NCBI RefSeq assembly: GCF_016859285.1 | Contig: NC_053418.1 | Coordinates: forward strand, 25,614,829-25,678,828 | Source of the DNA: Xiphias gladius | Lineage: Eukaryota > Chordata > Actinopteri > Istiophoriformes > Xiphiidae | Direction: 5' to 3' | Length of the DNA: 64,000 bases | Shown here: positions 1 to 64,000 of the stretch, one piece after another | How the letters are laid out: each line of letters starts with the position of its first letter | Position numbering within the stretch: the stretch's first letter is position 1 | Program-made: the position numbers and the translations under genes | Notes under the pieces: generated by a model | What the model was told of the DNA's origin: nothing | Seen by the model: the letters and a program-made list of their open reading frames with translations, nothing else | The model's database searches: none

Positions 1-1600
1 TCATTACAAAAATACGTTGAGAGCAGTTGCCATTTAAAAAGTCAAGAGTGTCTGAGCACTTGGAAATAACGTTGCCAAACAACCCACAGTCTCTGCAGTG
101 TCTTATTTATTGATTTGTTTGTTGTTTTATACAGTATTTAGTTAAACTATTCTGTGTGTTTCCATGCTTGAAGCTGTATTATTTGATTATTGTAAATTAT
201 TCCTGTTAAAAAAATGTACATTTTAAAAAGTCATACAAGCTTTTAAATGTGTGTTTGGTTCAACGTCGGAGGTGTCTCACAAATTTTATACCGATTAAAA
301 AACACACAAACAAAAAAAAAACCCAGGAGAGATTTAATCTGTGGTCACACAGAGGCTTCTCCCTTAGAAGCCGAGCTCTGCTCACTCTTGTAGATTGTTC
401 CTAGATGGTCCAACATGTCTATTGATAATATGCTCACCTCATTCTTATGGAAAAAAACTCAGTACAGTTGTGTTTTGGGAGATCTCTCTCTGTCCCTAAC
501 AGATGGGCTTAAAAGTACATTTGTCAGGGTTAAGTTCCGTGTCAGAATTTAGGAGATTGCTGACAATAAGGTCACTTCTTCAAGGCAGTACGCCGTAAAA
601 ATAGACTGAGTTAATGAAAATAAGTCTAATGTCCTACGAGATAATGTTACGTGGAGTGAAGTTGTAAGTAAATACCATCTTTGCATACATGAGGGACTGG
701 AACTTTATATTTTTGCAAATCAGGCATAAAGTCACACTTGAACAGAAAATTAATTTCTCTCTCTTTTTAATAATATGGAGCTTGGAATAGACTTCAGCTA
801 CGATAACCAACGCCACTTGTGTCCTAAATGCATCATAGAGAGACAGATGCGCCTCATTTGGCAAAGTGCCCTAACAATATATGGATTCCGATTCATTTTC
901 GAGGATTTCAAACACCGTCATCAAGCCTTTTAGTAAACAGTAAGTGTCTGGCTATATAGTTAAATAGAAGTGAACTGCTGAAAGGCATTACACAATACAC
1001 CTGAAAAGTAGAGCAGTTTTTCCTCTGCTCTGCATACTTATCTGAAGTAAAAACATTGGCCACAAGGGGTCATTCTAATATTCTTTGCTAAAACTGAAGA
1101 TTAAATGCAATTAAACGGAAATATTAGAATTTGCTATTGGCAGTTCCAGGTTCCCAAACCTTCTTCTAATGCTTTCATCTATGCTTCTAGAGGATCATTC
1201 AGAAAAAAACACAATTGTTCCATGTGGATTATGGCTATAAATGAAAGGAAACACATTTGCTAGAGGTTTGGCTACTGGTTTGTATCAACCCAAAGTTTGC
1301 ACATAGTGTGTAAGATTTGATTTTAGAGCGGTCATCTGACGAAAAATAGGAGCAGCTGAAGACATTAATCTGTTTTCTATGCACATGTTACACACGTTAT
1401 TGATGTATAGAACAGTTACAGATCATAAAACCCTATAATCTGTGTTTTCGAGAATAATATGAACAAAAAAATCAAAGATTGTATGAAAGAAGAAAAATGG
1501 GAATCATTGAAACTCCAACAAATCTGAAATCAGTCAATCACTCAAAGATAAAAAAAAAAAACACATTTTAATGATGCAGGCAACTCTGAGAACATTTCAT
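1..1600. other. Spacer downstream of vamp5, no gene seen
   Basis: This AT-rich stretch lies beyond the likely vamp5 3' end. Open frames are short and look like chance. I see no splice-bounded coding exon, RNA gene or clear repeat. Confidence 0.5.
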
Positions 1601-1640
1601 TTTTAACAGCTGAAATTTCATTTTACAATACATCAGTTTT

Positions 1641-1838
1641 TTTCCCATTTGAAGCGATCCAAAGTTTGTACATATTTATCCAATTTGGCATCTGTTGTAA
1701 TTTCTCCTCTGTCTTCATGCACTGACTCTCGTCTCTCACCAAGTCACTGATTGACTTTTCGGTTACATGGATTCTGTCTTCAGAATTGCCAGCGATGGCA
1801 ATTCTCTGCTCCTCTGAGTGGTGCTCCTGAATGTGAAC
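1641..1838 (-). other. Possible orphan exon (unrecognised)
   Basis: On the minus strand an acceptor-like CAG precedes an open frame beginning E-H-H-S-E-E-Q and running about 60 residues to a stop. It is rich in charged residues (K, E, D, R) and contains N-W-I-N-M-Y-K-L-W. That composition is more protein-like than the surrounding spacer frames. It lies 3' of the vamp5 stop, so it could be an alternative terminal exon, a relic exon of another gene, or chance. I do not recognise a family. No partner exon was found. Confidence 0.2.
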
Positions 1839-1946
1839 CAGTATGTACAAGCAAATAGTACGACAGTAGCAGCCTAATGATGGTTGGTTAAAAATATTAG
1901 TAATTCATAGTTTTGCTTAAAGAGGTGGGGTGATGGCAGAGCACTT

Positions 1947-1952
1947 TTTATT
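1947..1952 (-). terminator. Candidate vamp5 polyadenylation signal
   Basis: The minus strand reads AATAAA here, about 410 bases past the vamp5 stop codon. This is the first canonical signal I noticed downstream. Confidence 0.4.
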
Positions 1953-2360
1953 CAGATCTAATCTTAACAAACCTGTCTGATAGCGAGTTTTTACAGGAAG
2001 GGTAGTGGACTGGTTTTACACCATTCAATGGACTTTAAAGACTTTCAGTCCATGAAAGTGTGAACTGGTGTGTCCTAACAGTGTGGGACAGATAGAGACA
2101 CGACTTTGGTTAGTTATAAAAAAAAAGAGAAAAAGCAGCCGAGCAATCAATGGTACCATATCAATTGAAGACACTATATTTACTCCCATAAATATCTCTA
2201 AACACCGAAATATCACAGAATAAGCAGTTCAGGCAAGATGCTAGAGTCCCAGCGTTTGGACTCCTCTTTTCCTGGACCTTTTATCTTTGTCCACTTCATG
2301 TCATTCAGTCCCGATATCTTATTTTCCTTTCATCAGCAAAGGAGCTACCATCCTCGTACG

Positions 2361-5300
2361 CTAACTAGAAATGGCAAAGATTATAAGTCCGATGATGATG
2401 ACTGCTGCTACCACTCCGATGCCAATAAACAACACTTTCATCTTCTTGTTCTCCCATCTTTTCTTTTGCTTCACCTGGTTGCAGGTCTTTTCAAAAGCTT
2501 TACTCTGGGGGAAAAAAAAAACAAACCACAATGAAGATGTGTTACGTTGTGTAACCGACCTGCTTTTCCATGTCTGATAGTCTTAAGCATATGCCAAGAT
2601 AGGACAGCATTAGACCAAAGCTGGCGTACTAACTTCTATGACACTTACACAGCCTACTTAGGCAACATATCTAAAGCAGAAAAGACATTTCCCTACATCC
2701 ATATGCCAGTATCTGTTCTAGAATGAACTATGGACTGAGTTTCAGAGGCAATTTTATAGTTTGCAAGTTTGTTTTTCATGTGTATTTACGAGGAAGTCTA
2801 TTTAGATTGCATTTCTCCGATGTTTTCCCACTTTGCCTTTTTTAAAGCGATTATATTCAATGTTTTTATATTAATAATAGATTGCATGACTACCTTAGTC
2901 CGTCCGCAGCTCAACAAGCAGAGTCACATCATTTTCACGTAGCCCCAATGGCCTGTGTTACACTGCTTACTTATCTGAGATTTTTTTTTTTTAATTCTAA
3001 AAAAAGCTCTCAGAGAACTAAAAAAGCAAACAGGCAGATAACTTTTCGTTGCACAACCACTACAGGATACAATCTGTGGTAACATGGATTATGAGCAAAA
3101 ACAATAGGACAGCTCCCAAGCTGGCGTTTCGTGCTCCTACAAGTTCTCAGGGATAAGACCATTTGGCACCATGGTTAACTTTTGGCTGCACCAATCAATA
3201 CTTTTACATCGACAATGGATCAAATGACTGCATGTGATGTGAAATGGGCTGCTCGTAATGATGAACCCACAGAGAATTATCACCCAACTCTGCCATCCCT
3301 CACATCGCTATGGAGCATTTTAGCATCTTGAAATTCATTGTTTTAGTTTTATGGCCCACAACTTCACCTTTCTGGTTCAGTTCCACCACTCTCAAATTCT
3401 TTTCTGCCGTAGCAGGCAGCTGTTTTCAGTGAAAAAGCTCTAAAACCCACAACACACTACCTGCCCATATGGCAGTCAGACAAAGGGGGTGGCTAGTGGA
3501 GCATTTAGCAGCTGGAGAGTGAAATATTACCCCCAGGTAATGTTTCTCCATCACTGCTGGATTCGTAACTAAGCAACTGCTTGCTAACAAGTTTGCCATA
3601 TCCAATTGAAGGTGATAATATACTATATAGGACAGAGCAGCTTGTATCTGGTACAAAGCTGCATTTTTTCTGGCCACTTGGGGGCAGCGGGAAAAAGTTG
3701 TAAACACATTTTTGAAACTTTACCACTGTATAAACTTGTTATAAATTGTTATATTGCTTGTAAACATTTTACACCCAGCACACACAACATTAGCGTTCAT
3801 TTGCAGTCATGGCTTCTGCCACCTGGCCAATGCAAGTTTGTCCATCTGTCGTTTGGTGTTGGGCAGGTAGCATACAATGGGTTTATCAAGGCTTTTCCCC
3901 GTGAACGGCTGCCCGCTGCTGGTGAAAAAAAAAAATCGCTCACGTGAGACTGAATCAAAACAGTAAAGGCGGGCTGCAACACCAAAGCAATGGGCTGAAA
4001 GATGCTGAAGGGAACTGCAGAGTCTGGTGTGAGTCCGTCACTGTAAGCGACCCCTTTCGCATCCCATGGAGTCATTTGATCCACTGTTAATGAAATAAAA
4101 ATATTGATTGGCAAAGCCTAATCCTTTTCTAATTTCCTAAGGTATAATCCCTGAAAACTTCTACGAGCGAGAGTGAGCGGAACTTCTGCTTGAGAGCTGC
4201 TTTCCTAGCTTGCCTGTTCCTCACCCATGTCATCTGAAAGTGTATCCAAGGGCTTCTTGAACTTAAATTTGCTGTTTAGAGAACTGTTCAACGCTGTGAT
4301 GTAACGTAGGTCAACGGGGCAATGTGGGAATGATGTGACCCGCTTTTTGACCCCCGGACGGACATTCGTCTCGTGGCATGTCCTGGTCTCACTCTGTCAT
4401 ACCCAGGGAGACCAGCTCACTTCATTCATCTTAGGAAACAATAGGAAATACCTTTCTAAAAATAGCACCATCAAACACAATCAGGATGTAAATTGTACAT
4501 TTGTTTTCCTCTCCAGCCCCACCTAAGGTGTATTTATAGACATCGATATGACATTTCCTAGTTTCAATCCCTAGACGCCTGTGGAAATGAAGTGTTTATG
4601 CCATTTGCTCCAGTCATTCGTGCAACCCAGAGACCTCCACTTAGTTAAAACAGTGCAGTGTGACGCTAATGTTTTACACTTGAACGGCTTATCTGAACTC
4701 CCTCTACATACCTTTTCCAGCAGCACATCAGCCCTATCCTCCAGTTCGCCCAGTTTGCCAGATCTCTCTTCAGCCTTGTTCAGGTTGTCCAGCATGATGA
4801 CCTTCACCTCCTCCACCTCCTCCTGGGTCTGCTGCAGGCGGCTCTTCCCATTCTCCTGTCCAATCAACACAGACAACATGGTTATAGATGGAGACCTGAT
4901 GTGGATCTAGTCGCTTGGCACTTTTCACATTAATTCATGCGCTCACATTGTTTTGACTTTCCTGTAGTGAAAGAAAAATGCATAATGGTAATTTCTAAGT
5001 CTAAACGCCCAGTGGTCACCTATGTGTTTCTTGAGAGAAATTACCAGGCACACAGGGTGTTACACATTTCAAGTTATGGGATAAACAGAGACAGTAAGTT
5101 AACATGGGCAGTTAGCATGACCAGTCACTGGCACCATGAAAGTCAACTACGTAGAGTGCAGGCTAGAAATAACTAGCAGTGACCAGATTAAAAAACATAA
5201 CTAATAACTTATGCACGCCTAACTCTGATTCCCATAAATTTTGAATACACTCACTGAATGCGCTTTGGAATGAATACAATCAAATTTGATGTAGCTGCAA

Positions 5301-7082
5301 CATTTCAGTCGCCCGGGGCTTTTAATACATCCTGTTACAGGTCCTCTGTACTTTCCCACAGAGAACTAGAACAAGTGGTCAGAAGTATAGTACAAGTTAG
5401 TAGCTCCTTTTGAAAGTTTGATCGTTTTTTTCTGTGTCTCCTTCGCGGTTTTTGTCAGCACAACGCTAAAAAAGTAAGCACAATGAAAAGGCTGCCACCC
5501 TAAAAAAATGCAAGCTATACCTCTGCCTGATATAGATCAGACTAGCTTGCTGTTGTATAAACATAGTAATAGTCTTGCAGGGGATTTTAGAACAAGTCAT
5601 ACTGCTGGGGTATGTTTTTCAAGTAGGTTATCACAAGAGCACATTAATTTGTAACTTTGTAACTAAATTAATTATTATTGAAGCATGTAATAAAACAAAA
5701 CGTACGACAAACAAAGTAGAAGAGGGACAAGTTATGATAGATGAAATCAATAAAATGAAGTCGGACAGGTTCTCCCAGATCATGAAAATGACATTTGCGA
5801 GGCTGTTAACAATAACCTCTGTTTGTGCCGTGAGGACAAAGCAGCATGGGACAACAATATGTGAGCTCCCCAGCAACAGCCTGTGTGACCACCGATTGAG
5901 AAGAACCCTGGCGAAGGATATTTAGAGAGTAGTTTGACCTCAGAGTCATTCAGATCCTGACGGGCTTCTCCTTCACCTTTGCCCCCTGAGCCATGAGAGG
6001 AAGCCCACATCTCAGAAGTGAACAGGAACAGGAGCCCGACAGACGGAGCAAAACAAGCACACTCTCAGCATCTTGATTCGGTTCGTAAATCGCTCTCATT
6101 TCCTGTGAAGACTTTCATAACCAACATCCTGTATGTACAAGTTCACGGTAGGCTTATGAGCCTGGCGGAGAGGAGTAAACCTGCTTCTAATGAGGGACTG
6201 GTGAAAGCTGATTCACCGACGCCCCCCGAGAGCCCAGTGATCTCACTCTGGGCACACCAACGAGTAGCTGAACAATAGTCTGTGCTTCAAATTCGGCCGG
6301 CCGTGTCTTAAAACAGGCACTGCTGCCCCTTCCAGATCCCCTCCTTCCTTCCTTCCTTTGCTCACTCCCTCCATCCTGCCTGCTTTAATGTACCTGGCAT
6401 TATCCAGGGAAACCACACCTACGTCGTATTATAGCATGTCCATTACAGTGTAGTATGGTGCTTGGTCGGATTGGAAAAGTGAAAACACCTGCTGCTCTTT
6501 ACCTGGTAATAATAATAATGAGCCCGTTTTCTCAGTATTCGAGCCCATTCATACTTAGGGAGAGCGTGCGTGAGGGTTCATGGGATGTGAACCGGGGCTG
6601 CTCTTGAGCAGTCTTAATTCATAGGCAGGATCCAGACGCTCCTTTACACACACGCTTACTTCATCCGCCTTATTTACATCGGTCTCAGCCATCACTTCAC
6701 ACCCTGGTCCTGCTCTGAAATGAAGATCTCACAGCGACGAGACGGTGTGAAGCCGTTCACCACGCGTTTGCCTTTTTTTTTTTAAAAATCAGTCAGTCGG
6801 AGCCAGCCGTGTGCCAGAATCTCACCTGAACGCACTTCTCTGGAGAAAGGCTTTTCATTTCACGCGGAAGACGTTGCGGCTGCCAGCAGCTGCCGCGTCC
6901 CGCTTGACTACTGTTCCCTTAGAGGACTTTGCCCCACAGACGATTCTGGGTCACAGCACACTTTTAGAAAAGCATTCTGCCCGGAGAAGCTTTCCTCTCC
7001 TTTCCTCCCTACTCTTACCCGAGCTGTCCGTTTCACCAAAAGCTGTTTAGCCACCGGGAGACTGATATTTACTCCTTACCAT
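2361..7082 (-). CDS. vamp5: vamp5, vesicle-associated membrane protein 5 (R-SNARE), three exons
   Basis: This gene encodes a small tail-anchored R-SNARE, which pairs with Q-SNAREs to fuse vesicles. Coding exons on the minus strand are 7082-7080 (the ATG alone, followed by donor GTAAGG), 4855-4712 (48 codons after a CAG acceptor) and 2504-2361 (47 codons plus TAG), giving 96 residues. Exon 2 begins E-N-G-K-S-R-L-Q-Q-T-Q-E-E and carries the SNARE heptads, with the zero-layer arginine in A-E-E-R-S-G-K-L. Exon 3 holds the membrane-proximal Q-K-K-R-W-E-N, which matches the KKxWEN of VAMP5 better than the YWWKN of VAMP2 or VAMP8. A hydrophobic anchor of about 20 residues ends I-I-F-A-I-S-S. The length is typical of VAMP5. 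An in-frame ATG at 7265-7263 could add 61 residues, but that frame is not kept in the duplicated promoter, so I prefer the short start. Neighbouring vamp8 copies support the assignment. Confidence 0.88.
3215..3560 (+). repeat. Interspersed repeat, copy 1 (family shared with 52.1 kb)
   Basis: The block from about 3340 shares many stretches with 52080-52400, in the same order and orientation. Examples are the phrases around GCAGGCAG, AAAAGCTCT, AACCCAC and GTGGAGCATTTAGCA. I recall this as a common percomorph non-autonomous element, but I cannot name the family from sequence alone. It lies in vamp5 intron 2. Confidence 0.6.
5894..6002. other. 109-bp near-identical block, copy A
   Basis: This block in vamp5 intron 1 matches 16661-16769 with only two mismatches in 109 bases, while flanking duplicated DNA has diverged much more. 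The minus-strand frame containing S-H-G-S-G-G-K-G-E-G-E is open in both copies. However, both mismatches change the amino acid, and an indel shifts the frame just upstream in this copy, so coding is unlikely. It could be a regulatory element, part of a non-coding RNA, or a gene-conversion tract. Confidence 0.6.
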
Positions 7083-7304
7083 GTCTGTCGTGTCTCTTGC
7101 GGTGTTTGCGTCGAGGCTGTCACCGGATCCGATGCATTTAAAAGTGCGACTCGAGTCAACTCTCCGAACAGGAAACACCGCACACCAGCTCTGCCCTTCC
7201 AGACTGTGAAGCGCGCCTGGGCAACGTACTGCGACTTTTCTCCGTATCCGGTCTTCTCGTCTCAACTCGTCTCTGTCACTTTCACTTCTCCGGAGCTGCG
7301 TCTT

Positions 7305-7342
<38 letters not shown>

Positions 7343-7460
7343 AAACTGTGGCCCCTGGCTCTGAGGCGTTCATGGCATTCCCGGAAAATTTACAATTGCG
7401 AAAGGCGGTCACGTGACCAATCCTGAATTCTCCCCTACTAATGCTGAATCGATAAGGTCC
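7083..7460 (-). promoter_or_regulatory. vamp5 promoter region with palindromic E-box
   Basis: The region directly 5' of the vamp5 ATG is comparatively G+C-rich. It contains GTCACGTGAC at 7408-7417, an exact match to the CLEAR/E-box consensus bound by TFEB, TFE3 and USF factors, directly abutting CCAAT. A CT run occupies 7310-7336. The transcription start is not resolved. The duplicated promoter near 18.55 kb lacks the CACGTG core. Confidence 0.5.
7310..7336. repeat. (CT)n microsatellite
   Basis: An uninterrupted CT dinucleotide run lies in the vamp5 promoter region. It is absent from the duplicated promoter. Confidence 0.9.
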
Positions 7461-7484
7461 GGACTTCCCGGATTTGAAGACCTG

Positions 7485-7720
7485 TGTACGGAAGTACATT
7501 TACTCCAGTACTTTACTTAGGTACAGTTTTGAGGTACTTGTGCTTTACTTGAATGTTTCCATTTTATGCTACTTTATACTTCTACTCCACCACATCTCAG
7601 AGGAAATATTGTACTTTTTACTCCACTACATTTATTTGACAGGTAGTTACTAGTTACTTTTTGAGATGAAGTTTTCATATATGACAAACTTGTAAAATAC
7701 AATGCATTTTGAAAGATTAA
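7485..7720. repeat. Interspersed repeat rich in ACTTTACT/TACTCCA motifs
   Basis: Dense variants of AGTACATTTACT, TTGAGGTACTTGT and TTTTTACTCCACTACA are typical of a repeat I remember as very abundant in percomorph fish. Further related sequence may continue to about 8200. No coding potential is seen. It lies in DNA present in unit A only and helps explain why unit A is longer than unit B. Confidence 0.55.
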
Positions 7721-8330
7721 GCCAACGGTTCCTGAGCTTTTTGACTTGTGGCTCCCTGGAAATTCACAGTGTCTAATTGGTGATGCCCGTCATGTTTCAA
7801 ATGTCTATGTCTAAGTTTGAGAAAAGTTAAAAAAAAAGAAAGAAAGAAAAATACAAATTGATTTTTTTTCTTATTTCATACTGTACTCCATCAATCATCT
7901 CACAACCCCCTCAGATCTATTTTGTGACCTTTTAGGTTGAAAGCCACTGGACTAAACTAATTAACTGTATAGACCAGTTAAAACCAGTTCCATTTCAACC
8001 AGATGCAACATTAAAATGCTGCTTCCCCTTAAAACAAGTGCAGGTACTGATAAAACGTCTTTACTTGTACATGAGTAGGATTTTATATGCAGTACAATGA
8101 GCATATAAAATATGATGCGTTGTTCAACAGTACATAAAGCTGTAAAAATTATGTCCATCTCAACCAGCTTTTCTTGATTCAACTGTATGATGAATTTGGA
8201 GGATGTGGTGCTGTTCACTGCCTTATGTTGAGAGGTGTTCCTATTGTTTTGTCCACCTCATTCAAATCAATGAGGACAGGCTAAACAACAGAGGCAACTC
8301 TTTGTATAATGCAGCGCAGCTCAACAGCAC

Positions 8331-8334
8331 CACA

Positions 8335-8409
<75 letters not shown>

Positions 8410-8418
8410 ACACACACC
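8331..8418. repeat. (CA)n microsatellite
   Basis: About 40 CA units with one internal CT interruption near 8403. Confidence 0.95.
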
Positions 8419-10435
8419 GCACCCTCCAAAACGATCAAACAGTTGAATCAACACCTCTTCAACACAGTTGTGCCAGGTAAGTGTGAGTGTTTTGTGGTCA
8501 GTTTTTCACATTCAATTTTCTTTTTGCACTCTGAGTTAATCTTGAAGTTACCAGGGACACATGAATGCAGCAATCAGACGTTTCCTTATCTCCTTCATGC
8601 AACAGTCATACGCCTTATCTTTGTACATTGACTGTTCACTGAGAGTCTGGTGCTAGCCGACTCTTCCTCTTTTTACGGTTCATGTCATGTCGTGAACATT
8701 CATCTTGTCTGTTTTCTAGCAGGCCTTTGCATTGTGTGCCGTGTGGCCCACTGAAGGGTGTTGCCTACTTGTGGGCTGTGTGCAGTTTTCAGAGGGTGGC
8801 AGATGGTCCACCCTTGTGAGAAATATGCGTAATATTCATACAATATCCCCAAAGGGACTCCCAGTCTGTATGTGGTACTCAGTAGCAAACTTATATTTTC
8901 CTTACTGCCTTCTATGGTAGTTTCTTATTTCCTTCAAAGGAATTCTGTCATATAATTTTTGACCTATGGTTTTTATAACTTAATAATATCCTTTGTTATA
9001 ACTATAGCTTTTTTTTCTGTGAAAACAAAACAGCGGTGCTCTTGTTTTGCAGTGGAGTCATTTGGAGTAGTTACACAGACAGTAAGTCTCTGCTATGACC
9101 TCTGTTGGGTCACACTGAGACCAAAGTGTCTCTGTGAGTTTTCTGAAGCTGGACAGTTGGTCGTCAGTTACTAAAAGCAGCTGTGCTGTACTGAAGACTA
9201 CACAGAGTCTTAATAATAAGTGCTGCTGTGTGTGTGTCCCTGCCACACTTATGATAAGGGGCTGACAGGCAGACAACACAACTCCATTGTTCCTCAACTG
9301 CGTCACTCACATCAGCAATTAAAATTCTTTCCAACAGTCTTTGATTCATTCACTTTGAACTGATATTCCAAACAAGACAGCACCAGAAAGACCTCATCGC
9401 CGTCTCTGTTCATGGAAATGGTCCAAACATAAATGAAAGCTTGAGACAGAATTACATAAGAAGTTGATACATCAAAGGATGCAAAAAGAGGAAGTGAAAA
9501 AATGGGTGATCTAAAACTAAAAGGGCTCATCAGAGGTTTGAAAGTAAAGTATGGCCAGAAACAAGAAGTGGGGGTAGTTTACATGTTTCTTCCTAAAACC
9601 TAAAGGCCAAAATGACCTTGTTCATGTGAACTTTGTCAAAGATCAAAATCCACCAAGCTTCATTTAGGTGTCTGAATGAAAACATTGACTTAGATAAAAC
9701 TATGGCTGAAACCTATTAGCTTAAAAAGGATTAAACTCTCAAAAGTCACAGCTTATGTCCGTAAACTAATCATTTTGTTTGTACACGGGTATCATTTTAC
9801 AGAAAATGTTGTAACATATTGTTTTAAGGTTAAACCCCCCCCCCCCCAGAACAGATTACATGTAAGTGCTGTTCTAGGGAAAATGTATTTGTAATGTGTG
9901 ATGAATTTAGATATTTAGTTTGTTTAATTATTTTAATACAAAAGCCTGGAAAATATAAACCTAAAAGAAAAATGATCCAATTTTATGACCATCTTCTTCA
10001 CCGAGGGGACTGAACTGCTCGCTCCGACCATTCGCTGCCATTATGACATGACAATTATTGCAGTTGTGGGAAGTACTGGTGAAAATCCCCTCAAACAATG
10101 AACACTGTATAGAAAGTGAGTTGCTGCATGTGATCAAGCACCCAGACTTCAACTCTGTGTCAACACAAGCTCAAAGATAACCCTGAGTAAATACAACTAA
10201 TTCTAATGATTATCTTCTTTTATCAGCCTGGCCCCGTAACCGCTTATAGTTATTGTATCGCACATTGCGACAAACCCAAGCTAAAGCAGTGATCAAAGAA
10301 ACTGTATCACGTTAAAATCTGTGGTTTGAACTGGTGTCACTCTTCTTCTGTGGCAGGTCAACAGGAAAAACAACACTATCATCACATATGGTTTACATTA
10401 CAGTTACACTACTCTGTGGGCCCAATTGTACTTTC
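8419..10435. other. Unit-A-specific spacer, no gene seen
   Basis: No splice-bounded exon or recognisable protein. A run of 13 C residues occupies 9835-9847. This DNA has no counterpart in unit B, so it was inserted into A or lost from B. Confidence 0.5.
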
Positions 10436-10985
10436 ATTTCTTCTACCACCACTATGACTAGTAATACTATTGTTGCAATAATGTAAGTATAGCTTGATAT
10501 TATAATACAGGATATAATAATATACAATGCTATAGACTGTTATAGTATGTTTGTTGTTGTATATTATAATATAGTATAGCAGTTTAGTTAAGTATTTATT
10601 GTAATAGACTACATTTTACCATATTATACCATAATGTAGTATAGTATAGAATAATATGTTATAGCATAGTTTAATAAAGTATAGTTTTGTATATTTTTAG
10701 TATAATATAGTATAGTCTATTCCAGACTAGTATACTCTAGTCTGGAATAGCATAGTATAGTATAATTCAATATAGTACTGTTGTGTAGTGTAGTGAAATA
10801 CTGAATTATATTATTCTATACAACAGTATAATATAGCATGGTAGTGTAGTGAAGTATGGTGTGCATTCTTAGTGTAGTGTAATGCAGTGTAGTTTATAAT
10901 AGTATAGTCTAGTATAGTCGAGTATAGTATATTTAGTATAGTTTAGTTTAGTTAAGTATAGAATAGTATGATGAAATGGGAATAA
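10436..10985. repeat. Degenerate TATAG-type tandem repeat array
   Basis: About 550 bases are dominated by variants of ATAGTATAGT, TATAATATAG and TGTAGTGTAG without a fixed period. The pattern suggests a decayed pentamer or decamer satellite. A perfect inverted repeat with 13-base arms (10717-10729 and 10738-10750) and an 8-base loop lies inside it. Confidence 0.8.
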
Positions 10986-12200
10986 AAGCAACTTCAATCC
11001 AAATCTGTCAGCACTGATCTTGTTAACCTGTATCAGCTGCAAATATACCTCACATTCGTTTTACGAGCACATGCAAGCCTTGCGGCACTTGTGTCAGGTG
11101 AGACTGAGTGCTGAGGCACTTTTTCCTGAAGGCGTCTTCTTGATCTACCGGGACTTGAATCATACCTCATTTGTATGTCACTTTGGAGTCTGCCGAATAG
11201 ATAAATGTAAATGTACGATCCCATCTTCATAATAACCATGTAATAATCACCATGCATCGGGGACAGAGTATTGAAAGTTATTGTAACTGAGGCAGCACAT
11301 GAGCTTCGTTCAGGTCAGAGCTGCTGGGGTCAAAGACCCGCTCAACAAAGGCCGTCTTCTTGGAACAGCTTCACGAATACAAAGGCCATATTCAGCATGC
11401 TGACCACCCTCCCTTTGCATCATTGTCTAATACTGGTCCATGGATGGCAGACTCACATCCTCATGACTAACGCAGTCTGAGTCCAGGCTGATTTCCCATC
11501 AGTAACAAATGGCCTTTCAGTGGATTTTTTTTTGTTTTGGAGTTAGTGTTGGTCTGAGAGGCTGCTGTTCCAAAAACTCACGAGGCCCTTTGTCGTGGGG
11601 ATAAAACCTTAATAGTTTAGTCATCACTTGTTGACTAAACAGCACGTTCACACCGATTAGATGCAGAGATTCACTGTAGTTGAGTCAACAGGAGAGGTGT
11701 TATGACCTGTTCAACGGTCTACCTGACTTTTTGTTCTGCCTTGCTTAGTAGTTCCTCTACAGGTTGTTGGGTCTGAATGCAGTGTGAGCAGTTTGAGATG
11801 TTTAAAAAGTTTGGTGGGCATATTTCAGGTTGGGTTTTTTTTTAATTTTTTTTATTGAAAGACGCTGATACAATGTTTCAATCCATTTGATGCCTTTACA
11901 TGAATGCACTGAAGTCAGGAGGCCAGTCCAACAGTGGATGTGTCAGTCCACAGATCTTACGTTTTCATCTACCCTTATGCAAAAACAGTTGTGTGCAGAG
12001 TGAAGGCATGCTGGCAACCAGCCTCACCAGCTGGGCCTGATTTGTAGTATATCCCTTTCTTTCTTACTACATTCTTCAGTAGTACCCAAACTAATGACCC
12101 ACTTTTGTTTTAATGTTTGCAAAGTTAAATGTGCTACTCTGTGAGGTGATTGCAGTATTTCAAATATTCCCCAAACATTTTCGCTTTTGCTTTTTGCTAT
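10986..12200. other. Spacer, no gene seen
   Basis: Only short chance frames are present, with no convincing repeat family, RNA gene or exon. Matching to unit B resumes near 12.2 kb. Confidence 0.4.
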
Positions 12201-13450
12201 TGCTCAGTTGTGTGTTGTATTACTGAAGCCTGTAAATAACCTGAACGGAAACCAAACGTGTGAGAACATGTGCAATCATGACCTTTAAAGTTTCACCTAG
12301 AGAGGATCTGAAGCACCAAGGAAGTCTTGGGGGAATCCCCTCTGATTTACTTCCTCAAGTCTCAGACCAGTCAGACTCTCTATCGACACCTTGTGGCAAT
12401 TCAACAAACAGCAGAGGAGTAAGAGTAAAAACTGTACTATTTATTTTACAGGGGCTTCAGAAAGCATTCAAACTTCTTCACTTTTTGCACGCTTTATTGT
12501 GCTGTAGATTTAATTTTGAATGGGTAAAATTTCAATTTTTTAAAAGTTTTTTGCAAATTTATTCAAGATCAAAAAAGGAAATATCTCATTTGCAAACGTA
12601 TCCAGACCCTTAATTCAATACTGTGTAGAAGCTCCTTTGGCAGCAATTACAGCTTCTCGGATAAGTGTTTTTCCCGTTTTTTCCCGGCAGTTCCTCTCAT
12701 GCTCTGTCAGATGTATCAGACAATAAAACCTTATTCTGTAGACCAAAAGTCTAAAGAATACGACCCCTGTGAAAACAGTGACAGACCTGCTCCAGCTGTG
12801 GCCTGTATGAGCAGAAAAATGATCACGTGGCATGGATCTGCTCAGTGTGTCAAAGGGCAATGAGAATGGTATCACTGTGGCCAAAATCTACGTAAAAAAG
12901 GCTTTTCAATTTTTGATTAAAATGAAAGAACATGAATAAAACATAGAATCAATAGCCTCAAAAGAACAGATACTTCCAATAATACAGTAGTTAAAAGCTG
13001 TAGCAAATATACAGAGAGGGGGAATATGGTAACTATATACAGCTCATAATTGGAATAATATGACTTCTTGTGCAAGATGGGAGGTGAGACTCATGCGATC
13101 TTTGCTCCAGGCTTGTTTTCTGAAAAATGACTAAGTGTTCTGGAATATAATTTTTTTTTTCTTTTTTTTTTTGTTATAAACTGAGTCTGTGGAGACCTGT
13201 TGGTTGACATTGGCCCTGTAGGGGGAACCATGAGGGGGCTGTAACTGATCTCCCTCAGCTGGTTGGCTGGAAGAGCCTGAACCTCCAACACTAGAAACGT
13301 GGGAACAGACTCTTAACAGCTGACCCTGGTGTTGTGTTTATTGAATCAAAGTACCAAAGCTTCCTTGGGCCTCCAAAAAGCTGTGTCTGTTTATGTCCTG
13401 CCCTCAATCGACGCTTCAATGACCTCTGCAGCTACACTGAAGCAGGAAAG
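12200..13450. repeat. Duplicated segment A2: flank 3' of the vamp8 copy
   Basis: The segment is collinear with about 19050-20110. Shared landmarks include the CCTTGTGGCAATTCAACAAACAGCA region, the CAAATATACA(T/G)AGAGGGG region and the AAGATGGGAGGTGAGA region. Both copies keep a minus-strand AATAAA (12445-12440 here), so the segment may be distal 3' UTR of vamp8, which is inference. A Tc1-like fragment interrupts this copy only. Confidence 0.7.
12448..12690 (-). mobile_element. Tc1-like DNA transposon end fragment
   Basis: The plus strand reads GGGGCTTCAGAAAGCATTC, then a variant of the familiar terminal sequence, then CCTTTGGCAGCAATTACAG. This is the reverse complement of the terminus also found near 22.8-23.0 kb. 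It sits inside duplicated segment A2 and is absent from the matching place in unit B near 19.25 kb, so it arrived after the duplication or was lost from B. No transposase is encoded in this fragment. Confidence 0.75.
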
Positions 13451-15020
13451 CTGTCTCTGAGCTGAGCTGAAAAAGTCAAAAACAGCTGAATTTCACACCA
13501 TTAAAAGGGAGCTGCAAGAAATTTGGGATTTGTGCAATTTCACAATTATGTGATTTTATTTCTGCAACAGATTTTTTGTGCAAAAAAAAAAAAAAATCAC
13601 TTTCTTTAACTCTGATTGTGTCTTACTAACATTTGTACACGATGAACCTCCCATTGTGCAGCAGGAACCTAATCAAGGAGCTAATTTCAACATTTAAAAA
13701 CTATAGCAGTGCTAACATTCATCCAATAAACTATTTGATAAATATAATACGAATTTCAGTGGATTTCTACTGATGACCTTTTTCTAGATTTTCTGATTTA
13801 GTTTGGATTATTGCATGGATTGTGCGCAGAAGTGGTTCTATGCATTCCTGACTATTTACAGGTTATCTGTTCTGATGGTCTCCAATCAGCCAAGGTTCTG
13901 TGCTTGCTCCTATACTATTTACAATGTACTTAACACTAAAATGACTCCAGCGTGTATCCATTTCTTTGAAGATGACACAGTCTCGCAAACCTTTGGTCCT
14001 TCTCCAAAGCGAACTAGATGAAAGACTGCCATTAACGTTCTTCAGACATCTTCGCATAATCTTCAACTGCTACTCAGTGCTGTTTTACTCTCAACAACCC
14101 ACACTTCCATCTTATATCTTGTTGCCATTCCCACACCAAACTGTAACGATAAGGTCTGCAATGCTTTAGATTACAAACCACAAATTACAGTGTCAATATT
14201 TTGTAGGTGGGGACGGAAAATTAACAATTGATTCATTAGATGGTATATAGTGTATATAGTGAAGTATTTCTATTCGTTTCTGGGACTGCTTATTATCTTA
14301 GGATACCACAGGACATAAAAGCTTCTCATACAAGGTTCTCCTCCAAAAGCAGTTTGGATTTTCAGATCCAGATTCAAACCTTCATTTTAAAATGAATACT
14401 TAGCCTTATGTTTTGTCCCCCAGCAACAATAATATTGTATAAATAAGAGAATAAAAAAGTATTATATGTTTGTAAATATATCATCATTTTAAGATACAGT
14501 AAAAGATAGGGTAACTTATTTTACTGCAATATCAACACTTTTACCCTGTTATTCCAAATTCTCCTGTCTTTTTACTCCATAGCAATATTAGTGCTCCATA
14601 ATTATTAAATTACTCAGTAATTAAATTAAAAAATACTTAATGCCATGTTTTAAATCCCCCCTTAAAGACTAAGTTGTTACCCCCTTATTCCTCAACCTCT
14701 TGTTTTCTACTTACAAACTGTACTGTTCCTGGTATTGGTGCCCCGTATGTATTTGATTGATAACTGTAAATACAACATAACGGCATTGTAATTTGAAGGG
14801 TTGTAATCTAAAATGTTACCATCATTTCTATCGGCCACCGAATTTCTTTTTTTCGCTCTGCAAGTACACAACAGTTGCCGTCCTTCGTGAAGGTGCCAGC
14901 GTATTAGGGACACTGAGATTCATGCGGCGAATTGTATGAGTAGTACTTTGCATATTGTGCAAAAGGAAATTGTTTGTTTATTATTTAGTTGCGTCTGTAA
15001 GTACGCTATGTGTATGTTTG
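13450..15020. other. Spacer 3' of the vamp8 pseudogene, no gene seen
   Basis: AT-rich sequence with poly-A and poly-T runs (for example 13579-13598) and chance frames only. No exon signals or recognised repeats. Confidence 0.4.
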
Positions 15021-15029
15021 TGTGTGGTT

Positions 15030-15900
15030 ATGGCCTGGAGGTCTGAGCGACTTCAGTAGGGATGACTCCAGTGGCCAGCAGGATGATGATGAGGACGATG
15101 ATGAGGACGACCACCACGATGACCACGATCAGCCACTTTCTGAGACGTCTGCTTGAAGTGCTGAGCCTGAGCGGGGAGAGAGACGAGACAATCCGCTGAA
15201 GCAACACACTGTGGGTTCCTGACAAACTGCAGTTAGTGTAATGATGATAAGAATTTACTGAAAGAAACGCATTTCCCGAAATGTAACTTCCTTCCTGACA
15301 ATGGGCGATACAGCCTGTGCTTTGATGCATTTGAACCTCAGACAAAAGTTTGTCGGGCTGAAGAGCTGAATCATTCATTTCTGTGCTGTTACTGTCATGT
15401 CTTGACTGTGGGACGCCCTCTACTGACCTTTAACACTGGTGGAACACTGAGATCATATTTCACACATCCCACTGTAACTGTGCAGTGCACCAAAGATGAA
15501 CAAAAACAACCGACATCACAGCCCACTTTTACACAAATCCTAGTAAAAGGATAAATTCCCGGGGTAAGACTGACCGCTTCTTCCATTTCCTCTGACGTGA
15601 TGACCAGGTTGACCACCTTTTCTTCTCGTCCCATGATTTTTTCAACATTCTGCTTCATCATGTCTGTGACTTCATCTATCTGGTCCCTTAAGGTCTGCCT
15701 TTTGTTCTGTGGCGCTGGCTCTGCTGCCACTCCTCCCTGCTCCTGGGATTGGGTAGGAGAGAAAAAAAAGGATGAAAGAGTGTGCTTACTTCATAGCTGT
15801 AAGCGCATTACATGCAAGACTTTAACCAATTGCCACTTCTATTTCAAAATAACATTTAATCCAAACCTTAAATTCGAGCATTTGTTTGCTTTGAATTCCT
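15030..15900. repeat. Duplicated segment A3: vamp8 exons 2-3 and adjoining intron
   Basis: The segment is collinear with about 21236-22100. Similarity continues upstream of exon 2, as in the AATTGCCA...TTTCAAAATAAC stretch near 15830-15855 versus 22055-22085. This sets the right edge of the duplication at or beyond 15.9 and 22.1 kb. Confidence 0.75.
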
Positions 15901-15964
15901 TCCAAACATGAGCACAGCCTGAACTCCTTCTGTATCCTTGCTAGCTGCACATCTGGGTGTGACA

Positions 15965-16125
15965 ACGGGAAACTTTGGTACAGACTGAAATAACTCAACA
16001 ACTATCGGATGAAATGAAATGAAATCTGTGGCAGACATTCATGTGCCCAGAGGATGGAGCCTACTGACTTTGGTTATCCTCTTGTAATTAGCATGTGTGG
16101 TTCAGCATAGTGATGTTAGCATTTT
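15965..16125 (-). repeat. Interspersed repeat fragment (family shared with 56.8 kb)
   Basis: On the minus strand this resembles the repeat at 56820-57060, with phrases like CATGAATGTCTG, a GATTCATCC-like stretch and TTGTTGAGTTATTTCAGT. I recall the family as common in teleosts. The copy lies at the junction between duplicated units A and B and may have been involved in their unequal exchange, which is only inference. Confidence 0.5.
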
Positions 16126-16559
16126 TGCTTAAAGCGCGGCTGTGTGTAAGCACAGCTTCACAGAGCTGTAGACGCTCAGTCTTGTATGACGGCAACCAGG
16201 CTTTTAATGTCGTGCCACTTAGACTTTGAAATCATTTTCGTAAAGAGCTCAGGACTACTGAATCAGTATCATCTCTTCAATATCTTCTTATCACACATTT
16301 TCACGGTAAAGCCCTTGATTATTTCATCCTATTTGTTATCCCATCGCCTGGATTTATTTAGTCATTGCTGTAGGATGTAGCTTATTTCTTTTATTTTATT
16401 ACTGTTGACTGAACTAGTTATCTTTTAAATCAAGTAATGGAAAAAAAAAAGATTAATAAAGTAGCTTTCCCCAGCACCGAATGAAAGTCGTGCACTGGAT
16501 AAAGCTGAGATGAAACTTAAATGAGAAACAGAATGTGTCATGAGACATGAAACTAAAAA

Positions 16560-18580
16560 TATGAAGTCAAGCAGGTTTCCCCAGATCATGGCCGTTTACA
16601 GTAACATCCGTTTTCTCCAGGATAGTAAGGAAACAAAAACCACAATGATGTATGACTACAGATTGAGAAGAACCCTGGCGAAGGATATTTAGAGAGTAGT
16701 TTGAACTCAGAGTCATTCGGATCCTGACGGGCTTCTCCTTCACCTTTGCCCCCTGAGCCATGAGAGGAAACCAGCATATCAGGAACAGGAAACCAACAGA
16801 TAGAGCAGCACAAGCACACTCTCAGCATCTTGATTGTTATTGGGATGTAACCTATTCTGCTCATGACTGCCCATGTAGCCAAAAATATATTTCATATTAC
16901 CTTTCAGAGAGACATCATATTTCCCCTTGGAAATATAAGAAATATAACCCTACTGGATAGGGTGGAGACATTTCTTCATATTTATTTAGCTTTTTGTCTT
17001 GATTTAAGATTTGTATTTATTTTATGTATAATTATCTCACAATTCTTCCCTAGCCCCACCTAAGTTTAAAACTCAGTCTGCTTAGACTTACCTCATTACA
17101 GTAAATTACTCCATGTCAACACTTCACAGACATTCATCATGCTTTCATTTTTTGTTTCTGAAATTTTCAACCAAATCAAGTTTCATTTCTACTCGACCCA
17201 AATGGTAATATAAGTGCATTTACTGACAATCTTTCTGGTGTTTACTTTCTGGATCATGATTCCTCATTTTAAAAAAGTAAACGTTGCAGTTGACAGCAGC
17301 TAGGGTGTCCTATTCTCCCACCATTACCTTATCGAACTTTGCCCACAGACTATGTAGGATCAGAGCATAATGCATAATGTTCTCTTCGACTTCCATGGCA
17401 CAGCATTTAGCATATTAAAAATCAGGCTACCATTCTCTCACCATGTCTGCCCCCTCTCCTGCTGTGTTTGTGCCAAGCCTGTCATGTATCCAGTGCTTTT
17501 AAACGTGTGTTGCTGGAAGAACAGAGCATCGTCAGGGGTGATGTCATCCTGTATCAGCCGGTGACACTCATGTTCAACCAATGCGTTAGTCAGAGGGATT
17601 TTTTTTTTCCTAACATGCACACCTTTTCACTCATCCAATCAAATCTAACTGCCTTTCTCTCCATAAGTGACAGAACATTGGATTAACCGTAGGATTGAAC
17701 CCACACTGATCTGTTTTAACAGGGAGTACGTCACATTGAGGAAGTAATGGTACCATTTGAAGGGACCCTTAAAATGGGACTGAAGTCAACTTCGGAAGCA
17801 GGAAACACTTATGCTTATGCACTTCAGCTGCACTCAATGGGAACAGGAAAAAAAAAAAAAACTTATTCCAACTTGGGAGTGTTCATGCATTATTCCAGTG
17901 TGGTAAGCCCTGGTGCTAACCTTGTGGTCACTCCAGATAAACAGCCTAAACAAGCTCTATTTGATGTGTTACCTATTTGTAGCAGTTTGGTACCAAGTAA
18001 AACCACATACCAACAAACCACGTGTATAGCTCCTATGAAATGAGCTGAACTGATTCATGGAATTGTATCAGTGTTTATATTGGATTCTATTTTGATGTAA
18101 GTGCCAGCAGTGGTGCATTTGCAGCCATTTTTCCAAAAATTTGTTGATATGTGTGTAGTTCTTTTCACCATGTGGGAGATGTGATCAGTGTCCGAAATCC
18201 CTGATATCCCTGACTCAGAATTTCAAGTTGGAGGTTTTTTTTTCCAACTGGGCTGCTCGTAGGTAGGGTGTAAACAACGTGAGGCGAACGTGTCCTACAA
18301 CCTCACAACCTCACAGCGCTGCTAGCAGGGCTGCAGACACTCTTTCTACCTTTTCTTTCTCACATCGCTTCTTTGTCTTATTGTTTGTTTTTCCTGTATG
18401 TACCGGAGACCCCCTGGAAACCAGTGTAATACTATATGAATTAACCTGATGGAATGAAGTAAATTTAAACTGAGAATCCCGTGCTGTGGCTGTTGGACTC
18501 TGTGATCTCCGATTATGTTGCCTCCAATGTATTCCCAAAAAAGTTTACCATTACAAAAGGGGATCAGATGACCGTTCTAA
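16560..18580. repeat. Duplicated segment B1: orphan vamp5 promoter and first exon
   Basis: The segment is collinear with 5750-7460 but roughly 40 percent diverged outside the 109-bp block, by eye. It keeps an ATG at 17444-17442 followed by donor GTGAGAG. At the distal end the CACGTG box of the vamp5 promoter is replaced by GATCAGATGACC. It lies 5' of the 15 kb vamp8 copy on the minus strand, so it may or may not still drive transcription. Confidence 0.7.
16661..16769. other. 109-bp near-identical block, copy B
   Basis: The partner of 5894-6002. The two mismatches are C versus A after TTTGA and A versus G after CATTC. It sits about 670 bases 3' of the duplicated first exon, in the intron of the chimeric vamp8 copy if that transcript exists. 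Confidence 0.6.
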
Positions 18581-18589
18581 CTAATGCTG

Positions 18590-19040
18590 ATCCCTGGACG
18601 TGGGTTTGACAGACGTGGGCTTTTATCAGGTAAGGTCTAATGAAAGATGCATCAAGGTGAATCATGGGAAGTGTAGGATGTAATGTTTTTGGATATTGAC
18701 CCATATTAGGGACTGAGGGGTAGAATATCTCAGGCTGTGCTGCTTTGACTTCGACCATTCTCTTTTTTTTGATCTGTCTCTTGCAACTCCTTCAACTTAT
18801 TGGATATACAATACTTAATTGCTGGAGTGTCCGTTTAAGAAGGTGATTGCTGGTCCTTGAAATAAATGTGTACAGTTTCCATAAACTAAATTAACTCATT
18901 TCTCTTTTCTTTGAGGTGTATCCTCCAGTATTTTGTATCCACTATAGCACTGGTGGAACCTGAGCGACGTTTAAACTGGAATTGGCTTCTTCTCTATGTG
19001 GCTTTAGAGGTTTTGATCAGTTTGTGGCTTATAATTGTTT
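18590..19040. other. Spacer within unit B, no gene seen
   Basis: Unique-looking sequence between duplicated segments B1 and B2. Frames are short and there are no exon signals. Confidence 0.4.
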
Positions 19041-19049
19041 TATTTTGAA

Positions 19050-20110
19050 ATATATCAGTTATCAGGTGTTATCAAATTTTATTTTTACCACTGCTTAGTT
19101 GTGTATCTACAACTAAAGCCTGTGAATAAAAGAGAAGCATTCCTAAAGTCTCAGGTCAGCCGGACCATCTGCCTCCATCTTGTGGTAACTCAACAAACAG
19201 CAATGGAGGGGAAACCATCACAAGAGAGCCGGAGTAAATACTATTTATTTCATATCAGACCATTAAAACCATTAAATGCCACAAGTCATCAGTACAAGAC
19301 CCTTAGTTAATGACATTGTGAAAGGGATCGACAGTGAAAACCTGCTGCAGCTGGAGTGTGTATGAACAGAAATACAGTATGATTGTGTTCTCACACAGCA
19401 TTGATCAGGTCAATATCAATGTGTTCAAAAGGCAATAGGATTAGGACTACTGCATCCCAGAAGCATGTCAAAAAAAGAAAAAAGGAGAATAATTTGTTCC
19501 AGCACAGCCTCCTTTTTATACCTACTTCTAGAAAATGACTGAGCAGCAGAGGAACTGAACTGTACTACTATGATTAATCAGCCTGGATTATTTGTTGATA
19601 CAGAAACCACACACAGCTTTCATTGGCCCATTTTTGATTAAAAAAAAAAAAAAAGAGAAAACAACTGAACATTAGTGACAAAACGCATAAAATAAATAGC
19701 CTCTAAGGAACAGATACTTTCATTAACACATTGGTATAGGCTTTTGCAAATATACATAGAGGGGAGCATATGTTGACTATATACAGTTCATAATGGGAAT
19801 AATGTTGACCTCTTTGAAGCTAAACTGGCTCTGTAACAGCAGAGCAAGATGGGAGGTGAGAAAGCCAAGAACTCTGCACCAGACTTATTTTCTGAAAAAT
19901 GTAGCCTGTGTGTTTTGGAATAGAATTTTCTAGTTGTGAGCGGCTGTGACTGAGAGGGCCTTTTTGGTTGACAGGGACCCAGCAGGGGGAGCCACGGAGG
20001 GGATGTAAATGATCTCTTTCAGCTGGCTGGCTGGAGAAGCCTGACCCTCCAACACCAGAACAGACCTTAAAACAGTTCACCCTTCTGGTTTTCTTTACTC
20101 TTTCAGGTAC
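19050..20110. repeat. Duplicated segment B2: flank 3' of vamp8
   Basis: The segment is collinear with 12200-13450, without the Tc1 fragment. A minus-strand AATAAA at 19249-19244 is kept in both copies. A minus-strand frame near 20060-19935 reading V-L-E-G-Q-A-S-P-A-S-Q-L-K-E-I has a similar frame in unit A. The conservation is short and no splice context was found, so I do not call a gene. Confidence 0.65.
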
Positions 20111-21235
20111 CAAAGACCTATGTTAAAACTCCAATATTTCTAGCGTTAAGACACCGTGAAGGAAAGAATTAATATTATTTGTTAAAAAAGGCTGATGATA
20201 CTGCACAAATCGACAATTTTTTGTCATCTTCCCCTCCAAAGGGCCACTCATGTCTAGTAGAAAAACCACATAACCTCAAATGTTGTGTTGCTTTTCAGCT
20301 TAAGGTCTCGTCTTCACTTTCATGGCCCAAATATCTGATGTACATTTAAAGATAAACTCCTGGAATCTGTTCGGTAGCCGCTGCTGATATTTTGAATTCC
20401 AACACACTCCAAAATATTTCACAATTATGTCATTTTTGTCCTATCACAGATACGCTCTGTGCACAGATACTGTTTTGTAACTTTGACTGTGTACAGAGTA
20501 GGAAAAAAGAACTAAAGCAGTGCTAAGTATATACATTCAATAATCTTTTCTAGATGTCTGAATACAAAGAAACTGGAAGCACTTTAAAAAAAGGTAACAT
20601 ACATATCTAATACACCATTCAGCCTTTCATTAATTATATTGTTGCAGATTTGTGCTTGGTGCATTTCTCCAATGTCAAAAATTTCTTCTGGACACTGCAT
20701 TTTTCATCTTCTGTCCTTTGTAGTGCACCTGAGTGACAAACAGGATGTCTAGAAAGAGACTGGAGGAATCCACGTTCATTATTTCCATCTGCACATATTA
20801 AAGTGACTTCCTCTTTGCTAGAATGAAATAAGAGTTGGTGGTGAAACAGTTAAAGTGCTGACGGTGGTGTCATGAAACGTCGTTTGAAAACAGTGATAAG
20901 TGTTTTTTTTTCCCCCCGCTGTCAGGTGAAGTCCTCAGACTTTTTAGAAAAATCGGTGTAATTTTGTACTAATTTAAAAATGGCTAAACTGGAACTATGT
21001 TTGAAAGTTTCGAAGGTTTATGTGTCATTGACATTGCTTAAACCAAAGTATGAAGTCCTTAAATTCCTATAAAAGCATGAAAGTTACCAGTAGAAACAAA
21101 CTAAGAAGTAGTAAAGGTTCCACTAGACAGCAGTGATTTGCTTGAGTCTATATATTACTTTTTATCCCTCTGCAACAGGGATGTGGGTGTTTGGGATTTC
21201 ATTGTTTATGTATGTACATATGTGCATGTTTGTGT
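20111..21235 (-). other. Probable vamp8 3' UTR or 3' flank
   Basis: No coding exon is visible between the vamp8 stop and segment B2. No canonical AATAAA was noticed close to the stop. The first duplicated one is at 19249-19244, so the 3' UTR may be about 2 kb. This is inference. Confidence 0.3.
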
Positions 21236-21851
21236 TTATGGCTTGGAGGTGGGATTGACTATAGGAGGCAAGGGAGCACTGACAGGGATGACTCCAGTGG
21301 CCAGCAGGATGATGATGAGGACGATGATGAGGACGACCACCACGATGACCACGATCAGCTTGACGTTCTTCCACCAGTAGGAGCGAGCCACTTTCTGAGA
21401 CGTCTGCTTGAAGTGCTGAGCCTGAGCGGGGAGAAGGGGGGGTGTTAGTACCAAGACTGGCACAGCAATCCACACAAGACACAGAATGAATGGGCTGAAA
21501 GCAACACACACATGCAGCCTGATAATAGTCCTTTTTCATGGAAGACATTTGGACATTTTACATTAATCATAAATTAATAAAATGAATGATGGCTGAATGC
21601 TATCAAGACTTACTGTAACAGGTAAATGGAATGGATTTTACACAAATCAAAGTAAAAGAATAAACTCCTGTGGTGAGACTGACCCCGGCTTGCAGGTCCT
21701 CTGACTTGCCCATGAGGTCGTCCAATCTCTCTCCTCGGGCCAGGATCCGGTCTACATTCTGTGTCATGATGTTTTTCACTCCATCTACCTGATCCCTCAA
21801 GGCCTGCACCTTGTCCTGGCGCTCTGGTGCTGCCTCCACTCCTCCCCGCTC
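21236..21851 (-). CDS. vamp8: vamp8, vesicle-associated membrane protein 8 (R-SNARE, endobrevin), exons 2 and 3
   Basis: VAMP8 is a tail-anchored R-SNARE of late endosomes, lysosomes and secretory granules, used in endosome fusion, regulated exocytosis and autophagosome-lysosome fusion. Minus-strand exon 2 (21851-21684, 56 codons) runs from E-R-G-G-V-E-A-A to S-E-D-L-Q-A-G, with the zero-layer arginine in I-L-A-R-G-E-R-L and the VAMP8-like string [11 protein letters not shown]. Exon 3 (21421-21236, 61 codons plus TAA) gives the rest of the SNARE motif, the Y-W-W-K-N-V-K-L linker, an Ile/Val/Leu anchor and a short lumenal tail ending N-P-T-S-K-P. With a one-codon first exon the protein would be 118 residues, longer than the mammalian 100 because of extra N- and C-terminal residues. 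Exon 1 was not located. By analogy with vamp5 it should be an ATG followed by a donor to the right of 22 kb, possibly in the promoter-like region near 25.7-26.7 kb. The intact frame makes this the functional copy. Confidence 0.88.
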
Positions 21852-22249
21852 CTTGGATTGGACAGAAAAGTCATTTGAGAAAATAAATTGAGGATCAAAG
21901 TATAACACATGTCCAAACTTTATCCTGTAGTTTTTAAATTAGTGTATAAAAAGCCATTGTGGAATTTTGCCCACAACAGAATGCTTATTTGGATGTGTTT
22001 GTAGCAAGGAACCTTAGATAGATGCAGAAACTTGACCATATTTTAGGGTTTAAACAATTGCCAATTTGATTTCAAAAATAACCTTTACTTTCCAAACGTT
22101 TAGACTCTCTCAGTGGAACCATTGGAGGTTCTGGATATTAATAACATTTCCGAAAGATTCAGTTTGGTTGCTGTCAGCAGCTCAGCACTGAAACAGGTGT
22201 TTGTGATATTTAGCCTACCCTCAGGTTTTCAGACCTCTTCACTTTTTTC

Positions 22250-23010
22250 ACACCTCTCCACATAGAGACCCTGTGTGGAGATGGGAGAAACTTCCAGAAG
22301 GACAACCATCACTACAACAACTCTCCACTGTACTGGGCTTTATGGCAGAATGGCCAGACGGAAGCCTCTCTTCAGTGAAAGACACATGAAAGCTGGAGTT
22401 TACAAACAAGCACCTAAAGGACTCCCAGACTGTGAGCAAGAAGATTCTCTAGTCTGATGAAACCAAGACTGAACTGTTTGGCCTCAATTCTAAGCGTCAT
22501 GTCTGGAGGAACCAGGCACTGCTCATCATCTGCCCAAAACCATTCCAGCATAGCATCATGCTGTGGGGTGTTTTTCAGTAGCAGGGCCAGGAAGACTGGT
22601 CAGGGTTGAGGGAAAGCTGAATGGAGCAAAGTACAGAAATGGGGGGGTGTTTTCACAACACCTGGTCCAGCGCTCTCAGGACCTCTGACTGGGCCAAAGG
22701 TACACATTCCAGCAGGACAGTGATCCTATGCACACAGCCAAGACAGTGCAGGAGTAGCTTGAGGACAACTCTGAGAGGTGTGCAAAGCTTGGTTCATCAT
22801 ACCCAAGAAGACTCCAGTCTGTAATCGCTGCCAAAGGTGCTTTAAATAAGTACTAAGTAAAGGGTCTCAATGCTTATGTCAATGTGTTATTTCAGTTTTT
22901 CCTTTTTAATAAGTTTGTAAAAATTTGTAAAATCCTGTTTGGGCTTTGTCATTATGGGGTACTGAGTATACACTGATGAGGGAAAAAATGAATTTAAACA
23001 ATTTTAGCAT
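22250..23010 (+). mobile_element. Decayed Tc1-like DNA transposon, internally deleted
   Basis: Plus-strand sequence retains the transposase region around AAGATTCTCTAGTCTGATGA, with a residual S-D-E-T-K-x-E-L-F-G-L-N-x-K-R-H-V-W-R string and CATCATGCTGTGGGG. It also keeps the stretch around ACAGTGATCCTATGCACACA and the 3' end (GCTGTAATCGCTGCCAAAGG-like, then GTCATTATGGGGTA). Part of the coding region just before AAGCTTGGTTCATCATACCC is missing. Multiple stops and indels show it is dead. It lies upstream of vamp8 exon 2, probably in intron 1. Confidence 0.82.
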
Positions 23011-23279
23011 AATGCTGTAACATAACTGCTTGCCAGTAGGTGTAGGTTGGGCATCAATGATCTTCAGGATATGCACAAGAAGGACCAAACAGATATCCAA
23101 AGTATAAACTTCCACCAGATTTGGAAAAGGAAATGATTGCATTGTTCAAACTCTTAATGTAGACACCTTTTCTTCAGAGCTTTTAATGTCCTGACATTGC
23201 CTTAGTTAAACTGTATTAGTTTTTTTGCAGAATGTCTGTAGTAAAACATGGTGTGTTTGATACCTTAATAAATTAGTAT

Positions 23280-23600
23280 AAAATAGTTGGGTTCCGACTT
23301 CATTTTTGATCCTCGAAAATTTCAAGCATGTGGCATGAATAGCTCAAAAGTTATGACTCATGTAACTTTGCAACTTGTTTATTAGGCCAACAACCCCCTT
23401 TTTAAAGCCTCCATATCTTAAAAACTAAAGAAAATACAAGCCGAAAATTTTGGACACCAGTTGTTGGGTACAATGAGTTTATTACATGAAGAATGAAGCA
23501 AATCCAAGATGGTCAGTCTGGAAATTTTTCTAAAATCTGTTAGATTTCACGTGGAATTACCCACCATCTAGTTGACTAGATTTCTGCTGTCACGCCACCA
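23280..23600. repeat. Possible unclassified interspersed repeat
   Basis: The sequence between a GGGTTCCGACTTCATTTTTG-like start and a CACGTGGAATTACCC-like end has the texture of an interspersed element, but no second copy is visible here and I cannot assign it. Confidence 0.25.
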
Positions 23601-23609
23601 TGAGAGGAC

Positions 23610-25640
23610 TTTCATGAGGAACTGAGAATGCCCAAAGCAGCATCATCTTTTAAATCTCTTCTTCTGACACATTTTTGCCATTAGGCCCTTCATGTTCTTT
23701 TGTTTCCTCCCCCTTTTTAATCTCAGTGGCTGGGTTCATCCGTCTGATGCCTGCATGATTCAATATGCCACCGGAAATCAAATCATTCGCCGAAGGCTTG
23801 TATTTTCATACAGCTGGTGGTGGCTTTGTGAGTCCTTTCAGTTCTTTGTGCTGCTGCAAATGACAGTACAGCCCGCTGGTTGTCAAATGATCGTTTTTAC
23901 AACTTTTTGAATTTACTAGAGTGTGTCTGCATTCAGTGGGAAGATAGGTGTAAGTTCAACGCAGGAATGTTGCACACAGTGTGGTGTGTGTGCGAGCATA
24001 CATACAGGAACAGCAGCAGACCGTAAACAAAACTGTCTCTAGGAAACAGAGCAGGTTTTGCTGCGTCATCTGCTGTCTACCCTCTCCTGTAACCTTCCCT
24101 TTCTTCCTTCCAGTGTTTACTTATTCATTCTTTTATGTCTCCCCCATTATCTCCTTTCCTTCATTGTTCTTTTCTTTATTTTGTTCATTCTTCGCTGACC
24201 TTCTTCCTATCCTTTGGAGCTGTTCGTTTATGCAGTGTCATCTCATTCAACTCTAAAAAAAACAACACTTTTACAGGCTTGCCTCTATTTAGCTTCTTTT
24301 GATCATGTACAATTTGTGTTGTTACTTTGGTGTTTAATTTGAAGTATTTTTTTCCTTTCTTAATCTCCGCGTTATACATGCAGACATTTCCGGCATTCTT
24401 TCCAGATGCTTTTGCTGTATCTCCTGTTTAACTCTGCTTTTCTTCACCTGCCATATAAACCAGGTTTTTTCTCTTTCTCCTTCTCCTGTACCAGGGCTGG
24501 TAGTTCACTGAGGCCCACTGAATGGCTAACAACTATCAAGTATCAACCTTCACAGAAAGAGGGAGACAGAAACGTGCCCAGTACAAGACTCCCATGCACT
24601 GTAGGCTACATATGGAATCCTTTTCAAATATTTGGAACATTATAAGACTTGTAGGGGAATTCAGCCGCAAAATGTCTCTGCGTTGCATGGAAATCGACTC
24701 CGGTCTTCCAGCAAAACTCGACAACACAAACAAAAGCCACATTGTAAATATTTAGCTGACACATGAGGAAAAAGGATGACACATAAGGAAGTGCTCTTTA
24801 AAATGTCTGTGAACTAAATCAAATCTGTCCTGTGAAAGTATTTGAGTAGCGCCTGTAAATGCAAAGGATGGATTTAATTTGTCTCGGGAGGCCAGATGCA
24901 ATCCCCACCGCTCACATCCTAATCTAGTCAAATGTGAAATTACCCTAATCTGTGAATGGCACATTAAGGTTTGAGTAGACCACACACAGACATTATAAGG
25001 CTAGTTATACTTTCCTTTTGCAAAATCGGGTTTCCTTTTATCCCACTACCCTAATAAATGCCGCGGGTTACAGGAAAACACTGTTTGTTGGTTCAGCTCC
25101 TGCCCCTCAACACCGTTTAGTCAGCATGGCCGGAGTTCAAAGGTTTGCCGGGACCTTCACAGAGAAGCGGGGCAATGTTTGAAAACCCCAGGAGCCACAG
25201 TTTTCAACTGTTCATCAGAGGAAGCACCAGTTTCATGTCAACATCCTCCAGCAGACACTCACTAGACCCCATGGACCCTCCATGGACCAGCCTTTTGTTA
25301 CTGTTAAGTGTCTGAAAAGATCTGTGTGAGATATAAATTGAAAAACTAATCCAATAGCTGCGTAGAGCACGGCGGTGAGAGAACACGGAGAGAAAGACCC
25401 AGTGACTATGAGTTTGTACCCTCTCTTGCAATATTGTACGTTGTCGTGAATAAAGTAACATTTATATTAGTCCTCCATTTTACTCCTTGGAGATGCGGGG
25501 ACGTCCTGGGAGACTTTCAAGGACCTTGAGCCCCGATTGGCGAAGTTGGGTCAGAAACGGTCAGCCGAGTTTGACAACGTTTCCAAATTCGAACTTGACA
25601 TGCAGTACAGTTTAAGATAACCTGCCAGATACAAAGAATT
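23610..25640. other. Spacer, probable vamp8 intron 1 or upstream DNA
   Basis: No exon was recognised. Pyrimidine-rich sequence occupies about 24060-24500. About 24870-25000 is unique-looking, non-repetitive sequence. Confidence 0.35.
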
Positions 25641-25649
25641 TTTGGAAGC

Positions 25650-26750
25650 TTCTCTTCAATTCAGAATTTTGTGCGAGCAAAACAGGGCTTCACTCAATAA
25701 CATGGCCACGTGACCACTGCTTCTCTTCGCACAGCCTCGTTCATACAAAAATATTGTCTCCGGCTTGAGCCTCCCGCGTCAATGCTAATGCGCGATTGTG
25801 ACACGCTGGGGCTGACAACCTAAAAGTTAGCAGCAGGGAGCTCAAGCTGGTGAAAGTTTACTCAGAAAGTGTTTCACTGTGGATGTAACATAACAGACAA
25901 TACGGGGGGGGGGGGGGCTCTCCGGAGAGAAAAGTGGCCACTAAGAGTTGTCATGAGCCATAGTGCGCCGGGGCTGTTATCGCTATCACTAGGCCGTGTA
26001 AGTTAGCATTAAATCGCCACATCCCATAGTGGAGCTCGGCTGCAGGCGCAAGGTTCCACCGTCAGTGACGCGGAGAGTGGTGCTTTTGAAATATGTGTGG
26101 AAAGCAGACGTTTTATCGGTTGAGGAACGGAGCGAGATCCCCCTATGGATTTATAACATGAGAAAAAAAAAGAAAAGCTTTTATGTGAAGTGTCTGGCTT
26201 AGTTTAAGTGAACCCCCCCCCCCCATTGGTTTAACCAAAGACTGTATGGTTTCAGCAGTGGGTGTTATTTAGGCCATTTTGTGAGGCCACCCTGGGACTT
26301 ACTCTCTCAACAATGGAAAGTTTAATGCGCCGATTTAACCAGTTTTCGGACCTGGTTAAATAGATTTAAGTTAAATGCAACATATACTATCCGGAAATAC
26401 ACCTGTTGCATGTCGTGGTCTCCTACGTTTAACAAGCTGACGGCGGGGAGACTTTCTAAACAACAAAAACACAAGCTCCAAACACTATCACCTACCGGAT
26501 CAATGTCCATCTTGTTGGAAACAATGCCCTCCGACCTCAACCCAGTGGACCGTCTTACTTTTAAGTTGACGCTATTATTTAAAACCTTTTAAAACCGCTT
26601 AAGGACTTGAAAGTTTGATGCTCCACCGAAGCGAAAATGTTTCCTCCTCTGTTTAACTTCCTGGTAGTTTCTGCCCCCCCCAAACTGAATTCCGTCGTGA
26701 CAAGTGTCAAGTTGACCATAACACAGCCACGATCTCCTGACCACATTTAA
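25650..26750. promoter_or_regulatory. G+C-richer, promoter-like region upstream of vamp8
   Basis: Relative to its AT-rich surroundings this stretch has more CpG and G+C. It contains an E-box GCCACGTGACC at 25705-25715, a G14 run (25904-25917), a C12 run (26213-26224) and an inverted repeat ATTTAACCAG...CTGGTTAAAT at 26333-26361, whose left arm with the following TT gives AACCAGTT, a fit to the Grainyhead-like consensus AACYRGTT. I infer a promoter, most simply that of vamp8, but found no unambiguous ATG-plus-donor exon in it. Confidence 0.35.
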
Positions 26751-27000
26751 CAATAAAGCACTTGTCGTAGCTTTTTTTTTGTTTCAGGAACGTACCGGTG
26801 TTTAGAGGTGAGCACAATTATCCAAAGCCCCGAAGTGACAGTGAAAATTAAAGGCTTTTAAGGACCAAGTTTGAACTTTATCCTTAGCAAATTTAACACG
26901 CAATATTAAAAATATACTGAAGACTACAACGAGAAAATTCTTCGTAACTTTCATAATGGGGGCTGTGAAACCTTTTTAATTCAGCAAAAAAAAAAAGTTT

Positions 27001-27019
27001 ATATATATATATATATAGG

Positions 27020-27065
<46 letters not shown>
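27001..27065. repeat. Compound (TA)n-(GA)n microsatellite
   Basis: TA units from 27001 to 27017 are followed by GGGGG and GA units to 27065. Confidence 0.92.
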
Positions 27066-27069
<4 letters not shown>

Positions 27070-27070
<1 letters not shown>

Positions 27071-28190
27071 TTTCGTATATTATTATATTGTCACTATGTT
27101 CACTTTATGAGACCGTATATGTATCAACGGTGCACCATGGCAATTGCATGCTTTTATTGTGAAGGCACTTATCTTAATTTCCTTTATTGTTGTACAAGAC
27201 AACAACTTGAATGCGGCTCTACCCTTGATCCTCGGGATGGCGTCAGAACAAGGTGTTCCCATCCTGTGTTGGCTGTTTCCCCGAATCATTGAACCCCTCA
27301 CACTGCTTCGTAACATTTTGTATGCTTCTCTGCTATTCCTTGTCTTATGTAATATTTTCTGTTTATGGTTTAAGAAAGATTTTACTTTTAATCAGATGAC
27401 ACAGTAGTTCCTCACAAAATAGCTGAAAAGTATTTATTATATTCTAACTCCCGAGGAGCAGTGGCTTTTTCGCCAAATCTTTCACCATGCACTTAGGCAA
27501 AAGACTTATTCTTCCATCACGGGAAAATGACAGTAACTCCTCTCTAGTTTCCATATTATACACTTCTCAGTATGTTCTCCTGCGGTATGAAATGTAGGCC
27601 CCATCAGCCCTTTGCAGCTCATTTCTCAACATTGTAACTGAGTATCTCTAGATCAGCAGCAGTGTTCTATGTCATAGATCTACTTGATTAGATAAAGATG
27701 TTCATACTGTTAGTGGCAAGAGTGTAGTATAACCATCAGTCATTCCTATCGTTTTTCTAAATGAATCAGCGAAAGAGAAAAATGTAACTGCTGCCTCTGA
27801 TGAAGACCACAGGACTGTTGGGACTTCAGTGTGTTTCTCAGCTGAGTGACTGCTCCCTGTCCCACAGCTCCTTGACATAATGATGTTGTACAGAGTCCCA
27901 CCCAACCAGCAGCACTAGCCCCAACCAACCGGTTTCACCTCTGTCTTGGGAGGTGGTGGTGAGGCTTACATACTGATTACCTGCTGTCGTGTCAGACAAC
28001 TGCTGCAGGCTGCTTTGAATTACAAACAGCTCAAAATAATTCAGGCCATTATGCCCATTTGGGAAAAAATGTTTGCGTGTCAGGCATTAGCAAGTTTGCT
28101 AAAAATACTGTTCATTGCATTCTTGGAAATATGAATTGTTGGGAAAAAGGCCTAATGTTTTGTATTAAACCTCTACAGTGTTTTAGAAAA
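27070..28190. other. Spacer between the vamp8 promoter-like region and ncaph
   Basis: No gene or recognised repeat. Open frames are short and without family resemblance. Confidence 0.45.
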
Positions 28191-28195
28191 AGGCT

Positions 28196-28201
28196 TTTAT
28201 T
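28196..28201 (-). terminator. Candidate ncaph polyadenylation signal
   Basis: The minus strand reads AATAAA about 280 bases after the ncaph stop codon. Confidence 0.45.
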
Positions 28202-28479
28202 TCTTTTGACAATAAACATTTTGTGTGCGATGGTTGAGCAGTTAAATTATCTACAAGAAGGAGTAGCATCGATAGTACAGAATAAAAGGAAAGACTACAG
28301 ATTCAATCCAACAGTTGGTTACATATTTGCTAGAAAATGGATAAGAACATAATATCTAAACAGGAGAGTGTCACAGAGAAACATTAGATATTACACAAAG
28401 TAAAAGAGATGAATAAGTAGAGAGAAGCATAAAAAAATAGCAGTAATTCCCCATACAACATCCCATCATTCATTTCTCC

Positions 28480-31400
28480 TCAGTGGCCTTGTCTGATGAT
28501 GATATCTGTCATGTCATCAACCTTCACCAACTCCAAATTCTGTTAAAAAAAAAAAAAAAAAAGAAATAAAGAAAGAAATCAAAAATTACATATTATTACA
28601 CACTATATTTGTAAGTAATGTATAACTCTGGGATGAATAAAATGTGTAAGGTGTGTACACATTTTCCTTATTCATCTCTACATCTTAAGTTTTAAGTATT
28701 TTATGTGATGTCTACAGGGAAATGTTGATAAATTGAAGGTAAACACTACCATACCCGTACAGTACAGTAATGTACAGTACCTTTATATGAAACACATTTG
28801 AGTGTACAATCAAATTTAGAGCATGAACAAAATGCAAAGGATGGCTATTTTAAAATTGTTTATGGTCTATATTTATGCTGTCCATCTATTTAACTATCAA
28901 ATTGGAATTATAATGAATATAATATATAACCTGGGCTTTATATTTTATAGTGAGTTTGATGTTAAACATAAAGTACTAACAAGATAAAAAACAAACAAAT
29001 TAAACTAAAAGTTTGACAATATGTTTATTCACTTTCTAGTGGATAGTTGGATGCAAAGATTAATACCACTCTTGCGTGTGTATGTAAATATGAAGCTATA
29101 GCTTGAGTGGCACATAACCGCCCGCAAAATGGCAAAAATAGCAGATTTTGTAACCTTTGAACAGTCAGGCTAGCTGTTCCCCATGCCTTCAGTCTTTATG
29201 CTAGGCTAAGCTAACTGGCTGCTGACTGGCGTTATATGTAATAGATAGTTATCAGAGTGGTATCAATCTTCTTATCTAACTCTCTGCAAGAAAGTGAAAA
29301 TGTGTATTTCCCTAAATGTTGAACTATTGCTATAAATATTATTCTGAACTTTTCCAGGACATAGACCAACAGAACAACATTGTTTCAGTTACCAAAATAT
29401 ACAGTGTATATGAAAAATGTATTTTCCTTTATTCCCAATAAACAACCAGAAATAAGAGTTAAAGTAAAACAACACTCACCTTTTCATTGGCAAGATGAAG
29501 CAGAGCGACAAATGCCAGAGGCACTGACAGGTTCTGGGCCATGGTGTTGGGCAATCTGGATCACCACAAAGAGAGAGAGAAAAGAGGAAGACATACACAG
29601 TAAATTTATACATTGGTTCAATCAAGCTGTTCATACCTAGTGCGTTTAAGGTAGTTTTTAGTTCTCCTGCCAGCTGGGCTCACAGCAGGGTTCAAATGAC
29701 TCATATCTGCCAGGCTGTGTTGGCTAACAGACCACAAACTACAGTGTATTTCAAACAAACATGTTTTTCTCCATGGGACTTGAAGCCTGTGGCTAGTGTA
29801 AAACATGAATGAGTATACCCATAATGGCGGCAAGATATGATTGTCTAACATACCAATTTAACTCTATGGGTGAAGATTATTGTTCACAAGAATCTAAACA
29901 TTGGAGAATACACTGTTTAAGTTTATACTTCCATATCCCATTCTTGAGCCCACCAACAGTGAAAAAAGGGAAAACTTAGCACGTACACATATCTGAATGC
30001 AGTACTCTTTTGGTGAGTGCTATTTAGTCAATATTATTGCTCATTAGTTCTGTGCCATGGCAGGCATGGTAGGAGGTCTGCTGGTACCTTTGAAGCAGCG
30101 TCTTTGTGGTTTGACTGAAGACTTTCTCCCCACACACCTCTGGTTTCTCCACAGTGTCCACCACCTGCAGAGAATATAAACGCATAATAAAATGGACTTG
30201 TATACACAGAATCAAACAGAATAAAAGAAACAGAAAACTAGACTTCCAAAGCCTGAAACCAATGAATTTACCATCTTATATACAGTACCTGCAGACATAA
30301 AAGCTGATAAACAGCTACTCTTTCAGTGTAACTTACCTCTGTGTGTTTTTCTGGGCTTTCAGTGAGAAGAGTCCACATGCTGTTCTTGAGTCTCTTCATG
30401 TCCATTTTCTTTGCAGTCTTAGCATAGTTGATCTCAATCTTGTTGACCTACAGGAACAAGCAATAATATATTGCAAGCACAAAACTACAAAGCAAAACTC
30501 TGCTCGCTATAGTCAGCCCAATTCATGATAAGTAGAATGTCTTGTGTGAAATGTGCCCGTAGCCTCCAGGCTTCCTAAGTGTTTTGTTACATTTAGAATT
30601 ACTGACTGTAATTGATGTCAGGTACTGAAATTCCACTGTTAGGAAGAACGTCTGACTTCTTAGAGATCATAAAGCAGCTTTAGTTTCATTATTTAAACTG
30701 GTCTTGTGTGTCTTGAAAACATTATCTCAGAAGCTTTTGAGCAGAGAGCTGCTACTTCTAAAAAGCCAAGAACCACATACAGTATAACCTGCATTGACAT
30801 CTTGGTTTACTCACTCTGTGTGGTTCAGGTACCAGATCCTCCTCCCCATAGGTGGAGACGCCCTCTAGATCTTGAGAGGGCGGAGGTATACTGTCACCTG
30901 AAGGCTGTGTATCATCTGAACCGGCAAACCCTTCAACATCATCATCACTGTCGCCTCCCTGAGGAGGCAGATATACAAAGAGATACCAAAAGGATGAACA
31001 TTTGAGACTTGATTACTGATCAGTTTTGGCCTTGCTGTGACTCGGACTTGTCATTGACAATTCTCTATCTTTCATTCCTCACAATTAGCAGATTCTACAG
31101 TACGGTGATTATGCAATGATCATGCACATACAACATCATGCCATGTACAATATCATCTGGTAACTAACAGACCATGAGATGAGATATGACAGGATCCAAT
31201 TCAGCTGAGCTGGCAGTGACTGAATGATCATCACATTGTTTGCTTCACAGTAATTACTCAGAGCAGCATGTGTTAGAAAAAGCCCACCTCACAAGCGGGA
31301 GAGCATACAAAACATAATCACCATCCAGACGTTGAGTACAAGTTTGTTTTAAGCTGATACTGATCAGCTGGACTCAGCTAACGAACATCAGCATAACAGG

Positions 31401-34400
31401 CCCAACTGCATCAGTGACTAATTAGAGAGTTATTCTGAAGTAGAGACAGGACCACAGCACTTCCTCTATGTTTCTCCTCCAAAACATCTGGTGAATCCAC
31501 CCTGTATCACACAGTCAGAATACAGGGCCATGCTTTATAAATCTGATCACACTAATGGAAATACCTTAAAATATCATATTATTTTAAGGCAGCATCACCC
31601 ACCCCTACTCCTTAGATAAAGAAAGTCTGTTAAAATATAGTAAAATCAAATAAGCAGAAACAAATTCAATCCAAAGTCATATGAAAGGTGAGTTTCAGAC
31701 CTGAAGACCTGGACAGAAGTTGGCTGTGTCATTGGCATTGTTGTAGTCATAGTCTCCAATGCCTTCTCCAAGCTCTCCAGACAGCCTCTTCTGGGCGTCT
31801 TGACTCAACTAGGGTAAACAAAACCAAATATATCATTCTTAATAGGATTCAAATGATCTTTATTCAGTTAGGATACTCAGGGTAAATTACATAGTGAGTG
31901 TAGCATGTCTCAATTTTGTGAAAAGCCAAATTTCATATAAAAAGCTGATGAACATGAGAATTTTGTTCCAACAGCTGTGATTTTAAATTTTTCTGCTGTT
32001 TGTATGGACTGAATTGATAATGGTGTCGTGCTTCAGCCAACATCAGACTGATATGGGATATCAGAACTGAAGAGGATCTCTATAGTCTTACCCCAAAGAT
32101 CCACATCTAACCTGTAAATAAACAATCAAGTAAGCTATTTTCTATGTGTGCACTCATCATATATTCTATACCTCTACAGGGCTAAAAGGAACAGCGTCTC
32201 ATTTACATTCAATGACGCCAAACTACCTCCAGTTCCCTCCTGGTCTGCTAAAAGTACTGGACCACACCGGTGCTGTGATTCTACAAACAAAAAAAGTCAG
32301 TGTTTGTGCATCTCTGCTTTCAACCTTGTCCACCAGCCCTGTCAGCTGACAGGAGTAGTGAGGTCTCACCGAGCTAGAGGGTTTGAGGCTGAGCTGGGAG
32401 AGGGTCTCTGGGGGAAACTGGAAGTCCGCTGGTAGAGTAGTCTTCTTATTGCTGACACTGAGGGCAGACTTGCTGTTAGTGGTGGCAGCCTGTGAAGGGA
32501 AAGCAGAAAACGTCAGATTCAGTTCAGATACACGAAGAGTTTATCTTCAACTCAAATCCCTGCAGACAGTGATATCACTTTTTAGCCAAAGTTTTTATTT
32601 GCAGAGTCTGTGTCCTGTGTCACTGAACTGAAATACTAGAGTTAATACTGTAGTTTCAACATTCGTATTGTGGAGATAAAATATCTGCCCAGACAGCACC
32701 CAAAGGCCTGTGCTCAGATCAGCAAATGGGGCTGTCCTGACATGTTTGTGAAACATTATAAAAACTGTTTGACAGAAAGAAAAAAAAGAGGGTGTTTTAA
32801 ATTCTGAAATGTTGTTAGATCCAGTTCACAAGCAGAACACCCACACCGTTAAGAATAGTGTAATGATGGTTTATTAGCTGTAATTTCCACTAGGGCTGCA
32901 CGATTAATCATTTTTGAATCGCGACCTCGATTCACGCCCCTCTACAATCTCATTTTTACACGACAACAATTCTGGCAAGTTTACATTAGCAGCGAGACCT
33001 GCTAGACCAAACCAAGCTCTCCCTTTTCTCCTTTAGCCAATAAAAAAAAAGACAACCGTGTTTCACCACGTGATGATCTGTACACAGGAAGACGGGGAAG
33101 ATTTGAAATCTAATGTGTGTGTCACGGTGAAATAAAAAGCAAAATGGGTCAGATGGATTATGATTTGTAGCTGCTGTGCACAACTTATAAACATTTTGTC
33201 ACTCAAATTTTACTGTTGCCAGCATATGGTGGATTGCACCACAGCATGTGTAGTCTGGGGGAGGAATAAATAAACATGCCTGCGTTCCTGTTTGAAGCCT
33301 CAAATGGTGGATTTATTAGACATTTGCTACTGAAAAGGGATTATGATTGAGGTTTACAATGTGTTTGGTCTGCTCTGTCATGTTAGATCGTACAGCACAG
33401 TATATAATGTTTTGTTTACATTTTTCGTTAACATTGTGAGAAGTGGGTACCCTGGCTGTGCAAAGTTTATAGGAGTCTCACATTTCTTCCTCCCCCAGAC
33501 TACACATGCTGTGGTGCAATCCAGTAATGATCATACTCACTGTTTTTACATTTTCCTAAAGATAATGCAATTATAATAATAAAGAGAAAATATGTTGCTC
33601 AAGAATCGTGAGAGAATTGTGATCTCAAATTTGATTTTTGATTATAAGAAATTCAGCCAAACTTGATTAAGTATTAATTTTGGTCAGCCAACAACTAAAA
33701 CCAGATTCCCTAAGACAAGACATAAAAGACTCCCAGAGTTGATAACTGTGACACCAGCTGCATCAAAAATAATTCCGAAAGTGCTGAACGCTGTGTTGCT
33801 ATGGCTACTAAACCCAAAAAGTGCTGTTATACTCTTAATGCCTCCTTATCTGATAGATGAAACACGTTGAGACAGACCAACTCTGACTCTACTGTTAGGT
33901 GTCAAAGCCCTGGACTGCAGAGCCACAGAACATAAACCCTGCCTTCATAAATTATACTAGTTTCATTCCATAGTCACACCCCCATTGTTTAGATAAGATG
34001 ACGATGGTGGTGGTATGAAAAATAAAGATAATCAGCATTGTCATTAGTATTATTAGGACGAATGTTGTGATGACCCTGAATCTTATAAATGTAACCTTAT
34101 CTCAGCCAGCTAGTGTCTGGAGTAAAAAAGCAGCAAATGTTTTTACCCTTGTGGTGCGGAAGTAGGTGTCAAAATTGACATCATCATTGAAGTCTATTTC
34201 AAAGATCTTCTTGGGCTTTCTTTTACGTGTCTCCTTGTCAGGCAAATGGTCCACTATTGGAGATTAAGTACAGGAAAGACAAACAGACAGACGAGACAGA
34301 TAATTGTTACTCTAGACACATTCAGCGGGGGGTGGCAACCATTAGAAAAACATCTCAGCTGTTAGAGAAAATGTGAAAGCCTAATTAATCCCCATAAACC

Positions 34401-37400
34401 TCAAAACACAAAAATAAGCCTCATGTGTATACATTATGCTCTCAGTATAACACAACCTCCAAATACATTTCTGTTATCTATGGCATCACACACAAAGGGA
34501 TGGCTATTGACCAAAACTAAAAACACCCTGGTGTGCTCCACAAAAAGAAAGAGAAACAAAGAAGAAATACAGCAGACTGGGGCTAAATTAACTAAAGGGC
34601 AAAAATGTGTTTTATTCTTACAATGTTATAGCACTAGTCTGCCTACATGTATCCAAGTACATGGATAAATAATAATAAGTAACATGTCTTTCTCAAGGAC
34701 ACTTAATATCTACTCTGACACCACTATTGTCTCTAACTATGTCTTAAACTATGAATTTCACTCACATTTGTGCTTTGGCTTGAACTGCCAGTAGCCTGGT
34801 CCAGCCCATGTGGACATGGTTCTGGGGCTGAAGTATGAATACTCCCTGGGCTGAGAGGACAGGTGCAGACACATAGTGGCGATGTCTCCCTCTCCGATGG
34901 GAATTACATCCCTGTACCAACGTCACACCAGCACAAGAAAGCATTCAAACGAGCACACACAAAGAGACCTTCAATTAATAGAGGCTTACAGTGATTTTGA
35001 CCCCTTCAGTATATTCTAATGAATTAAATGCCTACTCTCCTGGTGATAATGGGAATCCAGTTACTTTCCCCCCATTATTAAATAATGAATGGCAAACTTG
35101 CAATCTTAAATAGGCATAAAGGTGATGAGTCTCTTTTTCTGTGTAGAGCTTAACGGAGGCCATTCTATGATGTTCAAACAGCATTAAAGAGTACTAGGAG
35201 AGACAAGAGAAAAGGTGCATTAAAGTACTAGAAACGTTTTCCCATTTGCCCTGAGAATATAAAAATGGTAAAATGAAAACAGAAAAATCCATTAATCAGA
35301 AGTTCTTTGGTAAAAGGGTGAGTCCATCTATCTCAGCAGAAAACACAAACACAAAACCCAATCACTGTTCAATTGCCTTGCAATCCCCGATCTTACCTTC
35401 CTTTTCCGGAGCCAGAGGCTTCACAACCCTCTTTCTGCTCCTTGGATCCCTCCTCACCGTCGCCCAGTCCCTCCTCATAGTCGGCGTCAAAGTCAGGGCA
35501 GTCGTCTTCTTCAGGTTCAGGCTCGGGATCAGCATTCACATCAAATACGTGTTCGCCCTGCTTCATCTTCTCCAAGAGCTGATTCATGGTCTGAAAGAAG
35601 ATGCACAGTCAAACAGATGGCAGTCTCTGCAAACAAGACTTATATAGTTGATCTAGACATGATTTAAGACCATATGTGGATAAAGTAGTGGACCTTAAAC
35701 TGCAGTCCTAGAGAAGATTCCTTGATGTTAAATTTGTCATCACTGTAGTCTTTGTAGCATGTTGACGTGCACATTTTAAGAGAGGATATTAGGTGACGCA
35801 TCAGTTGGTTATTATAAGCCAAGTTCTTTAAGGTTAGCTTGTTGTGTCAGATCCCTAACATGGAGCTTATTAACTGGGCACCAGGGTTGTGGGCTAGTAA
35901 TCAAGATCCTGGTATTTTTAAAAAAAAATTCTCACCAAAGTCTGCTCCTGTTTCCTGGGGAAAATACCTGGGGGAACTCAGGATTTTCACCATACCACAT
36001 GTTTGCATACTGAAGACTGGAATAAACTGAAACAAATACGTCTCCCCCAAACCTTACTAATATGCAACTGTTGTAGCTATAGCTCGACAAGGAAATGCTG
36101 TTGTTATGGTAATATAAGGGGATCAACCTCTCAGCTGTAGGTTTCTACCAACAGGGTTTCTGCAGTGTTAACTTGGAAGACTATAAGACCTTTTCAATAG
36201 AATGCCATTTAATAGTGGTCTTGCACGATGGAAAAAAACAGTTTGAACAATATGGACTACAATTATTTATTGCATTACATTTTCCCAGTATTTCCCAGCA
36301 GTATATAACAATAATTCCTAATGATATTATTAATTATATAAATCCGGATAGGCGGTTTAAAATGGATGGAGGTATTAACCAGTGAAAAATTATCCATTCA
36401 TTCACGTTTTTGCTAAAATTGACACTTGCCCATTATGAGATGAGCTTCCTAGCTACTGTAACCAGCAGTAGTGACAGTGTTTGCTACAGATCTGATGGTG
36501 TTGACTATAATGCCACAAAGCGATTGCCCTTCTGTTACACCTAAACATCCATGAACAACTCTCACATTTCTAAGACTGTGAAACAGCACATCAAAATGCC
36601 TGCATGTGACAGATTTTCCTTTTCTGCTACTCCACACAACATAACCTCATATCACTAACTATTATAGAACCACTCCAACTGGCATAGTGTTTGTTTCCAC
36701 CTCAAAGATGGTAAACTTTGGACATTGCTATTATGTTGTATGTGCCTTAACCATTGGGCTACCGAGGCACCACAAAGATGGTAAACTTTTAAGAAGAATT
36801 GTTCGTTCTATTACCACTTAAACTGAGAAATATGAAAGAATTCCATCAGAATAAATTATAATATTAGTTTTAGTGGTTATATGGTTTATCTGACCTGCTC
36901 AGGGTTCCAGCTAGTGAAGGAGAAGTCCTGCAGTGAGGGGCAAATGGAGCTTTTCTCCTGGGAACGTTGTAGTCCGGCTGGCAGAAACACAGCACAGAAA
37001 TATGGGGTTCACCATTTCTAGTGAGGAACAGCTCAAAAGATGAGACACAGTTAGGTGGGTCTAAGGTTCAGACAAACACTGAATGGGACAGTTTTTAATG
37101 GCTACCTAACAACTTATGAAATAAAGAAAACACATTTTTTGGGCGTGGTAATGCTCTTACCCATGAATGGCGAAGCGGAGACTGCCTGTGGAGGTGGAGG
37201 AGAATAGGAGGCTCTGGACTGTAGGAGGGTCATATAGGAGGGAAAGAGCAGCTCACAACGACTGTTCTCACTGAAGAGAACTGACAGGAAGACACCAGCC
37301 GTGCTGCTCTCATCAAAGGATGAGGCCATCCTCTGAAACATTGGGTCCACCTAGGCAAAAAGGAAAACAAGGACAATTTATAATGTTTACAGCCATATGA

Positions 37401-40400
37401 TAGCAAAACTGAGGTCAAAAATAAAATACACAGTGTACTGAGCAGACTTTAGAGTATAATGGCCTTTATTTATTTTATTGTCTTTTAGTTATTGGAGCAT
37501 GGGGATCAGTTTGGGTCCAGAAAGGTGATACAGTCATCAGGGAGACCAAACATTTAAAAAAAAAAAAAAAAAAAAATCTGCAGAAAAGATGACAGCTTAG
37601 TGACCTATGTCTAATAATTTATCTTAGTTACCAAAGGTGAACTTATCAGTCATCAGTCAGACTTGGTAGATATACACCAATTATTAATTTTTAATCAAAC
37701 ACAGAATGATATTAACTGCAGGGATGTTGCATGGCTTACACCTAATTAAAGTGACCTCTGTATATGAGTGCATGCAAAGTTTACAAAATGTAAGACCACA
37801 GAAAAGGCGAAGAAATAACAGATACAATTATTGGATACACCAGATTAGATTCAGTACTGGGACCGATACTAACCTCTCTTAGTCAGTTCTACCCAGGAGG
37901 TAAACAGATATTAAATTGAGGCGGGTAAAAAAAAAACAAACAAAACAAGCACACAAAAGTATCAGGAGATAAAAAGTGGTATAGTTACATCAGAGAGAAA
38001 CTTTTATCTTGTCAAGATGGAGAAATAACATCAGCGTAAAGCTCTTTTTGACCCAAGGTTCCAGCAGCTTTGGAAACACAGGAACTAAACTTGCAACTAA
38101 AAGTCCATTGTGCATATTTCTGTTTGTGTGTCCACCACTTCTGAAGAATTGTGAAGATTAATTACACTGATGATGGATTAAAAACAAATTATGGTGGCAA
38201 TGGAAATGCAAACGTCACATTTCTAACTTAAAACATAACCACTATGACATTATCAAATCAAGTTTTATTGCTCTTGTCAATTCACTTTGATCTCATATCA
38301 CCCTCCCTCTCTCTCATTTACTCATCAGCTCTCCCTCTCTCCTGTTCCCTTCGTTGAAACGCAGGTTTAGGTCCTGAATTCCTAAGAAGGTTCTTGGAAA
38401 CACGATATATGAATGGAGCAGCTGTCAAGCACAACAAGTGCCACAAATTAATGACACAAAAGTCAGTAAACAGCAGTATTATGTAAATAACTCTCCTGCT
38501 TGCATTCTGTCCAATATCTCAACTATCATCCTTTTGGAATCAGGGTGGGTTTCATTTGAACGTATATTGTTCTGTAAAAATGACACCTTACCTCACACTT
38601 CCTCTCAGAATCAGAGCTATTGATGTTGCTCAGGTTCTGCTCCACTGTTCTCTTAGGAGGTCTCTTTTTCTTTGGCTGCTTTGCAGTCACTTCAGGTCCT
38701 GCAACCCCATCATCATCTCTGCCATCCTCCTTAGGACCATGGTCTGTTTTTATGCAAAAAATTAGAGAAACAAAAAGCAGGAAACCCCAAATAAAGTAAA
38801 TAATAATGTTTTACATTCTATAGGACAAAGCCTGAAATCTTGTTTCCTGACCCCAGTGTAATACAGTGTATTAAAATGAAAATCCAACAACACACAGTGC
38901 TGAGGCCCTCACCCTCTCCAGGTTTGGTCTCAGCCCCCAGGCCACCCAGCACCCTGTAGGCATCAGCATGAACAGCATCCACCCTCACAGCATAGATTTT
39001 TGTACTGGCATCCAAAGTGCCAGCTGCAACCTTTAGTAAGGACACACACATACACACAGGAATACATCGTTCACACTTGTTGTAGAATAAATCTCATGGC
39101 ATATTGCATTCACCTTTAACAACACTACTCATATATATTTTTTTAAATAATTCAAACAATCCCTTCAAACTTGTGCAACAGTAAGTCTGTACTGTCATTA
39201 TGTTAACTCCGGATAATGCAGTCTTTATCAGAGTAAGCCAATCAATTTCTCATGAGATAAAACACCATGCTAGACAGCATACCTTATCAAGACCAATAAA
39301 CTGAGTTTAAGACTTGAATGCGCTATTGTCCTGGATTTGAGGACTTTAAAGGAATAATATAAAACTGCAGGCCCTATATCTAACCAGGTCATTGATTTCC
39401 ATCATTGTGTCTTAAGTAAATCAATGATTGATGGTTATCACCTGTCTGATTTGGAAATAAATAAATAAAATCCAAAATGCACCTTTCACTTTTATGCCAA
39501 ATGACTAGAAAGTCTGTTTCTACATTTTTCAGGACTATAATCTTAACTAGGGAAATAGCTACAACAGATAAATGGAAATACATTTGATTCAAATTATTGA
39601 AATTAATCAAAAGTTCAAAGACTTTTGGAGAAACCCAGAGAGTTATCAAAAGCTCATACAGTAGATAAAAAAAAAAAACACCTTGAAGTTACCTTGAAGT
39701 TTGTGAGCTCAGAATCTTTCTGTTTGAGAATATCAGCCATGTAATCAATCAGATGCAGACCGAAGGCATTTTTGGTGGTGATTTTCTGCCACAAACAAAA
39801 AGACATGCATTAGTCTTGCATATTTCCTTTTAGCTCTTAACACTCTATATTTCGAAATTTACATGTCTTAAACACATGGGAAATGTAAAAGAGAAAAAAA
39901 CATTACATTTCCAGAGTAATTATTGTAACACTTAAAAATGCAAACTGTCTGACACACTGAGTCAGTTCTCTTTGGTCCAGATGCTATATCTGCATGCACA
40001 CAGTACACTTACATTCTCAGTGGAGAGTTTTATGCAGGTGGAGTAGTGCTCTGAGATCTGTGCATTTGACAACTTCGGCACGGCAGCAGGAGTACCTGTG
40101 GCGCTGCATACAAACATGAGATTATCTTTAAGCTCTCAAGAGACATATTAGCAGGGTAGACAGAAATTGGCTGTTGAAGCCAGTACAAAGCCAGCTCAGA
40201 TTTATACTACAAGCATTACAATGACAGACTATCACTAAAAAGTTATCCTGAAAGCACAGTCAAAAGCATGGTTTGCTAAACCTTTATCTCTACAGCTTAC
40301 CTATGAGATGCAGATTCATTGAAGGAGGAGTCAGTGGCAGCTTGAAGGTCAATGACTCTTGACCTTCGGCGCTGACGACGTTCCTGCTCATCATCATTGC

Positions 40401-40518
40401 CAGGGAAGGCTGCCAGCAGCGGGGTGCTGCAGGCAGCAGGGGACAGACCCTTGTTCTTCAAGGATGACGATGTCCACCCTGGACGTACCCGGGAGACGGG
40501 TGTTGAGGCTGCACTCAT
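28480..40518 (-). CDS. ncaph: ncaph, condensin complex subunit 2 (kleisin CAP-H, barren homologue)
   Basis: CAP-H is the kleisin of condensin I. Its N-terminal helical domain contacts the SMC2 neck and its C-terminal winged helix contacts the SMC4 cap, closing the ring that compacts mitotic chromosomes. Seventeen coding exons read in phase to 695 residues: 40518-40301, 40103-40013, 39785-39693, 39030-38913, 38743-38592, 37350-37161, 36977-36895, 35590-35397, 34911-34766, 34253-34147, 32489-32370, 31808-31701, 30958-30815, 30447-30337, 30164-30088, 29555-29480, 28539-28480. All have AG acceptors and GT donors. Recognisable kleisin stretches are [15 protein letters not shown] (exon 3), the S-S[11 protein letters not shown] block, [30 protein letters not shown], and a terminus T-D-I-I-I-R-Q-G-H matching the conserved CAP-H end. 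An acidic low-complexity part lies in exon 8. The human protein is 741 residues. A non-coding first exon precedes the ATG. No disablement was seen. Confidence 0.96.
28542..28562. repeat. Poly-A run next to the last ncaph acceptor
   Basis: About 20 A on the plus strand (T on minus) lie a few bases upstream of the exon 17 acceptor and form its polypyrimidine tract. Confidence 0.8.
29040..29345. mobile_element. Foldback interspersed repeat in ncaph intron
   Basis: The left part reads AAGATTAATACCACTCTT and then TATGTAAATATGAAGC. The right part carries the near reverse complement (AGAGTGGTATCAATCTTCTT, preceded by TTATATGTAATA). Between them lies CTTTATGCTAGGCTAAGCTAACTGGCTGCTG. I recall these phrases as a common percomorph element. 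A small fragment of the same family is near 48062-48110. No coding frame is present. It lies in the last ncaph intron. Confidence 0.6.
32893..33650. mobile_element. MITE-like element with internal 37-bp inverted repeat, ncaph intron
   Basis: The start TAGGGCTGCACGATTAATC, with several ATCG/AATCGCG-type motifs, is a terminus I know from abundant fish non-autonomous DNA elements, perhaps hAT-like. Inside, 33230-33266 and 33487-33523 are perfect 37-base inverted repeats 220 bases apart. The right end near GAATCGTGAGAGAATTGTGATC is diverged, and clean terminal repeats and target duplication were not seen. It lies in the intron between ncaph exons ending at 34147 and starting at 32489. Confidence 0.6.
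36703..36789 (-). mobile_element. Short tRNA-SINE-like insertion with 17-bp target duplication
   Basis: CAAAGATGGTAAACTTT occurs at 36703-36719 and again at 36773-36789, flanking 53 bases. On the minus strand the insert reads GGTGCCTCGGTAGCCCAATGG and continues TTAAGGCAC, which resembles the tRNA-derived head of fish SINEs, including an A-box-like TAGCCCAATGG. The body and tail of a normal SINE are missing. It lies in a ncaph intron. Confidence 0.65.
37556..37577. repeat. Poly-A run in ncaph intron
   Basis: About 21 consecutive A residues, possibly the tail of an old retroposed sequence. No head could be recognised upstream. Confidence 0.7.
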
Positions 40519-41455
40519 CTTAGCTAGAGACAGAGAAACAAGTTTCACCCTCAAGAAAAATAGCTGGGATCATATTTCACATTTACACACCATGTGACAT
40601 TTATTTTAATATACTTACATAGCCTTGATTTCTGAGATTAAAGTATACACTATTCTCAATGCTCAGTACATGGTTTTAAGTGTGAGAAGTTGAACAGTCC
40701 TCACTCTTGGGAAAAACCTGATTTACAGTATTTGGTCACATGTAAAATAAATGATTTAGGTGGAAATTGCGAGAAAATCACATATGGACATCAAAAATAT
40801 TGCCTGATGGAAACGAATGAATAAGTATTTATACCACAGAGTTAAGTTAGCATTACATTAAATTTTCTTCCTGTACGCATTATTTCATTTCTACAGCCAC
40901 CTTGTGCAGGGGTGCACACTTTACTAAATAATAATTTAATTAAAGATTGTTTGAATCTTCACCACCGTTATTTTAAGAGACCGTAACGTACATTACAAAG
41001 TTCTAGCGATATCTACCTATAGAATATATATTTTTTTAAAAGTGCTTTGTGGGTTCTACGTGTGTAGATTTCATGACTGTGACTTGAGCCGTATTTTCTA
41101 TTTAAGTTAGGTATAACTTAGCCTGAACGTCACATATAAACAAAAGGACCTCAGCTGAAAAAAAGATTTAAGATAGCTATAAATTGACGCTAATGGACGT
41201 CTTGAGACTGCAAACGCTATCTTAGCACAGCATGTTTGGCAGGTTAAGTCAATTAGCTAACCAAAAGTTGAACCTGAAATAAACAACCACAACAAAACCT
41301 CAATAAGCTGCTCACGTTACCTACGCTACCTTTACAAACAACTCAGCATAACCCTGGCTTCGGCTAGCATTAGCTAATATGAACGTGTTCTCACTAACTG
41401 GCCTACTGCCACACACGAGCTTTACCACAGGACTTGCTTTGTCCACTCAACATAC

Positions 41456-41600
41456 CTCCAGATGTCTAAAATCCGATATGGCTTTATTGCGACTCCTTTT
41501 AATCGGTAATATGGCATGGGAGACCAGAGCAAGCTGTAGTTTATCTTCCTGTTCAGCGTTTGAATTTTTGCGCCGAACGGTTTACGTAAGACCACCTTAC
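41456..41600 (-). promoter_or_regulatory. ncaph non-coding first exon and core promoter
   Basis: A consensus donor (GGAG then GTATG, exon end 41456) marks a 5' UTR exon, joined to the acceptor just before the ATG at 40518. Upstream on the minus strand are CGTAAACCGTTC, GGCGCAAAAATTCAAA (41574-41559, GGCGC spaced four to five bases from a TTTGAA-type box) and TGACGTAA just beyond. The GGCGC/TTTGAA pair resembles CDE/CHR elements of G2/M genes, a class that includes condensin genes. The exact start is not resolved. Confidence 0.5.
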
Positions 41601-41844
41601 GTCATGACGCTAAACCACGCCCGGCATGGGTTGTTCTTCTGAATGACTCACAACTAGAAAAAAAACAAAGACTACACTGCTTCAAAAACTCACTTTCACC
41701 AACGAAATACAGTTTAAAATGCCCCTTTCTATTATCATTATTTATTTGCATATCAATTGTATGCATACCTTTTTGGATTTTTCATGGCTAAAAAAGAACG
41801 AGACATTGCCTCAAAGCAAATTTATTCTCATCAATGAATTGATG

Positions 41845-41935
41845 TGTGATTATAATTATGATTACGATTATGATTATCATTAGTAGAAGTAGTAACAGTA
41901 GTAGTAGTTGTTGTAGTGCTGGTAGTATTGTATGA
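41845..41935. repeat. Simple-sequence region, (GAT/TAG)n-like
   Basis: Degenerate ATTATGATTACGATTATG units pass into AGTAGTAACAGTAGTAGTAG units. Confidence 0.75.
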
Positions 41936-41939
41936 TACT

Positions 41940-44095
41940 GTGATTGTTCATTTTATGATGATGTTTTTTAAATCACACTTGAAAAATCTGACTGTTAGGT
42001 TCAGCTCTGTATTTTACATGTAAAGATATAGACTGACAATTAGATGAGCCCTCTGACTGACTGATTGCACGAGTGGTCTGTTGTTCCACCAGAACAATTA
42101 CTGGGACAATAATAAAAGGGAATGAGCATTTTTCTTATGCGTAACACTGTTTGTTGTAAGCCTGCTGGCACAGCAGGACAGACTGGGGGGGGGGGGCTCA
42201 GCTATCACTCAGTCAAACAAAGCAAATATTGTAGTTCATATCACTGTAGAACAGAACAAACATCATTCCCACATACATCTTTCCCCCTCGTTTCATCAAA
42301 ATTGCCTCCAAGAACCAGTCAGCACAGACAAATAGGCCAACAGTGTAATTTTGAATATGTCAAAATTGAAAAACAATGACATGTTGTAGGTACAGTGCTC
42401 CCTTACATTTACCTTTACCCACAATCAACAGATTTTCATTTTTACCTCTGTCACATGAAGTTTACTGAAAGTGGAATTAACTCAGCCTGTATGCATTGTC
42501 TCTTAGCGCTTTCTCGCATTTCTAACCACATAAATTCACATATCATCAGTTTAAGTGGAGAGTGGAAATCTGCAGATCTGATGTTCATAAGGGTGCTGTA
42601 TGATGATGTCTCTTTCAGGCCTATGAAAGTACATTAATGAATATTAGGCAAAGTGGGAACGATATTTGAAATTCTTAACAATGCCGGATATAATTACTGA
42701 CCGAAATGACAATATGATGCCCTAACATGTCTTGCCAGGTAGGGATATAATCTGATGAAATGGAGGTCTCTGGCTGAACGTGGATCTATTTGCTCCTGTT
42801 TGTTCTATTTTAGAGAGGGAACTTGAATATGTGTTGAAAACAGAATAGGGAGGACAAGTTGAGAATAATAATAAAAAAAAACAATAGCTGTTCACTAGAT
42901 GGCAGTAAAAAATAAGGCTCCATTGCTGATAAGTTGCAGTACATGGTACAGGAGTGGTTTGGTATTTGTCTGTTTGTCTGATGCATTCTCCCCAATTTGC
43001 TGTTAATTAAAAAAAATAATTCCTCAGGGCAAACTCTTTAATTTTCTCTCTCCCTTCTTTATTTTTTAACACTTTTTTTTCTGATATTGCCTCCTCCCTG
43101 AGTTTGCATTCTAGATTTGATATTGCCTACGGGCTGTCTGGCTGATTACTGTTTCTGAGTTATGATCATGTTAGCTTTGTTTCTGACAAGACGGAGACCA
43201 GTAGGATTCAGCCAATAAACCCTGATGAAGCCTGCCAGACTGTTTTGATACCTATTCTTTTTTTTTATTATGTGTTTTCAAAAAGAACTATCATCTTTTC
43301 TAAGGAGATGCCTTGGATCTTTTTGGATGTACTTTGCTCTATACAAACTGCCTTACTTTCAGTGTCCCATCCAATACAGGGATCCTCCTTGATTTACAAA
43401 TCTTCAGAACTCATAGAACCATGTCATTTACATTCAGTCATTTATTCAAGTTTCATGTTACTCAAAATCTGTCTTCAGTCCAAGTGAAAAAGTTAAAAAA
43501 AACTGAATTCTATTTCAAGCTATTTAAATATCATGTTATGTTATATCAATCTAGAAAATAACTCATTTTCATATCATGCTTTCCAAATTAATGGTGGTCT
43601 AAAAATAAAATTAGATGCTGCGTAAATTACTTTATTACTGTAATCACATTTAGTTTTTTTTTTTTAGAAAGACCTCATACTTATCAGTGGAAACATACTG
43701 TATGTGCATCATCAACAAAAAGTGCACTACCCTTTACTGCCATACTTACAAAATATTTGACTTCTGGCATTCTTAGGGAAACGGAAATACTGAAAAAAAA
43801 AATTGATTTTTTGTTTGCATTTGTTTAACCTGAAAAAACATGCAGACGTGTTTCAGTGTTTTTTCAGCCCTGAGTAGGGTCTTCTCTCAGGCTGTCGGTA
43901 CAACTTCATTTGGGTTTTAATAGCTGGACAGTGAGAAGCTACTGCTCACAGAGATTTAAGTGAGGAACATTAACTGAAATTGTAAAAGTGAAAAGTGAGG
44001 GGGATTTCTAAAAATTGACGCTTTATTAATCCTCTGGTGGAAAACTGTGGTTGCCTCTGGTTCTTGTTTCAACGATAATACAGGCAAAACCCTTG
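41940..44095. other. Spacer, no gene seen
   Basis: A G12 run occupies 42185-42196. No coding exon, RNA gene or recognised repeat family was found. Confidence 0.45.
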
Positions 44096-44100
44096 AGGAC

Positions 44101-44303
44101 GTGTGTGTATGTGTGTGTGTGTGTGTGTGCTGTAAAATCTTTACTGCCTCCAAAGAGAAGCACTTCAGTGTGATATATGGTTATGGCATTAAAACTGAAA
44201 GGACTGTGTGTGTGTGCATTATGTGCATGTACTATATCTAAACCATATATACATAAACATAAGAACACACACTCTCTCTCAAACACACACACACACACAC
44301 ACC
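44101..44303. repeat. Paired (GT)n and (CA)n microsatellites
   Basis: GT units at 44101-44129 and CA units at 44283-44303 are complementary and about 150 bases apart, so they could pair as a hairpin. Shorter TGTGTG sequence lies between them near 44204. Confidence 0.85.
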
Positions 44304-44929
44304 TATTCATGTAAACATGCCCCCAACTAGCTAACAATATGTGGTGTGAGGAGAGCCTATACTAGATTGTTTTTTTTAAAGTCTGCCTGGCAGAAGAGGG
44401 TGAGGATAGGCTGACGTCCAAACCAATATAGGAGAAATACGGTATATACTCTCCCGGTCCAATGCTTTTAAAGAAATTACAAAGCAGAGGAGTGCTGTGA
44501 AAGGGTAAAAAGGGTTGTTAAAACATGACCAGACTTAAATAGTACACCAACATCAGATGGGCCAGGGTCAGGAAGGAGTTGTGTCTTAGTAAATGATAAT
44601 TAAAGTCAAATGGAGATGGAAAGAATCATTTTACTGCCGAAACAAACGGTCTGCAAGCTGTATTGGTGTCAGTGGCTTTGTAGCAGTAACAGCCCCAAGC
44701 ACTTCTAAAAGTGCAACTTGATGTCTGAACAAAAATAATGCAAAAATGTAATTCGTATGATAGTTTTTGACCAGGAATTGACAACTTTGCCCCGAGTCTA
44801 ACAGGACAAAGTTGTCCTGGTACATTTGATTGTGTTTTGATGACTTTTTCTACTTGTTACTCTAGCTACCTTGTGTTAATCTGAGGTCACCCACCACTGT
44901 ACCATAAACACATGTGATTTTCATATTAT

Positions 44930-45150
44930 GGTCTGCAGGCCTATAGAACAGGCAACAATTGGTGACTCTAAAATGCCCGTAGGTGTCAATGTGAGTGTGA
45001 CTGGTTGTCTCTATGTGTCAGCCCTGTGATGGACTGGCGAGCTGTCCAAGGTGTACCCCGACTCTCACCCAGTGTCAACTGGGATCGGCTCCAGCCCCCC
45101 TTTGACCCTCAGGGATAAGTGGGTATAGCTAATGCATGGATGGATATACA
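44930..45150 (+). mobile_element. 3' end of a non-LTR retrotransposon (LINE, RTE-type likely)
   Basis: The sequence AACAATTGGTGACTCTAAAA, GCCCGTAGGTGTCAATGTGA, CTGTGATGGACTGGCGAGCT, GGTGTACCCCGACTCTC and GGCTCCAGCCCCCC, with a tail containing ATGCATGGATGGAT, is the familiar teleost LINE 3' terminus with a (TGGA)n-like end. Only the 3' UTR is present, consistent with 5' truncation. Confidence 0.8.
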
Positions 45151-48060
45151 TATATATATATAAGTGATATGTATTACCTAACGCATCAAGAAACATTAAC
45201 TAACTGCTAACTACCAAACATGGATGTGAAGAATGAAGGCTGAAAACTATTCAAAAAATGACCCTTACATTGTGTGTTTCCTCCAGGGTGAGAAACGCCA
45301 ATGTAACTGTGTTTGTTTACTAGAAAAATCCACCGGGTGCCTTTAACATGCTAAACTCAAAGAGTCTTACATGGTGTCTTTGAGGCACTCCGCCATTCAT
45401 GCTATTTCCCATTTTAAGGTGTAATGTACATTTAGTGGATAGCTGCTGGGACTCTGGTAGAGAGAGATAGTAATTCCCTGACCTCCACTGTGTTTGTGTC
45501 TCACCATTTTGTCACCTTTTCATCTGAGACAGCTGAGGCCTGGGATTGTCAAATAACCAGTTGAGGGAGGTTGGTTGACCTGGAGAAATGGAATCATGTG
45601 ACAGAGAAAATACAGTTTTTTGGGACCACGTGCCTGTCTCTCTGTCTCTGTCTGCGTGTCTCCCTCTAAGTCACTCAGACGCTCATGAAAATACATACAC
45701 AGACCCACAGATGTGCATTGACACTTACACATATACGCACAAGGACTCAGACAGGAGCAAAGACTCGCACACATACATTCACACAGTATATGTGAATATA
45801 TTTCCACATTAGTATTTATGCAGTGTCACTTTGGAAGCAGCTTCCATTGATAAAATTTAAATGACTTCTAATAAATTCATAACATCCTTTCAAATATTTT
45901 GATGTACATCGAGGGGAAGTTGAAGACGAATCGAGCACACTCTGTAATGGCCCCATAAAGTCCCATCACCTACACCTGAATAACCCAAAAGTGATCCCAT
46001 GAATACTGATGGCTCATATCAGGAAAGCAGGTGGTTGCAGTCCAAATATTGATTTGATTTCACGATCTACTGATTAGAGGTAAATATTGTGATTAGTAAG
46101 ACTGACGTGAGCCTATTTACTGTCCATCCTGGGATTCTGCTTTGTGGACTCAACCTCTGCAGATCACATGGGAAATCCGACTGTCAAGTGCAGTCGAGTT
46201 TTATGAAAGCCATGCAGGTAGAATCAATGACGCATCTGTGCTGCCTGGGATTTATTGATGATGTCATTTGTCTCTTCTGCGAAATCTGAAAGAGAACACA
46301 CGCAGCGCATCAAAAGCACTTCCATCCTGGTTTGTGCTTAGGAAATATGCCTGTACTTTATTGTTACACAAAGAACCAGGCTTGTTCTTGTGCTAGTACT
46401 TATGGTCAATCAGAAAGGGATATATGGAAAAATGCCTCAAGTTTAAAATAAAATAAACATAAAGGTAAATTACATCTCCTATGAAGTTTTAGTTCCCAGG
46501 CAACAGAGCAAGATGAATAATGGCTATACCATTTTCTTGCGTGTGTGGAATAGGCCAGTGATGCGGCATCAACAATTTCACATCAGAGCGGGAAGGTGGG
46601 AGATAGAGAGGAGCCCTATAGCCAGTGTCTTGGATGTGATGCAGAGAAAAAGAGAGAGAGAGAGAGAGAGCAGGTCTGTGTGCAGCGTCTCATAAGCTGT
46701 TAAAAACCTGTTTAGAGGCATTAAACTATTCATCTTCACCAACATGATTTGTCCCTAGGAATGAAGTGACCCTGGGCTGTTGTCCTTTTACAGTAAATAA
46801 ATGATGAGACTTAGCACATCACCAAAACATCACGTTTCCATTCTCTGATTAGGACAAGCATGCATTAAATAGTTCAGGTGTGACTGCGTCTCCCAGCATG
46901 CTCTTTCCCATCCGGATTGTGGTGTGCTAATCTTCCGGCCTCTGTGGGGAGCAGGCATTGGCATTTCATGGCAGATAGTACTGTGGGGAAAGTGAACAGA
47001 TGAAAGAAGAGAGAGAGAAGGCGAGCAACCGTATGAGAACAGCCATGGAAAATGGAAAGAAACTAAATGACAATAATCAGTAAAGTGAAGATGCCAATCA
47101 GGAGCAGTGCACGCTTGTCATGTGCTTGTTATTACTGTGAGAGGGTAATATGCTCAAAAAAAGCAGGAGGTGCTTGTGGTTTACAGCCCTGCAGCGACTT
47201 CTGTCCATAGAAAAGGCTCCTCAGAGGCTAAGTAGGCTCCTAACTTTGTCATGTTCATGCAAATCCATACTGAGTCCAGATGCGCTTTATACTGTTTATT
47301 AAAAAACAAAAAAGCACTGACCAGAAATTGTTAGACGGGAGTACTTAAAGAACGACGCGACGTTCAACAGAAAATATCGCAGCCCTATTTATTCTCTTTG
47401 TCTGCAATCCCACCATATATGTGAACAGATGAATAATGTGAAACCATACCAGAAATGGGAGTAACCAAAAAGAACGTGTGCAGCCTAAACAAATTATAAA
47501 CAACACAGGCTAAATACACATTTTGGCTCCTAGTAGCCCTATGAGCACGGTCTGCAAAGGAGGTCCACCTTTATGATGACATGGGAGTTTCAGTCGGTGA
47601 TGGGCTGAAAAAGCTCAAGCTATATTTCTGGTATTCATGCTCGGTTTCGTCAAGGGAAAAGGTGAAGTTTGTATCCATATAAGTGAAGCCTTCACTACAC
47701 AGGCCCTAAATTGGAGTAAAAAAGCCTGTCAATGCATTTTCATTCATGCTAGTATTTGGTGTTTTTACTTCCACAAATAGCTTCCAAGAAGATGGTAAGG
47801 GCCCACCTTTTTCTGCAAAATGCATACCTAATCCTAAAATGTGACTCATCATAAAGTAAGAAGTCTACTATTTATAAAAACTCTGTTTCTGAGCTTGATT
47901 TCAAGGTACTGGGTGCAGGATTTAAGTCTCCACATTAAAACGCAGAGTGAAAGGCACACTTCACTTACATTCGTTCTGATTCAGACTTGTCTCTCAATCC
48001 TATGTAGGCCCTAATCTGAACAGTAACGGTCAAATCATTGAACTGTGTTTAAATGAATCT
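45151..48060. other. Unique spacer, no gene seen
   Basis: CA-rich simple sequence occurs around 45690-45790 and (GA)n at 46648-46670. About 46730-46990 is non-repetitive and more G+C-balanced and could be a conserved non-coding element, which I cannot test here. Confidence 0.4.
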
Positions 48061-48061
48061 T

Positions 48062-48110
48062 CTTAAAGGAGTAGTTCGACATTTTGGAAAATACGCTGCA
48101 CTAGAAATCT
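48062..48110 (+). repeat. Fragment of the 29 kb foldback repeat family
   Basis: TTAAAGGAGTAGTTCGACAT followed by TTTGGAAAATACGC matches the end of the repeat family seen at 29040-29345, whose minus strand there reads TAGTTCAACATTTAGGG. Confidence 0.5.
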
Positions 48111-48161
48111 TCAATTAAATAAAAGTGTCAGTCCATACTTCTGAGTTCAAAACACCTTTAT

Positions 48162-48182
48162 TGCATGCATGCATGCATGCAC
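48162..48182. repeat. (GCAT)n microsatellite
   Basis: Five tandem GCAT units form a self-complementary run. Confidence 0.9.
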
Positions 48183-48189
48183 AGGGGGG

Positions 48190-51100
48190 CGTACATCAAT
48201 GCAAGCTTCAAAGAATAAAGGAGTGAACAGGAACGTATATACTTCTCTGATCCTTGTGGGACTCCTCTCCCATATGTAAAAGGACAAACAGGTATTCATA
48301 CACACAATGAAAAAAACGTGTAGTTTCTCGATTTTGAATCAGTCCTTGATAAAACAACTCCCTGAGCCTTCTCCATGAGAAAACAGGTGGTTTCTGCTTT
48401 TGCTGAGGTTTCCTTGGCTGCTGGCATTCCACTCTCTCTTACTTCAGTTACATAGTGTAATACACGGTCTAACAAGTCTATTCATGCTGTTGACATACAC
48501 AGATTGGCGGCAGCATTAAAGCCAGTTACCTGTAGGGCTTTGCTGTAGGGCTGCAGTGTGAACTTAGCTGTGATGTTTACATGTTTTGGGGACATGAAAT
48601 AAGCCTCAGGACAGTCCACAGAATATTGTTTGTCACTGAAAAAGGATATATGCATACAGACAGTATTTCAGTATTATTACTCGGTTCTTTGTCTGTTGTC
48701 TACAGGTTATTCTAAACAATCAGTTATAATCATTATCTAACCATTTCACTGTCTCACAGTTTGAAACAAATTCAGAGTCAGAGGTCAGAAATTAGTATGT
48801 GTAATGTGTCATCCTACTTGGTTTAATTATTCCCAATGTTTCTTTATCTACACTGTGATGAATTGCTCTCTTATCTCCCTTCATAAAAAGCAGGGACCAT
48901 GTGTCATACTTTGAATGTGCTCTGTGTTTAAATTGGTGAGATGTTGATAATTACACTACACTACATGCAGGATTAATTGAATTGGGTTTGCACGGTGGGA
49001 AGGCAAAAATATTACGCATCTCTCGTTCTCTCTGGTAGAATCAGGGCACAGTTTGTGTCAATCATTGATTCCCCATTGATTGTGAGGCTCAGCAGTAGAC
49101 GAAGACAGTTGAAGAACTGCACCACACTGAAATATTCACCTTCTCCTTCCCTTGCAGCTGCCGCCTTCACCATATCCTCCCGGTGATTTATGAAGGTAAA
49201 TTTTCCAATGCTGTTTGATTCCTGAGGGCGAGGAGCTGACCGGTCTTTCCCAAACATATAATCAAACGTATGCAAGTCAGACTAATTGGATACACTTGTA
49301 CATTTGGGACATTTGTGATGTTATGCCTTTAAATCAAGTGAGAACAATCATCCTGTGCCTGTCAAGCTGGCCTTCAGCTGACTAAACGGCTCCCAGAGGG
49401 CAGTGGGACCACCATGAAAAAATCAAGAGTGGGGCTGGTGTGAGACAATGTGCAAGTGCTTGACCTTCTATAGACTTTGATATTAGGGCATAATTCTTCG
49501 TATTACGTTTGCCAGTGGATAACAAATGGGCTGAAGGAAGATGATTTTATCAGGACTCCAGGCAACATTGCAGATTTTCTCTCAGCAGGTCAGTTTAGAT
49601 ACACCACAAGATGCTGAGAAAATCTGCAGGAGTGAGTTTAAAGGCCAAGGCTCGATACTCTCCCAAGCCACATGGTGTCTCACCATGCAGATAATTCAGT
49701 TTGATGTGCTGAGGTTTTAAAATAGCCATCTTAAAGCCATTAAAGCTTTATGCCACCACTCCAGTGGAATGAAGGCTTTTAATTGTCTGTCTCTGAAATA
49801 TTTTACAGAGATCAAGATTTAGAGAAATGTTTGAACAAAAGTGCTAGAGTCATTACTGAGGCAGTATACTCCATCAGAAGTGCTTGACAGACTGCTGAAT
49901 AACTATGCGGAGGTGAGAAACTAAGCAGAGCTTTCTTTTCGAGCCTAAGCCAACCCTTACTATCTGTGTTTTATTTCCTTTCAGGCACAGGAAGTTACCT
50001 GACAAACGGTATTTGATGTCAGAATGGCAGTTCTCAAAAGGAGATCTGAATGGGTGACTTGTCAGATTGATATGCATCTTTTCCTTTCCTTTTCTGCTCT
50101 GCAATCAGACTATAATGGCATTTCTCTGCCCCAAAACTGAGCTTTTCCAAAATGGCCTCCAGAGTGTGTACACCTGAAAACACTGGCTTACTGTTTCAGT
50201 GTATACAGGGCAAACAGAGCTTTTCCAAAGCAACGACTTGAACCAGCCCAGTGAGGGTAGGCAGCTGTGTGGCAATAAAGTTGAGACAACCTTTAGTCGC
50301 CTCTAACTTTCACTGTCATCACCCATTTAAAATGCAAAATATAGCAAAATACACAGCAGAGTTGTTGTCATTAACCTGGATTTATGTTGATTTATTCAGA
50401 TGTTGTCCAGACCATAAACCCTTGTTAGCTGGGCTGCCTGTCTCACTCCTTACCAAATGTTGGCGGTGATGCAGTTTTGTTGTTTACCAAGCGAAAAGGG
50501 AAGAACAGATTTAACTGTTTCTATGTTCTTCCGTTCTTTCACTTTGGACACTGGGCTCTACAAAAACAACCTAAAAAAGCTAATGTGGATGCAAATTATT
50601 TTCACACCAACATTTTTTCAAATCTAACTTAGACTACCAGGAGACTTGGCAGGCTGAAAGTGAACCACAGGAGCTCTCCTCCTTCTCATCAACTGCTGCT
50701 AAAAATGGCACATGGAGCACTGACCACCTTGTTGCTTCAGTGGAGCAGCTCTGGAAAATTCCCAGGTGTCAGATATGTGTTTATAACCCTCTCTCCCAAC
50801 CTGCCACAATGCTTTAATAAAGTTCTTACCATAAATAAAAAACATTTCTTAATCAGTCTGACAAGCTGTTACTGTGAAATTTTAATTGTTAATTTGTGGG
50901 TGTTTTTCTTGCCTTCCTCTTAACCTCATCCTCCTTGTGTTCACCTCCTTCTTGCTGCCTGTATCCTTCATTATCATAGTGTTTTGCAGATACACATTGT
51001 GCTCCTGTTATTAATTAAAGAATATTGCACTCCTCCCTCTTGACATTTAAGCAGGCTTTGTGAAAGCAAAATCATTATCCATCACTTTCCCCTTCCCTCC

Positions 51101-52075
51101 CTTCCTTTTCACTCAGCCTATCCTCAAAACTTGTGAGAGGTTTTTATTATCTTCATCTTTTTGGGACTCTATCTTATTTTGAGTGGGAGACTCTTTACGG
51201 CATGGCCAACAGTCACATCGTGTACTCTGACTGAGTTATAGGTGAGAGATTGGCCTCCCACCATGAAATGAGGCAGCCCACTTTTGTCTGGTATCATGGA
51301 GCAACACATACAGTAATTGTGTCCCTGATAAATGATTACTTGGACAGAACTCAATTCTTACACATTTGGTGATTTTTTTTTTGTTTGGCAAATAACAACA
51401 ATGGAAAAAGTCCTAGCCCAGGATATTTTAGCATCAATCTTTGTCTTTGTGTTACAAAGTAGTTTGCATAAGGCAAACCTTTTCTTTTATTTTTGATTCA
51501 GGCTTATACCTTAATCCAAAAACTGCTCACAATAGGCAAAAGTCACCTTTAAGTGTTTGTCTATATGCTGGATATCATTACTAAATTTGGCAAGCAGCTG
51601 AATGTCAGAGAGATCAGTCTCTGCTTTGATGAGAAGAACAATTGCTTCGCAAAAGATGCAGGTGAAGCTAATAATGATAGATGTTAAGCCTAGTTGTTAG
51701 TTCATTTTGACAAAATTCTTCTCCAGGCCTCCATTTCTGTCTGACTCCAATTATCACCTAAGTCCGACTCACAGCCCATCCAGTGACATTAGCTAAGAAC
51801 CAGGGCTCTTAGATATAATCTCACAATCAAGAGATTTGCTCTGCAGCATATTATATCTTCATTTCTGCAAGTCGTTACATGTTATCTACCACTCTTTTAC
51901 TCTCAAAAGCTGAACACTGGCAGTCAATGCAAATCCATTTTTAATCATATGATTTTTCCTGATATTGCTGACTTGTGTGTGGTTTCCTGGCTTTCCTGGT
52001 TTTCCTGAGATAAAATTGCACTGAAAACCCGTCAGTTAAAATAATATGCTTAAAACTGCATTGAACAATATTTTT
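48190..52075. other. Unique spacer, no gene seen
   Basis: No supported exon. Segments 49090-49200 and 49440-49800 are complex and non-repetitive, as expected for regulatory DNA, but nothing in the sequence alone proves this. Confidence 0.4.
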
Positions 52076-52079
52076 TAAT

Positions 52080-52400
52080 ATCAGAGGGGTTGGCGGATGA
52101 CTCCACAGCTGATTGTTTTGGTTTGATGGACGCAACTTCACCGTTTTGGTTCAGTGTTTCTGCTCTAGACGCAGCAGGCAGGAGTTTTCGGTGGAAAAGC
52201 TCTGATAAACCCACTGTGCACTACCTTGGAAGGCACCAAACGGCACACAGACAAAGATAGCAACTGGCTGGTGAACATAGTGGAGCATTTAGCACCTTAA
52301 CAGCCAGTTATATCCATCAGGGGTTTGTAAAGACTACAACAGGGCTAAAAGGAGAGTGAATATTGGACTTACATTAGTTGGTTTGTCAGAAAGATGACTC
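52080..52400 (+). repeat. Interspersed repeat, copy 2 (family shared with 3.3 kb)
   Basis: Aligned with 3340-3560: GACGCAACTTCACCGTTTTG, GCAGCAGGCAGGAGTTTTC, AAAAGCTCTGATAAACCCAC, GTGCACTACCTTGG and TAGTGGAGCATTTAGCA. It continues with AAAAGGAGAGTGAATATTGG and CTTACATTAG, which I recall as the family's right end. No coding frame is present. Confidence 0.65.
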
Positions 52401-54150
52401 CAAAATAAAAGCTAATGTTGCTTTGTGTCTGCTAGATGTGCAGAAATTCAACTGTTTGCTAATGTAGCTCGATGTAACTGAGTACAGCCGGACACCACTG
52501 ATACTGGCTTGCGCTTTCGTTTTCTAGGCTCAGACACAGTACTCTATGAAAGAGCAACAAGTTATTTTAGCACAATGGCTAGCTAGCTTGTTTGCCAAGT
52601 GCACTATTTCACGTGAGCAATAGCACGGAAAAATGCGTTACATCCACTTGACACATCTCATAGTGGCTTTAAAATAAGTTGCAGTATAGTATGGCAGCAT
52701 AGCCACGAATTGCTACAGTATTGCGAACAAATATACAGACACATCTGTCATGAACTAGTAAGTTTTCATAGCTACCACTAGCATTTACCCACTGAAAGAG
52801 GGGGTGCCTGTGGGCCATTAAACTTACACTACCAGATTCATGGCAAGTGGAAAAAAGCACTGCACAAACCCTGTTACTAACACATTTGCCACATCAACTT
52901 TATGAGGTGAAAATGGATCAGTATTGTGTTTTCAGCTTGTTGTGTTACATTCTGACTCACTAAAAACAGACACGTCCAATAGCATCAATGATGGCTCCAT
53001 TTAGCTGTTCCACTTTTAGGTCTCTGGTTATGTACATGCTAGTTCATTTGAAGGCTTAACAGTGAGCTGTACATGAAGTATTGGACTGTATTGAATCTTT
53101 CCTTGACAGCTGTACAGTCTTGTGCTGCTCCTCCTAAGGCACTGCACTAGTGATTTGAGAAAGGATGCAGTCAATCAAGGAGTCCATCAGTCCATCAGTC
53201 CAGCTCAATAACAACCATCCTCCTCCTCTCACTATATAGGATATAAAGAGCACGTCTACCTCAAGCTTCAGCCACATCATGAACATATAAACAATCCTGT
53301 CTATTTTATCTTTGTTAGATGTGTGCCAATGTGTAAGATAATTCCACGTACTTCCAATTTGGTTCCATCTGTTCTGCTTTGTTAACAAGAAAAAAATATT
53401 TCTTGAGAAATATAATATTTCAGAGCAGATACTATACTAAATGAAAGAGGAAGGCTTCCAATTTAGTTTTTTTTGGGGGGGGTCCTTCTCTGCCTCCACA
53501 TTATACTCTAGCATTAAATGTTTCATTTAGCCATGCAAAACTTTTTAAATTACTATAGCTCCTAACTTCTGCTTAAGAAAGAAAAAACAAGGCAAACAAC
53601 ACCACACTTAAGAACACTCAACACACAGAAACCCAGATGAAAAACTCTTATTCCCATTTCCCTTTGAACTGCGCTAAATTACTTGCAGGGATGGATAGTG
53701 CAATGTGTCCGCCCACAGACTCAACAACCAAATCCATCCCCAGTCATACAGGAGCCAAGTGTTGTTAGGCTTTGTGCTGCTGCATTTCTGTGTGGTTTGG
53801 ATTTGGATTAGCTGGGGCTTTCACTCTCCATCACTCAACTTATGTTAGCCCCTAGACCTCAAGTCAATTGCATTGACATTTCCAGCGTTCTGTGTGCTTC
53901 AGTACTGCCTTCGGGTGAGTGCAGATGCAATTAACAGGCACCTAATTTCATCGCCTCTGTGACCTTCTCTTGAAACATGCACTGCAAGGATTTGCACATC
54001 TTGAAAAGTCCTCAATTTTTAGAGCAACATTTGATGGGAAAGTGCATATAGATGAGCTTTTTTAAATTTTTTTAAACAAAATTTGCCTTGTGTGAAGTCC
54101 CGCCCAACTTCCTTGATCATGTTTTCTTTGTATCAAATCATTCATTGTTT
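52401..54150. other. Unique spacer, no gene seen
   Basis: About 53640-54000 is non-repetitive with a texture like conserved non-coding DNA. A G8 run lies near 53475. No exon was recognised. Confidence 0.35.
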
Positions 54151-54159
54151 CCTGTTTTA

Positions 54160-54560
54160 CTTTGTTACTTACTTCTCCTCTCATTTCAGTTCCTTCACTT
54201 CCTGCCCTTGTGTTTCCAGCCTGTGTGATTGCCTGCTCCGCCCTGATTTGTTTCACCTGTCCCACATTACCCTTCGCTCCCTACTGTATTTAGTCTGTGT
54301 GTTCCCCTGTCTTTGTACCCAGTGTCAAGCGTTCCAGCCTTTTTCCCAGAGTTAGATCTTCTGGTTTTTCTGATCTCTGCCCTGTTTTATGTTGATCTTG
54401 CCTTTGTCTTCTCCCTGCCTGTTTTGTCTCCCTGCCTGTTTTGTCTGCTTCTGTACCTGTGTACCAAACTGTTTGCAAGTAAAGAGGAGGTTCTGTCTCT
54501 GAGTTGTGCTATTGAGTTTTTTGCCTGTTTGCTCCAGTTGTTATACCTTGAAGTGAAAAA
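54160..54560 (+). mobile_element. Non-LTR retrotransposon 3' UTR-like fragment
   Basis: Pyrimidine-rich text with GATTTGTTTCACCTGTCCCA, TGTATTTAGTCTGTGTGTTC, CCCTGTCTTTG and repeated CTGCCTGTTTTGTCT, followed by GTTCTGTCTCTGAGTTGTGC, resembles 3' UTRs of fish L2/CR1-type LINEs. The long open frames here are low-complexity by-products. No reverse transcriptase is present. Confidence 0.5.
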
Positions 54561-56010
54561 AGCTCAGTTTGGAGCGACCACACTTGAGTTGTAACTTTTT
54601 ACTTAGCTATGAAAGAAAATGATGAAATCAAACCAAATGAAACAAACCAGAAAGGTGGAAAACAGGGGAAAGACTGTCATGGACAAACTGTTGTACTGTA
54701 TGGGGTGATCAGGCAGTTAGATCCTGCCAGGAGAAATTGTCCAGAGGGTTCAAACAACTGTACCAGCCTCATTCAGGTGAAAAGTAAGCATCCAACAAAT
54801 AATACTGGCTTTTTAAAAACCATTACACTGATCTTTCCCTTCCTTGCCTTTTTAGTTTTAGCTACTGAGTGCTACCAGAGCCCTAACCATATTATACAAT
54901 AGTTGCTATGGACTAGCAACGGGTAAGATACTATAAGAAAAAATAATTCAAAAATCCTGTGTTTTGTAGAACATCCTTGTTCAGCCTAGTGGTATGATTG
55001 GTCATGGAGGTGTCTCCTCAAATAACAGAATAACTACTGGCAGACATTGGTATATAGTTCATTTTAGGATTAAAATATCACAATTGTACATGATGAGTAA
55101 AAATATTACCTTGCTGGCTAATATCTTTTGGTTATTTGTCAGTTATAATCGGAGTTATTACTCTTTATGCTTCTACTTTCTTCTGTATGTTTTAGTGCTA
55201 CTAGTCCTACACGCTTGCAACCAGAAAAATGGTTCCAAAGTTGAAATGTTAAGCATGTTTAGCAGATCTGTGATATGACTTCTGTGATGATATCTTTAAT
55301 GGTTGATTTTATTTCATTATTGTTATGATTTTTAAAAAGGAATGGGATCCTATGGGAGTACAGACTCCACTTTATTCTAACCTACTCAACTATAAAAGCT
55401 TACTGCTCTGACATACCTGCAGTCACGGATTCCATTCATGCTTTAAAATTACTCACAAGACTTTGATCTTTCAACGTTGTACTGTGCATTTGCTAAATAA
55501 GTTTAGTTTAGGAGATTTCTACCTCCAAAGTGAAGGGTTTTACAGCTTTTTGGGGATTTCATCAGTGTGTCATGTGACCACCTAAAGTGTAGAGCAGGGA
55601 TTTTTGGAGAACAGAAAAAAGAATTCTACACTCCTCTTGGTCACACAGATTTATCTCTCTAAGCACATATTAGGCATCGAATGGTAGCCACAAGTCTCCT
55701 CTCTCTCATAATGTAAACATCTAACTGAATTGAGGTGTCACATTTGAGGTTTAAACCTTAATTGACAGGTAAATCACTGCTCTCATTCGCTCATTCGCTA
55801 CAATAGAGCAGCTTGCCAATTCTTAAACTTAAAATATCTTCCTTTGTGTTACGAATGTGCAAACATACCATACAGTATATTCTCATGCTCTGCTACTCGA
55901 GTTCTACCTAAAAATCCCAAATTCACAGCTAAAGAGCTTTATTCTCAAGGCAAATGCACTTTTTCCTCAACAAAATGGGAAGTTGAGAAGTTCAGCAGTG
56001 GTTCATGTCA
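54561..56010. other. Spacer, no gene seen
   Basis: AT-rich with only chance frames. A stretch near 55345 (GGGATCCTATGGGAGTACAG) resembles an arm of the 57.75 kb hairpin and may be a fragment of the same element. Confidence 0.35.
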
Positions 56011-56100
56011 ATGGCTCAGTGAATAGCCCTTCTGCCATGAGGATCAGTTATAGGGTGCAAGAGGTGCTGAGTTTGATCCCCAGCTTCGGTGAGAGAATGT
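56010..56100 (+). repeat. Possible tRNA-derived SINE head
   Basis: TGGCTCAGTGAATAG resembles an A box and, about 50 bases on, GAGTTTGATCCCC resembles a B box. The stem pairing needed for a tRNA is not evident. This is a weak call. Confidence 0.3.
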
Positions 56101-56819
56101 TGTTTGGACACAACTTGTTTTCTGTCTTTCTAAATTTAACAATTGTCTACATGAATATCGGTATTTCTTAAGAGTAGTCATATGCTCTTTTTCAATTGGT
56201 TGACTTGTTATGGTATTATGTGTCACTCCAACAGTGGGCTAGACTTCACAGATATTAAATTTATAAACAAAACAGTGGTGTGCCAGCCTTCTATTGGTGC
56301 ATTGGTGGCATTTCTTGTCACTAAAAGAGATCAGATTAGTAAGCAAACGGGTGTTGTGGTAGTCATTTGTGCAACTGCACTTATAAGTATGCTTAAAATA
56401 ATTAAATACTGACTTATAATAAAATACATCCCTCAACACATGCTGCTCAGTGAACATATTTAAAATATTTCACACTTTTCCAAACTCACAGTCACAGTTT
56501 TGCTCAATATGTCCGAAAATAAGGCAACAGCAGCAGAGGCAGCAATCGCATACATTTTCTTCAGGAAATGCAGATGTTCTAGTTATTTTCACTCTTTTCA
56601 GTAACATTAGCTGTATATATTTAAAAGATTTTTAAAAAAAATGGGGAAATCAAATCAGATTACAACAAGACTAAGAGTCTACAGCCATGTTAGCAGCTCT
56701 GTGTGCTGTTTAGCAGGTATATTGTTTATCGTGTTCACCATCATATCTCAAAGTACAGCTGAGGCTGATGATAGTGCTAGTGGAAAAGTTAAGGGATCAT
56801 AAACGTTATTACAAATCAT

Positions 56820-57060
56820 CCCAAGGGTTACATTAATATATGTAGCAAATTCATTTTATGGCAATCCATCCAAAAGTTGTGAAGATATTTCAGTCAAAGG
56901 TCTAGAGGTAAGGTCAGGGGATAAATAAAGTCAATAGGATTCATCCTGTGGGAATCATGAATGTCTGTATAAAATTTCATGGTAATCCATTCAATAGTTG
57001 TTGATATATTTCATTTTGGACTAAAGTGGTGGACCATCCCCAGAGACATGCCCAAAAATG
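56820..57060 (+). repeat. Interspersed repeat (family shared with 16.0 kb)
   Basis: Phrases CAATCCATCCAAAAGTTGTG, AGATATTTCAGTCAAAGG, AATAGGATTCATCCTGTGGG, ATCATGAATGTCTGTATAAA, ATTTCATGGTAATCCATTC and GACTAAAGTGGTGGACCATC are typical of a repeat I recall as widespread in teleosts. The first lines are partly repeated in the second half (AATCCAT...AGTTGT...ATATTTCA), giving an internal direct repeat. Confidence 0.65.
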
Positions 57061-57727
57061 TCATTCGCATCTTAAACATGATGAAGTGTGACTCAAAGGG
57101 AGTATGATCTCTTCCTAATCTGCAGCACAATCAGCAGCTCTTTTGTGTTTTCTCCTCATTTTTCGGTTCAGAATAAATAAGCTGAAGCTTATTCTGAGCT
57201 GTTCTCACAATTAGAGGGATGTGTTTACTGTAACTTGCACAATGCAGCGTTTTTTTGAAGCCAGAGACAGTACTTTATGCATGAACACATAAAATATGAG
57301 TGAAAAATCATCTTAACCCAATCTGCTCCTCAGAGAATTATTTAAGTCAATACAGACAGAAAATCGATAGAGAAAGAAATACTTTTCCCTAAAATTTTTA
57401 TGTAAGCATCCAGAAAAAGGATCTATCATATGGACCATTCTAACTACTGGATAGCATAAGTGTATAAATGTAGAGCTAAACACTCCTTTACCTGTACATT
57501 ACACAGGTATATAACATGCTCCCCCTTCTAGTTTTACCTCTAAATAAGTGTTTGGATAATATGGGTAAACCGGGAATTTGCTCACAGCTTTGTCTGACTG
57601 CTTGTGTTCCCATATCTCTTTAATTTACTTGGTAAATAAAATGTAATCATGTCTGATAGGTGAAATGCCCCACGTTGTAAAAACCTGGAATTGCCCTTTA
57701 AATCAAGTCAGAAAAAGGTAATTCTAA

Positions 57728-57811
57728 AAAAATTTTTGGAATTGTTGATCCTACGGGAGCTGACAAAGCTAACAATCTATACAGCTCCCATAGGATCTCC
57801 CTCCCAAAAAC
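57728..57811. other. Imperfect hairpin of about 80 nt
   Basis: Arms GATCCTACGGGAGCTG (57747-57762) and CAGCTCCCATAGGATC (57782-57797) pair with one mismatch around a 19-base loop. An outer pair, TTTTTGG (57733-57739) with CCAAAAA (57804-57810), extends the stem across an internal loop. The size suits either a microRNA-like precursor or a small foldback element. Confidence 0.45.
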
Positions 57812-57879
57812 ATACACATGCAATACAAATCAAAGCCATGTTCTGACACCTTCACAGTGTGTCTGTAAAAAATGCATGA

Positions 57880-60300
57880 ACTTCCATCCGGCCACCTCCA
57901 TTAGTGTTTAATAGCCTTTACCTCCACCTGGTCCGCGACCCGACACTCCATGTGGGCCCGTGGAGCCTCCTCTCATTAAGCAGAGGCCTGCAGAGCTCTG
58001 GCAATTAACTTCAGCACACTGACTGATAATGACTGGCAGTGCTTTGGTGACATCTCGAGCTGGGGGGTGCTGTGTGTGGAGGTTGTTCATTGTGAAATGC
58101 TCTTTGTAATATGCTAGCTAGCAGCCCCCCATAGTGATAATCACTGGTGCAGTCAATGCCATGGAGAGTAAACCACTCCATGAAAATATTACTGGAGGTG
58201 ATAGTTATGTGGTGTGTCAAAGCATGACGCTTTCCATTCAGCACTGATGAGAAATAAAGGGGAAAGTGGCTGCTCTGCCCTCCAGACCTGTTTTAGGCTG
58301 AGTTTAAGCAAATGTGACCTGTCCTGCAATGACCTGGTGCGCTTGCAGGGAAAGTTTCTGAATTTCTGTTATAGTCATTACAAAGTGGACAAACAAAGAT
58401 TCAGTTTTCATTTCCGTTTTCATTCCCAGGGCTACCAGGGTCATTATCCACCAACTAAATGTACTGTATGTCAGAGGAGGATTTGGAAAGATACACTACA
58501 ACAAACAGAAGACCTCTCTTTCTCTTGGGTTAGCTTGTGCCAACCAACCCTAGATCCAGTGGCACTACGTATTGCTGCATCTTTTTCATTGGTTTTGCTG
58601 AAAAGCTGAAACATGATAACTGGGGATTAATAATTTAGGAGGAGATGGCTATTAAAATATCTCCCATGGGCCTCAGTAATCACACTCATAGTTCTGTGCC
58701 ACTGCCATATTATAAAAAGGTAGTTCGTAATGGATGTATTGTGAGATCTGGATACTGGACTCCAAGATGGTGCCTATTCATCCCAATCAAAAAAGTTGTC
58801 TGTCTTGGTTTGCTTTGGTCCACTTGTGCAGCCCACTTCACATATACATTAGTATCTCTCCCAACTTTACATGGGGATGAAGCCATAGTCAAAGTCATAC
58901 ATAAAAGTTTTACAAGCCTCAAACCACTGTGGCGCACTTTAAAATATGTAAAATAATGGGAGAAAAATATATTGATGCTCTTAGAGAAATTCAAATGGGG
59001 CCCTTTTGCAAACTTGGATCATTTTTTAAAATCCAGACCTGGGTTTGATAGACCCCCCTACCCCTCATCCAGCTGCTTTGCTTCACCCTTGTTTGCTGTT
59101 GAACTCATCTGTGGTACATATGCATGAATTTCATCATCACAGTGCAGCTGTTGGCCACCATTGCAAAGAAATTAGTTTGGCACCATATATCGATGAAACA
59201 TTTAATCTTTTCCACTTGCCTACAACAATCCTTTGCTACTTCTGGAAAGCAATGCAAGAAGGTCACTAAAGATGCGAACATGGCATCACCTGGATTTTCT
59301 TCTTGCTGGAGAACAGATTCTGGTCTGACCACACACGAACAGCACAGCAGGTCAGTGGACACTAGGACCATCAACATACAATGGGACTTGGGTATGTAAG
59401 GGACTGTAAGAAAATTATTAGGGTGGGAGGAGGGTCAGAGAAGGGGGAGATTTATGAACGTATTTCTTTTTGCTTTAAGGAGGTAGTCTAAATGTTTCAG
59501 AGAGCAAGGGAGGTTTTTGTATTATGGTGTAACAATCAGACATTTGATCTCATACATATCTGGCTACAACATCATTTGATCTTATTCATCCTTATTTCAA
59601 TTATTTGGATATTTGGGTGGGGCAACGAACGCTGTCGGGTTCAAGTTCCTCCTTAGCCTCAAAGTGTTCAACCAGTGTTCCTGGTTCATTAATTTAGTGA
59701 CTTATGATTGTTAATTTATTAGCTCATGGTTCAAAAATAAAATAGTGGCTGGAATATTCAGTAAATTGTTCAGTTAATGTATTAAGGTTTATACTGGATA
59801 ACAGTCACACATCTTACATTTTTTATGGACTTTTACTTATCACAAAATTAATCATACCAATCCAATACTGTTTTATTATTTTAAGATGCAGCCGTTGCAA
59901 ATTTTCTCTTAGTCAAGTGGAGAGTCCAAACAAAATATTATTAACACTGTGGAGGATCTTGCTTTTTATAAAGTGAAACATAATATTTAGCCCCCTTCTC
60001 CAGTCCCTTTCCAAATTTTGAGGGAAACCACGGACTTGACTAGCCATACTGTAGGGGCTCTTCCAAAACTTCATATGAAGGTTAGTTGTTGAAGGCTAAC
60101 GCATTAATAATTAATACCCGCTAAAGCAAGATGTTTTTTCTGCATGCTGCGAAAAGGCCTCAGTTCAGTGTCACTTGAATTATTTGGATGATGCAGCAAG
60201 TCGAAGGAATTGAGCATAACAATAAAGCCTTTACTATAGTTTAGGGTTTACTGGAGACATGGTGGACTGAGATAAAAGTCTTGGGATGTAATGGATTAGA
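57880..60300. other. Unique spacer, no gene seen; 57880-58250 stands out
   Basis: About 57880-58250 is a complex, non-repetitive, G+C-balanced stretch of the kind often found to be conserved non-coding DNA. The longest open frame here (58214-58609, plus) has no family resemblance and no exon signals. The rest is AT-rich spacer. Confidence 0.35.
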
Positions 60301-60314
60301 CCTGTGGCTACTGC

Positions 60315-60317
<3 letters not shown>

Positions 60318-60389
<72 letters not shown>
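60318..60389. repeat. (CA)n microsatellite
   Basis: About 36 uninterrupted CA units. Confidence 0.95.
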
Positions 60390-60392
<3 letters not shown>

Positions 60393-61049
60393 AAGGACCC
60401 AAACTCACATGTGGGGGGAGCTTGTTGAAGATGGCTGCCCCACAGCATTTCATTTAAGACAAACATGATTCCAATTGAGGGAAATGACTATAAAACACAG
60501 CACTCAATACTAATACACCATAATAGATCTGGTGACAGAGATGAATGTGAGGGCGGACAATTAACTACTGTTCCTGGTTACAAATAGTGGCTGCATCATG
60601 GAGAAAAAGGAAAGGAAAGGATAAGAACAATCCACCCTAAGACACTTCAATACTGGCTACGCATGGAGGAATCTATGTCAAGATACGGGCAGAGGCTAAT
60701 GGAGTTTGACAGGAGACAAATGTTAGGTGTCCATCCCAATCTAAAGGTGTGATCAGGCTGAATGCAAAGTGGATTTTAGAGGTACCGTCAATGGAAAGAC
60801 ACAAGTAGACATGCAGAAGCAAATGTGCTTTAGAGAAATTAAGAAAAAATTCTGACAGAGTGCTAAGAGCTAAAGAGGAGAAACAGCATGCAGTGGTACT
60901 TTCTATGGGGCTACATAACTAGCAAAGCACATGGTTCTTTGAATGAAACATCTAATGAAATGAAATAATTTTATAAACCCCACAGTATCCTCATGATTTT
61001 TATCAGATGACGACAAATAATGCTTCAAAGAGAACAAGGCGTCTATATA

Positions 61050-61115
61050 TACACCCCAAAACACCTCAGCCATAACATTAAAACTGGTAACTGGTTTTAA
61101 TGTTGTGCACCTGTC
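61050..61115. mobile_element. Short inverted-repeat element relic
   Basis: AACATTAAAAC (61074-61084) and GTTTTAATGTT (61094-61104) are perfect 11-base inverted repeats around a 9-base loop. With the preceding CCTCAGCCAT they resemble ends of a fish DNA element I recall as carrying CAGCCATAACATTAAAAC. It looks like two ends joined with the middle lost. Confidence 0.45.
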
Positions 61116-64000
61116 TCTCCAAGACCCATTCCTAATCTTTACTGCTCTCGTTGTGTAAATGTGTCAGTAATCAGTCCACCCACACATCTGGCCACTGTCT
61201 GACTTTCTTAATCCATCCAAGGTCTGTGTTCTTGTGGTAACAGCAGCTAAAGTTGTGCTAAAATTACACAGAAATTAGGCATTGTTCTGTCTCGTTAAAG
61301 GACAAATATGGCTCCAGCCGTTTGTGAACATAAAATCAAATCCAAGGGGCAGTGAGCTACTGTAGCGTTTATCTGATCCCTGATCAGTTCAACCACTGAA
61401 TGATTTATATGGGTGAGGGATCCCAGTCTAAGGGACCCTAGTTTTTGCCTCTCCTGTATTAGCATACATTCTGGTCACAGAGGTAACCACTTGTTTCTCT
61501 AAAAGACAGTTAAAAAACCCAGAAGGAAGACTTTAAAGTTGCAGCTTGCCTGCTAGCTGGACAGGAAACAGTCGCAACTTGGACACTGGTTAAAAATCTT
61601 TTTTTATCATGCAGTAGTCAGAATTTTGTTTTTGTCCAGATATTAGAGGATTCGGAAAATACCATGTAAATAGTGGCAAGTGTCCTTATATGACCTGGGT
61701 TTTTCAAACATCACTGGTCATTTCTCTTTTAGAGAAACTGATGGTTACCTCTGTATCATACCCACATGTATGCTAATACATGAGAGGCACAAACTGGGGC
61801 TAGCATGGCTCTTAGTCTTGCTCAACATATGAGTTTGATTTTACTTTGTTTTCATGTCAAAGTAGGATATCTTTGTAACAGCTGTATTGAGTTGGTTTGG
61901 CCACTCAGTGAAGGTGAAGTGTGTAATATACATGAAAAAAAGTGATATACCCCCTATTAGTAGGGTCAAGTTGTGGGAAATGAGACAATACCCACACACA
62001 ACCAACACAAAATGTCTTTGAGCAGGCATTTTTGCCAAGAGACTTTCTTTTAATTAACCAGTGAAATCCTGTGGAAAGCATCATACAATATCAGCAGTCT
62101 TAAACTAGGTAAGTTGTTGTGTGTTACACATGGTCACATATGTTGGTGTGTCTTTCCTCCGACCAGGACTGAAGTGAAAATTAGGTTTCACAGCAGCTGT
62201 TTTCAAGGGGCTCCGTTATCAATTTTTGTTTAAATTGTCAACAAATTTGCATTACAGAGAGTAAATGTTCCACAACAATGATTCAGATGTTAAACTGTCA
62301 ACCAAATAAATTAGATTTAAATAAATTCATTAAAATACATAAATAAATGTGCAGAAATCCAGTCAACGTCTACCTGAATATAAGGGTTTGGGGAGATAAC
62401 CTGTAGTTACACAGAACTGGTGTCTATTTTCATATTAAACAGCACATGAAAAGTGTTCTGCATTTTTATGTTGTGCTATAATTGTGTTCACAGATTATGT
62501 GATCAGCCAGACACATCCTGTCCTTTCTGACCTCTGAATCAAGTGCAGGCTGCCGTGGCAGGGCTCACAAAAGTTTTCATATAACGTTGAGGGTTAGCAA
62601 CGTTAACTTAACCACATGCACTTACATACTTTCAAGTCTTTTAGCTTTAAATCTTGTATATCGCCAATAGCAATTGGGATATCAATTTGTCTCTGTTAAA
62701 TTGACAAGTGAAATTGCCAAGTTATATGTGCTCACTGCCAATTTTCAACCAGGGTCATTTCACCCAGAATGTCAGAGGAGTTGTAAGTACCTCACTAGCA
62801 GGGAAGTACACTTTTCCCCTTTTGATATCAAGCTGACATTGATAAATTCCAATTTAATATTAAAGTATTCAGTGGCTGTTGAAATTCAAATCTCTGTCAC
62901 TTACGCACGTTCAGAGGCGTGTCCTCTTTGGGAAGCTCATTATCAATCAGAACGGGCTCCTACTGGTTTGACTTAATGAAAGCATTTCTTGTGCCACCTT
63001 CCTTTAATGTGTACAGCAGATTGTGGCATCTCACTTTTAGGGACATGTTGTTCCTGGTTGCTGCTTTTAGAATGTTTCAGTCTGTCTTCCTGTTGAATAA
63101 ATCTGGTGGAGGAAATCTTCAGTTTCCGTTTGCATCACTGCATCAGCAATTACACTTAATACAGTACAACTCAATCTCATCTTGATTAAAACAAGAGTAA
63201 ACATTCTATTAATAGAGTTAAATATTTTTACTTATTCCTGTGCAAATCCACTTTAAATACTTTTTTTAGCTTTTTTTTTTTGTGACAATGTCACTTTTCA
63301 ATGCATTTTCTTGCAATGAGTGAAACTGCATTGTAAACATGTAAAAATAGTTGTTCAGAAGTTAGACAAGCAGGTTTGAATCCCTGAACTGACTTGTAAA
63401 ATTTGGATGCGTAATATCCAATTGTTCTAACAAGTACTGCTATTGTTCCCTTGAGCATGGTACTCAGTCCCTAGTTCATCCAGTGCAGCTGGTTTGTGGC
63501 CAACAGTCAGTGTGATTAAATGGTTCCAGCTTGGTGTGAATGTGTGAAAACTTTTGAAAGTCAGGCAAAGCCTAGCTTATTGAAAAGACTGATACTATAA
63601 AAATATACTGTATATACTGTATTTTTAACATGATTTTAGTGTAAAACCAAATTTATATGGTTCCTGAAATGGTTAAAGCTGCACTAGTAAATGTTTTTAT
63701 ATTACAGACCCTTAGTATTTTTCTATGCCATTAAATATTTATGAGTGAATAAGCAAAATCAAGTTAATCAAGGTAATGTTTAAAAAGAACAACTTTAAGT
63801 ATTATTGATTGAGATTTCAGCGCTCCAAACTCAGCTAACCTGCTTCATCTAAGCTGGGTGAGTGTGGTTTTATCAGATTTGATTGATATAGGCCTGGCAA
63901 CATTAGCATACAACCACATTTTGATTCACATATTGCTAAATCCTAATTGGTGCACAGAAGCATGTGAGATCACTTTTATCAAACTGAGCCCTCTCCACCT
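61116..64000. other. Spacer to the window end, no gene seen
   Basis: No supported exon, RNA gene or recognised repeat. Frames such as 62674-62976 (plus) lack protein-like composition or splice context. Confidence 0.4.

Follow-up and report, generated by a model that had tools for sequence, protein, structure and literature searches.

A vamp5-vamp8 tandem-duplication chimera with a part-converted, frameshifted last exon in Xiphias gladius, most likely a pseudogene

Chimeric genes form when the ends of a duplication fall inside two neighbouring genes. The unprocessed pseudogene that undergoes gene conversion from a functional neighbour is also a known kind of locus. Tandem duplications in Drosophila yakuba are described as creating chimeric structures and relocating regulatory elements (Rogers et al. 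2017, PMC5460883). For the gene pair considered here, read-through transcripts of human VAMP8 and VAMP5 are described (PMC3041646), and vamp8 expression is reported for the lumpfish in passages that do not mention vamp5 (PMC11357929). Among the matches listed in the literature search, none dealt with a chimeric vamp5-vamp8 gene in a fish. Here we describe a locus in a 64,000-nucleotide stretch of X. gladius DNA (the window), in which the minus strand carries, in this order, vamp8 (copy A), an orphan ATG exon of the vamp5 type (17442), a further vamp8 body (copy B, whose exons lie at 15.7 and 15.1 kb) and vamp5. With a probability of about two in three, judged from the DNA, copy B is an old tandem-duplication chimera with a part-converted exon 3 and a lost frame, most likely a pseudogene now. 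The features are collected in Table 1.

Table 1. Positions of the genes, the chimera and the duplicated blocks in the window
Feature	Position	Strand	Length or basis
vamp8 (copy A) exon 1, predicted coding part	26496..26510	-	MDIDP, donor GTAGGT
vamp8 (copy A) exon 2, R-SNARE motif	21684..21851	-	Pfam, PDB matches
vamp8 (copy A) exon 3 (SNARE motif end, transmembrane segment, stop)	21236..21421	-	genome-wide Pfam search
Chimera promoter, vamp5-type	17445..18590	-	split by ~1 kb of unmatched DNA, CpG-poor
Chimera exon 1, orphan vamp5-type, ATG-only	17442..17444	-	donor GTGAGA from 17441
vamp8-B exon 2, open SNARE motif	15575..15742	-	Pfam (also a genome-wide match)
vamp8-B exon 3, 29-nt deletion	15028..15166	-	alignment with copy A exon 3
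vamp5 exon 1, ATG-only	7080..7082	-	donor GTAAGG
vamp5 exon 2	4712..4855	-	PF00957 E 1.8e-9; genome-wide Pfam search
vamp5 exon 3, transmembrane segment and stop	2361..2504	-	spliced model; genome-wide Pfam search
Duplication unit 1	16537..22100		5.6 kb; 12 collinear blastn blocks with unit 2
Duplication unit 2	5731..15869		10.1 kb; blastn blocks with unit 1
Collinear block starts (unit 2/unit 1)	5731/16537, 5882/16649, 6871/17281, 7075/17437, 12351/19140, 12775/19331		
Collinear block starts (unit 2/unit 1), rest	12942/19686, 13537/20416, 13696/20507, 14958/21171, 15527/21636, 15821/22049		
vamp8 3' flank copy, unit 1	19140..20060		blastn
vamp8 3' flank copy, unit 2	12351..13296		blastn blocks matching 19140-20060
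vamp5 intron 1 block	5882..6078		blastn; unusually similar to 16649-16835, 171/187 aligned bases
Partner of the 5882-6078 block	16649..16835		intron 1 of the chimera

The spliced models of vamp8-A (122 amino acids) and vamp5 were both open with GT-AG introns. The vamp8-A protein, entered without DIDP, matched Pfam PF00957 (E 6.1e-33), and its best PDB match was VAMP8 (7bv6, E 2.7e-25); beyond 22.5 kb, the Pfam scan covered eight frames picked by eye. Exon 1 of vamp8 was also modelled by eye, from the frame and the donor, as ATG GAC ATT GAT CCG followed by GTAGGT at 26510-26496, and a CpG-rich stretch (25700-26200, o/e 0.82) lies just inside intron 1. The first introns of vamp5 and of the vamp8 model are both in phase 0. 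Splicing of 17442 to 15742 is phase-compatible (phase 0), as an earlier note on this DNA had claimed, but the MDIDP encoded by the vamp8 exon 1 model does not fit its statement that the first intron of each gene follows the ATG directly.

Comparison of positions 4000-16100 with 16101-26000 (blastn, word 7, E<=0.1) gave 14 matches, of which 12 were on the same strand and strictly collinear and two were inverted; three of the 12 blocks were individually weak (E 0.008, 0.008 and 0.029). Four further 9.9-kb segments, taken from elsewhere in the window and compared in the same way, had 0, 1, 0 and 2 matches, the two being inverted pieces near one place (better E 8e-16, transposon-like). Twenty shuffles in 3-base blocks at the same settings gave 0 matches each; all shuffles in this study moved 2- or 3-base blocks and are not dinucleotide shuffles in the strict sense. 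The three block pairs that the earlier note had listed in the same order and strand were all recovered with slightly different ends. Its extension of the promoter block to 18.58 kb was not picked up by blastn and was obtained by Smith-Waterman alignment (7346-7447 against 18500-18590, score 55; mean 25 and maximum 39 in 100 shuffles of 2-base blocks). These collinear blocks show that the history proposed in that note is right: the duplication was head-to-tail, and its unit comprised exons 2 and 3 of vamp8, the 3' flank, and the promoter of vamp5 together with the ATG-only exon. The locus holds two collinear copies of one segment. The extra length of unit 2 is DNA at about 7.48-12.2 kb, for which no counterpart was detected in unit 1; Smith-Waterman alignment of 7481-12200 with 18590-19140 stayed at the shuffle level (40 against a mean of 40.3 in 30 shuffles).

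The ends of the duplication lie inside two different genes, one near 22100 in vamp8 intron 1 (21852-26495 if exon 1 is as predicted), the other at 5731 in vamp5 intron 1 (4856-7079). A weak extension to 5582/16350 (score 51 against a maximum of 46 in 100 shuffles) would still end inside vamp5 intron 1. No homology was found between the junction (15870-16536) and vamp8 intron 1 beyond 22100, the score being at the shuffle level (34 against a maximum of 37). Two transposon-like inverted pairs were observed outside the collinear set (12538-12652 with 22932-22819, and 15972-16082 with 57027-56916).

Shared transposons were rejected as the source of the repeats, because coding exons (Pfam Synaptobrevin) lie within the blocks and a search of the 690.8-Mb genome located the 5882-6078 block at its two window places only. 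One reading frame of the partner of this block had no Pfam match; an Rfam search of the window at the gathering score, an NCBIfam search and a comparison with viral contigs each gave no match. Identity at aligned bases in three stretches outside the two most similar tracts was 74, 76 and 81%. A genome search with 21150-21950, which scores the best candidates only, gave 11 matches, three at the two window loci and eight elsewhere, the latter all confined to query positions 368-454, a short repeat. Because of this identity and this search, in which no further vamp8 body was found, haplotype duplication was rejected as well. The two objections that the earlier note had foreseen, shared transposons and a haplotype artefact, are answered in its favour.

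The block alignments and spliced models place the orphan vamp5-type first exon 5' of the second vamp8 body, in agreement with the earlier reading. The regions around the vamp5 ATG exon (7075-7146) and the orphan exon (17437-17507) were 75% identical by blastn, and TTTAAA occurs about 55 nt upstream of the ATG in both. The CpG o/e was 0.36 in the chimera promoter (17380-17860), a density at the background level, versus 1.04 in the vamp5 promoter (7000-7480), and the CACGTG of vamp5 is absent from the homologous place of the chimera promoter.

Exon 2 of B aligned with that of A without an indel, with 118 of 168 nucleotides and 25 of 56 residues identical. The chimera protein matched PF00957 (E 3e-13) and, with a query ended before the frameshifted tail, gave 14 PDB matches, the three best being endobrevin/VAMP8 (1gl2, 7bv6 and 4wy4). 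Among the 26 residues that differ between A and B, the PDB VAMP8 agreed with A only at 17, with B only at two and with neither at seven (p 0.0007; 7bv6 chain as aligned, 45 of the 56 exon 2 residues compared). Using as outgroup a VAMP on C20 of this genome (of uncertain type, with VAMP2 and then VAMP8 as best PDB matches), 16 of the 44 residues compared agreed with A only versus three with B only (p 0.004). With this outgroup, the base changes at the first, second and third codon positions were 9/8/7 on B only and 2/4/3 on A only, while all A-B differences were 13/18/19. By these comparisons, B exon 2 is accelerated, with changes evenly spread over the codon positions. The A-B dN/dS values lie below 1, which tells against the pseudogene reading, though they average in the constrained copy A; they were 0.323/0.626 by NG86 (0.52), 0.304/0.516 by LWL85 (0.59) and 0.291/1.156 by YN00 (0.25). 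In the assumed SNARE layer register, 11 of the 12 core layers in B exon 2 are identical (8) or conservative (3), the zero-layer arginine of a functional VAMP8-type SNARE motif is kept and the -7 layer has changed from V to R. Identity between the copies was 8/12 in layers versus 17/44 elsewhere, a weak difference (p 0.08). In neutral simulations, the open frame and the kept layers occurred jointly with probabilities of 0.21, 0.074, 0.022 and 0.007 at 20, 30, 40 and 50 substitutions on B, so that B may have been under some constraint in the past; taken by itself, an open frame is not unusual (0.17 at 50 substitutions).

Exon 3 differs from this background. Between the A and B exons a mismatch-free run of 118 bases (gaps ignored) was found, for which the chance is 0.743^118 = 6e-16 or 0.805^118 = 8e-12. 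All 36 codons inside the identical tract agree, 21 of them being fourfold degenerate, and so do the final 13 bases of the intron, versus 74% identity in the exon 2 region. Judged by its silent sites, the tract is a product of gene conversion. Its direction was presumably from A to B, since A exon 3 is VAMP8-like, and B could have been the donor before its deletion. On the 3' side of the tract the two exons diverge; 48 nt remain there in A exon 3 and 30 nt in B, a length difference of 18 nt. A deletion of 29 nt between two GCT triplets puts B exon 3 out of frame ahead of the membrane anchor. If the normal acceptor is used, translation ends at 15055-15053, ahead of the old stop position at 15028, and the in-frame C-terminal transmembrane anchor of a functional VAMP8-type R-SNARE is lacking. 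B exon 3 was not among the 16 matches of the genome-wide Pfam search, although A exon 3 was. B combines a frame-disabling change with retained introns in a duplicate, as in an unprocessed pseudogene. Because the frame of the anchor has stayed open as far as the old stop, the break may be a recent one. The frameshift, the accelerated exon 2 and the CpG-poor promoter without the vamp5 CACGTG were overlooked in the earlier note, and a working gene at B seems doubtful on this evidence.

Four other explanations were weighed. B may have been a functional vamp8 paralogue until recently; the sequenced animal would then carry the deletion as a null allele that is young or still segregating. The core layers are kept and the converted tract has had no base change since the conversion, so the deletion is not much older than the conversion; the accelerated exon 2 with evenly spread changes and the CpG-poor promoter, on the other hand, speak for long relaxation, and we regard this explanation as unlikely. 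If the chimera is expressed, it would give a soluble R-SNARE of 94 residues, whose SNARE helix keeps the central arginine but has no anchor. Such a protein might join complexes yet not draw the membranes together, and would in this way damp VAMP8-type fusion. The normal acceptor frame does yield 94 amino acids, the zero-layer arginine and 10 other exon 2 layers are identical or conservative in the assumed register, and by the exon-junction rule RNA decay is not expected, because the stop is in the last exon. Against this, changes are spread evenly over codon positions, the promoter is poor in CpG and the -7 layer is altered, which leaves such a protein very unlikely. The further step, a working regulator in which a vamp5-type promoter drives a recently anchorless vamp8-derived R-SNARE as a soluble competitor of VAMP8-type fusion between its parent genes, would be slightly less probable still.

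A shifted 3' splice site could instead rescue the anchor. With the acceptor at 15196, a 112-residue protein would be made, in which a frame-shifted 21-residue linker replaces the normal one of 21 residues. The anchor frame is open upstream from 15429 and seven AG sites yield an anchor-containing frame, 15196 preserving the linker length (residues counted by hand). However, roughly a third of AG sites would fit by chance, the pyrimidine tract looks better at the normal acceptor when judged by eye, and layers +5 to +8 of the assumed register are lost in the new linker, so that the chance of a rescue is slim. An assembly artefact, by haplotype duplication or a mis-joined repeat, might be suspected from the unusual length of the mismatch-free run in exon 3, but it is barely credible given the divergence elsewhere, the lack of a further vamp8 body copy in the genome search and the fact that the locus lies within a contig at least 25.7 Mb long.

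The preferred reading, a chimera that has become a pseudogene, runs as follows. As the collinear blocks show, vamp8 intron 1 and vamp5 intron 1 hold the ends of an old tandem duplication, by which the vamp5 promoter and ATG exon were joined through a phase-0 intron to vamp8 exons 2-3; the resulting chimeric gene stands between vamp8 and vamp5, both of them intact. It was probably under little constraint afterwards. Gene conversion, seen in the silent sites, equalised part of its exon 3 with that of vamp8, and the loss of 29 nt at or after the conversion shifted the frame ahead of the anchor. B is now most likely a pseudogene, perhaps still transcribed.

The locus is a readable case in which breakpoints in two first introns yield a splice-compatible chimera, and it also presents a converted tract in a copy that later breaks. 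If expressed, the chimera would be a natural test of how an anchorless R-SNARE acts; if, as is likely, it is a pseudogene, it matters chiefly to annotation, where a gene caller might report a false vamp8-like gene or mask the frameshift by a moved splice site. B differs from VAMP8 (endobrevin; PDB 1gl2, 7bv6 and 4wy4) in having no anchor in the normal frame. It resembles converted unprocessed pseudogenes in its local high identity on a diverged background, its frameshift and its relaxed codons, but unlike the typical case it has a chimeric promoter and first exon, and its exon 2 is still open. As in human, where the hybrids of the same neighbouring pair are RNAs made by read-through splicing with VAMP8 first (PMC3041646), vamp8 and vamp5 are joined, but here at the DNA level and with the vamp5-type exon first. 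The D. yakuba chimeras are alike in that tandem duplication also produced a chimeric structure and moved regulatory elements; those were described in a population sample with RNA-seq (PMC5460883), whereas the X. gladius chimera is an old, frameshifted event in a single genome.

The window occupies 25,614,829-25,678,828 of contig C19. Its VAMP genes all lie on the minus strand, so they follow one another with falling coordinates, and copy B, a chimera of a vamp5-type ATG exon and a second vamp8 body, sits between vamp8 (copy A) and vamp5. The spliced model of copy A is open over 122 residues with GT-AG introns and carries a Synaptobrevin domain (Pfam, E 6.1e-33); among solved structures (PDB), VAMP8 is the nearest to it. 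vamp5 was named so because it adjoins vamp8 and has short-brevin anatomy; VAMP2 headed its PDB matches, and VAMP5 was absent from the 16 listed. In human, VAMP8 and VAMP5 are adjacent and the pair yields read-through RNAs, as described in PMC3041646. Upstream of vamp8, frames resembling exons of ncaph (condensin subunit H) were seen on the minus strand at 30000-40600. Among eight frames chosen by eye out of 508, Pfam Cnd2 was matched below the curated cut-off at 38529-38810 (E 0.0027) and 40300-40569 (E 0.0011), and the other six gave no Pfam match. The remaining frames are presumably ncaph exons.

Coding exons of the VAMP genes (window positions)
Feature	Position	Strand	Status
vamp8 (copy A) coding exon 1, MDIDP	26510-26496	minus	predicted
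vamp8 (copy A) exon 2	21851-21684	minus	spliced model
vamp8 (copy A) exon 3	21421-21236	minus	spliced model
copy B exon 1, ATG-only, ATG then GTGAGA	17444-17442	minus	model
copy B exon 2	15742-15575	minus	model
copy B exon 3	15166-15028	minus	model
vamp5 exon 1, ATG-only	7082-7080	minus	model
vamp5 exon 2	4855-4712	minus	model
vamp5 exon 3	2504-2361	minus	model

The earlier note had proposed a single head-to-tail duplication of vamp8 exons 2-3, their 3' flank and the vamp5 promoter with its first exon. Self-comparison connected unit 2 (5731-15869) with unit 1 (16537-22100) by 12 same-strand collinear blocks, three of which are weak alone, and gave two further, inverted matches; 20 shuffles gave none, and four other window segments three in total. 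The distal promoter block carries the match on to 7447/18590, and the duplication ends in vamp8 intron 1 on the right and vamp5 intron 1 on the left. By these blocks and ends the chimera exists as DNA, and the proposed history holds and is the simplest. Unit 2 is the longer because of DNA at ~7.5-12.2 kb, a counterpart of which was looked for in unit 1 and not found. Both first introns are phase 0, and a vamp5-type ATG can therefore join vamp8 exon 2 in frame, as had been claimed; an intron straight after the ATG is present in our model of vamp5 but not in that of vamp8, whose first exon has five codons. Inverted transposon-like matches (73-76%) pair 15972-16082 with 57027-56916 and 12538-12652 with 22932-22819.

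Apart from two tracts, ~74-81% of aligned bases match between the copies (168/226 in the exon-2 region, 54/71 in the exon-1 core and 273/339 in the 3' flank), and the duplication is therefore old. Exon 3 of copies A and B shares a 118-base run without mismatch, gaps ignored, including the last 13 intron bases and 36/36 identical codons, 21 of them fourfold; the chance of such a run is ~6e-16 at 74% background and ~8e-12 at 80.5%. The tract stops before the final 48 nt of exon 3 of copy A, which differ. Since silent sites, which protein selection does not freeze, are identical, we infer gene conversion from the sequence. The direction A to B is likelier because B was the relaxed copy, but conversion may instead have run from B to A, prior to the deletion in B. 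The second tract, in intron 1 of vamp5 (5882-6078) and of the chimera (16649-16835), is identical at 171/187 aligned bases (91%), which would reflect either conversion or constraint. A search of the 690.8-Mb genome (1298 contigs) with 5882-6078 gave two matches, both at these places; the block had no Rfam match, and one reading frame no Pfam match.

In exon 2, copies A and B differ at 50/168 bases (13/18/19 by codon position) and 31/56 residues. Against PDB VAMP8 (45 residues compared, 26 differing), A alone agreed at 17, B alone at 2 and neither at 7; against an outgroup VAMP gene on C20 (44 compared), A alone agreed at 16 and B alone at 3. Base changes found in B alone number 9, 8 and 7 at first, second and third codon positions, and those found in A alone 2, 4 and 3. 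This is the pattern expected of a weakly constrained copy B, although pairwise dN/dS is below 1, the exon is open without indels, and 11/12 core-layer residues are identical or conservative. In simulation, the joint probability of an open frame with layers kept was 0.21, 0.074, 0.022 and 0.007 at 20, 30, 40 and 50 substitutions, so that retention of both without constraint is unlikely. The outgroup gene (L006/L007, C20:22239883-22241432) has a similar exon-2/exon-3 layout and the ATGVI end of vamp8, and its PDB matches are VAMP2, then VAMP8; our guess is that this gene may be a paralogue of the vamp8-like kind that arose in the genome duplication of fishes.

CpG o/e is 0.36 in the copy B promoter, close to the window background of 0.34, and 1.04 in the vamp5 promoter. 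The vamp5 palindrome CACGTG at 7410, a putative TFEB/USF-type site, is CAGATG in copy B; a further CACGTG lies at 18019 within unmatched DNA. Inside the converted exon 3, copy B is without 29 nt present in A between two GCT triplets. The exon of A is VAMP8-like across this segment, so the 29 nt were lost from B, at or after conversion. With the normal acceptor the predicted product has 94 residues and a short, basic, histidine-rich tail in place of a membrane anchor, and a genome-wide Pfam search detected exon 3 of A and not that of B. The best reading is that copy B would now be a pseudogene, with one exon made similar by conversion and its anchor frame lost. An anchorless R-SNARE is a much less likely alternative, as is rescue of the anchor through another acceptor, e.g. 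15196, which would preserve linker length. In the chimera the frame of the anchor stays open over 133 codons (15031-15429, minus), of which ~87 belong to intron 2, upstream of exon 3.

No vamp5-vamp8 chimeric gene in fish was among the literature matches listed. Chimeras arising by tandem duplication are a kind described in PMC5460883, and the hybrid VAMP8-VAMP5 RNAs reported for humans in PMC3041646 are formed by read-through.
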